This document shows positions 1 through 41,807 of a stretch of 41,807 nt of DNA, piece by piece. A program made the translations under genes and the position numbers. Within the stretch, counting starts at the first letter, position 1, and each line of letters opens with the position of its first letter. The DNA lies in contig CALWTQ010000030.1 in assembly GCA_944384505.1 (NCBI GenBank), positions 1-41,807 of the forward strand, read 5' to 3'. The notes beneath the pieces were generated by a model. That model ran no database searches. It saw nothing but the letters and a program-made list of their open reading frames with translations, and was not told where the DNA came from. The DNA is from an uncultured Mediterraneibacter sp. Its GTDB lineage: Bacteria; Bacillota; Clostridia; Lachnospirales; Lachnospiraceae.

Positions 1-540
1 TCAAGATTTTCAGCGGATTCCTCCAAAGTCACATCTCCCGGCTGTCCCCTTCCCCAGAAAGTATTCTCAAACCATCCCCTCCGCTTCCTGCGCATCTCCT
101 GTCGGAAATGTTACTGCCCTAAACAGGCTGAGACGTACAACTGGCGCGGCTTGTAGGCTTTCGGCTGTGAAAGCTTTCCGGCCGCGCCTGCTTCTCGCAG
201 CAGCTATATATTCACTGACTCCCAACCTGAAAAAGCCCAGAAAACAGCCCCATTTCGAGAAAAATTCTGCGGGGATGGAGGACGGCGACGGGCGCCTTCG
301 GAAGGGGATTAGGAAAACTTGAAGCTGCGGCTGCGGATGTCAGGACAGGAGGGGAGATTGTCTGAGCGAAGCGAGTTGCTCCCCTCCTGTCCTTGCATCT
401 AATCCGCAGACGCAGCTTCTTAGTTTCCCTTATCCCCTGTAGCGAAGCCCTGAGCCGTCCTCCATCCCCGCAGAATACGTCTTGGCAAAGGTACTGTTTT
501 CGGACGTTTTGCAAAAGGACGTTAGTGAACTTTATAGCTG
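1..540 (+). repeat. Composite palindromic repeat, copy A (left part cut by window edge)
   Basis: This is the right two thirds of the dispersed repeat. Positions 1-130 are the 3' arm of palindrome 1 and 131-200 the spacer with a GGCGCGGC/GCCGCGCC hairpin. Positions 201-540 are a complete palindrome 2 ending in ...GTTAGTGAACTTTATAGCTG. Palindrome 2 contains a perfect 23-bp stem (264-286 with 454-476) and a perfect 14-bp apical stem (343-356 with 379-392) around a 22-nt loop at 357-378. Positions 234-540 are identical to 11551-11857 in copy B. Short reading frames inside it are by-products of the inverted arms and I do not call them genes. Confidence 0.93.
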
Positions 541-570
541 TCGTCAGTTTTCGAATAGCCGACTCAGGGC

Positions 571-598
571 TTGTCAAAACGGTAATTTATGATAAAAT
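571..598 (+). promoter_or_regulatory. Predicted sigma-A promoter of typA
   Basis: TTGTCA (571-576), a 16-bp spacer and TAAAAT (593-598). It lies 30 bp past the end of repeat A and about 55 bp before the typA start. Identified by eye only. Confidence 0.5.
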
Positions 599-653
599 AA
601 GGGAGTTGCAGTTATAAATACAATTTTATATAAGGAAAGAGTGCAGATTATTT

Positions 654-2483
654 ATGAAAACAAAACGTGAAGATGTAAGAAATATTGCGATTATTGCTCA
701 TGTCGACCACGGAAAGACAACGCTGGTCGATGAGCTTTTAAAGCAGAGCGGCGTGTTCCGCGAGAATCAGGAGGTGGCCGAACGAGTCATGGACTCCAAT
801 GATATCGAGAGGGAGCGGGGAATCACTATTCTGTCCAAAAATACCGCCGTTCATTATAAGGGCGTAAAGATTAATATTATCGACACTCCGGGACATGCGG
901 ATTTCGGAGGCGAGGTGGAGCGTGTCCTCAAGATGGTAAACGGGGTGATCCTCGTAGTGGACGCCTTTGAGGGAGCCATGCCCCAGACTAAATTTGTGCT
1001 CAGGAAGGCCCTGGATTTAAATCTTCCTGTCATTGTCTGCATCAATAAGATTGACCGCCCGGAAGCGCGGCCGGAGGCGGTGATCGACGAGGTTCTTGAA
1101 CTGTTCATCGATCTGGGCGCGTCTGACGAGCAGCTTGAGTGTCCCTTTGTCTATGCCTCAGCCAAAGCCGGCGTTGCAGTGCTGGATCTTTCAGATGATG
1201 AGAAGGATATGAAGCCGCTTTTTGAAACGATCCTGGACTATATCCCGGCCCCGGAAGAGGATCCGGATGCTCCCACCCAGGTCCTGATCAGCACCATTGA
1301 TTATAATGAATACGTAGGCCGTATCGGCATCGGCAAGGTGGACAACGGCACAATCTCCGTAAATCAGGACATGGTGCTGGTCAACCACCACGATCCTGAT
1401 AAACAGGAAAAGGTTAAGATCAGCCGTCTCTATGAATTTGACGGCCTGAATAAAGTGGAGGTGAAAGAAGCCACGATTGGTTCTATCGTAGCCATATCCG
1501 GCATCTCGGACATTTCCATCGGAGATACTTTATGTTCCCCCGAGAATCCGGAGCCCATCCCCTTCCAGAAGATTTCCGAGCCCACAATTTCAATGCAGTT
1601 TATCGTCAACGACAGCCCCTTTGCCGGCCAGGAAGGCAAATACGTCACTTCCCGCCACCTCCGCGACCGCCTGTTCCGGGAGCTTAACACTGACGTGAGC
1701 CTGCGGGTAGAAGAGATGGAGAGCACGGACAGTTTCAAGGTTTCCGGGCGGGGCGAGCTTCATCTTTCCGTCCTGATTGAGAATATGCGCCGTGAAGGAT
1801 ACGAATTTGCCGTAAGCAAAGCTGAGGTTATCTACCATACGGACGAGAACGGGAAGAAGCTGGAGCCCATGGAAGCGGCATTTATTGACGTCCCGGATGA
1901 ATTTACGGGAGTTGTCATTGAAAAGCTTGGCCAGAGGAAAGGTGAGATGCGCAATATGAGCATATCAGGCGGCGGATATACCCGCCTGGAGTTCTCCATC
2001 CCCGCGAGGGGGCTCATAGGCTACCGCGGCGAATTCCTGACAGACACAAAGGGCAACGGCATCCTCAACACAAGCTTTGACGGATACGCGCCGTATAAAG
2101 GAGACATTCAGTACCGCAAACAGGGATCTCTGATTGCATTTGAAACCGGAGAATCTGTAACTTACGGATTGTACAGCGCCCAGGAGCGTGGTACACTGTT
2201 CATAGGGCCCGGCGAAAGAGTATACGCCGGCATGGTCATCGGGCAGAACGGCAAGGCGGAGGATATTGAGCTCAATGTCTGCAAGACAAAGCACCTGACC
2301 AACACCCGTTCTTCCAGCGCGGATGAGGCGCTGCGGCTCACACCGCCGAAAATCCTGAGCCTGGAGCAGGCGCTGGATTTCATTGACACGGACGAGCTTC
2401 TGGAGGTCACGCCAAAGTCCCTGCGCATCCGCAAGAAGATCCTGGACTCCAGGATGCGGAAGCGCAGCGCTATGAAGCAGTAA
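654..2483 (+). CDS. typA: Ribosome-associated GTPase TypA/BipA
   Basis: A translation-factor GTPase of the EF-G family that binds 70S ribosomes and supports growth under stress and ribosome assembly (family knowledge). The 609-aa length is normal for TypA. Visible G motifs are AHVDHGKT (residues 15-22), RERGIT (53-58), DTPGH (77-81), NKID (131-134) and a SAKAG motif near residue 168. The remainder is the beta-barrel, EF-G III/V-like domains and the TypA-specific C-terminal domain ending in a basic tail. The ATG start is preceded by AAGGAAAG at 632-639, a rather long spacing. It appears monocistronic: a terminator hairpin follows within about 35 bp. Repeat A lies directly upstream. Confidence 0.97.
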   Translation: MKTKREDVRNIAIIAHVDHGKTTLVDELLKQSGVFRENQEVAERVMDSNDIERERGITILSKNTAVHYKGVKINIIDTPGHADFGGEVERVLKMVNGVILVVDAFEGAMPQTKFVLRKALDLNLPVIVCINKIDRPEARPEAVIDEVLELFIDLGASDEQLECPFVYASAKAGVAVLDLSDDEKDMKPLFETILDYIPAPEEDPDAPTQVLISTIDYNEYVGRIGIGKVDNGTISVNQDMVLVNHHDPDKQEKVKISRLYEFDGLNKVEVKEATIGSIVAISGISDISIGDTLCSPENPEPIPFQKISEPTISMQFIVNDSPFAGQEGKYVTSRHLRDRLFRELNTDVSLRVEEMESTDSFKVSGRGELHLSVLIENMRREGYEFAVSKAEVIYHTDENGKKLEPMEAAFIDVPDEFTGVVIEKLGQRKGEMRNMSISGGGYTRLEFSIPARGLIGYRGEFLTDTKGNGILNTSFDGYAPYKGDIQYRKQGSLIAFETGESVTYGLYSAQERGTLFIGPGERVYAGMVIGQNGKAEDIELNVCKTKHLTNTRSSSADEALRLTPPKILSLEQALDFIDTDELLEVTPKSLRIRKKILDSRMRKRSAMKQ

Positions 2484-2518
2484 AACCGCAGGATGTAACT
2501 TTAAGACAGTAAAGGATG

Positions 2519-2547
2519 AAGGCCGCTCTGCGCGGCTTTCTTCTTCC
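2519..2547 (+). terminator. Intrinsic terminator after typA
   Basis: GCCGC (2522-2526) pairs with GCGGC (2532-2536), extended by A-T and G-T pairs, and is followed by a T-rich run from 2537. The next gene's ribosome site begins only 7 bp later, so some read-through is possible. Confidence 0.7.
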
Positions 2548-2566
2548 ACAGATAAGGAGAACGCAT

Positions 2567-3181
2567 ATGGAGAAATACGCAAACCTGTTTCTAATTAAAC
2601 TGACAAAAGTAATGGAATTTATCATTGCATCCCTTTTAGCATGCGGGATTATCATTATGATCTGCCAGCTCATCGGAACAATGCAGCATCTGCCGGATCT
2701 GAACACTTATCCCAACTACGATGACCTTCTGACGTCCTGTTTCAATCTGATCATCGGCGTGGAGCTGATCCGCATGCTCTATATGCACACGCCGCTTTCC
2801 GTCATTGAAGTTCTGCTTTTCGCCATTGCGCGCCAGGTCATCATTGACCACTCTTCTCCGGTAAACAGCCTTCTTGGAGTAATTGCCATAGCGGTCCTGT
2901 TCGCAACGCGGAGGTTTTTATTTTCTCAGTTTGACGAGACAGAGAAAACCGTTTTCCGCGCATCACAGAAAGTATACCGGATTAATCACCTGTTCCACCT
3001 AAATATCCCCTGTGAAAGCAGGGACGACACCCTTTTGGACGTACTGCTCCATAAAATGGACGAGGACGGCACAGAGGCCAGAATCGGAACCTGCATATAC
3101 TTTTCCGATATCGGACTTCGGGTAGCGAAGATCACCGACGGAAAAATTACACGGATTGAAGTGATCCGGTCTATACATTGA
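2567..3181 (+). CDS. PsiE-like four-helix membrane protein with extra C-terminal domain
   Basis: A 204-aa protein. I chose the ATG at 2567 because AAGGAG (2554-2559) sits 7 nt before it; the reading frame opens 17 codons earlier, inside the typA terminator. Four hydrophobic stretches cover roughly residues 8-125. The segment around ELIRMLYMHTPLSVIEVLL matches the conserved core of the phosphate-starvation-inducible PsiE family, whose molecular role is unknown. About 65 soluble residues follow, beginning near LNIPCESRDDTLLDVLLHKM and ending in a beta-rich stretch. This part is not in classical PsiE and I do not recognise it. A phosphate link is not supported by anything in the neighbourhood. 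Confidence 0.75.
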   Translation: MEKYANLFLIKLTKVMEFIIASLLACGIIIMICQLIGTMQHLPDLNTYPNYDDLLTSCFNLIIGVELIRMLYMHTPLSVIEVLLFAIARQVIIDHSSPVNSLLGVIAIAVLFATRRFLFSQFDETEKTVFRASQKVYRINHLFHLNIPCESRDDTLLDVLLHKMDEDGTEARIGTCIYFSDIGLRVAKITDGKITRIEVIRSIH

Positions 3182-3191
3182 GACTATATCA

Positions 3192-3200
3192 TGCTATAAT
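3192..3200 (+). promoter_or_regulatory. Predicted extended -10 promoter of hpf
   Basis: TGCTATAAT, a perfect -10 hexamer with the TGn extension, in an AT-rich stretch 70 bp upstream of hpf. No good -35 lies at 17 bp. Confidence 0.55.
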
Positions 3201-3269
3201 ATTTACATAATATAAACACATATTTTACACATGTTTATGTTAAATATGGACAAAAAGGAGTTGAACATC

Positions 3270-3827
3270 ATGAATTTTATCATCAGTGGAAAAAACATCG
3301 AAGTAACAGCCGGACTCAGAGAGGCAATCGAACAAAAGTTAGGAAAGCTTGAAAGGTACTTCACTCCTGAAACAGAAATCATCGTAACGCTTAGCGTGGA
3401 GAAAGGCCGTCAGAAAATCGAGGTAACAATCCCTGTAAAAGGCAATCTGATCCGCTCTGAGCAGACAAGCAGTGACATGTACGTGTCCATCGACCTTGTG
3501 GAAGAAGTCATTGAACGCCAGCTTCGTAAATATAAAAACAAACTGGTGGCCAGGAATCAGGGACACCCCACCGGCGCCGCTCCCTCGGGGAGTATTAAAA
3601 AAGAGTTCATAGAGTCAGAAGAAGAATCTCAGGAAGACGATGAGATCCGCATTGTCCGCACGAAGAGGTTCGGAATCAAACCAATGTACCCCGAAGACGC
3701 CTGCATTCAGATGGAGCTTCTGGGACACAGCTTCTTCGTATTCTCTAACGCAGAGACGGATGAAGTCAATGTTGTATACAAAAGAAAAGACGGTTCCTTT
3801 GGTCTGATCGAGCCGGAATTTTCGTAA
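3270..3827 (+). CDS. hpf: Long-form ribosome hibernation promoting factor
   Basis: A 185-aa long-type HPF, the form that drives 70S dimerisation into inactive 100S particles in stationary phase (family knowledge). The N-terminal RaiA/YfiA-type domain covers about residues 1-100, starting MNFIISGKNIEVTAGLREA. A charged linker (about 100-130) is followed by a C-terminal dimerisation domain of about 55 residues, from VRTKRFGIKPMYPEDA to FGLIEPEFS. The start at 3270 is chosen over an in-frame ATG 13 codons upstream. Only 3270 has AAGGAG (3255-3260) at proper spacing, and it gives the standard N-terminus. A strong shared terminator follows. Confidence 0.96.
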   Translation: MNFIISGKNIEVTAGLREAIEQKLGKLERYFTPETEIIVTLSVEKGRQKIEVTIPVKGNLIRSEQTSSDMYVSIDLVEEVIERQLRKYKNKLVARNQGHPTGAAPSGSIKKEFIESEEESQEDDEIRIVRTKRFGIKPMYPEDACIQMELLGHSFFVFSNAETDEVNVVYKRKDGSFGLIEPEFS

Positions 3828-3859
3828 GAATTTCATTCGTTCAGCTTACAGTTTATAAA

Positions 3860-3905
3860 ATCCCCGGGAGACCGCATGGAAATTGCCCTGCGGTCTCCCG
3901 GGGAT
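3860..3905. terminator. Bidirectional terminator between hpf and the yigZ-type gene
   Basis: A perfect 16-bp stem (3861-3876 with 3889-3904) with a 12-nt loop and A/T runs on both sides. It serves convergent hpf (plus) and the IMPACT-family gene (minus). Confidence 0.9.
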
Positions 3906-3910
3906 TATTT

Positions 3911-4570
3911 TCAGCCATTCTCCTCAAAAACCCGGAGTCCTGCTTCTGTCCTGGCAAACCAGCAGCTTTTCACCTTCTCCATCACAGCCTGTCCGCTGGT
4001 TCCCTCCATCACTGCTTTCCTGAGTATCTCTTCCGCTTCATCCGGCACAAGAACCGACAGCTCCACCTTATCTGTGTACACTGTGTCCAGAGTATGCATC
4101 CCCTGCTGCGCCAAAATGTGCTGAATCTTTCCAAGCCCCGTATAATCCGTGACAATATTGAGCTGAAATCCATGAATTCTGGCAATAATCTCCGTATGAG
4201 CCAGAGCCTCAGCGGCAGCAGACGTATAAGCCCTCACCAGACCTCCTGTCCCGAGCAGCGTCCCTCCAAAGTATCTGGTCACTACTACAAATACATCTGT
4301 AAGCCCTTTTCCCCTGATCACTTCCAGGATCGGCTTTCCCGCTGTTCCCGCAGGCTCCCCGTCATCGCTCATGCGCTCTGAAGACGGATTTCTTCCTATT
4401 ATATAAGCCCAGCAGTGGTGTCTGGCGTCCCAGTATTTTCTCCGGATCTCTTCCAGGTGCGCAAATGCTTCCTCTTCAGACGACACCGGAAAAACATCCC
4501 CGATAAACCGGGACTTTTTCTCCACGATCTCTCCAGTCCCGACCGAATTCACAGTGTGATAACAATACAT
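3911..4570 (-). CDS. YigZ/IMPACT family protein (UPF0029 plus DUF1949)
   Basis: A 219-aa protein with the two-domain layout of bacterial YigZ/YvyE proteins. The N-terminal IMPACT domain (about 1-125) carries RHHCWAY, DDGEPAGTAG and RYFGGTLLGTGGLVRAY. A smaller DUF1949 ferredoxin-like domain covers about 140-205. Family members are thought to interact with nucleic acid or translation components; the cellular role in bacteria is not settled. The ATG start has AGGAGG 6-11 nt upstream (near 4576-4582). A promoter-like pair lies at 4631-4659. It is a single-gene unit, convergent with hpf. Confidence 0.93.
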   Translation of the reverse strand: MYCYHTVNSVGTGEIVEKKSRFIGDVFPVSSEEEAFAHLEEIRRKYWDARHHCWAYIIGRNPSSERMSDDGEPAGTAGKPILEVIRGKGLTDVFVVVTRYFGGTLLGTGGLVRAYTSAAAEALAHTEIIARIHGFQLNIVTDYTGLGKIQHILAQQGMHTLDTVYTDKVELSVLVPDEAEEILRKAVMEGTSGQAVMEKVKSCWFARTEAGLRVFEENG

Positions 4571-4630
4571 ACAATTCCTCCTGCCCCATACCTGGCCAGC
4601 CGTGCTTTCCCGGCCCGGCTTGTACTATTA

Positions 4631-4659
4631 ACTATAGCAGACCCGCCCATATTCCACAA
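4631..4659 (-). promoter_or_regulatory. Predicted promoter of the yigZ-type gene
   Basis: On the minus strand, TTGTGG (4654-4659), a 17-bp spacer and TATAGT (4631-4636), with a TGC extension of the -10. Confidence 0.45.
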
Positions 4660-4770
4660 GGGAAATGTCCCGCCTGCCCCGGCAGCGCCGCGTCTGCCCT
4701 GGCCTCTGCTTAAGTATTTCGAAAGAAAATGTGAAGATTTTATTTTTTTCTTTATTTGAATGGCTATATT

Positions 4771-4779
4771 TGCTATAAT
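4771..4779 (+). promoter_or_regulatory. Predicted extended -10 promoter of the class A PBP gene
   Basis: TGCTATAAT located 30 bp before the GTG start, in an AT-rich region following a GC-rich block. No convincing -35 is seen. Confidence 0.5.
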
Positions 4780-4808
4780 CATAAGAGTTGAAAAGGAGGA
4801 TGTGATTC

Positions 4809-7505
4809 GTGAATTACGGAAAAAATAATCTGTCCAAAAGAAAAACAAATATCTCTTCCAAAAAGAGAAAGAAGAAAAAACGTGTGGGAGTCCGTCTTTT
4901 TAAGGCTATTATCCTCTGCATTATTCTTCTGGCCATTATCTGTGTCGTGGGCGGGGTTGTCTTCGCAAAGAGAATCATCGATGACGCTCCTGCTGTCTCA
5001 GCGGAGGATATTCAGCCCCAGGGCTTTACAACCACTATTACTGACCAGGCCGGAACTGTGATTGATACGCTTAAAGACTCAGATTCCAACCGTGTTTATA
5101 AGACATATGATGAGATCACAGCAAACTCAGAATATCTTCCCCACGCCTTTGTGGCAATTGAGGACGAGCGTTTCTATGAGCACAATGGAATTGACCTGCA
5201 GGGTATCATAAGAGCGGGTGTGGTCGGTGTTATGAACGGCTTTGATTTTACAGAGGGAGCCAGCACGCTCACCCAGCAGCTCATTAAGAACAACGTGTTC
5301 CCTGACTTTGTCAATGAGCAGACTCTCTTTGACCGGGTAGAGCGTAAGCTTCAGGAGCAGTATCTCGCTCTCCAGTTTGAGAAAGAGATGAGCAAAGATG
5401 AAATCCTGGAAGCATATATGAACACGATCAACTTAGGCCAGGGATGTCTGGGCGTCCAGACCGCCGCCACCCGTTATTTTAATAAAGATGTGGCTGACCT
5501 GACCCTGTCGGAATGTGCGGTTATCGCGGCGATTACACAGAATCCGACAGAGTACGATCCGGTGAACTATCCCGAGAACAACGCTGAAAGGCGCGGGAAA
5601 GTTCTCTCCAATATGCTGGAGCAGGGTTATATCTCTCAGGAGGAATATGACGAGGCGTCAGCTGACCCGGTTTATGACCGTATCCTCCAGACGTCCGCTG
5701 TTACAGAGGATACCACGCCGTATTCATACTTTACGGATGCTCTGATCGAGGATGTAATCCAGGATCTTATAGACGAGAAGGGATATTCTGAGGCACAGGC
5801 TTACAATATGCTCTACAGCGGCGGACTTACGATCCGCTCAACTCAGGATCTCTCAATCCAGCAGGTCTGTGACGAGGAAGCTGCAGATGAATCCAACTAC
5901 CCGATCACAGAATATGGTGTTGAATATGCCCTGACGGTCCATCACGCAGACGGCTCAGCAGATAATTACAGCAAGGAAAATCTTGCCTCTTATCTGGAGA
6001 GCACGCGCAATGATTCTAATCCTCTTGTATTCAGCAGCGAGGATGAAGCAAGGGCAGCTATTGAGGAATACAAGAGCACGCTGGGAATCAACGCTGAAGC
6101 AGGAGACACCATTGACGAAAACGTAAGCATCACCCTGCAGCCTCAGGTCTCCGTTGTTGTCATGGACCAGTACACAGGCCAGGTAAAAGCTATCGTAGGA
6201 GGACGGGGACAGAAGACTACCAGTCTTTCCCTGAACCGCGCTACAAGCACAACAAGGCAGCCCGGTTCCTGCTTTAAGGTTCTGTCAACCTACGCGCCCG
6301 GACTGAACGAATGCGGTATGACACTTGCCACAACGATCAAAGATGAGCCGTATAAATATGCCAGCGGACAGCAGGTCAACAACTGGGACGGAAGATACAT
6401 CGGATCCGCGAGAGTCCGCTACGCGATTGAGCACTCCATGAACGTGTGCGCCGTCCGTACTCTTACCGAGACAGTCGGCCTTGAAAAAGGCTATGAGTAT
6501 CTACAGAACTTCGGATTTACAACGCTTGTAAATGATGATCCGGACTATCCGGGAATGTCAGATATTGCTCAGTCCACCGCGCTTGGCGGCATCACCCGCG
6601 GCGTCTACAATCTGGAAATGACTGCGGCCTATGCGGCGATTGCAAATGGAGGAACCTATACAGAGCCGATCCTCTACACTGAGATACTGGATCATGATGG
6701 AAATGTCCTGCTCGACAATTCCACACCGGCCACGCATGAAGTAATCAAAGATTCCACCGCATATCTTCTGACGAGCGCGATGGAAGATGTTATCACAAAA
6801 GGTACCGGAACTTCCGCGAGACTGAACAACATGACAGCGGCCGGGAAAACCGGTACAACAGAGAACAGCACTGACCTGTGGCTTTCCGCTTTCACACCGT
6901 ACTACACTGCTTCTGTATGGGGCGGCTATGACGAGAACAAGCACATGGAAAGTATCAGTCAGTCCTGGCATATGACCATTTGGAAAAACATTATGGACAG
7001 GATTCATTCAGGACTGCCCAATAAAGATTTTGAGATTCCGTCATCTGTAGTGCAGAAAACAGTCTGCACTCAGACCGGAAAGCTGGCTGTAAGCGGGTGC
7101 CCGACCCTCACCGAATATTTCGCTTCGGATAATGTTCCCAAGGAAAGCTGCTCAGGGCACAGATCAACAACAACCACCACCAGCGGCAATAATAAAAAAG
7201 ATAATGATACCAGCGATTCTGCGGCTCAGCCCGATAATAACACCACCGATAATGCCGGAAACAGTAATACCGGCACTAATACCGGCGGTAATACTGGTGG
7301 TAATACCGCCGGAAATACCGGCGGAAATACCGGCGGCGATACCGGTGGAAGCACCGGCGGCGATACCGGCGGAAGCACCGGCGGCGATACCGGCGGCGGA
7401 AGTACTGGCGGCGATACCGGCGGAAGCACCGGCGGTGATGCCGGCGGTGACGCCGGCAGCGGAAGTACCGGCGGCGGAACAACGCCGCCATCCACAACCG
7501 GCTGA
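4809..7505 (+). CDS. Class A penicillin-binding protein (bifunctional transglycosylase/transpeptidase)
   Basis: An 898-aa peptidoglycan synthase of the PBP1A type. A basic cytoplasmic head (1-30) is followed by a membrane anchor at about 33-54. The GT51 transglycosylase domain has catalytic Glu118 in EDERFYEH and GASTLTQQ at 150-157. The transpeptidase domain has Ser487 in SCFK (487-490), SMN (543-545) and KTG (680-682). The last ~115 residues are a Gly/Thr/Asn/Ser/Asp-rich outer tail made of GGNTGG, GGDTGG and GGSTGG units, probably a flexible wall-spanning segment. The GTG start at 4809 has AAGGAGG (4793-4799) 9 nt upstream. It has its own promoter and a bidirectional terminator. Confidence 0.95.
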   Translation: MNYGKNNLSKRKTNISSKKRKKKKRVGVRLFKAIILCIILLAIICVVGGVVFAKRIIDDAPAVSAEDIQPQGFTTTITDQAGTVIDTLKDSDSNRVYKTYDEITANSEYLPHAFVAIEDERFYEHNGIDLQGIIRAGVVGVMNGFDFTEGASTLTQQLIKNNVFPDFVNEQTLFDRVERKLQEQYLALQFEKEMSKDEILEAYMNTINLGQGCLGVQTAATRYFNKDVADLTLSECAVIAAITQNPTEYDPVNYPENNAERRGKVLSNMLEQGYISQEEYDEASADPVYDRILQTSAVTEDTTPYSYFTDALIEDVIQDLIDEKGYSEAQAYNMLYSGGLTIRSTQDLSIQQVCDEEAADESNYPITEYGVEYALTVHHADGSADNYSKENLASYLESTRNDSNPLVFSSEDEARAAIEEYKSTLGINAEAGDTIDENVSITLQPQVSVVVMDQYTGQVKAIVGGRGQKTTSLSLNRATSTTRQPGSCFKVLSTYAPGLNECGMTLATTIKDEPYKYASGQQVNNWDGRYIGSARVRYAIEHSMNVCAVRTLTETVGLEKGYEYLQNFGFTTLVNDDPDYPGMSDIAQSTALGGITRGVYNLEMTAAYAAIANGGTYTEPILYTEILDHDGNVLLDNSTPATHEVIKDSTAYLLTSAMEDVITKGTGTSARLNNMTAAGKTGTTENSTDLWLSAFTPYYTASVWGGYDENKHMESISQSWHMTIWKNIMDRIHSGLPNKDFEIPSSVVQKTVCTQTGKLAVSGCPTLTEYFASDNVPKESCSGHRSTTTTTSGNNKKDNDTSDSAAQPDNNTTDNAGNSNTGTNTGGNTGGNTAGNTGGNTGGDTGGSTGGDTGGSTGGDTGGGSTGGDTGGSTGGDAGGDAGSGSTGGGTTPPSTTG
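7261..7480 (+). repeat. Short tandem repeats encoding the Gly-rich tail of the class A PBP
   Basis: Imperfect 6- to 18-bp units built on GGCGGN/ACCGGC encode repeated GG(N/D/S)TGG. The repetition makes in-frame length change by slippage plausible. It is in-frame coding sequence, not a spacer array. Confidence 0.85.
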
Positions 7506-7551
7506 CAGGCCGCTGCAGACTTAAACAAGTCAGGCCAGGAATTTTTCATAA

Positions 7552-7585
7552 AAAAGAACCATCCCCTGTGTGGGATGGTTCTTTT
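7552..7585. terminator. Bidirectional terminator between the PBP and glucokinase genes
   Basis: A perfect 14-bp stem (7552-7565 with 7572-7585) with a 6-nt loop, giving a T-run in either direction. It serves the PBP gene (plus) and the uvrC-hprK-ROK unit (minus). Confidence 0.9.
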
Positions 7586-7602
7586 CTCTAATCTGCTTTT
7601 AT

Positions 7603-8538
7603 TTACGCGTCCATTACCAGTCTGGCAGCTCCGCAGATTCCCGCGTCATTTCCAAGCTCAGCAAGCACGAATTTCACATTTTTATCAGCGAAAAAAGCGC
7701 GCTCCATATAAGGCTCCTTTATGTACGGAATCAGCACTTCCCCTGCTTTGGAAACACCTCCGCCAATTACGAATACCGACGGGTCAGCCACTGCTGCCAG
7801 ATTCGCAAGCCCGTATCCCAGATACCGGCCGAACACAACAGCGATCTCCTTTGCCACCTCATCCCCGGCCTTTACCGCATCAAATACATCCTTTGCGGTA
7901 ACATCCTCTTTGTTCAGTTTAGTCGGACGCATCTCCTGTCCCAGTTTCTGCTTTGCCAGCCGGACAATGCCGGTAGCGGACGCATACTGTTCAAGGCAGC
8001 CTCTGTTTCCACACCCGCAGCGGTCTGTCTCTTCATAATTCACGCAGAGATGTCCGATCTCTCCGCCCGCTCCGTTCTCTCCGACCAGGATCTTCCCGTC
8101 AATGATCACTCCGCCGCCGACGCCGGTTCCGAGAGTTACCATGATCATATTCCTTTCACCTGCGCCGCCGCCCTTCCACATCTCTCCAAGCGCCGCAACA
8201 TTGGCGTCATTTCCGATAGCCGCCTTCAGGCCCGTCAGCTCTTCCAGCTCCTTCCTGACCTCTTTGTATCCCCAGCCAAGATTCGCAGTTCCATTCACCA
8301 CGCCGTCTGACGTCACCGGCGCGGGAACCCCCACTCCCACTCCGATAATTTCTGCCTTGTCCAGCTTATGCTCCTCAATCTTCTTTTCAAGGGAAGCGCT
8401 GATATTCGGAATGATATTTTTGCCCTCTTCTGACGTATCCGTCACAATCTCCCACTTGTCCAGAATGTTCCCATCTTCCTCAAAAAGCCCCATTTTCACT
8501 GTTGTACCACCTATGTCCACTCCAAAACAGTACCGCAT
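7603..8538 (-). CDS. glcK: ROK-family glucokinase
   Basis: A 311-aa sugar kinase of the ROK family, most likely ATP-dependent glucokinase feeding glycolysis in the cytoplasm. The phosphate-binding motif GVDIGGTTVK lies at residues 6-15. The family's zinc site appears as CGCGNRGCLE, next to GGEIGH. GTGVGGGVI is also present. The ATG at 8538 is chosen for its strong AAAGGAGGA 5-14 nt upstream; the frame stays open 29 codons further but that would overlap hprK. It is the last gene of the uvrC-hprK unit, 28 bp after hprK, which fits sugar-uptake control. Specificity for glucose rather than another hexose is inferred. Confidence 0.9.
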   Translation of the reverse strand: MRYCFGVDIGGTTVKMGLFEEDGNILDKWEIVTDTSEEGKNIIPNISASLEKKIEEHKLDKAEIIGVGVGVPAPVTSDGVVNGTANLGWGYKEVRKELEELTGLKAAIGNDANVAALGEMWKGGGAGERNMIMVTLGTGVGGGVIIDGKILVGENGAGGEIGHLCVNYEETDRCGCGNRGCLEQYASATGIVRLAKQKLGQEMRPTKLNKEDVTAKDVFDAVKAGDEVAKEIAVVFGRYLGYGLANLAAVADPSVFVIGGGVSKAGEVLIPYIKEPYMERAFFADKNVKFVLAELGNDAGICGAARLVMDA

Positions 8539-8566
8539 AGCATCTCCTCCTTTTAATAACAGGTTT

Positions 8567-9499
8567 CTATTTCTTTTTCTTTGCAAGATTTTCCTGAACT
8601 CTCTTGTACAGCTCCTGAGCCGCATTGTATCCCATCTGCTTCTGCCTGTGGTTAACAGCGGCGGATTCTACGATAACCGCCAGATTTCTTCCCGGACGGA
8701 TCGGAATGCTGTGGCATACCACTTTGTTTCCCAGAAACTCCGTATATTCCTCCTCCAGTCCGAGCCTGTCGTATTCTTTCTCCCTGCTCCAGTCCTCCAG
8801 CGTAATCACCAGGTCAATGTTCTGAGTCTCCCTGACACTCTGCACACCAAACATGGACTTGACGTCCACAATACCGATTCCGCGAAGCTCAATAAAATGC
8901 TTTGTAATGTCCGGGGCAGATCCCACCAGAGTCTCATCGCTTACTTTCCGTATTTCCACAACGTCGTCTGTCACAAGACGGTGGCCTCTCTTTATCAGTT
9001 CAAGTGCCGCTTCGCTTTTTCCGATGCCGCTCTCTCCCATGATCAGCACGCCTACACCATATACATCAACCAGCACACCGTGAATCGAGATGCACGGCGC
9101 CAGCCGCACGTTCATCCACCGGATGATCTCAGCCGTAAAGTCTGACGTCTGCTTTGCTGTATTAAATACAGGAATCCCGTTCTCCGTCGCTATGCCAAGG
9201 AACTCATCCTCCGGCGCTATCCCCCTGCAGAATACAATGCAGGGAATCGGATTATTGAGAAGCTTGTTAAATATCTCTATTTTTCTTTCATGGGCCAGCG
9301 TCTGAATGTATTTATACTCTACATTGCCGATGATCTGAACCCGGCTTGAATCAAAATGGTCAAAAAAGCCCGCGAGCTGCAGCGCCGGACGGTTAATGTC
9401 AGGCACATTTACCTCCTTCTCAACCATATCCACTTCCGGATTAAGGCTTTTCAAATCCATTTTCTCAACAATTTCGCTTAATCTGATTCCTTGTCCCAT
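8567..9499 (-). CDS. hprK: HPr kinase/phosphorylase
   Basis: A 310-aa bifunctional enzyme that phosphorylates or dephosphorylates Ser46 of HPr. It is the sensor step of carbon catabolite repression in Firmicutes. The N-terminal domain (about 1-130) is followed by the kinase domain with Walker A GESGIGKS (155-162). The HPrK signature around RGIGIVDVKSMFG is clear. The family-typical Lys-rich C-terminus ends AKKKK. It sits 41 bp after uvrC and 28 bp before the ROK kinase on the same strand, so the three are probably co-transcribed. Confidence 0.96.
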   Translation of the reverse strand: MGQGIRLSEIVEKMDLKSLNPEVDMVEKEVNVPDINRPALQLAGFFDHFDSSRVQIIGNVEYKYIQTLAHERKIEIFNKLLNNPIPCIVFCRGIAPEDEFLGIATENGIPVFNTAKQTSDFTAEIIRWMNVRLAPCISIHGVLVDVYGVGVLIMGESGIGKSEAALELIKRGHRLVTDDVVEIRKVSDETLVGSAPDITKHFIELRGIGIVDVKSMFGVQSVRETQNIDLVITLEDWSREKEYDRLGLEEEYTEFLGNKVVCHSIPIRPGRNLAVIVESAAVNHRQKQMGYNAAQELYKRVQENLAKKKK

Positions 9500-9540
9500 A
9501 GATTTTCTCCTTCCTGGCTTCTGCCCATAACATCATATCA

Positions 9541-11391
9541 CTAATGAAAAAATTTGTATACTGATTCCGCTGCCCTTTCATTCATAGAGGGGATTTGCGT
9601 CAGTTCTTCCACGCTGGCCGCCCGAATATCATCCAGACTCAGATACCGGCGCATCAGAGCCTTTCTCCTGGCCGGCCCGATCCCCTCAATATCATCCAGA
9701 ATAGAATGTACCTGACCTTTGCCGCGGAGCTGTCGATGGTACTCAATGGCAAATCTGTGCGCTTCATCCTGGATCCTTGTAATCAGGTGGAAGGCCTCAG
9801 AAGTGCGGTCAATAGGAATTTCCTCATTCTGATAATACAGCCCTCTCGTTCTGTGGTGGTCATCCTTGACCATGCCGCACACTGGAATATTCAGGTGGAG
9901 GCTGTCCAAAACCTCCAGCGCCACATTTACCTGGCCTTTTCCTCCGTCCATCAGGATCAGATCCGGAAATGCAGTGAATTTCCCCATTTCAGAGTTTTCT
10001 TCCCGTTCCTTCAGGCCATGTGTAAATCTTCTGGTGAGCACTTCTCTCATACTCCCGTAATCATCCGCGCCTTTGATCCCCTTGATTTTAAATTTGCGGT
10101 AATCATTGCGCTTTGGCTTTCCCTTCTCATAGACAACCATAGAACCCACGGACTCAAATCCATTCGTATTAGAGATATCATAAGCCTCCATCCGCACAAT
10201 CTCACCTGTGCCAAGAAGGGCGGCAATCTCTTTTACCGCGCCGATTGTCCGGCCTTCCTCCCTCTTGAGGCGCTCCTTGTCTTTGCTCAGGACAAGCCTC
10301 GCGTTCTCTGCGGCAAGCTCTACCAGTTTTTCCTTTGTCCCTTTCTTCGGGATGCGCAGGGAAACTTTCTGGCCCCGCTTCGCCGTCAGCCATGTCTCCA
10401 GAAGCTCATGTTCCTCCACATCCGCCTGAAGCATAAGTTCCCCCGGGATATACGGAGTTCCCGCGTAATACTGCTTAATAAAGCTGTCCAGGATCTCCGG
10501 AGTTGTCTCCCCCTTTGAAATCCTGAGATAAAAATGATCCCTCCCGATGAGGCGCCCGCCCCGGATAAAGAATACCTGAACAACTGCGTCTTCTCCCTCA
10601 GATGCGGCCGCCAGCACATCCCGGTCCTCTCCGCTGGAGTCCGTGATCTTCTGTTTCTGAGCCACTTTCTTAACGCTGTTAATCTGTTCACGGTACTCAA
10701 TCGCCCTCTCGAATTCCAGCGCTTCTGACGCGGCCTCCATCTTCTCTTCCAGTTCTTTCAGAATACTGTCGTAGTTTCCGTTCAGAAAGCGGATCACCTC
10801 ATCGATACGCTTTCTATATTCCTCCTGGGAAATGTACCCCTGGCAGGGAGCGTCACACTGTTTGATGTGATAATTCAGGCAGGGCCGTTCATTGCCGATA
10901 TCCCTCGGCAGGTTCCTCCGGCAGCTTCTCACATGATAAAGCTTGTGGATCAGATCAATCGTGTCCCTCACAGCCTGGGTACTTGTATACGGACCAAAAT
11001 ACCTTGCTTTGTCCTTCACCATCCTGCGTGCCAGAATCACCCGTGGAAACGGCTCGCCTGTAGTCACCTTGATAAACGGATATGCTTTGTCATCCATAAG
11101 CATCGTATTGTATTTCGGCCGGTGTTCTTTGATCAAATTACACTCAAGGACAAGCGCCTCCAGCTCCGAGTCCGTCACAATGTACTCAAACCTGCGGATA
11201 TGCGTCACCATCTGCTCAATCTTAACGCCCTTGTTCCGGCTGCTCTGGAAATACTGCCTGACACGGTTTTTCAGACTGATCGCTTTTCCCACATAAATAA
11301 TGTGATCCTTCTCATCATGCATAATATACACCCCGGGACGCCCGGGGAGTTTTTTCAGTTCTTCCTGTATATCAAAATTATTGCTTTCCAT
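9541..11391 (-). CDS. uvrC: UvrABC system endonuclease UvrC
   Basis: A 616-aa nucleotide excision repair nuclease that makes the incisions on either side of damage recognised by UvrA/UvrB. Domains are the GIY-YIG nuclease (about 12-95, with PGVYIM and IYVGKA), a UVR motif near 205-235, the UvrC RNase H-like nuclease with AYDISNTNG, and C-terminal helix-hairpin-helix repeats. I chose the ATG at 11391. A TTG 12 codons upstream (11427) has no ribosome site and would add an odd hydrophobic segment. The ATG also lacks a Shine-Dalgarno sequence and follows a TATAAT by 7 nt, so the message may be leaderless. Confidence 0.95.
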
Positions 11392-11398
11392 GAAACAT

Positions 11399-11427
11399 AT
11401 TATACAGGGAAGCACATAGAAAAGCAA
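11399..11427 (-). promoter_or_regulatory. Predicted promoter of uvrC-hprK-glcK, possibly giving a leaderless mRNA
   Basis: On the minus strand, TTGCTT (11422-11427), a 17-bp spacer and TATAAT (11399-11404). Only 7 nt separate the -10 box from the uvrC ATG, so transcription would start at about the A of the start codon. Repeat B ends 27 bp upstream. Confidence 0.45.
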
Positions 11428-11454
11428 AGGGAAAAGAAAATATAAGTTGCAGTT

Positions 11455-11857
11455 CAGCTATTTAGCGCACTAACATTTCCTGTGACTTACGTCCGAAAGC
11501 GGAGCGGATGTTTTGCGACAGCTATATAGTCACTGACTTCCGATTTGTGAAGCCCAGAAAACAGCCCCATTTCGAGAAAAATTCTGCGGGGATGGAGGAC
11601 GGCGACGGGCGCCTTCGGAAGGGGATTAGGAAAACTTGAAGCTGCGGCTGCGGATGTCAGGACAGGAGGGGAGATTGTCTGAGCGAAGCGAGTTGCTCCC
11701 CTCCTGTCCTTGCATCTAATCCGCAGACGCAGCTTCTTAGTTTCCCTTATCCCCTGTAGCGAAGCCCTGAGCCGTCCTCCATCCCCGCAGAATACGTCTT
11801 GGCAAAGGTACTGTTTTCGGACGTTTTGCAAAAGGACGTTAGTGAACTTTATAGCTG
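11455..11857 (+). repeat. Composite palindromic repeat, copy B (palindrome 1 mostly deleted)
   Basis: It starts with the standard CAGCTATTTAGCGCACTAAC end. After 64 bp of palindrome 1 the sequence jumps directly into palindrome 2 (11519-11857), so about 285 bp of palindrome 1 plus the spacer hairpin are missing compared with copies C and D. Positions 11551-11857 are identical to 234-540 of copy A. The element lies between the uvrC promoter and the ftsH terminator. No flanking target-site duplication is visible. Confidence 0.93.
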
Positions 11858-11865
11858 AACTATTA

Positions 11866-11902
11866 AAACGCCGCCCTCTCCTGACTGGATCGGACGGCGT
11901 TT
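11866..11902 (-). terminator. Terminator after ftsH
   Basis: AAACGCCG (11866-11873) pairs with CGGCGTTT (11895-11902). Read on the minus strand it ends in GTTTTAAT, 11 bp after the ftsH stop codon. Confidence 0.7.
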
Positions 11903-11912
11903 CTTTTTAAAT

Positions 11913-13970
11913 TCATGGTTCTTCCGTTTTCGGCGGCTCTGATGGTGCGGGTGCATCTTCCGTGTGCTCCACCGGTCTCATCGCGATGCGTTCCTTCTCC
12001 TCTTTCGGCTCTTCACCGCCCTCCTCCGGCTCAGGAATTCCCTTGACCTCGCGGAAAATCTTCATAAACTCTTTTCCGGTAATTGTCTCTTTCTCAATAA
12101 GGAAAGCGGCAATCTTATCAAGAGCGTCCCTGTTCTCGGCAAGAAGTCTCTTCGCCTCCGCATATGCTCCTTTTAGCATCTTCATGACTTCCTCGTCTAT
12201 CTCACTTGCTGTAGCTTCCCCGCAGTTTAATACTGCCCTGCCGTCCAGATAACGGTTCTGGATGGACTCAAGCCCCATCAGCCCAAAGCGGTCAGACATT
12301 CCGTACTGTGTAATCATGGCCCTGGCTGTCTTTGTCGCCTGCTCAATATCATTTGCGGCTCCGGTCGTCACAGTCTCAAAGACAAGTTCCTCCGCGGCAC
12401 GGCCTCCCAGAGCCACTACAATCATTGCCTCCAGCTCTTTCTTCGTATTTAAGAACTTCTCCTCCTCCGGCGTCTGCATTACATATCCAAGGGCGCCCAT
12501 AGTCCTCGGAACAATGGTGATCTTCTGCACCGGCTCGGTATTCTTTTGAAGGGCCGTCACCAGAGCGTGTCCCACTTCGTGATAAGACACAATTCTCCGC
12601 TCTTCTTTGCTCATGATACGGTCCTTCTTCTCTTTGCCGACAAGAACGACCTCCACTGCTTCAAAAAGATCCTTCTGACTCACAACCTGGCGCCCGTGTT
12701 TTACCGCGTTAATCGCCGCCTCGTTGATCATATTTGCAAGGTCAGATCCCACTGCGCCGGATGTAGCCAGAGCAATCGCTTCCAGATCCACGCTCTCATC
12801 CATGCGCACGTCTTTGGCGTGGACTTTCAGTATATCAACCCTTCCCTTCAGGTCAGGCTTATCCACAATGATCCTCCGGTCAAACCGTCCCGGGCGCAGA
12901 AGCGCCGGATCCAGGATCTCCGGCCGGTTCGTTGCGGCCAGGATGAGGAGTCCCTTATTCGTGTCAAATCCATCCATCTCCGCCAGGAGCTGGTTTAATG
13001 TCTGCTCCCTCTCATCATTTCCGCCAAGCGCACTGTCACGCGTCTTACCGATCGCATCAATCTCATCGATAAATACGATGCACGGAGCCTGCTGCTGGGC
13101 CTGTTTAAACAAATCGCGGACACGGGACGCTCCGACGCCCACGTACATCTCCACAAACGCGGATCCCGACAGGGAGAAGAAAGGCACCTTTGCCTCTCCG
13201 GCCACAGCCTTGGCCAGAAGTGTCTTACCGGTTCCAGGAGGTCCGACCAGAAGGGCGCCCTTCGGCAGTTTTGCTCCGATTCCGCTGTATTTTCCCGGAT
13301 TATGCAGGAAATCCACCACTTCCTGCAGGGATTCCTTCGCCTCATCTTCTCCTGCCACATCCTGGAAAGTAACGCCCGTCTCCTTCTCCATGTACATCTT
13401 GGCATTGCTCTTCCCAATGCCCATCATTCCGCCGCCTTTGCTCATCTTTCTCATCAGGTAAGACAGCAGGGCGACCATCAGCCCGATCGGGAGGATGAGT
13501 GTGACAAACAGTTCAAAAAAGAGCTGGCCCATTGTATCCTGTACTTCGCCCTGAAACTCCACTCCCGCTTCATCCAGCGTCTGAACGAGAGAGTAGTCAT
13601 TTACATAAGCTGTATAGTAATCCGGGCTGCTCTCTGTCCCTGAACTGCCTGACCTGCTCTCAATCTGATTCATAATATCAGAAAAACTTCCGCTCTGGCT
13701 TCCGGAGTCCGTCTGATCCATTATCTGCTCCGCGCGCGCTTCGTCTGTCAGAGTAATGTAGATGCGGTTACTGTTTAACGTAACCTCTTTGACGTCTCCA
13801 TCCTCAACCAGGCTCAGAAATTTATCATATGATATCTCTTCCGGGCCCGATCCCCTCATAAGAGAGAACAATCCCATAACAACAAAAGTGACCAGCAGGG
13901 TCGTGATGAGAATGACACCCCAGCCCTGCCGGTTGTTGTTCGGATTATTCTTATTATTTTTGTTATCCAT
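11913..13970 (-). CDS. ftsH: ATP-dependent zinc metalloprotease FtsH
   Basis: A 685-aa membrane-anchored AAA+ protease that degrades misfolded membrane proteins and short-lived regulators. An Asn/Lys-rich N-terminus precedes TM1 (about 17-38). The extracytoplasmic domain is followed by TM2 (about 145-165). The AAA module has Walker A GPPGTGKT (243-250) and Walker [10 protein letters not shown]. The zinc motif is HEVGH (464-468). The acidic, Pro/Glu-rich C-terminus is of ordinary length. The start at 13970 is chosen because AGGAGG lies 6-11 nt upstream; an earlier in-frame start would add a spurious hydrophobic stretch. It is divergent from the DUF1846 gene, with separate promoters. Confidence 0.97.
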
Positions 13971-14019
13971 TCTTTTCCTCCTATGCCCTGTCAGCGTCAG
14001 TATGCACGACGCTATTACC

Positions 14020-14048
14020 ATTATAAGTACAGGTTTTACATAAATCAA
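14020..14048 (-). promoter_or_regulatory. Predicted sigma-A promoter of ftsH
   Basis: TTGATT (14043-14048), a 17-bp spacer and TATAAT (14020-14025) on the minus strand, 49 bp before the ftsH start. I see no CIRCE-type or other stress operator. Confidence 0.65.
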
Positions 14049-14067
14049 TAAAAAGATTATGAAAATA

Positions 14068-14097
14068 TTGTAAAAGCGTGAGTTTTTATAGTATACT
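14068..14097 (+). promoter_or_regulatory. Predicted promoter of the DUF1846 gene
   Basis: TTGTAA (14068-14073), an 18-bp spacer and TATACT (14092-14097), back to back with the ftsH promoter. Confidence 0.5.
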
Positions 14098-14166
14098 GAG
14101 TACGAAATATGTCTGAAAATGATTACTCTGAACAGTAACTAAAAATATGTAAGTGGGGAATGAAAA

Positions 14167-15639
14167 ATGAAAATCGGTTTTGACAATGAAAAGTATCTGA
14201 AAACACAGTCTGAACATATCCGAAACCGGATCGATAAGTTCGACAACAAACTCTACCTGGAATTCGGCGGGAAACTCTTCGACGATTATCACGCATCGCG
14301 GGTACTTCCCGGATTTGCGCCGGACAGCAAGCTCCGAATGTTAAAGGAGTTAAGCAGCCAGGCGGAAATTGTTATCGTCATCAGCGCAAAAGATATCGAA
14401 AAAAATAAAATCCGGAGTGATCTTGGGATCACTTACGACACGGACGTGCTCCGCCTGATTGATACTTACCGCGAGCAGGGGTTGTATGTCGGAAGTGTTA
14501 CAATCACTCAGTTTTCAGGTCAGGAAAGCGCTCTTCTTTTCAAAAACCGGCTGGAAAACCTGAACATCCCCGTTTATCTCCATTATATCATCCCGGGATA
14601 TCCGTCCAATATTCCTCTGATCATAAGTGACGAGGGATATGGAAAAAATGATTATATCCAGACAACCCGCCCTCTTGTGATCGTTACCGCGCCCGGCCCC
14701 GGAAGCGGGAAAATGGCCACCTGTCTCTCCCAGCTCTACCATGAGCACAAACGTGGAATCCGTGCAGGATACGCCAAATTTGAGACATTCCCGATCTGGA
14801 ATCTCCCGCTCAAGCATCCGGTCAATCTGGCATATGAAGCTGCCACTGCGGATTTAAATGATGTAAACATGATTGACCCTTTCCACCTGGAAGCTTACGG
14901 AGAAACAACCGTCAACTATAACCGGGATGTGGAAATTTTCCCCGTTCTCAATACTATTTTTGAGAAAATCTATGGAGAAAGCCCGTACAAATCGCCAACT
15001 GACATGGGCGTCAACATGGCGGGGAACTGTATCTGCGATGATGAGACATGCCGGGAAGCGTCTAAACAGGAAATCATACGGCGCTATTATGCCGCTTTGA
15101 ATTCCCTTGCCAAAGGCGACAGTTCTGATAAGGAAGCCCAGAAAATCGAGCTGCTTATGAATCTGGCCGGCATCACTGCCGCGGATCGCAGATCTGCCGT
15201 AAAAGCTTTGGAGCGCGCGAAAGAGACAGGCGGCCCGGCTGCTGCTCTGGAGCTGGATGACGGAAGAATCATCACAGGTAAGACCACCAACCTTCTGGGT
15301 GCTTCAGCTGCGCTTCTGCTGAATGTTTTAAAAGAACTGGCAGGCATTGACCATGCTGCTCACATCATCTCCCCTGAGTCCATTGAGCCGATTCAGAAGC
15401 TGAAAGTGGATTACCTGAAAAGTAAAAATCCAAGACTGCACACAGATGAGGTCCTCATCGCCCTGTCTGCCAGCGCAGCTTTAAACCCCGACGCGGGTCT
15501 CGCCCTCTCCCAGCTTCCGAAGCTCGAAGGATGCCAGGCCCACACCTCGGTAATGCTCTCAGATGTGGATATAAAGATTTTCAAAAAATTGGGTGTGCAG
15601 CTTACGTGCGAAGCAGTTTATGAGCATACCCTTTACTAA
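14167..15639 (+). CDS. DUF1846 (UPF0371) family protein
   Basis: A 490-aa cytoplasmic protein recognisable as DUF1846 from its start (MKIGFDNEKYLKTQSEHI) and from the segment RPLVIVTAPGPGSGKMATC. The latter contains a P-loop-like APGPGSGK at residues 175-182, so nucleotide binding is plausible. The family's reaction has not been assigned to my knowledge. Further recognisable stretches are KFETFPIWNLPLKHPVNLAY and DMGVNMAGNCICDDE, the latter with clustered Cys/Asp residues that could hold a metal (inference). A purine-rich AGTGGGGA (14152-14159) precedes the ATG by 7 nt. Repeat C begins 2 nt after the stop codon and there is no separate terminator. Confidence 0.92.
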   Translation: MKIGFDNEKYLKTQSEHIRNRIDKFDNKLYLEFGGKLFDDYHASRVLPGFAPDSKLRMLKELSSQAEIVIVISAKDIEKNKIRSDLGITYDTDVLRLIDTYREQGLYVGSVTITQFSGQESALLFKNRLENLNIPVYLHYIIPGYPSNIPLIISDEGYGKNDYIQTTRPLVIVTAPGPGSGKMATCLSQLYHEHKRGIRAGYAKFETFPIWNLPLKHPVNLAYEAATADLNDVNMIDPFHLEAYGETTVNYNRDVEIFPVLNTIFEKIYGESPYKSPTDMGVNMAGNCICDDETCREASKQEIIRRYYAALNSLAKGDSSDKEAQKIELLMNLAGITAADRRSAVKALERAKETGGPAAALELDDGRIITGKTTNLLGASAALLLNVLKELAGIDHAAHIISPESIEPIQKLKVDYLKSKNPRLHTDEVLIALSASAALNPDAGLALSQLPKLEGCQAHTSVMLSDVDIKIFKKLGVQLTCEAVYEHTLY

Positions 15640-15641
15640 AA

Positions 15642-16402
15642 CAGCTATTTAGCGCACTAACATTTCCTGTGACTTACGTCCGGAAGCGGAGCGGATTGTT
15701 TGCGATACGTATTCTGTGAAAGGAGACAGCCGGAAGACGTTCCGTTCCGGAATCCGAAAAATCTAACAGGCCGAAGAGATGTTTAAAGGCAAAGCGGCGC
15801 TCCGGGCAACTCGCTCCGCTCAGACAATCCCTGCGCGCCGCTTAACAACATCTCTCCGCCCTTAAGCTTTTCAGCGGATTCCTCCAAAGTCACATCTTCC
15901 GGCTGTCTCCTTCCCCAGAAAGTTTACTCAAACCGTCCGCTCCGCTTCCTGCGTATTTCCAGACGGAAATGTCATTGCCCTAAACAGGCTGTAAAGCGCA
16001 ACTGGCGCGGCTTGAGGGATTTCCTCTATGAAAGCTTTCCGGCCGCGCCGACTGTTTACAACAGCTATATAGTCACTAACTTCCTAATTGAAAAACCCAG
16101 AAAACAGCCCCATTTCGAGAAAAATTCTGCGGGGATGAAGGAGGGCGATGGATGACTTCGGAAGGGTATTAGTGAAACTTAGAGTTCCAGTGAGGGACGT
16201 TAGGGCTGACGGTGGAATTGTCTGAGCGTAAGCGAGTTGTCCACCGTCAGTCCTTGCATTTAGTCCGTCACTGGAACTCTTAGTTTCACTTATATCCCTG
16301 GAGCGGAATCCAGAGCCATCCTTCATCTCCGCAGAATACGTCTCAGAAATAGCCCCTGTTTTCGGACGTTTTGCATTCGGACGTTAGTGAACTTTATAGC
16401 TG
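15642..16402 (+). repeat. Composite palindromic repeat, copy C (complete, 761 bp)
   Basis: A complete copy and the best reference. Palindrome 1 covers 15642-15991, from CAGCTATTTAGCGCACTAAC to CTAAACAGGCTG, with its apical loop at 15807-15828. A spacer holds the hairpin GGCGCGGC (16004-16011) with GCCGCGCC (16042-16049). Palindrome 2 covers 16062-16402, with a 14-bp apical stem (16203-16216 with 16240-16253) and loop 16217-16239. The two loops are near-perfect reverse complements of each other. It lies between the DUF1846 stop (2 bp away) and the pyrG promoter (12 bp away). No protein-coding capacity is convincing. Confidence 0.95.
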
Positions 16403-16414
16403 AAGATAAAATTG

Positions 16415-16443
16415 TTGTAATTCTTTTGATTCGGGTGTATACT
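16415..16443 (+). promoter_or_regulatory. Predicted sigma-A promoter of pyrG
   Basis: TTGTAA (16415-16420), a 17-bp spacer and TATACT (16438-16443), starting 12 bp after repeat C. It predicts a leader of about 107 nt. Confidence 0.6.
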
Positions 16444-16457
16444 TATAAGGTATTTTT

Positions 16458-16531
16458 ACAGTCTGACTGCAGAGGATTGTCGGATCGCAACGGAGCGTTT
16501 TCTTTCCTTTGGTCAGACTGTACTCTTTTTT
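16458..16531 (+). promoter_or_regulatory. Leader attenuator (intrinsic terminator) upstream of pyrG
   Basis: A perfect 10-bp stem (16458-16467 with 16512-16521) encloses a 44-nt loop and is followed by a T-run at 16526-16531, all before the pyrG ribosome site. In Bacillus subtilis pyrG is controlled by a leader terminator that low CTP relieves through repeated G addition at the transcript start. Here a pyrimidine-rich stretch (16498-16510) lies 5' of the closing arm, but I do not see a clear GGGC transcript start. Attenuation is likely; the trigger is inferred. Confidence 0.72.
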
Positions 16532-16557
16532 AGGAATAATTACAGGAGGCACTATTT

Positions 16558-18165
16558 ATGGCAGTTAAATATGTTTTTGTCACCGGCGGTGTTGTATCCG
16601 GTCTCGGGAAAGGGATCACAGCCGCGTCACTGGGTCGGCTTTTAAAGGCGCGAGGATATACCGTCACCATGCAGAAGTTCGATCCGTACATCAATATTGA
16701 TCCCGGGACAATGAATCCGGTTCAGCACGGGGAGGTCTTTGTCACTGACGACGGCGCTGAGACAGACCTGGATCTCGGACACTACGAGCGTTTTATCGAT
16801 GAGAGTCTTACCAAGAATTCCAATGTAACCACAGGAAAGATCTACTGGTCTGTTCTTCAGAAAGAGCGGCGCGGCGACTTCGGAGGGGGAACCGTACAGG
16901 TCATCCCTCACATTACCAACGAGATCAAAAGCCGGTTCTACAGGAATCCGGCCGCGGAAAATACAGAGATAGCCATCATCGAGGTGGGCGGTACAGTGGG
17001 CGATATCGAGAGCCAGCCTTTCCTGGAGTCAATCCGTCAGTTCCAGCACGAAAAGGGCCGGGAGAACGTTATTCTTATCCATGTAACGCTCATTCCTTAC
17101 CTGCGCGCTTCCCAGGAAATGAAAACCAAACCGACCCAGGCCAGCGTCAAGGAGCTCCAGGGTATGGGGATCCAGCCGGATATCATTGTATGCCGCTCCG
17201 AGTATCCTCTGAGCACAGATATGAAAGATAAAATCTCTCTGTTCTGTAATCTGCCGGCCAGCCATGTGCTTCAGAACCTGGACGTGGAGTATCTCTACGA
17301 AGCTCCTCTGGCTATGGAAAAAGAGCATCTTGCCCAGGTTGTCTGTGAGTGTCTCCATCTGGACTGTCCGGAACCGGATCTGAAAGAGTGGGCCGATATG
17401 GTGGACAACCTGCGCCATCCCACCCAGGAAGTCACCATAGCTCTGGTCGGAAAATATATCCAGCTGCACGACGCCTACATCAGCGTTGTGGAGGCGCTCA
17501 AACATGGAGGGATCTACAGCCACACTACTGTAAATATTAAATGGATCGATTCTGAGACTGTAACCGCCGAAAATGTGGAGGAACTCTTCTCAGATGTAAG
17601 CGGCGTCCTTGTTCCCGGCGGATTCGGGCACCGCGGCATAGAAGGAAAGATTGAAGCAATCCGCTATGCGCGCACTCACGGCATTCCATTCCTGGGGCTG
17701 TGTCTCGGCATGCAGCTTGCCATCGTAGAATTTGCCCGGGACGTATTGGGATATAATGACGCAAACAGCATGGAGCTGGATCCGTCTACCACACATCCTG
17801 TCATTCACATTATGGAGGATCAGATCGGTGTTGAGGACATCGGGGGAACTCTTCGCCTCGGTTCCTATCCGTGTATCCTCAAAGACGGTTCCCTTGCCCT
17901 TAAGCTCTATGGCGCAAAAGAAATCCACGAACGGCACCGCCATCGCTACGAGGTCAACAATGATTTCCGTGAAGTTCTGGAGGATCACGGCATGTCCCTG
18001 TGCGGGCTCTCTCCTGACAGCCGGATCGTTGAGATGATTGAGATCCCGGAACATCCCTGGTTCATCGCGACTCAGGCTCACCCCGAGCTTAAATCCAGGC
18101 CTAACCGCCCTCACCCTCTGTTCAGGGGCTTCGTTGAAGCAGCAATGCAGGCAGCGGAGAATTAA
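16558..18165 (+). CDS. pyrG: CTP synthase (glutamine hydrolysing)
   Basis: A 535-aa enzyme that converts UTP to CTP using ATP and glutamine, the last step of pyrimidine nucleotide synthesis. The N-terminal amidoligase domain begins [16 protein letters not shown] and includes [14 protein letters not shown]. The C-terminal glutamine amidotransferase domain has nucleophile Cys382 in GLCLGMQ, with His508 and Glu510 in HPEL. Length and motifs are complete. AGGAGG (16543-16548) precedes the ATG by 9 nt. It is a single-gene unit with leader attenuator and downstream terminator. Confidence 0.97.
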
Positions 18166-18178
18166 ACGAAGATCAAAT

Positions 18179-18217
18179 GAGGCAGATCTGCGCACACCCG
18201 TGCAGCAGCTCTGCCTC
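18179..18217 (+). terminator. Terminator after pyrG
   Basis: GAGGCAGA (18179-18186) pairs with TCTGCCTC (18210-18217), followed by a T-rich stretch that runs into the 3' end of the convergent PAP2 gene. Confidence 0.65.
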
Positions 18218-18219
18218 TG

Positions 18220-18816
18220 TTATTCTTCATTTTTCTTCTGTTCTTTACTTCTTTCCTGTCTGCGTTTCTCTTTAAACGCCATATACTCTTTCACCGCTTT
18301 GCTTCCGGCCCACCCTGCCAGCAGGCCCACTGCCGCTCCAGCAATCACATCACTCGGATAATGTACTCCCACATAGAGACGGGAGAGCGAGATCAGCGTC
18401 GCAAGGATCAGAAACGGAACTCCTTTTTTCCCCGGCAGCATCCTGTATATTGCATATGCAGCCGCAAAAGAAGCGCATGTATGACCTGACGGGAATGAAA
18501 AATCATGCTGCTTTTCAATCATCAGGATAAGCTCCTCCATCCGGTCATAAGGCCGCATCCGCGCCACTGCATTCTTCACTATCACGTTTGTAATCAAGGC
18601 TCCTGCCGCCAGTCCGCCCAGAGCTGCGGCTCCCGCCTGCCGCGTCCGCTTTGGGATCAGCATCAGTACAGCGAGCAGGATCCACACCATTCCTCCGTCC
18701 CCCAGATGAGTCACACTTGTCCAGAACCCATCCAGCCAGGGCTGCCGGATATTTTCCTGAATAAACAGCAATATACTTTCATCAAAATTCTGTATGGTAT
18801 GAAATATTTCTGTCAC
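18220..18816 (-). CDS. PAP2-family phosphatase, membrane-bound
   Basis: A 198-aa integral membrane protein with all three PAP2 motifs: KNAVARMRP (81-89), PSGH (Ser110-His112) and SRLYVGVHYPSD (Ser145, His152). Such proteins dephosphorylate lipid phosphates, for example undecaprenyl diphosphate or phosphatidic acid; the substrate cannot be told from sequence. About five membrane helices are visible, and the C-terminus is highly charged (KEKRRQERSKEQKKNEE). I set the start at GTG 18816 because AGGAGG (18823-18828) lies exactly 6 nt upstream. A TTG six codons earlier has no such site. It overlaps the 3' end of dus by 35 bp, implying co-transcription. Confidence 0.88.
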   Translation of the reverse strand: MTEIFHTIQNFDESILLFIQENIRQPWLDGFWTSVTHLGDGGMVWILLAVLMLIPKRTRQAGAAALGGLAAGALITNVIVKNAVARMRPYDRMEELILMIEKQHDFSFPSGHTCASFAAAYAIYRMLPGKKGVPFLILATLISLSRLYVGVHYPSDVIAGAAVGLLAGWAGSKAVKEYMAFKEKRRQERSKEQKKNEE

Positions 18817-19747
18817 AGACGTCCTCCTGCGCAAACAATTCTTCTATTACATCTTCATAGATATAACACTTTTCCGATTTTTTGATCTTTTTCGCATATT
18901 TTTTGTAATTAGTAAACGCAGGCGCCAGATAGGACCAGAACTCCTTCATCTTATAAAGGATTGTCCGATCTCCCGACATCTCCTGAGAGTACGCTTCATA
19001 CAGCATATCATGGAACCGGCGCAGCTCAGCCTTATCCGCCCGTTTCCCGCCTCGGATCCGCCTGGCAAGAGACGGATCTGCAAGCACGCCTCTTCCCATC
19101 ATCATCCGGTCCAGGTCCGGAAATCTTTTTTTCATCCTGCGGTAATCTTCCACGGATGTAATGTCCCCATTGTAGCAGACCGGACTGCCGCTCATGGCAA
19201 GCGCCTCGCCAAACACATTCAGATCAGGTGTATTTTTATAAAAATCCTTCTGAACTCTGGGGTGGATAATCAGTTCTGTCATTGGATATCTGTTGTAAAT
19301 CTCCATAAGGCGGCCAAATTCATCCGGACTCTCCACGCCAATCCGGGTTTTTACAGAAATTTTCAGCTGGCATCTCCCGAAGATCTCTTCCAGAAACCGA
19401 TCCAGCCCGTCCGGATCTGAGAGAAAACCCGCTCCCCTCTTCTTTGTCACCACAGTCTTAGAAGGACAGCCCAGATTCAGGTTAATCTCCCCATATCCGT
19501 ATTCTCCAAGCTTCGCGGCAGTACGGAGAAAGTCCTCCGCGCGATTCGTCAGAATCTGCGGCACTGCTTCCATCCCCTTATTGTGATCCGGCCGGATATC
19601 TTTCTTTTCCCGCGCACTAAAATGCCCCATCTGGTTCGGGCTGATAAAAGGGATAAAATATCGGTCAAAGCCGCCAAAACACTCATGCACCGCATTCCGG
19701 TATATCCAGCCGGTGATCCCCTCCAGAGGGGCCAGATACAGTCTCAT
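18782..19747 (-). CDS. dus: tRNA-dihydrouridine synthase
   Basis: A 321-aa FMN enzyme of the Dus family that reduces uridine to dihydrouridine in tRNA D-loops. The TIM-barrel start is MRLYLAPLEGITG. The catalytic Cys94 lies in NLNLGCPSKTVVTKKRGAG. The FMN-binding segments KTRIG, CYNGDI and MMGRGVLADPSL are present. AGGAGA (minus strand, 19755-19760) precedes the ATG by 7 nt. It is the first gene of a two-gene unit with the overlapping PAP2 gene. Position specificity within tRNA is not predictable here. Confidence 0.94.
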   Translation of the reverse strand: MRLYLAPLEGITGWIYRNAVHECFGGFDRYFIPFISPNQMGHFSAREKKDIRPDHNKGMEAVPQILTNRAEDFLRTAAKLGEYGYGEINLNLGCPSKTVVTKKRGAGFLSDPDGLDRFLEEIFGRCQLKISVKTRIGVESPDEFGRLMEIYNRYPMTELIIHPRVQKDFYKNTPDLNVFGEALAMSGSPVCYNGDITSVEDYRRMKKRFPDLDRMMMGRGVLADPSLARRIRGGKRADKAELRRFHDMLYEAYSQEMSGDRTILYKMKEFWSYLAPAFTNYKKYAKKIKKSEKCYIYEDVIEELFAQEDVCDRNISYHTEF

Positions 19748-19842
19748 AAATCATTCTCCTGTCTTTTATCATTCGCAGTAAACTGCCGATTATCTCCCCT
19801 GAACAAAGAGCTATCCTCTTCCATTCAAAAGAACGTATGCTT

Positions 19843-19871
19843 ACCTTATTACAAACAACTTCTCCTGTCAA
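19843..19871 (-). promoter_or_regulatory. Predicted promoter of dus
   Basis: A consensus TTGACA (19866-19871 on the minus strand), a 17-bp spacer and a weak -10 TAAGGT (19843-19848), 20 bp from the left end of repeat D. Confidence 0.45.
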
Positions 19872-19891
19872 GCTGCAATATATCGGGTACC

Positions 19892-20653
19892 CAGCTATTT
19901 AGCGCACTAACATTTCCTGTGACTTACGTCCGGAAGCGGAGCGGATGTTTTGTGATACGTATTCTGTGGAAGGAGACAGCCGTAAGACGTTCCGTTCCAG
20001 AATCCGGAAAATCTAACAGGCCGAAGAGCTGTTTAAGTGCAAAGCGGCGCTCCGGGCAACTCGCTCTGCTCAAACAATCCCTGCGCGCCGCTTAACAACA
20101 TCTCTCCGCCCCTAAGATTTTCAGCGGATTCTTCCAAAGTCACATCTTCCGGCTGTCTCCTCCCTCAGAAATTTTACTCAAACCGTCCGCTCCGCTTCCT
20201 GCGCATTTCCAGACGGAAATGTCATTGCCCTAAACAGGCTGTAAGGCGCAACTGGCGCGGCTTGGAGACTTTCTGATGCAAAAGATTTCCAGCCGCGCCT
20301 GCTTCTCGCAGCAGCTATATATTCACTGACTTCCGTCCTGAAAAAGCCCAGAAAACAGCCCCATTTCGAGAAAAATTCTGCGGGGATGAAGGATGGCGAT
20401 GGATGACTTCGGTAGGGTATTAGTGAAACTTAGAGTTCCAGAGAGGGACGTTAGGGCTGACGGTGGAATTGTCTGAGCGTAAGCGAGTTGTCCACCGTCA
20501 GTCCTTGCATTTAGTCCGTCACTGGAACTCTTAGTTTCACTTATATCCCTGGAGCGGAATCCAGAGCCATCCTTCATCTCCGCAGAATACGTTTTAGGAA
20601 TCGGCCCTGTTTTCGGATGTTTTGCAAAAGGACGTTAGTGAACTTTGTAGCTG
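19892..20653 (+). repeat. Composite palindromic repeat, copy D (complete, 762 bp)
   Basis: A complete copy with the same layout as copy C. Palindrome 1 is 19892-20241, the spacer hairpin is GGCGCGGC (20254-20261) with GCCGCGCC (20292-20299), and palindrome 2 is 20312-20653. Palindrome 2 belongs to the same stem subfamily as C and carries the paired changes that turn the A/B outer stem GATGGAGGACGGC into GATGAAGGATGGC on one arm and its complement on the other. The palindrome 1 loop has two changes relative to C. It lies between the divergent dus and ABC transporter promoters, about 20 bp from each predicted -35. Confidence 0.95.
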
Positions 20654-20673
20654 TTGAACTGTTCATATAAAGA

Positions 20674-20702
20674 TTGTCAATCTGAATTCTATGTGCTAAG
20701 AT
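20674..20702 (+). promoter_or_regulatory. Predicted promoter of the ABC exporter
   Basis: TTGTCA (20674-20679), a 17-bp spacer and TAAGAT (20697-20702), with a TGC extension before the -10. Confidence 0.55.
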
Positions 20703-20800
20703 TGTTGTATTCAAAAACACTTTAGAAATGTCCGGGGTTTCCGGCGTATTTTCAATATCATCACCGATACTTTACCCCAGACAGAAGGAGAGACATCATT

Positions 20801-22522
20801 ATGCATACTTTACGGAAATTCATTGACTACTATGCGCCGTACAAAGCGGTCTTTTTTATTGACCTTCTCTGCGCCGCCTTTATAAGCATTGTGGATCTGG
20901 CGTATCCTCAGATCCTGCGCACATTGACAGCCACTTTGTTTACGAAGGACAGCGGCACTATCCTTCACGCACTCCCCCTGATTGCAGCTGTGCTTTTGGT
21001 TATGTATATTATCCAGAGTCTCTGCAAATATTATGTCAGCTACCAGGGACATATGATGGGAGCAAATATGGAGCGTGACATGCGCCAGCAGCTTTTTGAC
21101 CATTATGAGAAGCTGTCCTTTTCCTACTACAGCAAAAATAATTCGGGCCAGATGATGAGCAAGCTTGTATCTGACCTGTTCGATATTGCGGAGTTTGCCC
21201 ATCACGGGCCTGAGAACCTGTTTATTTCTCTGGTGAAGATTGTAGGATCCTTTATCTTCCTGTTTCTGATTAACTGGCGTCTGGCGCTTCCCATGGCGGT
21301 GCTTGTTCTCTGTATGCTGATCTTCTCCATCCGGCAGAACGGGCGGATGCAGGAGACTTTTATGGAGAATCGCAGAAAGATCGGGGATGTAAACTCAAGC
21401 CTCCAGGACACTCTGGGAGGAATCCGTGTAGTACAGTCTTTTGCAAACGAAGATATTGAAAGAGAGAAATTCAAAAAAAGCAACCATGCATTTCTTATTT
21501 CAAAGAAAAATAATTACAGCTGTATGGGAAGCTTTATGGGCTGGAACCTGTTCTTCCAGGGTATGATGTATCTCGTCACTCTGGTATTCGGCGGCTATCT
21601 CATCGCGCACGGTCTGATGGAGGTGGGCGATCTTGCCATGTACGCCCTGTATATCGGGATTTTTATCAGTCCGATTCAGATTCTGGTGGAATTAATCGAG
21701 ATGATGCAGAAAGGCCTTGCCGGTTTCCGGCGTTTCCTTGACGTGATGGAAACAGAGCCGGAGATTGTTGACGCGCCCGACGCGCGCCCTCTTGAAAACG
21801 TGAAGGGGCGGGTCTGCTATGAGGACGTCTCTTTCCACTACAGTGACGACAACACGCCGGTACTCTCTCATGTTTCCTTTGAAATCCCTGCCGGGAAGTC
21901 GATTGCCCTGGTAGGACCCTCCGGCAGCGGCAAAACCACGATCTGTTCCCTGCTGCCCAGATTTTACGATGTGACAGGAGGCAAGATCACTATCGACGGC
22001 AGAGACGTCCGCACACTGCAGCTTAAGAGCCTGAGAAGCCAGATCGGCATGGTACAGCAGGACGTTTACCTGTTTTCCGGGACAATCCGGGACAATATCG
22101 CCTACGGAAAGCCCGGAGCCTCCATGGATGAAATCATTGAGGCCGCAAAGCGCGCCAATATTCACGACTTTATTCAAGAGCTTCCGGATGGATATGACAC
22201 CTTTGTCGGAGAGCGCGGTGCCAGGCTTTCCGGCGGTCAGAAACAGCGGATCTCCATTGCCCGCGTATTTCTGAAAAACCCGCCTATCCTGATACTGGAC
22301 GAAGCTACCAGCGCGCTGGATAATGAGAGCGAGCGCTGGATTCAGCAAAGCCTGGAAGAACTGTCGAAAAACCGCACGACTATTACCATCGCTCACCGAC
22401 TCTCCACTATCCGCAACGCAGATGAGATCATCGTCATAACGGAGGATGGAATCGCCGAGCGCGGCACTCACGAAACCCTCCTGGAAAAGGGCGGGATCTA
22501 CGCGCATTACTACAATTTGTAA
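20801..22522 (+). CDS. ABC exporter half-transporter (fused membrane and ATPase domains)
   Basis: A 573-aa ABC transporter with an N-terminal six-helix exporter domain (about 1-310) fused to an ATPase domain. The ATPase shows Walker A GPSGSGKT (372-379), signature LSGGQKQR, Walker B ILILDEATS (Asp500, Glu501) and the H-loop AHRLST. It resembles multidrug/lipid (MsbA, YfiB/YfiC, LmrA) exporters. Substrate cannot be inferred, and it could act as a homodimer because no partner half-transporter is adjacent. AAGGAG precedes the ATG by about 10 nt. It is a single-gene unit, convergent with sigE. Confidence 0.93.
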   Translation: MHTLRKFIDYYAPYKAVFFIDLLCAAFISIVDLAYPQILRTLTATLFTKDSGTILHALPLIAAVLLVMYIIQSLCKYYVSYQGHMMGANMERDMRQQLFDHYEKLSFSYYSKNNSGQMMSKLVSDLFDIAEFAHHGPENLFISLVKIVGSFIFLFLINWRLALPMAVLVLCMLIFSIRQNGRMQETFMENRRKIGDVNSSLQDTLGGIRVVQSFANEDIEREKFKKSNHAFLISKKNNYSCMGSFMGWNLFFQGMMYLVTLVFGGYLIAHGLMEVGDLAMYALYIGIFISPIQILVELIEMMQKGLAGFRRFLDVMETEPEIVDAPDARPLENVKGRVCYEDVSFHYSDDNTPVLSHVSFEIPAGKSIALVGPSGSGKTTICSLLPRFYDVTGGKITIDGRDVRTLQLKSLRSQIGMVQQDVYLFSGTIRDNIAYGKPGASMDEIIEAAKRANIHDFIQELPDGYDTFVGERGARLSGGQKQRISIARVFLKNPPILILDEATSALDNESERWIQQSLEELSKNRTTITIAHRLSTIRNADEIIVITEDGIAERGTHETLLEKGGIYAHYYNL

Positions 22523-22541
22523 ACTTTGCGCGACAATTCAG

Positions 22542-22605
22542 TCATCTGTCGTCAGCAGACGGATTTATGCCCCCATAAAGCTCCGTCAGCTGACGCCGCA
22601 GATGA
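22542..22605. other. Long hairpin without a U-tract between the ABC exporter and sigE
   Basis: Nested pairings 22542-22548/22599-22605, 22550-22563/22582-22595 and 22564-22569/22574-22579, with loop CCCC, give about 26 base pairs. Neither side has a T-run. It may still act as a shared end point or a processing/stabilising hairpin for the two converging transcripts. Confidence 0.65.
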
Positions 22606-22644
22606 GCTGAGCTCCCGCCAATGAGTAAAACAGCGGAGCAGGAC

Positions 22645-23385
22645 TCATTCATAGCGGACCATCTCTCTTTTTAACCTCTGCATGATCTTTTTCTCTAGTC
22701 TGGATATGTAAGACTGAGAGATCCCCAGCAGATCCGCCACCTCCTTCTGAGTTTTTTCTTTTCCCTCCGGATTATCCAGCCCAAAACGCATTCGGACAAT
22801 CATCTTTTCCCTGCTGTTCAGTTTATTCAGCGCCTTTATAAGCAGCTTTCTCTCCGCTTCATTTTCCAGATCCCGGTAGATCGTGTCCTCCTCGGTTCCA
22901 AGAATATCTGACAGAAGAAGTTCGTTTCCATCCCAGTCCACATTGAGTGGTTCGTCAATAGACACCTCCAGTTTTGTCTTGCTGTTTCTCCGAAGATACA
23001 TAAGGATTTCATTCTCAATACATCTTGAGGCATAGGTTGCCAGCTTAATCTTCTTTGCAGGATTGAATGTATTGATTGCCTTGATCAGTCCGATCGTACC
23101 GATTGAAATCAGATCCTCCACTCCCACCCCAGTATTGTCGAACTTCTTTGCAATGTATACCACAAGCCGGAGGTTATGTTCAATCAGTGTCTTTTTCGCC
23201 TCCTCTTCCCTATCCGTTCCCAGACTCTGAATCATTTCATTTTCCCGCGCCCCTTCCAGCGGAGGCGGCAGCACCTCTGCCCCGCCTATATAATGAACGT
23301 CCCTTCCGCCCCCGAATATCAGGCTTTTGATATCCGGGAATACCCTCAGTTGAAACGGATGTGGACCTGCTGCTTTCATTATCAT
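22645..23385 (-). CDS. sigE: Sporulation sigma factor SigE (pro-sigma-E)
   Basis: A 246-aa early mother-cell sigma factor. The first ~30 residues form the pro-sequence, ending just before [13 protein letters not shown], which matches the region where SpoIIGA cleaves in B. subtilis. Region 2 follows ([41 protein letters not shown]), then the SigE-specific [17 protein letters not shown], and region 4 with the helix-turn-helix [26 protein letters not shown] (minus strand, near 23393-23399) precedes the first ATG by 8 nt. It lies 65 bp after spoIIGA. sigG, the usual next gene, is absent from this window. Confidence 0.96.
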
Positions 23386-23412
23386 AATTATCTCCTCCTC
23401 TTTCTTAACATT

Positions 23413-23436
23413 GCCGGTCTGAAAGCCGGCTTTTTT
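23413..23436 (+). terminator. Plus-strand terminator between spoIIGA and sigE (antisense direction)
   Basis: GCCGG (23413-23417) pairs with CCGGC (23426-23430), followed by six T residues at 23431-23436 on the plus strand. No plus-strand gene ends here. It would stop transcripts running antisense through sigE, such as read-through from the ABC exporter. In the sense direction it is a hairpin without a U-tract. Confidence 0.55.
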
Positions 23437-23450
23437 CCATCCCGGCCGCT

Positions 23451-24248
23451 CTAATAAAGCACCCCGGGATGGAGGATCATCTCATACTCTCCGCCGCCGG
23501 AAAGCTCTGTCTCCCCGATTCCCAGCACCGGATCTCTGATCCAGAAATCTCCCCCTGAATCCTCCGGTATGTGAATACACATTTTCTCAATGCGAAACAC
23601 CTTCATCACAGAATCGCCCCCGACACAATGATATGGAATCAAGTGAAATCCCTTCTCTGTTTCCGGCACAGCTGAAATCTTTTCCGCCAGATGAGGATCC
23701 AGTATGCTCACCGGGCTGCCGGTCGCAAAATCTCTGAGATCATTGCCCGTATCCAGCAGAGCGCTGGCTGTAACGCACTCTCCCCTGCCCGGGTACAGCG
23801 TTACCTCCACAGTTCTCTCCCTGCACGCCCGGAACATTCCCAGCAGATCCCACAGTTTCGTAAGAATCAGGTACCCGATCCCGGCCACGGCGAAAAACAC
23901 ACTGATATAGCGCATCCAGGGACGGAAAAGGTACATAACCCCGCCAAGAATAACAGCCATAATATAGAGCAGGCTAAAGCTTTTCACAAACCGGATCCGG
24001 CCGTGAATCCCCGGACCGGCCGCCAGCATGGCGCTGCTGACGACAAAGTAAAAGAGAATCATCTTTACAAAAGACGGAAGCGGAATCACCACAGTCAGGC
24101 ATGTCAGAGCGCTCCCCAGCGCCCCTCCCATAAAAATCCGGCCAAGGGAAGCCCTACATTTTAACGCATAGTTCACTGCCAGAAGAATGAGACTGTCCAT
24201 CAGAAAATTTTCAAGAAAAAACACATCTATGTACAGTTCATAGTACAT
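23451..24248 (-). CDS. spoIIGA: Sigma-E processing peptidase SpoIIGA
   Basis: A 265-aa membrane aspartic protease that removes the pro-sequence from pro-SigE after asymmetric septation, in response to SpoIIR. Five hydrophobic segments occupy about residues 1-132. The cytoplasmic protease half has the catalytic DTGN motif at 166-169 (Asp166) within [12 protein letters not shown]. The ribosome site is weak (GAGGGTGAGG). It is transcribed with sigE from a promoter showing Spo0A boxes. Confidence 0.95.
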
Positions 24249-24287
24249 GCCTCACCCTCTTTCTGCTCCGGAAACGATCCGGGTCTT

Positions 24288-24321
24288 ATTATATCGCCTG
24301 TGGATGAATGAATTTTGTCAG
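24288..24321 (-). promoter_or_regulatory. spoIIG-type promoter with 22-bp spacing
   Basis: On the minus strand, CTGACA (24316-24321), a 22-bp spacer and TATAAT (24288-24293). B. subtilis spoIIG is a sigma-A promoter with an abnormally long spacer that works only with phosphorylated Spo0A bound over its -35 region; this has the same layout. Confidence 0.75.
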
Positions 24322-24322
24322 A
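24313..24322 (-). promoter_or_regulatory. Spo0A box 1
   Basis: TCTGACAAAA matches the 0A consensus TTTGTCRAAA at 8 of 10 positions and overlaps the -35 of the spoIIGA promoter. Confidence 0.6.
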
Positions 24323-24346
24323 TAATGACAGATGAGAAGAAATATA

Positions 24347-24356
24347 TTTCGACATA
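24347..24356 (-). promoter_or_regulatory. Spo0A box 2
   Basis: TATGTCGAAA matches the 0A consensus at 9 of 10 positions, 34 bp upstream of box 1 and in the same orientation. Confidence 0.68.
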
Positions 24357-24424
24357 TGGTTCAGATTATATACATGTTTGAAAGACAGCGCCGATGTATA
24401 AGGGGCAGCGCCGGCGCTTAATTA

Positions 24425-24471
24425 TCAAAAAAATACTCTGTGCAGAATCGCTTCCGCACAGAGTTTTCTTT
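24425..24471 (-). terminator. Terminator after ftsZ
   Basis: A perfect 8-bp stem, CTCTGTGC (24436-24443) with GCACAGAG (24456-24463). Read on the minus strand it is followed by TATTTTTTT. The plus strand also has a T-run. Confidence 0.85.
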
Positions 24472-24496
24472 TTATTGCTGATAAGCATCACTTTTC

Positions 24497-25669
24497 CTAT
24501 TTCTTAAAGAAATCCGGAATCTTAATAGACTGTTCTTTCACGCTGCTGGACGGTGTTCTCGGCTGCAGCGTCGGCATTGTGCCGCCCTGCGGTCTTGCCG
24601 CTGATGTCCTGTTCTCATCGTCCAGACGTCTTCTCACCGGCGACTCACCATTTGGAAGGATGGAACCAACCTTCTGCTGTCCCTCCAGCCTTGCCTTTAA
24701 CTTGGATGCGCTTCCGCCTACATTATGTAAGCCTGTCGCGATAACTGTGATAGTACATTCATCAGATTTTGCATCATCATACATAGCTCCAAAGATAATG
24801 CTTGCACTCTCTCCCGCCAATTCCTGTACATAGTCAGCCGCATCAGATGCATCCATAAGAGTAATATCACCGGATACATTGACAATGACATTGGATGCTC
24901 CCTGAATCGTCGTCTCAAGCAGCGGGCTCGCAACCGCTTCCTTGACAGCCTCAAGAGCCTTATCGTCGCCGCGTCCGGAACCAATTCCGATATGAGCGAT
25001 ACCCTTGTCCTTCATAACAGTCTGAATATCCGCAAAGTCAAGATTGATCAGGGACGGAACATTGATCAGGTCCGTAATACCCTGGATACCCTGCTGCAGC
25101 ACCTCGTCAGCCTTCTTAAGAGCTTCCGGCATTGTTGTGCGTCTGTCAACTACTTCAAGAAGTTTGTCATTCGGAATGACAATAATCGTATCTACATTTT
25201 CTTTTAGTTTATCTATTCCTGAAAGAGCATTCTGCATTCTTGTCTTGGACTCAAACCGGAACGGTTTCGTAACTACGCCTACCGTCAGGGCTCCCTGTTC
25301 TTTCGCAATCCGCGCGATTACCGGAGCTGCTCCTGTACCTGTTCCGCCGCCCATACCGCAGGTGACGAACACCATGTCCGCACCCTTGAGAGCTGCTGAA
25401 ATCTCCTCTGAACTTTCCTCTGCCGCCTTCTCTCCCACTTCCGGCTGTGCTCCTGCGCCCAGTCCCTTTGTAAGCTTCTCCCCGATCTGCATCAGCGTTG
25501 GTGCCTTACAGAGCTGCAACGCCTGCTTGTCTGTATTCACTGCGATAAATTCCACGCCCGCGATCTGCTCGTCGATCATGCGGTTCACAGCGTTATTTCC
25601 GCCGCCGCCTACTCCGACAACAATTATTCTCGCGGCCGCTTCTGATTCATTGGTCTTAATTTCTAACAA
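24497..25669 (-). CDS. ftsZ: Cell division protein FtsZ
   Basis: A 390-aa tubulin-like GTPase that forms the Z-ring. [13 protein letters not shown] lies at about 19-31 and the tubulin signature GGGTGTG at 107-113. The C-terminal linker ends in the conserved tail [10 protein letters not shown] (381-390), which docks FtsA, SepF or ZapA-type partners. The start codon is TTG (25667-25669) with AGGAGG 9-14 nt upstream; the first ATG is 30 codons inside the GTPase core, so TTG is right. It is separated from ftsQ by half-repeat E, has its own promoter-like sequence and a strong terminator. Confidence 0.97.
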
Positions 25670-25717
25670 GAGTATTTCCTCCTTTGTCGTCTTATTAATT
25701 TCTTATACATCCCTTTA

Positions 25718-25739
25718 TATTGAACGATAGAATTCAATA
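25718..25739. promoter_or_regulatory. Perfect inverted repeat in the ftsZ leader
   Basis: TATTGAA (25718-25724) and TTCAATA (25733-25739) form a perfect 7-bp inverted repeat with an 8-bp centre, between the predicted -10 and the ribosome site. It could be an operator or a small leader hairpin. Confidence 0.45.
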
Positions 25740-25744
25740 AGTAT

Positions 25745-25773
25745 ATAATATAGTTTTTTTTGCAAATAATCAA
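25745..25773 (-). promoter_or_regulatory. Predicted promoter of ftsZ
   Basis: TTGATT (25768-25773), a 17-bp spacer and TATTAT (25745-25750) on the minus strand. The stretch is very AT-rich and other alignments are possible. Confidence 0.4.
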
Positions 25774-25806
25774 TAGATTTTTTCTTATTTTTCTGCATTT
25801 TTGTAA

Positions 25807-25934
25807 CAGCTATAGAGTTCACTAACTACCGGGGGGAGAAACGTCCGAAAACAGTACCTTTGCCAAGACGTATTCTGCGGGGATGGAGGACGGCTCAGGG
25901 CTTCGCTCCAGGGGATAAGGGAAACTAAAAGCTG
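25807..25934 (-). repeat. Solo half-arm of the palindromic repeat, copy E
   Basis: It starts at CAGCTATAGAGTTCACTAAC, the palindrome 2 right end in reverse, and runs 128 bp through the conserved ATTCTGCGGGGATGGAGGA block to AAACTAAAAGCTG. The opposite arm and the apical loop are absent, so this copy cannot fold into the long hairpin. Its inner end is 1 bp from the ftsQ stop codon. Sequence is closest to the A/B subfamily. Confidence 0.88.
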
Positions 25935-25935
25935 C

Positions 25936-26679
25936 TCACTGGGACGGCACGAAGCGGATCGACTCTGAATCTCTGGTATAGTTCTCCAGGTGCAGCGTCC
26001 CTGCCGTGTCCGGATAGAGTTCTGCGAGCTTTGCGAGGACCGCTTCTGCCTGCTCCAGCTTTTCTTCATAATTGCCGCTCCCCAGCAAGACCTCCACAAC
26101 TCCGAAATAGATCTGAATATCCCCGTCAGCGCATGCAATCCGGTCAGGGGTCAGATTATACTTTTTCAGGTTCTCCGACACTTCCACGATTTTCTCAAAT
26201 ATGCCGTCGTCCTCCACGGGCAGGGCTTTCCCCACTTCCACCTTTGCAGCGTCAAAATTCAGTCCTTCAATATAAGGAACTCCCTCGATCAGCTTCTTGC
26301 TTCGTAATACAGCTGTACCGCTGCGGTCGAAATACAGATAGTAGTCATTATAGTTTACATAGCCTGCCATTTCTTTCTCCGTCACTGTTATGTGCACGGT
26401 CCAAGGATTTTTCAGAGACACGCTCATGCTCTCCACTCCGGACGGGAGTTCCGGATTTGTGAGATTATACTTTGCCAGAATATAGAGAGTATTAAACGAA
26501 AACCTGTCGTTCTGAATCCATGTTGTAATTGTATTTTCCCCGTAGTACGAGTTGCCCTCGACCTCAAAAGACCGGGCGCGGAACAGGAGCAGCACCGCCA
26601 TGGCCAGTATCACCAGCGCGGCTGCCGCTGTCATGAACATGCGCCATATTTTTCTCTTCCTGCGTTTTTTCTTCTTCAA
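25936..26679 (-). CDS. ftsQ: Cell division protein FtsQ/DivIB
   Basis: A 247-aa bitopic division protein. A very basic cytoplasmic start (KKKKRRKRKIWR) is followed by one membrane helix (about 13-33), then a POTRA-type domain from FEVEGNSYYGENTI. The FtsQ/DivIB beta region includes NPWTVHITVTEKEMAGYV and KKLIEGVPYIEGL. It bridges divisome scaffold and peptidoglycan synthases. The start is TTG (26677-26679) with AGGAGG and a 7-nt spacer. It lies 39 bp after ftsW/spoVE. The stop codon abuts half-repeat E, but the C-terminus shows no obvious truncation. Confidence 0.88.
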   Translation of the reverse strand: MKKKKRRKRKIWRMFMTAAAALVILAMAVLLLFRARSFEVEGNSYYGENTITTWIQNDRFSFNTLYILAKYNLTNPELPSGVESMSVSLKNPWTVHITVTEKEMAGYVNYNDYYLYFDRSGTAVLRSKKLIEGVPYIEGLNFDAAKVEVGKALPVEDDGIFEKIVEVSENLKKYNLTPDRIACADGDIQIYFGVVEVLLGSGNYEEKLEQAEAVLAKLAELYPDTAGTLHLENYTRDSESIRFVPSQ

Positions 26680-26718
26680 TCAAATGCCTCCTATTGTACG
26701 CTATGAACCGTAAGTATA

Positions 26719-27804
26719 TCACTCGGTCAGACTTGATACGCTGAGCACAAGTCCCATTTCCAGAAGGAGGAACACAACAGAAGTTCCTCCGTAGCTGATG
26801 AACGGAAGTGTAATTCCCGTGTTTGGAATGGAGTTTGTCACCACCGCGATATTTAATATTACCTGGATCATCATATGGGCCATGGCCCCGGCGGCAATCA
26901 GCGCTCCAAAAAGATCAGGGGCCTTTGTGGCCGTGACGAAAAACCGCCAGATCAGGATCAGGAACAACAAGATGATGACACCCGCGCCCACAAGTCCAAG
27001 TTCTTCGCAGATAATGGAGAATATCATGTCATTCTGCGCTTCCGGAAGGAATCCGAGTTTCTGAACGCTGCTCCCCAGCCCTCTTCCGAATAGCCCGCCG
27101 CTTCCTATGGCATAAAGCCCCTGGAGAGTCTGATATCCCTTCTCATATTTTTCCGGATGCTGCCAGATAGCGATCCGCTCCAGACGGTAGCTCTCCATCG
27201 CCAGGAATACCGCCAGGAACGCTGCCCCGGCGCTCCCCATCCATATAAACTGAGAATACTTCGGACTGGCCACAAAGATCAGCACCACCGCAATGCCAAG
27301 AATGATTACAGCCGTACTCAAATTGCTGGCCCCCACGAGGCCGGCAACGGGCAGCACGGGCAGCATCATAAGCACAAGTGTCCTGAATTTCCCCATTCTG
27401 CGGGCATTCTTTGTCACAAGACAGGCAAGAAACAGGATGATCGCCACCTTGGCAAACTCTGACGGCTGAAAAGAAAGAGGGCCCAAAGACAGCCATCTTT
27501 TGGACCCGTTATATTCGTCTCCGAAGAGCATGACTGCCACAGACAGCGCAACCGCCGCCAGATACCCGGGTATAGCCAGGGGGATCCACTTATGATAGTC
27601 AATCCGTGCGACAAATATCATACCGGACAGTCCGATCAGAGTGGCAAACCCCTGCTTCTTCAGATAATAAAGCGGATCATTAAATTTCACCCTGCCATTA
27701 TAGGCGCTGGTACTGTAAAGCAGGACCAGGCCGAGCGCCACAAGGACGAGCACCACGGCCAGCATTGTCTCGTCATACCGTCTCTTCTTACCGGAACGCT
27801 CCAA
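26719..27804 (-). CDS. ftsW: SEDS peptidoglycan glycosyltransferase FtsW/SpoVE
   Basis: A 361-aa polytopic SEDS protein that polymerises lipid II with a class B PBP partner. Family motifs are LLYSTSAY, GSKRWLSLGPLSFQPSEFAK, GLYAIGSGGLFGRGLG, PEAQNDMIFSIICEELG and the C-terminal NTGITLPFISYGGTS. Its place after murD matches spoVE of B. subtilis, so it may serve division, sporulation or both. The start is TTG 27804 with GGAG 4 nt upstream; the first ATG is 13 codons later, at the start of helix 1. It is 13 bp from murD. A second SEDS gene lies at 38096-39571. Confidence 0.9.
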   Translation of the reverse strand: MERSGKKRRYDETMLAVVLVLVALGLVLLYSTSAYNGRVKFNDPLYYLKKQGFATLIGLSGMIFVARIDYHKWIPLAIPGYLAAVALSVAVMLFGDEYNGSKRWLSLGPLSFQPSEFAKVAIILFLACLVTKNARRMGKFRTLVLMMLPVLPVAGLVGASNLSTAVIILGIAVVLIFVASPKYSQFIWMGSAGAAFLAVFLAMESYRLERIAIWQHPEKYEKGYQTLQGLYAIGSGGLFGRGLGSSVQKLGFLPEAQNDMIFSIICEELGLVGAGVIILLFLILIWRFFVTATKAPDLFGALIAAGAMAHMMIQVILNIAVVTNSIPNTGITLPFISYGGTSVVFLLLEMGLVLSVSSLTE

Positions 27805-27817
27805 TAAACTCCACTCC

Positions 27818-29191
27818 CTACAGTTGATTTACAAGTTCCCTGAATTTATCTCCGCGTTCTTCATAGTTTTTAAACATTCCCCAGCTCGCGCATGCAGGCG
27901 AAAGGAGCACTGCATCCCCGGGCTGCGCATATTCCACACATTTCTCAAAGGCTTCCTCAAATGTATCCGCCAGCACGATCTCATGAAATCCGTTCTTTTC
28001 GGCGCATTCTGCAATCTTCTCCCGGGTCGCCCCGAGGAGCACCAGCTTCTTTACCTTCCCGTCAAACGCCTGGATCCACTCATCATAGGCAGAATCCTTG
28101 TCATATCCGCCTCCGATGAGCACTGTAGGACGGTTCATAGCCTGGATGCCGCGGATAGCGGCGTCCGGATTCGTCCCCTTAGAATCGTTATAATAGGCAA
28201 CACCGTTTTTCTCAGCCACAAATTCGATTCTGTGCGCTACTCCCTTAAATTCTTTGAGAGTCTTCCGTATTGTATCCATGGGCACACCGTAGGCATAAGC
28301 CATCGCCACAGCTGCCATCGCATTTTCATAATTATGGGTGCCCAGGATCTGCAGTTCGTCCGTCCTGCACACCGGAATTCTTTCGTCTATCCGGCAGATA
28401 ATCCAGCCATCTTCCAGATAAACGCCTCTTTCCAGTTTACGCCGGCTGCTGAAATATAGAACCTGCGGTTTTAAGTTTTCTCCGAAACCGCGCAGCACTT
28501 CATCCTCATAATTGAGCACACACGTCTCATTCTCCGTCTGGTTTTCCGCAATCCGCTCTTTTGCGGCAATATAGGCTTCCATCGTGTGATGCCGGTTCAG
28601 ATGGTCCGGCGTGATGTTAAGAATCGCAGATACCTTCGGGCAGAAACTATGTATAGTCTCAAGCTGAAAACTGCTCATCTCCGCCACAATCACACTGTCT
28701 TTGTCTGTTTCCGGCGCGATATCCGTATATGGAGTCCCGATATTGCCGACCACAAACACATGATCCGCGGCATTTCTCATAATCTCGCCAAGGAGTGAAG
28801 TCGTCGTTGTCTTTCCGTTTGTACCGGTAATTGCAAGAACGTCTCCCTTCCCAGCCGCATAGGCAAGCTCGACCTCTCCCCACACCGGGATGCCTTTCTG
28901 TCTCATCTTCTCCACTACAGGAAGATCTGTGGGCACTCCAGGGCTCATAACAGTCAGAGCGATCTCCTCTAAGATCTCTTCCGGGAAAGCTCCCAGGACA
29001 ATCTGAAGTGGAGCGTCCCCGCTGCATTCCGCCACAATTTCTCTGCGGATCTTTTTAGCATCCAGCTTATCATTCCCATCGTAGAGCACCACTGACGCTC
29101 CCTTTTCCAGCAAAAGACGGCTGGCCGCCTCCCCGCTGATTCCGGATCCGAATACGAGCACCCGTTTTCCGCTTAAATTATTGATATCCAT
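27818..29191 (-). CDS. murD: UDP-N-acetylmuramoylalanine--D-glutamate ligase
   Basis: A 457-aa cytoplasmic Mur ligase adding D-Glu to UDP-MurNAc-L-Ala. The N-terminal UDP-binding Rossmann domain has VLVFGSGISGEAA. The ATP site is ITGTNGKTTT. The central and C-terminal domains show GVAHRIEFV, YNDSKGTNPDA and LLSPACASWGMF. It begins 4 bp after the mraY stop, with only a G-rich run as ribosome site, so translation is probably coupled to mraY. Confidence 0.96.
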   Translation of the reverse strand: MDINNLSGKRVLVFGSGISGEAASRLLLEKGASVVLYDGNDKLDAKKIRREIVAECSGDAPLQIVLGAFPEEILEEIALTVMSPGVPTDLPVVEKMRQKGIPVWGEVELAYAAGKGDVLAITGTNGKTTTTSLLGEIMRNAADHVFVVGNIGTPYTDIAPETDKDSVIVAEMSSFQLETIHSFCPKVSAILNITPDHLNRHHTMEAYIAAKERIAENQTENETCVLNYEDEVLRGFGENLKPQVLYFSSRRKLERGVYLEDGWIICRIDERIPVCRTDELQILGTHNYENAMAAVAMAYAYGVPMDTIRKTLKEFKGVAHRIEFVAEKNGVAYYNDSKGTNPDAAIRGIQAMNRPTVLIGGGYDKDSAYDEWIQAFDGKVKKLVLLGATREKIAECAEKNGFHEIVLADTFEEAFEKCVEYAQPGDAVLLSPACASWGMFKNYEERGDKFRELVNQL

Positions 29192-29195
29192 TGTA

Positions 29196-30152
29196 CTATA
29201 CCCCCATTAACGCGATCAGGCAGAGCAGCGCCGTAATAATGGAAAATACAGCTACTACTCTTGTCTCTGACCATCCGCACAGTTCAAAATGATGGTGGAT
29301 CGGAGCCATTTTAAAGATTCGTTTTCCGCCTGTCTTCTTAAAGTAAGTAACCTGGATCATAACGGACGCCACTTCTGCCAGATAAATAAATCCCACAATA
29401 ATAATAAACAGCGGCATCTGCAGCATATACGCCGTCCCGGCTACGAATCCCCCAAGCGCCAGGGAGCCTGTATCCCCCATAAATACACTGGCCGGATACA
29501 CATTAAAGAGTAAAAAGCCCAGAAGAGCTCCCACTACCGCGCAGGTAACCGGCTCAATGCCGCTCTTCGTCCCCACAGCCACCACGGTAAAAAAGGTCGC
29601 CACGAGCACGGTCACACTGGAGGCAAGACCGTCAAGGCCGTCTGTAAAATTCGTGCCGTTGACTGTCCCGATCACTGCAAAAAACAGTACAGGATACGCC
29701 ACCCAGCCCAGATCCAGGTAATATCCCCCGGAGAAAGGCACCAGCATAGTAAGCGGGATGTCCGCCACCCGCACAAGATAAAATGCAAAAATCGCCGTAA
29801 CTACAATCTGCAGCGCCATCTTCTGCATGGGCATCAGGCCGTCTGACCGTTTAAGCACCACCTTCAGATAATCATCCAGAAAACCGATCAGCCCAAATGC
29901 CACGGTCAGAAACAAAACCGGGACAATCTTCGGATAGTCCTTCACGTAAAAGAGCGATGTTACAATCACCGAAATCAGAATCATAATTCCGCCCATGGTA
30001 GGCGTCCCTGCTTTCTTTAAATGGGACTGCACGCCTTCCACGCGCTCTGTCTGCTTCATCTTCAGCTTCCTTAAAAAAGGAATGACTACAGGTCCCAGCA
30101 CAAGGCTTATGGCAAACGATACCAGAACGGGTATCACTACATGACTACTCAT
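29196..30152 (-). CDS. mraY: Phospho-N-acetylmuramoyl-pentapeptide transferase
   Basis: A 318-aa integral membrane enzyme with about ten helices, transferring phospho-MurNAc-pentapeptide to undecaprenyl phosphate to make lipid I. Motifs are FLDDYLKV (metal-binding Asp pair), NGTNFTDGLDGL, MGDTGSLALGG and the histidine cluster PIHHHFELCGWSE. A GAGGTGG ribosome site precedes the ATG. It sits between a class B PBP gene and murD; murE and murF, often found nearby, are absent here. Confidence 0.97.
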   Translation of the reverse strand: MSSHVVIPVLVSFAISLVLGPVVIPFLRKLKMKQTERVEGVQSHLKKAGTPTMGGIMILISVIVTSLFYVKDYPKIVPVLFLTVAFGLIGFLDDYLKVVLKRSDGLMPMQKMALQIVVTAIFAFYLVRVADIPLTMLVPFSGGYYLDLGWVAYPVLFFAVIGTVNGTNFTDGLDGLASSVTVLVATFFTVVAVGTKSGIEPVTCAVVGALLGFLLFNVYPASVFMGDTGSLALGGFVAGTAYMLQMPLFIIIVGFIYLAEVASVMIQVTYFKKTGGKRIFKMAPIHHHFELCGWSETRVVAVFSIITALLCLIALMGV

Positions 30153-30211
30153 AAATCCACCTCTTCATCTCTTTTGTTTCCCAGAACATCTTATTCAGTA
30201 TAAACCATGAA

Positions 30212-31936
30212 TCAGTTTTTTTCAATCCCGAGATAGGGCAGCACATTGTCGTATATTTCCCGCAGCACAGGCGCGGCGATGGTTCCGCCGTAATATACGC
30301 CCTGGGGATCGTGTATGATCACCATTCCAAGGATCTGAGGATCTTCCGCAGGGGCAAATCCTAAGAAAGAGGCGATATACCGGTTGGCGCTCCTGGGAAG
30401 TGTCTGGGATGTGGCTGTTTTCCCGCCAATGGAATACCCCTCCAGATAAGCGTTTTTCCCGGATCCTTCCGCCACTACGCCCTCTAACAGCTGCCGCATT
30501 GTCTCCGACGTTTCTTTTGATACAATCCCGCTCTCCGTCTCATATTTCAGCTCCTCGATGACCTCTCCGTTTCCGTCCAGCACCGCCTTCGCCACATGGG
30601 GCGTGACCCGCACGCCGCCGTTTACGATAGAGCTGACTGTCACCGCCATCTGGATCGGCGTGACCTGGAAGGACTGGCCGAATGTCATAGTGGCAAGCTC
30701 CACCAGCCCAATATCCTCTTTCTTATGCATGATCGTCCCGGCCTCTCCGGGAAGGTCAATATTTGTCAGGCTGAACAGTCCGAACTGGCCAAAATAATCA
30801 TAGAACTTCTCCGCTCCCAGCCTCAGCCCGATATCCATAAACACCGGGTTGCAGGAATTCTGGATTCCCTGGACAAAAGTCTCCTGCCCGTGCCCGCCCA
30901 CTTTATGGCACCGGATCCTGCGGTCTTCCACCACCCGGTATCCCGGACAGTAAAAGGTGTCGTCAAGAGAAACCACGCCCTCCTCCAGACATGCGGACGC
31001 CGTGATAATCTTAAAGATAGATCCCGGCTCATAAGTATCGTTAATGCACCGGTTTCTCCACATCTGGTTCAGAGCGTCCTGCAGTTCCTCATCGGATAAG
31101 CTGTCCGCGTCCGTCCCGTCATTAAGCTCATAGGGATCATTCAGGTTGAATTCCGGCACATTTACCATTGCGTAAATCTCCCCGTTCTGCGGATTCATAA
31201 GCAGGATCGAAACCGCCTCAGCCTGCTTCTCCTCCATCACATTCATCGCGGCCTGCTCACAGTAGGCCTGGATATTGTAGTCCAGAGTCACCTGAACCGT
31301 ATTCCCTGCCACAGGCTCGATCCGATCCTCCGCCACACCTTCAAGCTCAATCCCGCGGGCGTCTGTCACTGTAAGTATTGTTCCGTTCGTTCCTTTTAAG
31401 TATTCTTCATATTTCACTTCCAGCCCGATAATTCCCTGATTGTCGCCGCCTGTAAATCCCAGCACTCTGGACGCAAGCTCATCATAAGGATAATATCTTT
31501 TATAGTCCTCGTCCACTTTCACTCCGGCCAGGTCAAGCTCACGGATCCGGTCCCCGGTCTCCTTGTCGACATTTGTCCGTATTTTCTCCATGGACGAGAC
31601 TTTCTCCACTTTCTTTCTTACTTCCGCTTCCTCCATCTCCAGTTCCCGGCAAAGCGCTTCTATGACCTGCTCCGGATCCTCAATCTGGCTGTGGATCACG
31701 GAAATCGTACACACTGTCCGGTTCGTGGCCAGCACCACCCCGTTCCGGTCCACGATTTCTCCCCGCGCAGCCTTGATCTCTCTCTCTCTCTCGTGTAGAT
31801 CCTGTGCCAGCTCCTGATAATACCGGGCGTCAAATATCATCAGATAGACAAGCCGCCCGATCAGAGCCAGAAGAACTGCTGCCGCACACAAGAACACAAT
31901 CAGTATTTTCTTCTTATTGTATGTCTTATTCTTCAT
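30212..31936 (-). CDS. Class B penicillin-binding protein, SpoVD-like, with KTA in place of KTG
   Basis: A 574-aa class B transpeptidase. A membrane anchor (about 10-32) is followed by the dimerisation/pedestal region (ARGEIVDRNGVVLATN, LGFTGGDNQGIIGLE). The penicillin-binding domain has Ser306 in SIFK (306-309), SCN (361-363) and KTA (506-508) where the family normally has KTG. It lacks the C-terminal PASTA domain of B. subtilis SpoVD, but the position after the first PBP and before mraY matches spoVD. No Shine-Dalgarno is visible; a long hairpin ends 6 nt before the ATG. It could serve cortex synthesis or vegetative division. Confidence 0.88.
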   Translation of the reverse strand: MKNKTYNKKKILIVFLCAAAVLLALIGRLVYLMIFDARYYQELAQDLHEREREIKAARGEIVDRNGVVLATNRTVCTISVIHSQIEDPEQVIEALCRELEMEEAEVRKKVEKVSSMEKIRTNVDKETGDRIRELDLAGVKVDEDYKRYYPYDELASRVLGFTGGDNQGIIGLEVKYEEYLKGTNGTILTVTDARGIELEGVAEDRIEPVAGNTVQVTLDYNIQAYCEQAAMNVMEEKQAEAVSILLMNPQNGEIYAMVNVPEFNLNDPYELNDGTDADSLSDEELQDALNQMWRNRCINDTYEPGSIFKIITASACLEEGVVSLDDTFYCPGYRVVEDRRIRCHKVGGHGQETFVQGIQNSCNPVFMDIGLRLGAEKFYDYFGQFGLFSLTNIDLPGEAGTIMHKKEDIGLVELATMTFGQSFQVTPIQMAVTVSSIVNGGVRVTPHVAKAVLDGNGEVIEELKYETESGIVSKETSETMRQLLEGVVAEGSGKNAYLEGYSIGGKTATSQTLPRSANRYIASFLGFAPAEDPQILGMVIIHDPQGVYYGGTIAAPVLREIYDNVLPYLGIEKN

Positions 31937-31942
31937 ATTAAT

Positions 31943-31994
31943 ATAACCCCGCAGAAGATGTTGTTACAGCTTATTACATCTTTTGCGGGGTTAT
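31943..31994 (-). other. Strong hairpin directly before the SpoVD-like start codon
   Basis: An 18-bp stem with one mismatch (31943-31960 with 31977-31994) and a 16-nt loop fills the 69-bp gap between the two class B PBP genes. On the coding strand it is followed by TATTAAT and the ATG, without a proper U-tract. It may reduce expression of the downstream gene, hide its initiation region, or stabilise the upstream message end. Confidence 0.75.
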
Positions 31995-32005
31995 TCATCT
32001 TTTCC

Positions 32006-34060
32006 TTATTCTATTGTGCTGCCGGTTGCCCAGTCATCCAGATCCGGATCATAGTTCTCATCAATATAGGAACCGTCCGGATTGTCATAAGTTTCTTCAT
32101 AGTTCGCGTCATAATTCGTGTATTCTGTGTCTCCGAAGTTCTGCCCCTCCGTCTGAGCGGACTGCCCGCTCTCCGCAATCGTTGTAATCCCAAGATACGG
32201 GAAGGCTTCTGCCATGATCTTCTGGCTCAGATTCAGTACAAGTGAACTGTCGTCCCCGCCTTGATAGGGTTCATCAATCACTACATAAATCACGATCTCC
32301 GGATTTTCCTGAGGCGCGTACCCGATAAAGGAGAGCACGTACTGGCCGTCTGTCCTCGGCAGCTTCTCCGCTGTACCGGTCTTCCCGCCGATATCATATC
32401 CTTCAACCTGCGCTCTCTGTCCGGTTCCGTAGTCCAGCACGGCCTTCATATACTTCTTCACCATGTCTGACGTCTCTGACGATACAGTTTTGCGCAGAAG
32501 CACCGGATCCCTGGTTTCAATCACATTCCCGTTCTCATCCTGGATCTGCCTTACTACATGCGGTTCATAATAGTATCCTCCATTGATCAGAGAACAGAAG
32601 GCCGCCGCCATCTGCGTCATGGTAACATTAAAGTTCTGACCAAAAGAATTTGTTGCCAGATCCAGCTCTGTCATATTCTCCGGATCATAGAGCAGCCCCG
32701 CTGTATATGCCTCTCCCGGAAGGTCAATGCCGGTATATTCCCCAAAGCCGAAGATATGCTGATACCGGACAAAATTATCCGCCCCAATCACAGATGACAT
32801 ATCCATCAGAGCCACATTGCAGGAATTGGCAATGGCGTCCTGGACTGTCTCCGTCCCGTGCCCGTCCTCATAGTGGCAGGAAACCTCTATGCCCAGTACA
32901 TTCTTGCTTCCTCCGCAGTAGTACGTCTCATTTCCGGTGAGGGTTCCTGTTTCCAGACCTGCGGCCACGGTAAACGGCTTCATGGTAGAGCCCGGTTCAA
33001 AAGCGTCACTGACGCAGAAGTTGCGCCACAGGTCATTCAGGGCCGCCACTTCCTTCTCTTCATCCGACATCTCATTCCATTCCTCTTCATCATACAGCTC
33101 GGCTACTTCCTCTATCTTCTTTTCCCAGGTTATATCCGAGTATACCACAGAGGTATCTCTGGGATCGTTCAGGTCAAAGTTCGGATAGGAAGCTTCCGCC
33201 AGGATCTCGCCTGTATTCGGATTCATGATGATCACCGCAGTGTTCTTGCTCCCCAGGTTTTCATCGTCCCCCTGATTTTCATTAAACTCCAGAATTGCCC
33301 GCTCCACAATATTCTGCAGGGTCACGTCAATGGTAGACACCACTGTATTCCCGTTTTTTGCCGGTTTTACCGTGCGCTCGACAGAAGAGTCCTCGTCAAA
33401 ATATCCGTACTCTCTTCCGTCCGTCCCATTCAGCACACTGTTATACGCGCTCTCAATCCCCAGCGCTCCGACATTTCCGTCATTGCTGAATCCGATCAGG
33501 TCGCTTGCCATGGTGCCGTAAGGATACGTTCTGTTATAATCATCCTCAAGCCACACACCCATGACATTTGGATAGTTCTCATCATCTTCATCAATCTCAT
33601 TAAACTTCTGTGCCGTCTCATAATCAATCCCATGGGCCAGTATCTCATACTGACTGTCCGGATTTTCCTCGATCAGCGCGTCCACAACGTTCCCTTCAAT
33701 ATCAAAGCACTCTTTGAGAACTTCCTTGGTCGGCTCAATGTACTCGTCCTTGTCCGTCATAACCTTTATGTCAAGAATTACATTATATACGCGCTCGCTG
33801 GTCGCAATCTTCGTGCCGTTCCGGTCTACGATATCCCCCCGTTTAAACGCGATCGTTCTGCTGTTATAGTTCTGCTGATCCAGTACGGTCTTCGTATACT
33901 GGCTCCCCCTGGTCGCATTGATGATCGTGATTCTCCCTATAAGAAAAACAAAAACCAGTATCACTGCCATAAACAGCATTACCAGCTTTCGTTGCATCCT
34001 GACCGGGAATCTTTTTGTCAAAAATCCAAATCTGTTCTTTCTTCTCTTTCTTGATGCCAT
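32006..34060 (-). CDS. ftsI: Class B penicillin-binding protein, FtsI/PBP2B type
   Basis: A 684-aa septal transpeptidase. A basic cytoplasmic head, one membrane helix (about 25-46), the pedestal region with RGDIVDRNGTKIATS, and a transpeptidase domain with Ser358 in STMK (358-361), SCN (413-415) and KTG (560-562). It carries a ~50-residue acidic, Tyr/Asp/Asn-rich tail after YLGITTIAESG and has no PASTA domain. Its place right after ftsL matches pbpB/ftsI. AAGGA overlaps the ftsL stop codon, 11 bp upstream, suggesting coupled translation. Confidence 0.93.
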   Translation of the reverse strand: MASRKRRKNRFGFLTKRFPVRMQRKLVMLFMAVILVFVFLIGRITIINATRGSQYTKTVLDQQNYNSRTIAFKRGDIVDRNGTKIATSERVYNVILDIKVMTDKDEYIEPTKEVLKECFDIEGNVVDALIEENPDSQYEILAHGIDYETAQKFNEIDEDDENYPNVMGVWLEDDYNRTYPYGTMASDLIGFSNDGNVGALGIESAYNSVLNGTDGREYGYFDEDSSVERTVKPAKNGNTVVSTIDVTLQNIVERAILEFNENQGDDENLGSKNTAVIIMNPNTGEILAEASYPNFDLNDPRDTSVVYSDITWEKKIEEVAELYDEEEWNEMSDEEKEVAALNDLWRNFCVSDAFEPGSTMKPFTVAAGLETGTLTGNETYYCGGSKNVLGIEVSCHYEDGHGTETVQDAIANSCNVALMDMSSVIGADNFVRYQHIFGFGEYTGIDLPGEAYTAGLLYDPENMTELDLATNSFGQNFNVTMTQMAAAFCSLINGGYYYEPHVVRQIQDENGNVIETRDPVLLRKTVSSETSDMVKKYMKAVLDYGTGQRAQVEGYDIGGKTGTAEKLPRTDGQYVLSFIGYAPQENPEIVIYVVIDEPYQGGDDSSLVLNLSQKIMAEAFPYLGITTIAESGQSAQTEGQNFGDTEYTNYDANYEETYDNPDGSYIDENYDPDLDDWATGSTIE

Positions 34061-34071
34061 ATTATAGTTCC

Positions 34072-34620
34072 TTATTTTGATACATCACTCGACTTGGCGA
34101 GCACTCCGCTCTCCGGAATATCGCTGTACTGCTTCACGTACTCCCCGGACGGGCTGTCGTACTCGATCACCGTCCCCTGCGAAGCATACACCATTCCCAT
34201 CTCGTTCATCGCGCGGTCGCGCACGGTCTCAAGATTGACCGAATCCGCAGCTGCGTTATAAGCGGTATTGTTCGCCTCTGTCAGGTCAGCCAGCTGCTTC
34301 TGCAGCGCGGTTACATTCTCAGAACGGCTCACCACTTCTGACTGCAGGCTCAGATACATAATACATACAAGCACCGCACAGGCCGCTGCCGCTGCCAGGA
34401 AAACTGCGTATGCCGGGCTGATACGCATAGCCCGGTTCCTGTTTCTGACCACCTGACGGCTCACCTGCTTTTTTACGCGCTCCGGACGTTTCTTCGGCGC
34501 TCTCTCGGGAAGTGCCTCCGCCTGGCGCACTGCATTTCCATATACATAGAACTGGCTGTAATCTCTTCCTCTGTCAAGACCGGATGTTCTTCTGTGATAT
34601 GTCCTGTACCCTGATGCCAT
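34072..34620 (-). CDS. ftsL: FtsL-like septum protein
   Basis: A 182-aa bitopic protein. A ~68-residue Arg-rich cytoplasmic region (PKKRPERVKKQVSRQVVRNRNR) precedes one membrane helix at about 70-91. A coiled-coil leucine-zipper region follows (SRSENVTALQKQLADLTEANN), then ETVRDRAMNEMGMVYASQGTV, typical of FtsL/DivIC. The assignment rests on this layout and on its place between rsmH and ftsI; FtsL sequences are poorly conserved. AAGGAG precedes the ATG by about 9 nt. Confidence 0.8.
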   Translation of the reverse strand: MASGYRTYHRRTSGLDRGRDYSQFYVYGNAVRQAEALPERAPKKRPERVKKQVSRQVVRNRNRAMRISPAYAVFLAAAAACAVLVCIMYLSLQSEVVSRSENVTALQKQLADLTEANNTAYNAAADSVNLETVRDRAMNEMGMVYASQGTVIEYDSPSGEYVKQYSDIPESGVLAKSSDVSK

Positions 34621-34706
34621 TGCGAATGCTCCTTTCCCCTGTCTGCTCTTCCGGCCGGGCTCTCCCCTTCCCGGCGGGAAACATATTTTAAAATACTCCC
34701 TGATTC

Positions 34707-35642
34707 TTAAGCCCGTTCAAATATCCTCAGCTTTGCGCTCTTTGAACGGCTGTTCTGCGCCATCTCTTCCTCTGAGGGAAGGATTGGCTTTCTTGTAACC
34801 ACTCTCCCTTTTGATACTTTCCCACAGACACATACAGGAAAATGGTCCGGACAGGTGCATGGATTCTCATTCTTCCGAAATGCGCTCTTCACAATCCTAT
34901 CCTCCAGCGAATGAAACGTAATGATACAGATCCGTCCCCCCGGATTTAACATATCGATCATCTCATCCAGGGAGCTCTTAAGCACGTCCAGCTCATGATT
35001 CAGCTCAATTCGGATCGCCTGAAACGTCCGCTTTGACGGATGTCCCGAAGCCTTCCGGACCTTCATCGGTATGGCGTGCCGTATGATTTCATTCAGCTGC
35101 TCTGTCGTCTCGACCGGTTCTTTCTCCCGCTCCGCCACGATATGCTTCGCGATATTCTTCGCGAACCTGTCCTCCCCGTAGTCGCGGATCACACGGTAAA
35201 GTTCCGCCTCGCTGTAGCTGTTGACAATGTCCCTGGCCGTCATCTTCTGCCTCTGATCCATCCTCATGTCAAGAGGCGCGTCCACCCGGTATGAAAACCC
35301 TCTCTCAGCCGTATCAAGCTGATAGGAAGACACCCCCAGGTCAATGACGATTCCGTCCACCTTGTCAATGCCTAATTTCTGGAGCTGCGGCTTCATATCA
35401 CGGTAATTGCTCCGTATTATCGTGACCTTCTCCCCGAAGCCTTTCAGACGCTCTCCCGCCGCTTCGATCGCGGCCGCGTCCTGGTCTATGCCTATAAATC
35501 TCCCCTTGTCTCCCAGACGCGAGCACACTTCAAAGGCATGTCCCCCTCCTCCAAGTGTACCGTCTACATAAGTGCCGTCCGGTCTGACGTTAAGTCCGTC
35601 CACTGTCTCATGCAGCAGAACGGAAGTGTGTTTGAATGCCAT
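34707..35642 (-). CDS. rsmH: 16S rRNA (cytosine1402-N4)-methyltransferase
   Basis: A 311-aa SAM-dependent methyltransferase (MraW/RsmH) acting on the decoding region of 16S rRNA. Motifs are [15 protein letters not shown], the SAM-binding [12 protein letters not shown], and later [26 protein letters not shown] and [16 protein letters not shown]. The start at 35642 is chosen for AAGGAGGAG upstream, part of which overlaps the mraZ stop codon. The frame is open 18 codons further but inside mraZ. An 86-bp gap with no gene separates it from ftsL. Confidence 0.96.
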
Positions 35643-35652
35643 AATCTCCTCC

Positions 35653-36090
35653 TTAGATCCTGATTCCGATCGCTTCCATGCGTTCTGCGATAGCATCCAG
35701 ATCCTCTTCGCTTACCTGGCTGCGCTCTTCCCACAGATCCTTGTCCCAGATCTCAACGCGGTCCTGAACTCCCACCAGGACTACGTCCTTCTCCAGGTGC
35801 GCTGCTTTGCGGAGTGACGGCGGGACAAGAACTCTCCCCTGCTTGTCGAAGCTGCCCTCCGAAGCGCTTCCAAAAAAATAACGCTTAAAGATTCTGGCAT
35901 CCTTGTTCATACGTGGTAAGGTTTCAAGTTCGGCAACGAATTTGTTCCATTCTTCCTGAGAGTAAACAAAGAGGCATCCTTCCAGCCCGTTACAGATAAC
36001 AAAGCTGTCACCAAGGTCATCCCTGAGTTTTGCCGGAATGATGAGTCTTCCCTTTTCATCAATGCTATGGTTAAACTCTCCAAGTAACAT
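35653..36090 (-). CDS. mraZ: Transcriptional regulator MraZ
   Basis: A 145-aa protein with two tandem SpoVT/AbrB-like DNA-binding folds. Each has the signature pattern, [19 protein letters not shown] (about 9-27) and [18 protein letters not shown] (about 79-96). MraZ forms rings that bind direct repeats in its own promoter and represses the dcw cluster in the species studied. AAGGA lies 6 nt before the ATG. It is the first gene of the long minus-strand cluster and has a clear operator upstream. Confidence 0.97.
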
Positions 36091-36130
36091 TTGGAATCCT
36101 TTCTCTTAATGTGAGCCTCCACATCGCTCC

Positions 36131-36186
36131 CCACTTTACCCCACTTTCCACCACTTCTTACCACTTGACACCATTCTAAACCACCC
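36131..36186 (-). promoter_or_regulatory. MraZ operator: 10-bp-phased direct repeats
   Basis: AAGTGG occurs four times on the minus strand at exact 10-bp steps (plus-strand CCACTT at 36131, 36141, 36151 and 36161). Degenerate copies follow at 36171 and 36181. This is the TGGnn-N5 pattern of known MraZ sites. The repeats cover the -10 box and the start of the mRNA. Confidence 0.82.
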
Positions 36187-36201
36187 CGCCTCCTTTTTCA
36201 A
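36173..36201 (-). promoter_or_regulatory. Predicted sigma-A promoter of mraZ and the dcw cluster
   Basis: TTGAAA (36196-36201), a 17-bp spacer and TAGAAT (36173-36178) on the minus strand, overlapped by the MraZ repeats and 29 bp from the end of repeat F. Confidence 0.7.
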
Positions 36202-36230
36202 CCCCTTTTTTCGATTTTTTTGTGTGCTCC

Positions 36231-36704
36231 GGCTATAAAGTTCACTAACTTCCGGATGAGAAACGTCCGAAAACAGGGGCTATTTCTGAGACATATTCTG
36301 CGGGGATGGAGGATGAGGACGGGCTTCGCTCCAGGGGATAAGTGAAACTAAAAGCTGCGGCGACAGACTAAATACAAGGACTGACGGTGGACAACTCGCG
36401 TATCCGCTCAGACAATTCCACCGTCAGCCCTAACGTCTGCCGCCGCAGCTTCAAGTTTCGCTAATCCCCTTCCGAAGGCACCCGTCCTCATCCTCCATCC
36501 CCGCAGAATTTTTCTCGAAATGGGGCTGTTTTCTGGGCTTATCAAGCCGGAAGCCAGTGAATATATAGCTTCCGTAAGTGTGGCGCGGCCGGAAAGCTTT
36601 CGCAGTCGAAGGCCCACAAGCCGCGCCAACTTCGCGGTTCAGCCTATTTAGGCAATGGCACTTCCGGATGTGTTCCCCGAAAAGAGTTATTACCTAAATA
36701 GCTG
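36231..36704 (-). repeat. Composite palindromic repeat, copy F (inverted, palindrome 1 reduced)
   Basis: It lies in the opposite orientation to A-D. Positions 36231-36564 or so are palindrome 2, starting GGCTATAAAGTTCACTAAC. The apical stem is of the C/D type (GGACTGACGGTGGA) while the middle stem resembles A/B, so this copy is a mosaic. The GGCGCGGC-type spacer hairpin lies near 36581-36627. Palindrome 1 is reduced to about 65 bp (to 36704) that still forms a short palindrome, CAGCTATTTAGG with CCTAAATAGGCTG, without the large loop. It sits between the mraZ promoter and the small membrane protein gene. Confidence 0.9.
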
Positions 36705-36717
36705 GCCAACACAAAAA

Positions 36718-36741
36718 GGAGTACAGTCTAAACTGTACTCC
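36718..36741 (-). terminator. Terminator after the small membrane protein gene
   Basis: A perfect 10-bp stem, GGAGTACAGT (36718-36727) with ACTGTACTCC (36732-36741), followed on the minus strand by TTTTTGTG. Confidence 0.85.
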
Positions 36742-36767
36742 TCATGTCATTTCTTTATATTAATTTG

Positions 36768-37013
36768 TCATTCGCTTGTCGTCGCAAGACCGTTCAAATA
36801 TTCCGTGACTGCATCATAATTCACTTCTGCGACCACCCGTTCTTTGTTTGCTTCATGTATACCGTAAGCGGAATATCCCAGCCATCCGACAAGCGCCACC
36901 GCTGCCACCGTAAGTACTGCTTTGCGGACAAAGCTCATGATCTTCTGCCTGCGCATTATCTTCCTGCGGTTTGCTTTCTCCTTTTTATAGCGGTCCACCT
37001 TCTCCTGACTCAT
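36768..37013 (-). CDS. Small single-span membrane protein, unknown function
   Basis: An 81-aa protein. A very basic cytoplasmic head (QEKVDRYKKEKANRRKIMRRQK) is followed by one membrane helix (about 30-52). A short outer tail has EANKERVVAEVNYDAVTEYL. I set the start at ATG 37013 because AAAGGAG (37025-37031) is upstream of it. An ATG 13 codons earlier has no such site. I do not recognise a family. It has its own terminator and follows degV by 92 bp, so it may be the second gene of a degV transcript. Confidence 0.75.
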   Translation of the reverse strand: MSQEKVDRYKKEKANRRKIMRRQKIMSFVRKAVLTVAAVALVGWLGYSAYGIHEANKERVVAEVNYDAVTEYLNGLATTSE

Positions 37014-37105
37014 TCTTCCACGCACTCCTTTCGCCTTGACTGTTTCCGTCATCCGCCGGATGCAGCTCCGGTCCGGACACTATCCACAGTTTACCACAAA
37101 CCGGA

Positions 37106-37960
37106 TCAGAGCACAACAATTATTCCTCCGTCATTTGCGTACATCGTACTGATTCCCGCGGTGTCCACAATAAAGCTGTCCTTCACAGAGATGCGGTCCA
37201 GTATCATGCGCTCCACTGCCCGCGCGCGCTCAGGACAGTTGCAGTGCGCAATCCCCAGAATCTTGTTTTTTGTGTCCTTCCCTTCCTTTATAATCTGGTC
37301 AGCCATCTTTTCCAGAGCTCTCTTTATCCCCCTCGCCTGGCCGAGCTGGCAGATGGTTCCCTCAGGAGTGGACCCCATCACAGGCTTGATATTCAAAGCA
37401 CTTGCCACAAAAGATTTAATCCCCGTAAGCCTGCCGTTTTTCCTGAGTGTATCCAGATTCTCCAGAACAAAATACGTATGCTGTCCTTCTATATAACTCT
37501 CCACACAGCTGACCGTATCTCCAAATGCAAGCCCCTGTTCCTCACATTCACGGATTTTACATGCGATAAGCGTTTCTCCCACAGAAGCCGAACGGGAATT
37601 AAACACATAGATCTGCTTTTCTTCACCACTCTCCTGTGCATGTTCTTCTGCCCAGAGCTTTTTCCCCAGTACGGCACTGTTATAAGAGCCGCTCAGCTCA
37701 GAGGACAGCGTAACAACATAAACCCTCTTTTCATTCCCCTCATAGAGTTCCATATATTTCTCCGGCGACGGGCAGGAGGACTTCGGACATTCCGGGCTTG
37801 CGGCCACACGTTTGATAAAATCCGCCTGATCAAATGTCTCATCATCAATAATCTGGTCGCCGTCCACCAGCATACTTAAAGAAGCAGTCGTATAGACGCC
37901 GCTCTCTTTCATCCTGTGTGTCAGTTCGCCGCAGCTGTCAACGATAATCTTATAATCCAT
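37106..37960 (-). CDS. DegV family fatty-acid-binding protein
   Basis: A 284-aa protein of the DegV (FakB-like) family, which binds fatty acids and, with a FakA kinase, channels them to acyl-phosphate. Family features are the start MDYKIIVDSCGEL, CPSPEKYMELYEG, the SSELSGSYNSA and RSASVGETL lipid-site motifs, and LRKNGRLTGIKSFVASALNIKPVM. The start at 37960 has GGGAGGAAAG upstream. No fakA is nearby, as is common. A TATAAT lies upstream at 38001-38006. Confidence 0.92.
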   Translation of the reverse strand: MDYKIIVDSCGELTHRMKESGVYTTASLSMLVDGDQIIDDETFDQADFIKRVAASPECPKSSCPSPEKYMELYEGNEKRVYVVTLSSELSGSYNSAVLGKKLWAEEHAQESGEEKQIYVFNSRSASVGETLIACKIRECEEQGLAFGDTVSCVESYIEGQHTYFVLENLDTLRKNGRLTGIKSFVASALNIKPVMGSTPEGTICQLGQARGIKRALEKMADQIIKEGKDTKNKILGIAHCNCPERARAVERMILDRISVKDSFIVDTAGISTMYANDGGIIVVL

Positions 37961-38000
37961 GATCTTTCCTCCCAAACCGCAAAATATATTTTATATTTCT

Positions 38001-38029
38001 ATTATATGTAGTTTTGAATACCACATAAA
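38001..38029 (-). promoter_or_regulatory. Predicted promoter of degV
   Basis: TATAAT (38001-38006 on the minus strand) with a weak -35 TTTATG (38024-38029) at 17 bp. Confidence 0.4.
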
Positions 38030-38048
38030 AATATAGCATATATTTACA

Positions 38049-38089
38049 GAGAAAGGAAGCCCTTTTATACAAAAAGACTTCCTTTTCTC
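38049..38089 (-). terminator. Probable terminator after the second SEDS gene
   Basis: GAGAAAGGAAG (38049-38059) pairs with CTTCCTTTTCTC (38078-38089). The minus-strand side ends in CTTTCTCTG, a weak U-tract. Confidence 0.55.
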
Positions 38090-38095
38090 AGCAGT

Positions 38096-39571
38096 TCACT
38101 CCCCTTCAAGCCGTATCCGCCGGGAAATTCCCAGGGCAATTCCCATCTCCGCCATGAGGAACAAAATTGCCGTGCCCCCATAGCTGATAAACGGAAGCGT
38201 AATACCCGTTGTCGGCAAAAGTCCGGTTACAACCGCAATATTTAAAATAACCTGAAGCGCAATATGCGCAAATATGCCCGTGGCAATCAGAGAACCATAC
38301 AAGTCCGGCGCATTTCTCGCAATAAACATCAGCCGGTACAAGAGCACGCCAAAGAGCACAAGTATTAAAATTGCGCCGAACACTCCAAGCTCTTCGCAGA
38401 TCACTACCAGGATCATATCATTCTGCGCCTCGGGAATCACCCCAAGTTTCTGCGTGCTGTTTCCAAGACCTTTGCCAAAAAAGCCGCCGCTTCCGATCGC
38501 GTAAAGTCCCTGCATCACCTGGAAACTCTCTGTGTCAGCCGTGGCCTCCGGATTCAGCCACGCCACAATTCTCTGCACACGGAAATTATCACTGTTCGCC
38601 ACAGTCACAGACAAAATTATAATTCCCACTATAGCAATCGCCGCCCCGATTCCGAGCGCCACAAAGAATGGCTTTGTTTTCGGATGAATCACGAAAAACA
38701 GGATGCAGGTGATCGCCATTACAATAATCGCGGTACTCAGGTTGTCCGTCAGAAAGAGAACACCGCCGGACGCAATTGCTCCAAGAGCCAGAATCCGTAC
38801 CAATCCCTCCCAGGTATATGCTTTCTTTCCAAGCCTGCACAGCTCGTAGGAGATAAAAAGGATCACCGCGATCTTTGTGATCTCCGCCGGCTGGAGCGTC
38901 ATATTCCCCGGCAGCCTGATCCAGCGCCTCGCTCCATTCACTGTCTTTCCCAGAGGCGTCTGTACCAGTGCCATCATAACCATAGAGAAAATGTAAATCT
39001 CAACCGCAAACGCACCGTACAGATGATAATCAATCTTGGATACAATAAACATGGCGACAAATCCGGCTATACCGATCAGCGCCTGCTTTGAGAAATAGAA
39101 CATATCATCTCCCAGCTCAACCTGCGCTTCATAGGAACTGGTACTGTACAGCATAACCAGGCCGAAACACATAAGGAAAACAATCACAAGGAGAAGATCA
39201 AAATCGAAATACTGCGCTTCCGCCGTCTTTCCTTTTCTGCGGGCCAGAGCAGCCAGGCCGCTGACTCCGCTCCGGGCGCGCTTCACTTTTGGAGGAGTGC
39301 GGACCGGCTGTTCCGCCTGCGGTTTGGGAGTGCGGAGCACCTCCCGCCTCCGGTCAATTACTCTCTGATAGCTCTCATAGCCTGACCGCAGGCCTGCCGG
39401 ACGCATCGGACGGGTATCAGACAGGCTTCCGCGCCTCTGATTCACAGCCGTACGGTTCTGCTGTCCGGGCAGAGGCATAGGCTGAGTATCTCCCAGCCTG
39501 CTCCTGGCCGTTCTTCTGCTGCCTTTCTTCTGATCCTGCCTCCTGACAGGCCGGACAGTCCTGCTTCTCAT
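38096..39571 (-). CDS. SEDS peptidoglycan glycosyltransferase (FtsW/RodA family) with long basic N-terminus
   Basis: A 491-aa SEDS protein. Residues about 1-120 are a soluble, Arg/Pro/Gln-rich cytoplasmic extension containing a repeated (D)TRPM/DTQPM motif (GDTQPMP, SDTRPMRP). About ten membrane helices follow, with MLYSTSSY, GARRWIRLPGNMTLQPAEITK, GLYAIGSGGFFGKGLG, PEAQNDMILVVICEELG and TTGITLPFISYGGT. It is closer to FtsW than to RodA by these motifs. The start is ATG 39571, 8 bp after asnB, with GGTGAT as ribosome site, so the two genes are probably co-transcribed. Whether this or the SEDS gene at 26719 is the division enzyme is open. Confidence 0.9.
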   Translation of the reverse strand: MRSRTVRPVRRQDQKKGSRRTARSRLGDTQPMPLPGQQNRTAVNQRRGSLSDTRPMRPAGLRSGYESYQRVIDRRREVLRTPKPQAEQPVRTPPKVKRARSGVSGLAALARRKGKTAEAQYFDFDLLLVIVFLMCFGLVMLYSTSSYEAQVELGDDMFYFSKQALIGIAGFVAMFIVSKIDYHLYGAFAVEIYIFSMVMMALVQTPLGKTVNGARRWIRLPGNMTLQPAEITKIAVILFISYELCRLGKKAYTWEGLVRILALGAIASGGVLFLTDNLSTAIIVMAITCILFFVIHPKTKPFFVALGIGAAIAIVGIIILSVTVANSDNFRVQRIVAWLNPEATADTESFQVMQGLYAIGSGGFFGKGLGNSTQKLGVIPEAQNDMILVVICEELGVFGAILILVLFGVLLYRLMFIARNAPDLYGSLIATGIFAHIALQVILNIAVVTGLLPTTGITLPFISYGGTAILFLMAEMGIALGISRRIRLEGE

Positions 39572-39579
39572 ATCATCAC

Positions 39580-41460
39580 CTATCCCATATTCATAGCCGG
39601 ATGCATCGGCTTTCCATGTTCAAAAAACCTGTCATACCATACAAGGAAAATATATACTGTCCAAATCTTCCGGCTGTCATCCGTCTTCTCATTCGTATTC
39701 TTCCCTGCCTTGTGGTCATCCAGCATCTTCAACAGCATATCTGTGTTAAAAAACTTCTTCGCCGCAGCGGAGGAAAACATTGCCTTCACCCGGCTGTAAT
39801 ATTTATCTTCTTTCAGCCATACGCGGATCGGAATCGGGAAGCCCAGCTTCTTCTTCTCAGCAGTTTTGCTGCGGATACACCGCTCCGCTGCCGCGCGGAG
39901 GGCGACCTTCGTCTTAGGCGCGCGGACCTTGTAGTTCAGCGGAAGGCTCTCAGCCAGCTCCAGCACCTTTTTATCCAGGAACGGCACTCTTACCTCCAGG
40001 GAATTTGCCATTCCCATCTTGTCTCCCTTCATCAGGATATCATGGACAAGCCACAGATGAAGATCCACATACTGCATCTTTGTTACCGGATCTTTTCCCT
40101 TCACCCGGTCATACAGCGGACGGGTCACTTTCTGAATTCCGGGCCTGCAGCCTTTCTTCAGGATTTTAGAAGCCTCCCGCTCCGTGAAAATATTAGTCGC
40201 ATTGGCAAAATAGCGCTCCTCAAGCGTTTTCCCGTGGCGCATAAGGAAGCCTCTTCCTTTCATTCCGCGGGGCAGGCAGCGCTCGGCAAACTTGCCCAGC
40301 AGGCGCCGCACCGGGAATGGAATCTTGTTAAACGAAGTATGCTCCAGCGGCTCACAGTAAATATTATATCCTCCGAAAAGCTCGTCCGACCCCTCGCCCG
40401 AAAGCACGACTTTCACTTTCTTAGCCGCCTCTTCACTCAGGAAATACAGAGCGATCGCCGCCGGATCGGCCACCGGTTCATCCATGTAATACTGAATATC
40501 CGACAGCCTGTCCCAGTATTCATCCGGAGTAATGATTTTCGCGTCATTCTTCATATTGATGCTGGCCGCGAACTCCTTAGCGTCCTGAATCTCACTGTAT
40601 TTCCCCTCGTCAAAGCCAACAGTAAACGTGCGGTCCACCTGGCCGAGATAAGTCAGGTAACTGGAATCCACGCCGCTGGAAAGATAAGACGCGACTTCCA
40701 CATCACTGATCTTATGCATTTTAACAGACTCTTTCATAACCGACTCAACATCGTCCACGATCTCCTCAAAGGACTTCTTTGTGTCACCTCTGAAATCAGG
40801 TTCAAAATACCTGGTAATAGTCAGTTTCTGATTCTCATAGGTAAAATAGTGCCCCGGCTGCAGGCAGAATACTCCCTTAAAAAACGTCTCGTTGGTAGGA
40901 ACGAACTGAAAGGAAAGATAATTGCCCAGCGCATCCTCATTAAATATCTTATCAAACTTCGGATGCTCCATAAATGCTTTAATCTCTGACGCGAATAAAA
41001 ATGTCCCGTTCATCTGCGCATAATAAAACGGCTTAATGCCAAAGATATCCCTCGCGCCGAAAAGCCGCTTCTTCTTCGTGTCCCAGATCACAAAGCCATA
41101 CATGCCGCGAAGCCTGTCCACCAGCTTTTCGCCCCACTCTTCATATCCGTGAAGCAGGGTTTCCGAATCCGTGTTTGACACAAAGACATGTCCGGCCTCT
41201 ATCAGTTCCTCCCGGAGTTCCTGATAATTGTAAATCTCACCGTTGAACACAAGAACCATACTTCTGTCTTCATTGTAAAGAGGCTGGTCTCCCACCGAAG
41301 AAAGATCGATGATGCTCAGTCTCCGAAATCCCAGCGCCGCGTCCTCATCAATATATTTTCCCTCGCTGTCCGGTCCTCTGTGTATGATAGTATTCATCAT
41401 ATTGACTAAAACCTGTTCTCTGTCTTCTGCTTCGCCCACAAAGCCTGCGAATCCACACAT
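39580..41460 (-). CDS. asnB: Asparagine synthase (glutamine hydrolysing)
   Basis: A 626-aa cytoplasmic enzyme making asparagine from aspartate, ATP and glutamine. The start at 41460 is fixed by Cys2 (MCGFAGFVG), the amidotransferase nucleophile after Met removal, and by AAAAGGAG upstream. The glutaminase domain (1 to about 200) shows RGPDSEG, FNGEIYNYQELREEL and SDTE. The synthetase domain has the PP-loop SYLSSGVDSS and SGEGSDELFGGYN. It is 8 bp ahead of the second SEDS gene. No T-box leader is visible in the 128 bp up to the tRNA gene. Some AsnB-like enzymes amidate wall peptides instead; that is possible here given the neighbour but not shown. Confidence 0.93.
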   Translation of the reverse strand: MCGFAGFVGEAEDREQVLVNMMNTIIHRGPDSEGKYIDEDAALGFRRLSIIDLSSVGDQPLYNEDRSMVLVFNGEIYNYQELREELIEAGHVFVSNTDSETLLHGYEEWGEKLVDRLRGMYGFVIWDTKKKRLFGARDIFGIKPFYYAQMNGTFLFASEIKAFMEHPKFDKIFNEDALGNYLSFQFVPTNETFFKGVFCLQPGHYFTYENQKLTITRYFEPDFRGDTKKSFEEIVDDVESVMKESVKMHKISDVEVASYLSSGVDSSYLTYLGQVDRTFTVGFDEGKYSEIQDAKEFAASINMKNDAKIITPDEYWDRLSDIQYYMDEPVADPAAIALYFLSEEAAKKVKVVLSGEGSDELFGGYNIYCEPLEHTSFNKIPFPVRRLLGKFAERCLPRGMKGRGFLMRHGKTLEERYFANATNIFTEREASKILKKGCRPGIQKVTRPLYDRVKGKDPVTKMQYVDLHLWLVHDILMKGDKMGMANSLEVRVPFLDKKVLELAESLPLNYKVRAPKTKVALRAAAERCIRSKTAEKKKLGFPIPIRVWLKEDKYYSRVKAMFSSAAAKKFFNTDMLLKMLDDHKAGKNTNEKTDDSRKIWTVYIFLVWYDRFFEHGKPMHPAMNMG

Positions 41461-41588
41461 AATGCTGTCTCCTTTTCCGCTCCTGTAAAAAACAGGGCTC
41501 ATAATAGATAAGGAATCAGTTTCTGGTAAACCTTTTTACCTGATCTGATCCCTTATTGTAATCCAATGCCTTATCATTTATGCATCCA

Positions 41589-41663
41589 TCGGGGTGACAG
41601 GATTCGAACCTGCGACCTCACGGCCCCCAGCCGTGCGCTCTAACCAAACTGAGCCACACCCCG
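41589..41663 (-). tRNA. tRNA-Pro (anticodon GGG)
   Basis: A complete 75-nt cloverleaf on the minus strand. The acceptor is CGGGGTG/CACCCCG with discriminator A. The D-arm has GCTC/GAGC. The anticodon stem CACGG/CCGTG has loop CTGGGGG, giving anticodon GGG. The T-arm is GCAGG-TTCGAAT-CCTGT. The 3' CCA is not encoded. Confidence 0.97.
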
Positions 41664-41674
41664 CCGACTAAATT

Positions 41675-41703
41675 ATTATATATAATTTCCTCCCGCTTGT
41701 AAA
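41675..41703 (-). promoter_or_regulatory. Predicted promoter of tRNA-Pro
   Basis: TTTACA (41698-41703), a 17-bp spacer and TATAAT (41675-41680) on the minus strand, 11 bp before the tRNA and 27 bp from repeat G. It might also drive asnB, since no clear terminator separates them. Confidence 0.65.
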
Positions 41704-41730
41704 GGATTTTTTTCATAACAGATTAGATAA

Positions 41731-41807
41731 CAGCTATTTAGCGCACTAACATTTCCTGTGACTCACGTCCGGAAGCGGAGCGGATGGTTTGCGATACGTA
41801 TTCTGTG
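41731..41807 (+). repeat. Composite palindromic repeat, copy G (cut by window end)
   Basis: It begins CAGCTATTTAGCGCACTAAC and continues for 77 bp as in copies C and D (one C for T change in the GACTTACGTCC block), in the same orientation. The remainder is outside the window. Confidence 0.92.

What the first reader, a model, noticed from the sequence alone, without database searches (positions are those of the whole stretch)
15642..16402. Large dispersed repeat made of two oppositely oriented palindromes, seven copies in 42 kb
Seen directly: copies at 1-540, 11455-11857, 15642-16402, 19892-20653, 25807-25934, 36231-36704 and 41731-end. Full copies (C, D) are about 760 bp. Palindrome 1 (350 bp) and palindrome 2 (about 341 bp) both start from CAGCTAT..AG..CACTAAC-type ends pointing outward, joined by a spacer with its own GC-rich hairpin. 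Read inward from either end the two palindromes share blocks such as ACGTATTCTG, so the element is an inverted duplication of one hairpin unit. It has no credible ORF, and all copies are intergenic. I do not recognise it as ERIC, BIME, Correia or another named family. Inference: a non-autonomous hairpin-based mobile element or a family of large structured RNAs.
Basis: partly seen in the sequence, partly recalled or inferred. Interest (0 to 1): 0.88.

Follow-up and report, generated by a model that had tools for sequence, protein, structure and literature searches.

The report
Giant paired DNA hairpins between genes
A 760-letter piece of non-coding DNA made of two giant hairpins has spread to roughly 180 places in this bacterium's genome, and the short sequence capping each hairpin recurs on quite different hairpins in several bacterial phyla, which suggests an unrecognised kind of mobile DNA that acts as a folded single strand.

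Summary
The 761-bp element (P1 hairpin 350 bp, small spacer hairpin, P2 hairpin 341 bp) has 7 copies in the window and 367 outer ends in the 3.95-Mb assembly, about 180 copies. Ends are exact, without target duplication. At copy C, all 14 relatives that I could read in the listing lack it. Stem pairs covary (P1 21 of 93, P2 26 of 97).

The main discovery is the cap. Both hairpins end in TGTCTGAGCGNAGCGAGTT, on opposite strands. The exact cap, searched across genomes, tops hairpins with different stems in about six phyla (116 of 132 score at least 10, against 7% of random positions), often as (-,+) pairs like this element. Stems carry G.A internal-loop modules far above expectation, only on the cap strand. 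The cap holds GCGNAGC, a known very stable DNA mini-hairpin.

Best explanation: a non-autonomous mobile element whose working form is folded single-stranded DNA, in function like a giant REPIN/BIME. Mobility, structure and strand preference are shown; ssDNA rather than RNA, and the enzyme, are inferred. It lacks the GTAG foot, small size and RAYT linkage of REPs. No Rfam match; ten paper searches of an open-licence library showed no description.

The parts
15642..16402 (+). full-length element, copy C
   Evidence: ends CAGCTATTTAGCGC...GAACTTTATAGCTG; absent at this site in relatives
15642..15991 (-). hairpin P1 (350 bp), cap on the minus strand
   Evidence: covariation
15807..15827 (-). cap of P1, TTGTCTGAGCGGAGCGAGTTG
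15992..16061 (.). spacer with its own GC-rich hairpin
16062..16402 (+). hairpin P2 (341 bp), cap on the plus strand
   Evidence: covariation
16219..16238 (+). cap of P2, TGTCTGAGCGTAAGCGAGTT (four-base GTAA apical loop)
19892..20653 (+). full-length element, copy D
1..540 (+). copy A, cut by the contig start
11455..11857 (+). copy B, 403-bp derivative: left end joined to P2
25807..25935 (-). copy E, truncated P2 arm
36231..36704 (-). copy F, reversed; P2, spacer and a shortened P1
41731..41807 (+). copy G, left end of P1, cut by the contig end

Best explanation
It is a non-autonomous mobile DNA element, in effect a giant REPIN/BIME: two long hairpins in opposite orientation around a small spacer. 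SHOWN: about 180 copies with exact ends and no target-site duplication; presence at a site where relatives lack it; hairpins kept by compensatory changes; the cap strand folds better than its complement; the cap and G.A internal-loop modules recur on hairpins with different stems in several phyla, often as divergent pairs. INFERRED: the selected form is single-stranded DNA, exposed for instance at a replication fork, folded into hairpins capped by a GNA mini-hairpin; an enzyme acting in trans on single strands, of HUH or similar type and not yet identified, recognises cap and loops on one strand, cuts near the foot and joins the element elsewhere. Stems are free to diverge as long as they pair, which explains different stems under one cap.
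For: Copy number: 367 outer ends (<=1 mismatch), 0 for the reversed control; 181 caps (21-letter pattern, <=3 mismatches), control 0. TSD: 29 full-length copies with clean ends, 2-bp matches 4 against 3.9 expected, 3-bp 0 against 0.2; 79 mixed rows likewise. Site C: in 14 of 14 relatives whose two flanks I could read on one contig in the truncated listing the gap is 17-239 bp, each about what is left without the element, against 769-931 bp here; 10 of these were fetched and aligned. 0 of 49 overlapping loci from relatives over this region carry the ends. Covariation: P1 21 of 93 pairs (43 sequences), P2 26 of 97 (51 sequences), 91% of cells Watson-Crick. Strand: isolated mismatches G.T 196 against A.C 87 on the cap strand; cap strand folds better in 111 of 171 hairpins of other genomes (p=5e-7), 42 of 50 of G306 and 93 of 94 of G000. 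Modules there: GA/GA 22 of 56 2x2 loops (1.6 expected), GNA/GA 46 of 59 3x2 (3.0), GNA/GNA 17 of 27 3x3 (1.2); complement strand 0 of 77; hairpins elsewhere in the same loci 0 of 34. Neighbouring caps <=600 bp: (-,+) 29 of 29 in fetched G000 loci, 7 of 7 in G306, 16 of 23 in named loci. DNA form: a GNA or GNNA loop on >=2 G-C pairs is an exceptionally stable, nuclease-resistant DNA mini-hairpin (PMC4686876, passages); GNA loops cap many Streptomyces telomere palindromes (PMC7205883, passages). Orientation to genes: upstream gene co-directional with the cap strand in 61 of 112 scored.
Against: No mobilising gene found. Of Y1 transposase (PF01797) loci, 0 of 30 fetched (of 43 matches, 12 genomes of the window's order) and 1 of 30 fetched (of 33 matches, 26 other cap genomes) have a cap within the locus (about 1.5 kb either side); 12 of those 26 genomes have no Y1 match. 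Caps beside Y1 genes in G000 (2 of 5) look like IS200 copies inserted into the element. No autonomous copy seen. No strand bias between the two halves of the G306 chromosome (47 of 91; origin position assumed). ssDNA against RNA is not settled: G.T over A.C also suits RNA; on pairs predicted on both strands G.T to A.C is only 67:49 in G000; 14 of 18 four-base apical loops read GNRA; the ViennaRNA runs on cap oligonucleotides did not form the mini-hairpin alone under either parameter set. Bias: G-N-A was fixed in the query that fetched the named loci; GNA or GNNA loops are 47 of 71 in G000 and 9 of 19 in other species of the genus. Several loci share a genus (Marinobacter above all), so counts are not independent. 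29 of 154 caps in named loci fall inside a length-called ORF of 200 aa or more, perhaps spurious ORFs of GC-rich genomes, not checked. Sites B and D did not align well enough for the same statement as C.
Confidence: 0.6

Rival explanations
1. A family of structured RNAs: the cap strand is transcribed, folds into the long hairpin and acts in trans or on neighbouring transcripts; copies spread by any means.
For: Strand preference, G.T over A.C 196:87 and covariation. Tandem sheared G.A loops and GNRA tetraloops also occur in RNA (recalled); 14 of 18 four-base apical loops are GNRA.
Against: No Rfam match. Orientation ignores gene direction. P1 and P2 have caps on opposite strands, so one transcript shows only one cap correctly. 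G.T to A.C is only about 2:1. The three-base GNA cap loop is the known stable DNA form (PMC4686876, passages).
Confidence: 0.2
2. A true REPIN/BIME family moved by a RAYT (TnpA_REP), enlarged and without the usual tetranucleotide.
For: Two hairpins in inverse orientation with a linker, high copy, strand-specific hairpin. Bacteroidetes RAYT subclass 2.6 and class 3 are listed with 'atypical secondary structures' (PMC6006769, passages and section 13). One RAYT-like ORF (E=8e-5) lies about 120 bp from a cap (L205), one between two caps in Marinobacter (L340).
Against: Y1 genes are not linked to caps (0 of 30, 1 of 30 fetched); 12 of 26 cap genomes have no PF01797 match. The RAYTs of G000 and of L340 are flanked by short repeats unlike the cap (by eye). 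No GTAG at the foot.
Confidence: 0.12
3. Hairpins that spread and stay paired through host replication and repair alone (template switching, quasipalindrome correction), with no dedicated enzyme; the cap is kept because it makes hairpins form or survive.
For: Stems diverge but stay complementary; palindromy of some G306 hairpins runs into their flanks (by eye); the mini-hairpin alone resists nucleases (PMC4686876, passages).
Against: Exact shared ends in G000, about 180 dispersed copies, a cap conserved beyond the GCGNAGC core (TGTCT and GAGTT, though the query asked for them), and patchy presence: exact cap in 4 of 199 genomes of the phylum sample, G000 included.
Confidence: 0.08

Closest known systems
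REP / BIME / REPIN sequences with TnpA_REP (RAYT)
   Same: high copy, two hairpins in inverse orientation with a linker, strand-specific single-strand hairpin with mismatches (PMC8266576 passages; PMC6006769 passages and section 13)
   Different: 341-350 bp hairpins here (shorter in some other genera) against 20-65 nt; the conserved part is the tip, not a GTAG foot; no RAYT linkage; one cap across about six phyla
Integron attC sites and the attC-like OTH-22-1 motif
   Same: folded single-strand DNA sites with variable stems; OTH-22-1 also spans several phyla (PMC8632094 section 27)
   Different: attC is marked by RYYYAAC/GTTRRRY, which the ends here (CACTAAC/GTTAGTG) do not fit; the tip is the variable part in attC (recalled). 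I did not see the OTH-22-1 figure or alignment.
Streptomyces telomere palindromes
   Same: DNA hairpins, many with GNA loops closed by sheared G-A; compensatory changes in some stems (PMC7205883 passages)
   Different: chromosome ends, not dispersed repeats; some have CTTG loops instead
Palindrome-type bacterial MITEs (Correia/NEMIS, RUP, ERIC, CIR)
   Same: short non-coding mobile repeats between genes (PMC2229807 outline and abstract)
   Different: several have TSDs and known IS relatives (recalled); their sequences were not compared here

Membership tests
REP/BIME/REPIN | two hairpins in inverse orientation with linker, high copy | tested here: met
REP/BIME/REPIN | GTAG-type tetranucleotide at the hairpin foot | tested here: not met
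   feet read CAGCTAT...; no GTAG there
REP/BIME/REPIN | hairpin of about 20-65 nt | tested here: not met
   341 and 350 bp
REP/BIME/REPIN | cognate RAYT gene flanked by the same hairpins | tested here: not met
   0 of 30 and 1 of 30 fetched Y1 loci have caps; own RAYT has a different repeat. 60 of 76 matches were read.
Integron attC | R box GTTRRRY / RYYYAAC at the foot | tested here: not met
   end sequence CAGCTATNNAGNNCACTAAC
Integron attC | integron integrase (IntI) in the genome | not tested
   no search made
Classical MITE of a DDE insertion sequence | target-site duplication | tested here: not met
   29 full-length copies: matches of 1-5 bp near chance
Classical MITE of a DDE insertion sequence | autonomous IS with the same ends | tested here: inconclusive
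   no copy with a transposase inside seen, but one search listed only about 100 of 367 places
Rfam structured RNA | match to a curated covariance model | tested here: not met
   window at gathering score: only a tRNA; copy C at E<=1: none; 10 other cap loci at gathering score: none

The most novel reading that the evidence does not exclude
A pan-bacterial class of mobile elements whose conserved part is not a gene or a linear site but a folded DNA strand: a GNA mini-hairpin cap and a ladder of sheared G.A internal loops, carried on stems of arbitrary sequence, usually as two divergent hairpins, and handled by a still unknown enzyme that reads DNA shape.
Probability: 0.45. Interest if true: 0.93.

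Novelty: new variant of a known kind. Interest (0 to 1): 0.8.

Why it matters
If the reading is right, folded single-stranded DNA with defined non-canonical motifs is a heritable, selected and spreading object in several phyla, easily missed because its stems share little sequence. The 19-base cap makes the class searchable at once, and the missing enzyme becomes a well-posed target. About 180 copies (2-3% of this genome by length, my estimate from copy number) also help to explain where the assembly breaks: in the listing, 23 of contigs C1-C47 have an element end within 750 bp of their start.

Tried and rejected
RAYT/Y1 partner: searched PF01797 in G000, in 12 genomes of the order and in 26 other cap genomes, then looked for caps beside the fetched genes; not supported. 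Shared neighbour genes: all-against-all of 4388 stop-to-stop segments of 80 aa or more around caps; the 25 largest clusters printed looked like common host families (RND pump in the largest, judged by eye), none a transposase that I recognised. Autonomous copy: two wide-spaced end pairs in G000 held no transposase that I recognised; the paired caps of G119 and G101 have an ordinary-looking gene between them. Replication strand bias: my first impression was an artefact of the listing order; the full list has none. TSD: absent. Folding software for DNA against RNA: not decisive. Viral carriers: only 7 contigs, 3 of 7 caps on a hairpin scoring >=7. A control that failed: for the 19-letter cap at up to 3 mismatches in G306 the reversed control also matched 55 times, because the core reads nearly the same backwards; I use only exact and one-mismatch caps there. 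Papers: ten searches listed no description of the cap or of this element that I recognised; the library holds only openly licensed papers, listings were cut, and the search on sequence strings listed 20 of 167 papers, by title unrelated. In PMC3733652 none of the searched strings or genus names occurs.

Full report
OBSERVATION. Copies C and D are complete. Each is P1 (350 bp) - 70-bp spacer with a GC-rich hairpin - P2 (341 bp). Both strands of copy C fold far better than shuffles. In G000 (3.95 Mb, 141 contigs) a search with copy C scored 40 of 343 candidates; besides copy C itself it gave 39 stretches of 524-766 bp at 82-93% identity. A pattern for the outer ends gives 367 places with 1 mismatch or fewer and none for the reversed control, so about 180 elements. 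In that listing (about 100 of 367 places) 23 of contigs C1-C47 have an element end within 750 bp of their start; this window begins and ends inside a copy.

MOBILITY. Boundaries are exact (CAGCTA...TAGCTG) over unrelated flanks. In 29 full-length copies with clean ends the flanking bases match no more than expected (1 bp 13 against 9.0, 2 bp 4 against 3.9, 3 bp 0, 4 bp 1, 5 bp 0); copies with altered end letters were dropped. A larger set of 79 rows, in which full elements and single hairpins are mixed, agrees. All 58 genomes of the genus searched match the region 9000-24300. The listing was cut; in 14 relatives I could read both flanks of site C on one contig. Ten have gaps of 17-77 bp where the window has 769-808, and these were fetched and aligned; they were picked because both flanks were visible. 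Four more (G037, G021, G007, G003) have 178-239 bp where 911-931 stands here and 150-170 would be left without the element. Of 49 overlapping loci from relatives in this region none carries the element's ends, and 2 carry a variant cap of their own. Sites B and D did not align well enough. IS200-like genes lie inside two copies (L256, L257), so the element is probably also a target.

STRUCTURE UNDER SELECTION. Among 43 P1 and 51 P2 hairpins of G000 (those with 150 bases on both sides of the cap and enough words shared with copy C), 21 of 93 and 26 of 97 consensus pairs show two Watson-Crick pairs that differ on both sides, each in at least two sequences; 91% of cells are Watson-Crick. RNAalifold chose these pairs, so its G.U counts (625 against 69 A.C) are biased. 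On pairs predicted on both strands G.T to A.C is 67:49. A test on isolated mismatches inside helices, aligned by Watson-Crick pairs only, gives G.T 196 against A.C 87 on the cap strand, 2.0 to 2.5 in each of four sets. The cap strand folds better than its complement in 111 of 171 hairpins of other genomes (L119-L254) and 42 of 50 of G306, the cap being replaced by a neutral loop, and in 93 of 94 of G000 with the cap in place. So one strand is preferred, as RNA or ssDNA, which a symmetric cruciform would not give.

THE CAP. Both hairpins end in TGTCTGAGCGNAGCGAGTT (P2 of copy C with GTAA). The 21-letter form has 181 places with up to 3 mismatches in G000, control 0; the exact 19-mer 107. In the order, 14 of 295 genomes, G000 included, match with up to 2 mismatches, against one control match, and some of these matches are not typical caps; all 10 exact caps among the 11 fetched loci sit on hairpins scoring 7 or more. 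G306 has 64 exact and 29 one-mismatch copies. In a phylum sample the exact cap is in 4 of 199 genomes including G000. Record titles point to Pseudomonadota (Marinobacter, Luteimonas, Stenotrophomonas, Variovorax, Polaromonas, Methylophaga and others), Bacteroidota, Bacillota, Nitrospirota, Fusobacteriota and Desulfobacterota; single titles name Bdellovibrionales and Gastranaerophilales, the latter with no hairpin (score 1) and perhaps chance. Of 132 distinct caps, 116 sit on a hairpin scoring 10 or more, against 190 of 2640 random positions; 5 score under 7. Stems differ visibly between genera (by eye, no stem alignment between genera was made).

G.A MODULES. Leaving the cap out, 139 named hairpins (45 bases either side) have 56 2x2 internal loops, 22 of them GA/GA (1.6 expected); 59 3x2 loops, 46 GNA/GA (3.0 expected); 27 3x3 loops, 17 GNA/GNA (1.2 expected). 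The complement strand gives 0 of 48, 0 of 9 and 0 of 20, and 123 hairpins elsewhere in the same loci 0 of 19, 0 of 9 and 0 of 6. The 11 loci of the order: 3 of 9, 3 of 10, 5 of 8. G306: GA/GA 21 of 25, no 3x2 loops, 0 of 3. G000: 11 of 25, 0 of 18, 9 of 32. These loops were not part of the query, so they are independent support, though many loci share a genus. That the G.A pairs are sheared is inference.

PAIRED ARCHITECTURE. Neighbouring caps within 600 bp stand in the order (-,+) in 29 of 29 cases in fetched G000 loci, 7 of 7 in G306 and 16 of 23 in named loci. Of the 7 exceptions 4 are (+,-), all in Luteimonas or another Lysobacteraceae; 2 are (-,-), one of them across a run of N; 1 is (+,+). 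The common order is that of the element in the window.

DNA OR RNA. The cap contains GC-GNA-GC. GNA or GNNA loops (N any base) on at least two G-C pairs make exceptionally stable, nuclease-resistant DNA mini-hairpins (PMC4686876, passages), and GNA loops with sheared G-A cap many Streptomyces telomere palindromes (PMC7205883, passages). Of 307 distinct caps 248 have GNA and 18 GNNA loops, but the named loci were fetched with G-N-A fixed; in G000 it is 47 of 71, and in other species of the genus, fetched without the cap, 9 of 19, with 6 more adding one C-G pair below a triloop. Hairpins ignore gene orientation: in named loci the gene upstream of the cap strand is co-directional in 61 of 112 scored cases (of 154 caps); convergent settings (35) exceed divergent ones (16); 29 of 154 caps fall inside a length-called ORF of 200 aa or more. 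I favour ssDNA, without proof.

PARTNER. Y1/RAYT was the natural candidate. It is not linked to caps (0 of 30 and 1 of 30 fetched loci), and 12 of 26 cap genomes have no match. No other candidate emerged, and no other enzyme family was searched. The enzyme is the open question.

KNOWN OR NEW. It works like a REPIN/BIME but fails three defining features (Membership tests). No Rfam family matches. Ten paper searches listed no description; the library is partial. I call it a new variant of a known kind, with a substantial chance that the cap-and-ladder class is new in itself.

Noticed in passing
window 7259-7468: 12-bp tandem repeats (GGCGGNAATACC type) inside a long ORF (4809-7505); a repetitive protein segment.
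   Followed up: no
window 41589-41663 (-): tRNA gene about 70 bp from copy G at the contig end.
   Followed up: no
L256 700-2400, L257 600-2400 (G000 C15, C73): IS200-like transposase genes lying inside the P1 part of two elements, so the element looks like a target for other insertion sequences.
   Followed up: partly
L258 1020-1960 (G000 C50): A RAYT-like gene (255 aa) flanked by a different short palindrome with GGGGACGTAGTAAAAT; an ordinary-looking REPtron in the same genome. L270 (G026) looks alike.
   Followed up: partly
L412 1220-3040 (G119); L413 1050-2180 (G101): The only two caps found in G119 (up to 2 mismatches) lie 1.6 kb apart as (-,+) on hairpins 86% identical, either side of one peptidase-like gene; L413 has two same-strand caps (83%) around one small gene. 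Local hopping or cassette-like bracketing.
   Followed up: partly
L134 3900-4470 (Luteimonas terrae): Two caps in (+,-) order lie inside one nested palindrome of about 550 bp with an inner CCAAAAGAAAC hairpin.
   Followed up: no
L340 1180-2700 (Marinobacter azerbaijanicus): A RAYT with GTCGGATTA-type repeats beside it lies between two cap hairpins in (-,+) order; the only such case in 30 loci.
   Followed up: partly
L006, L026, L107 element flanks (G000): Short partial copies of the element end (CAGCTATTT / TATAGCTG) sit directly beside some copies, as if copies insert next to older ends.
   Followed up: no
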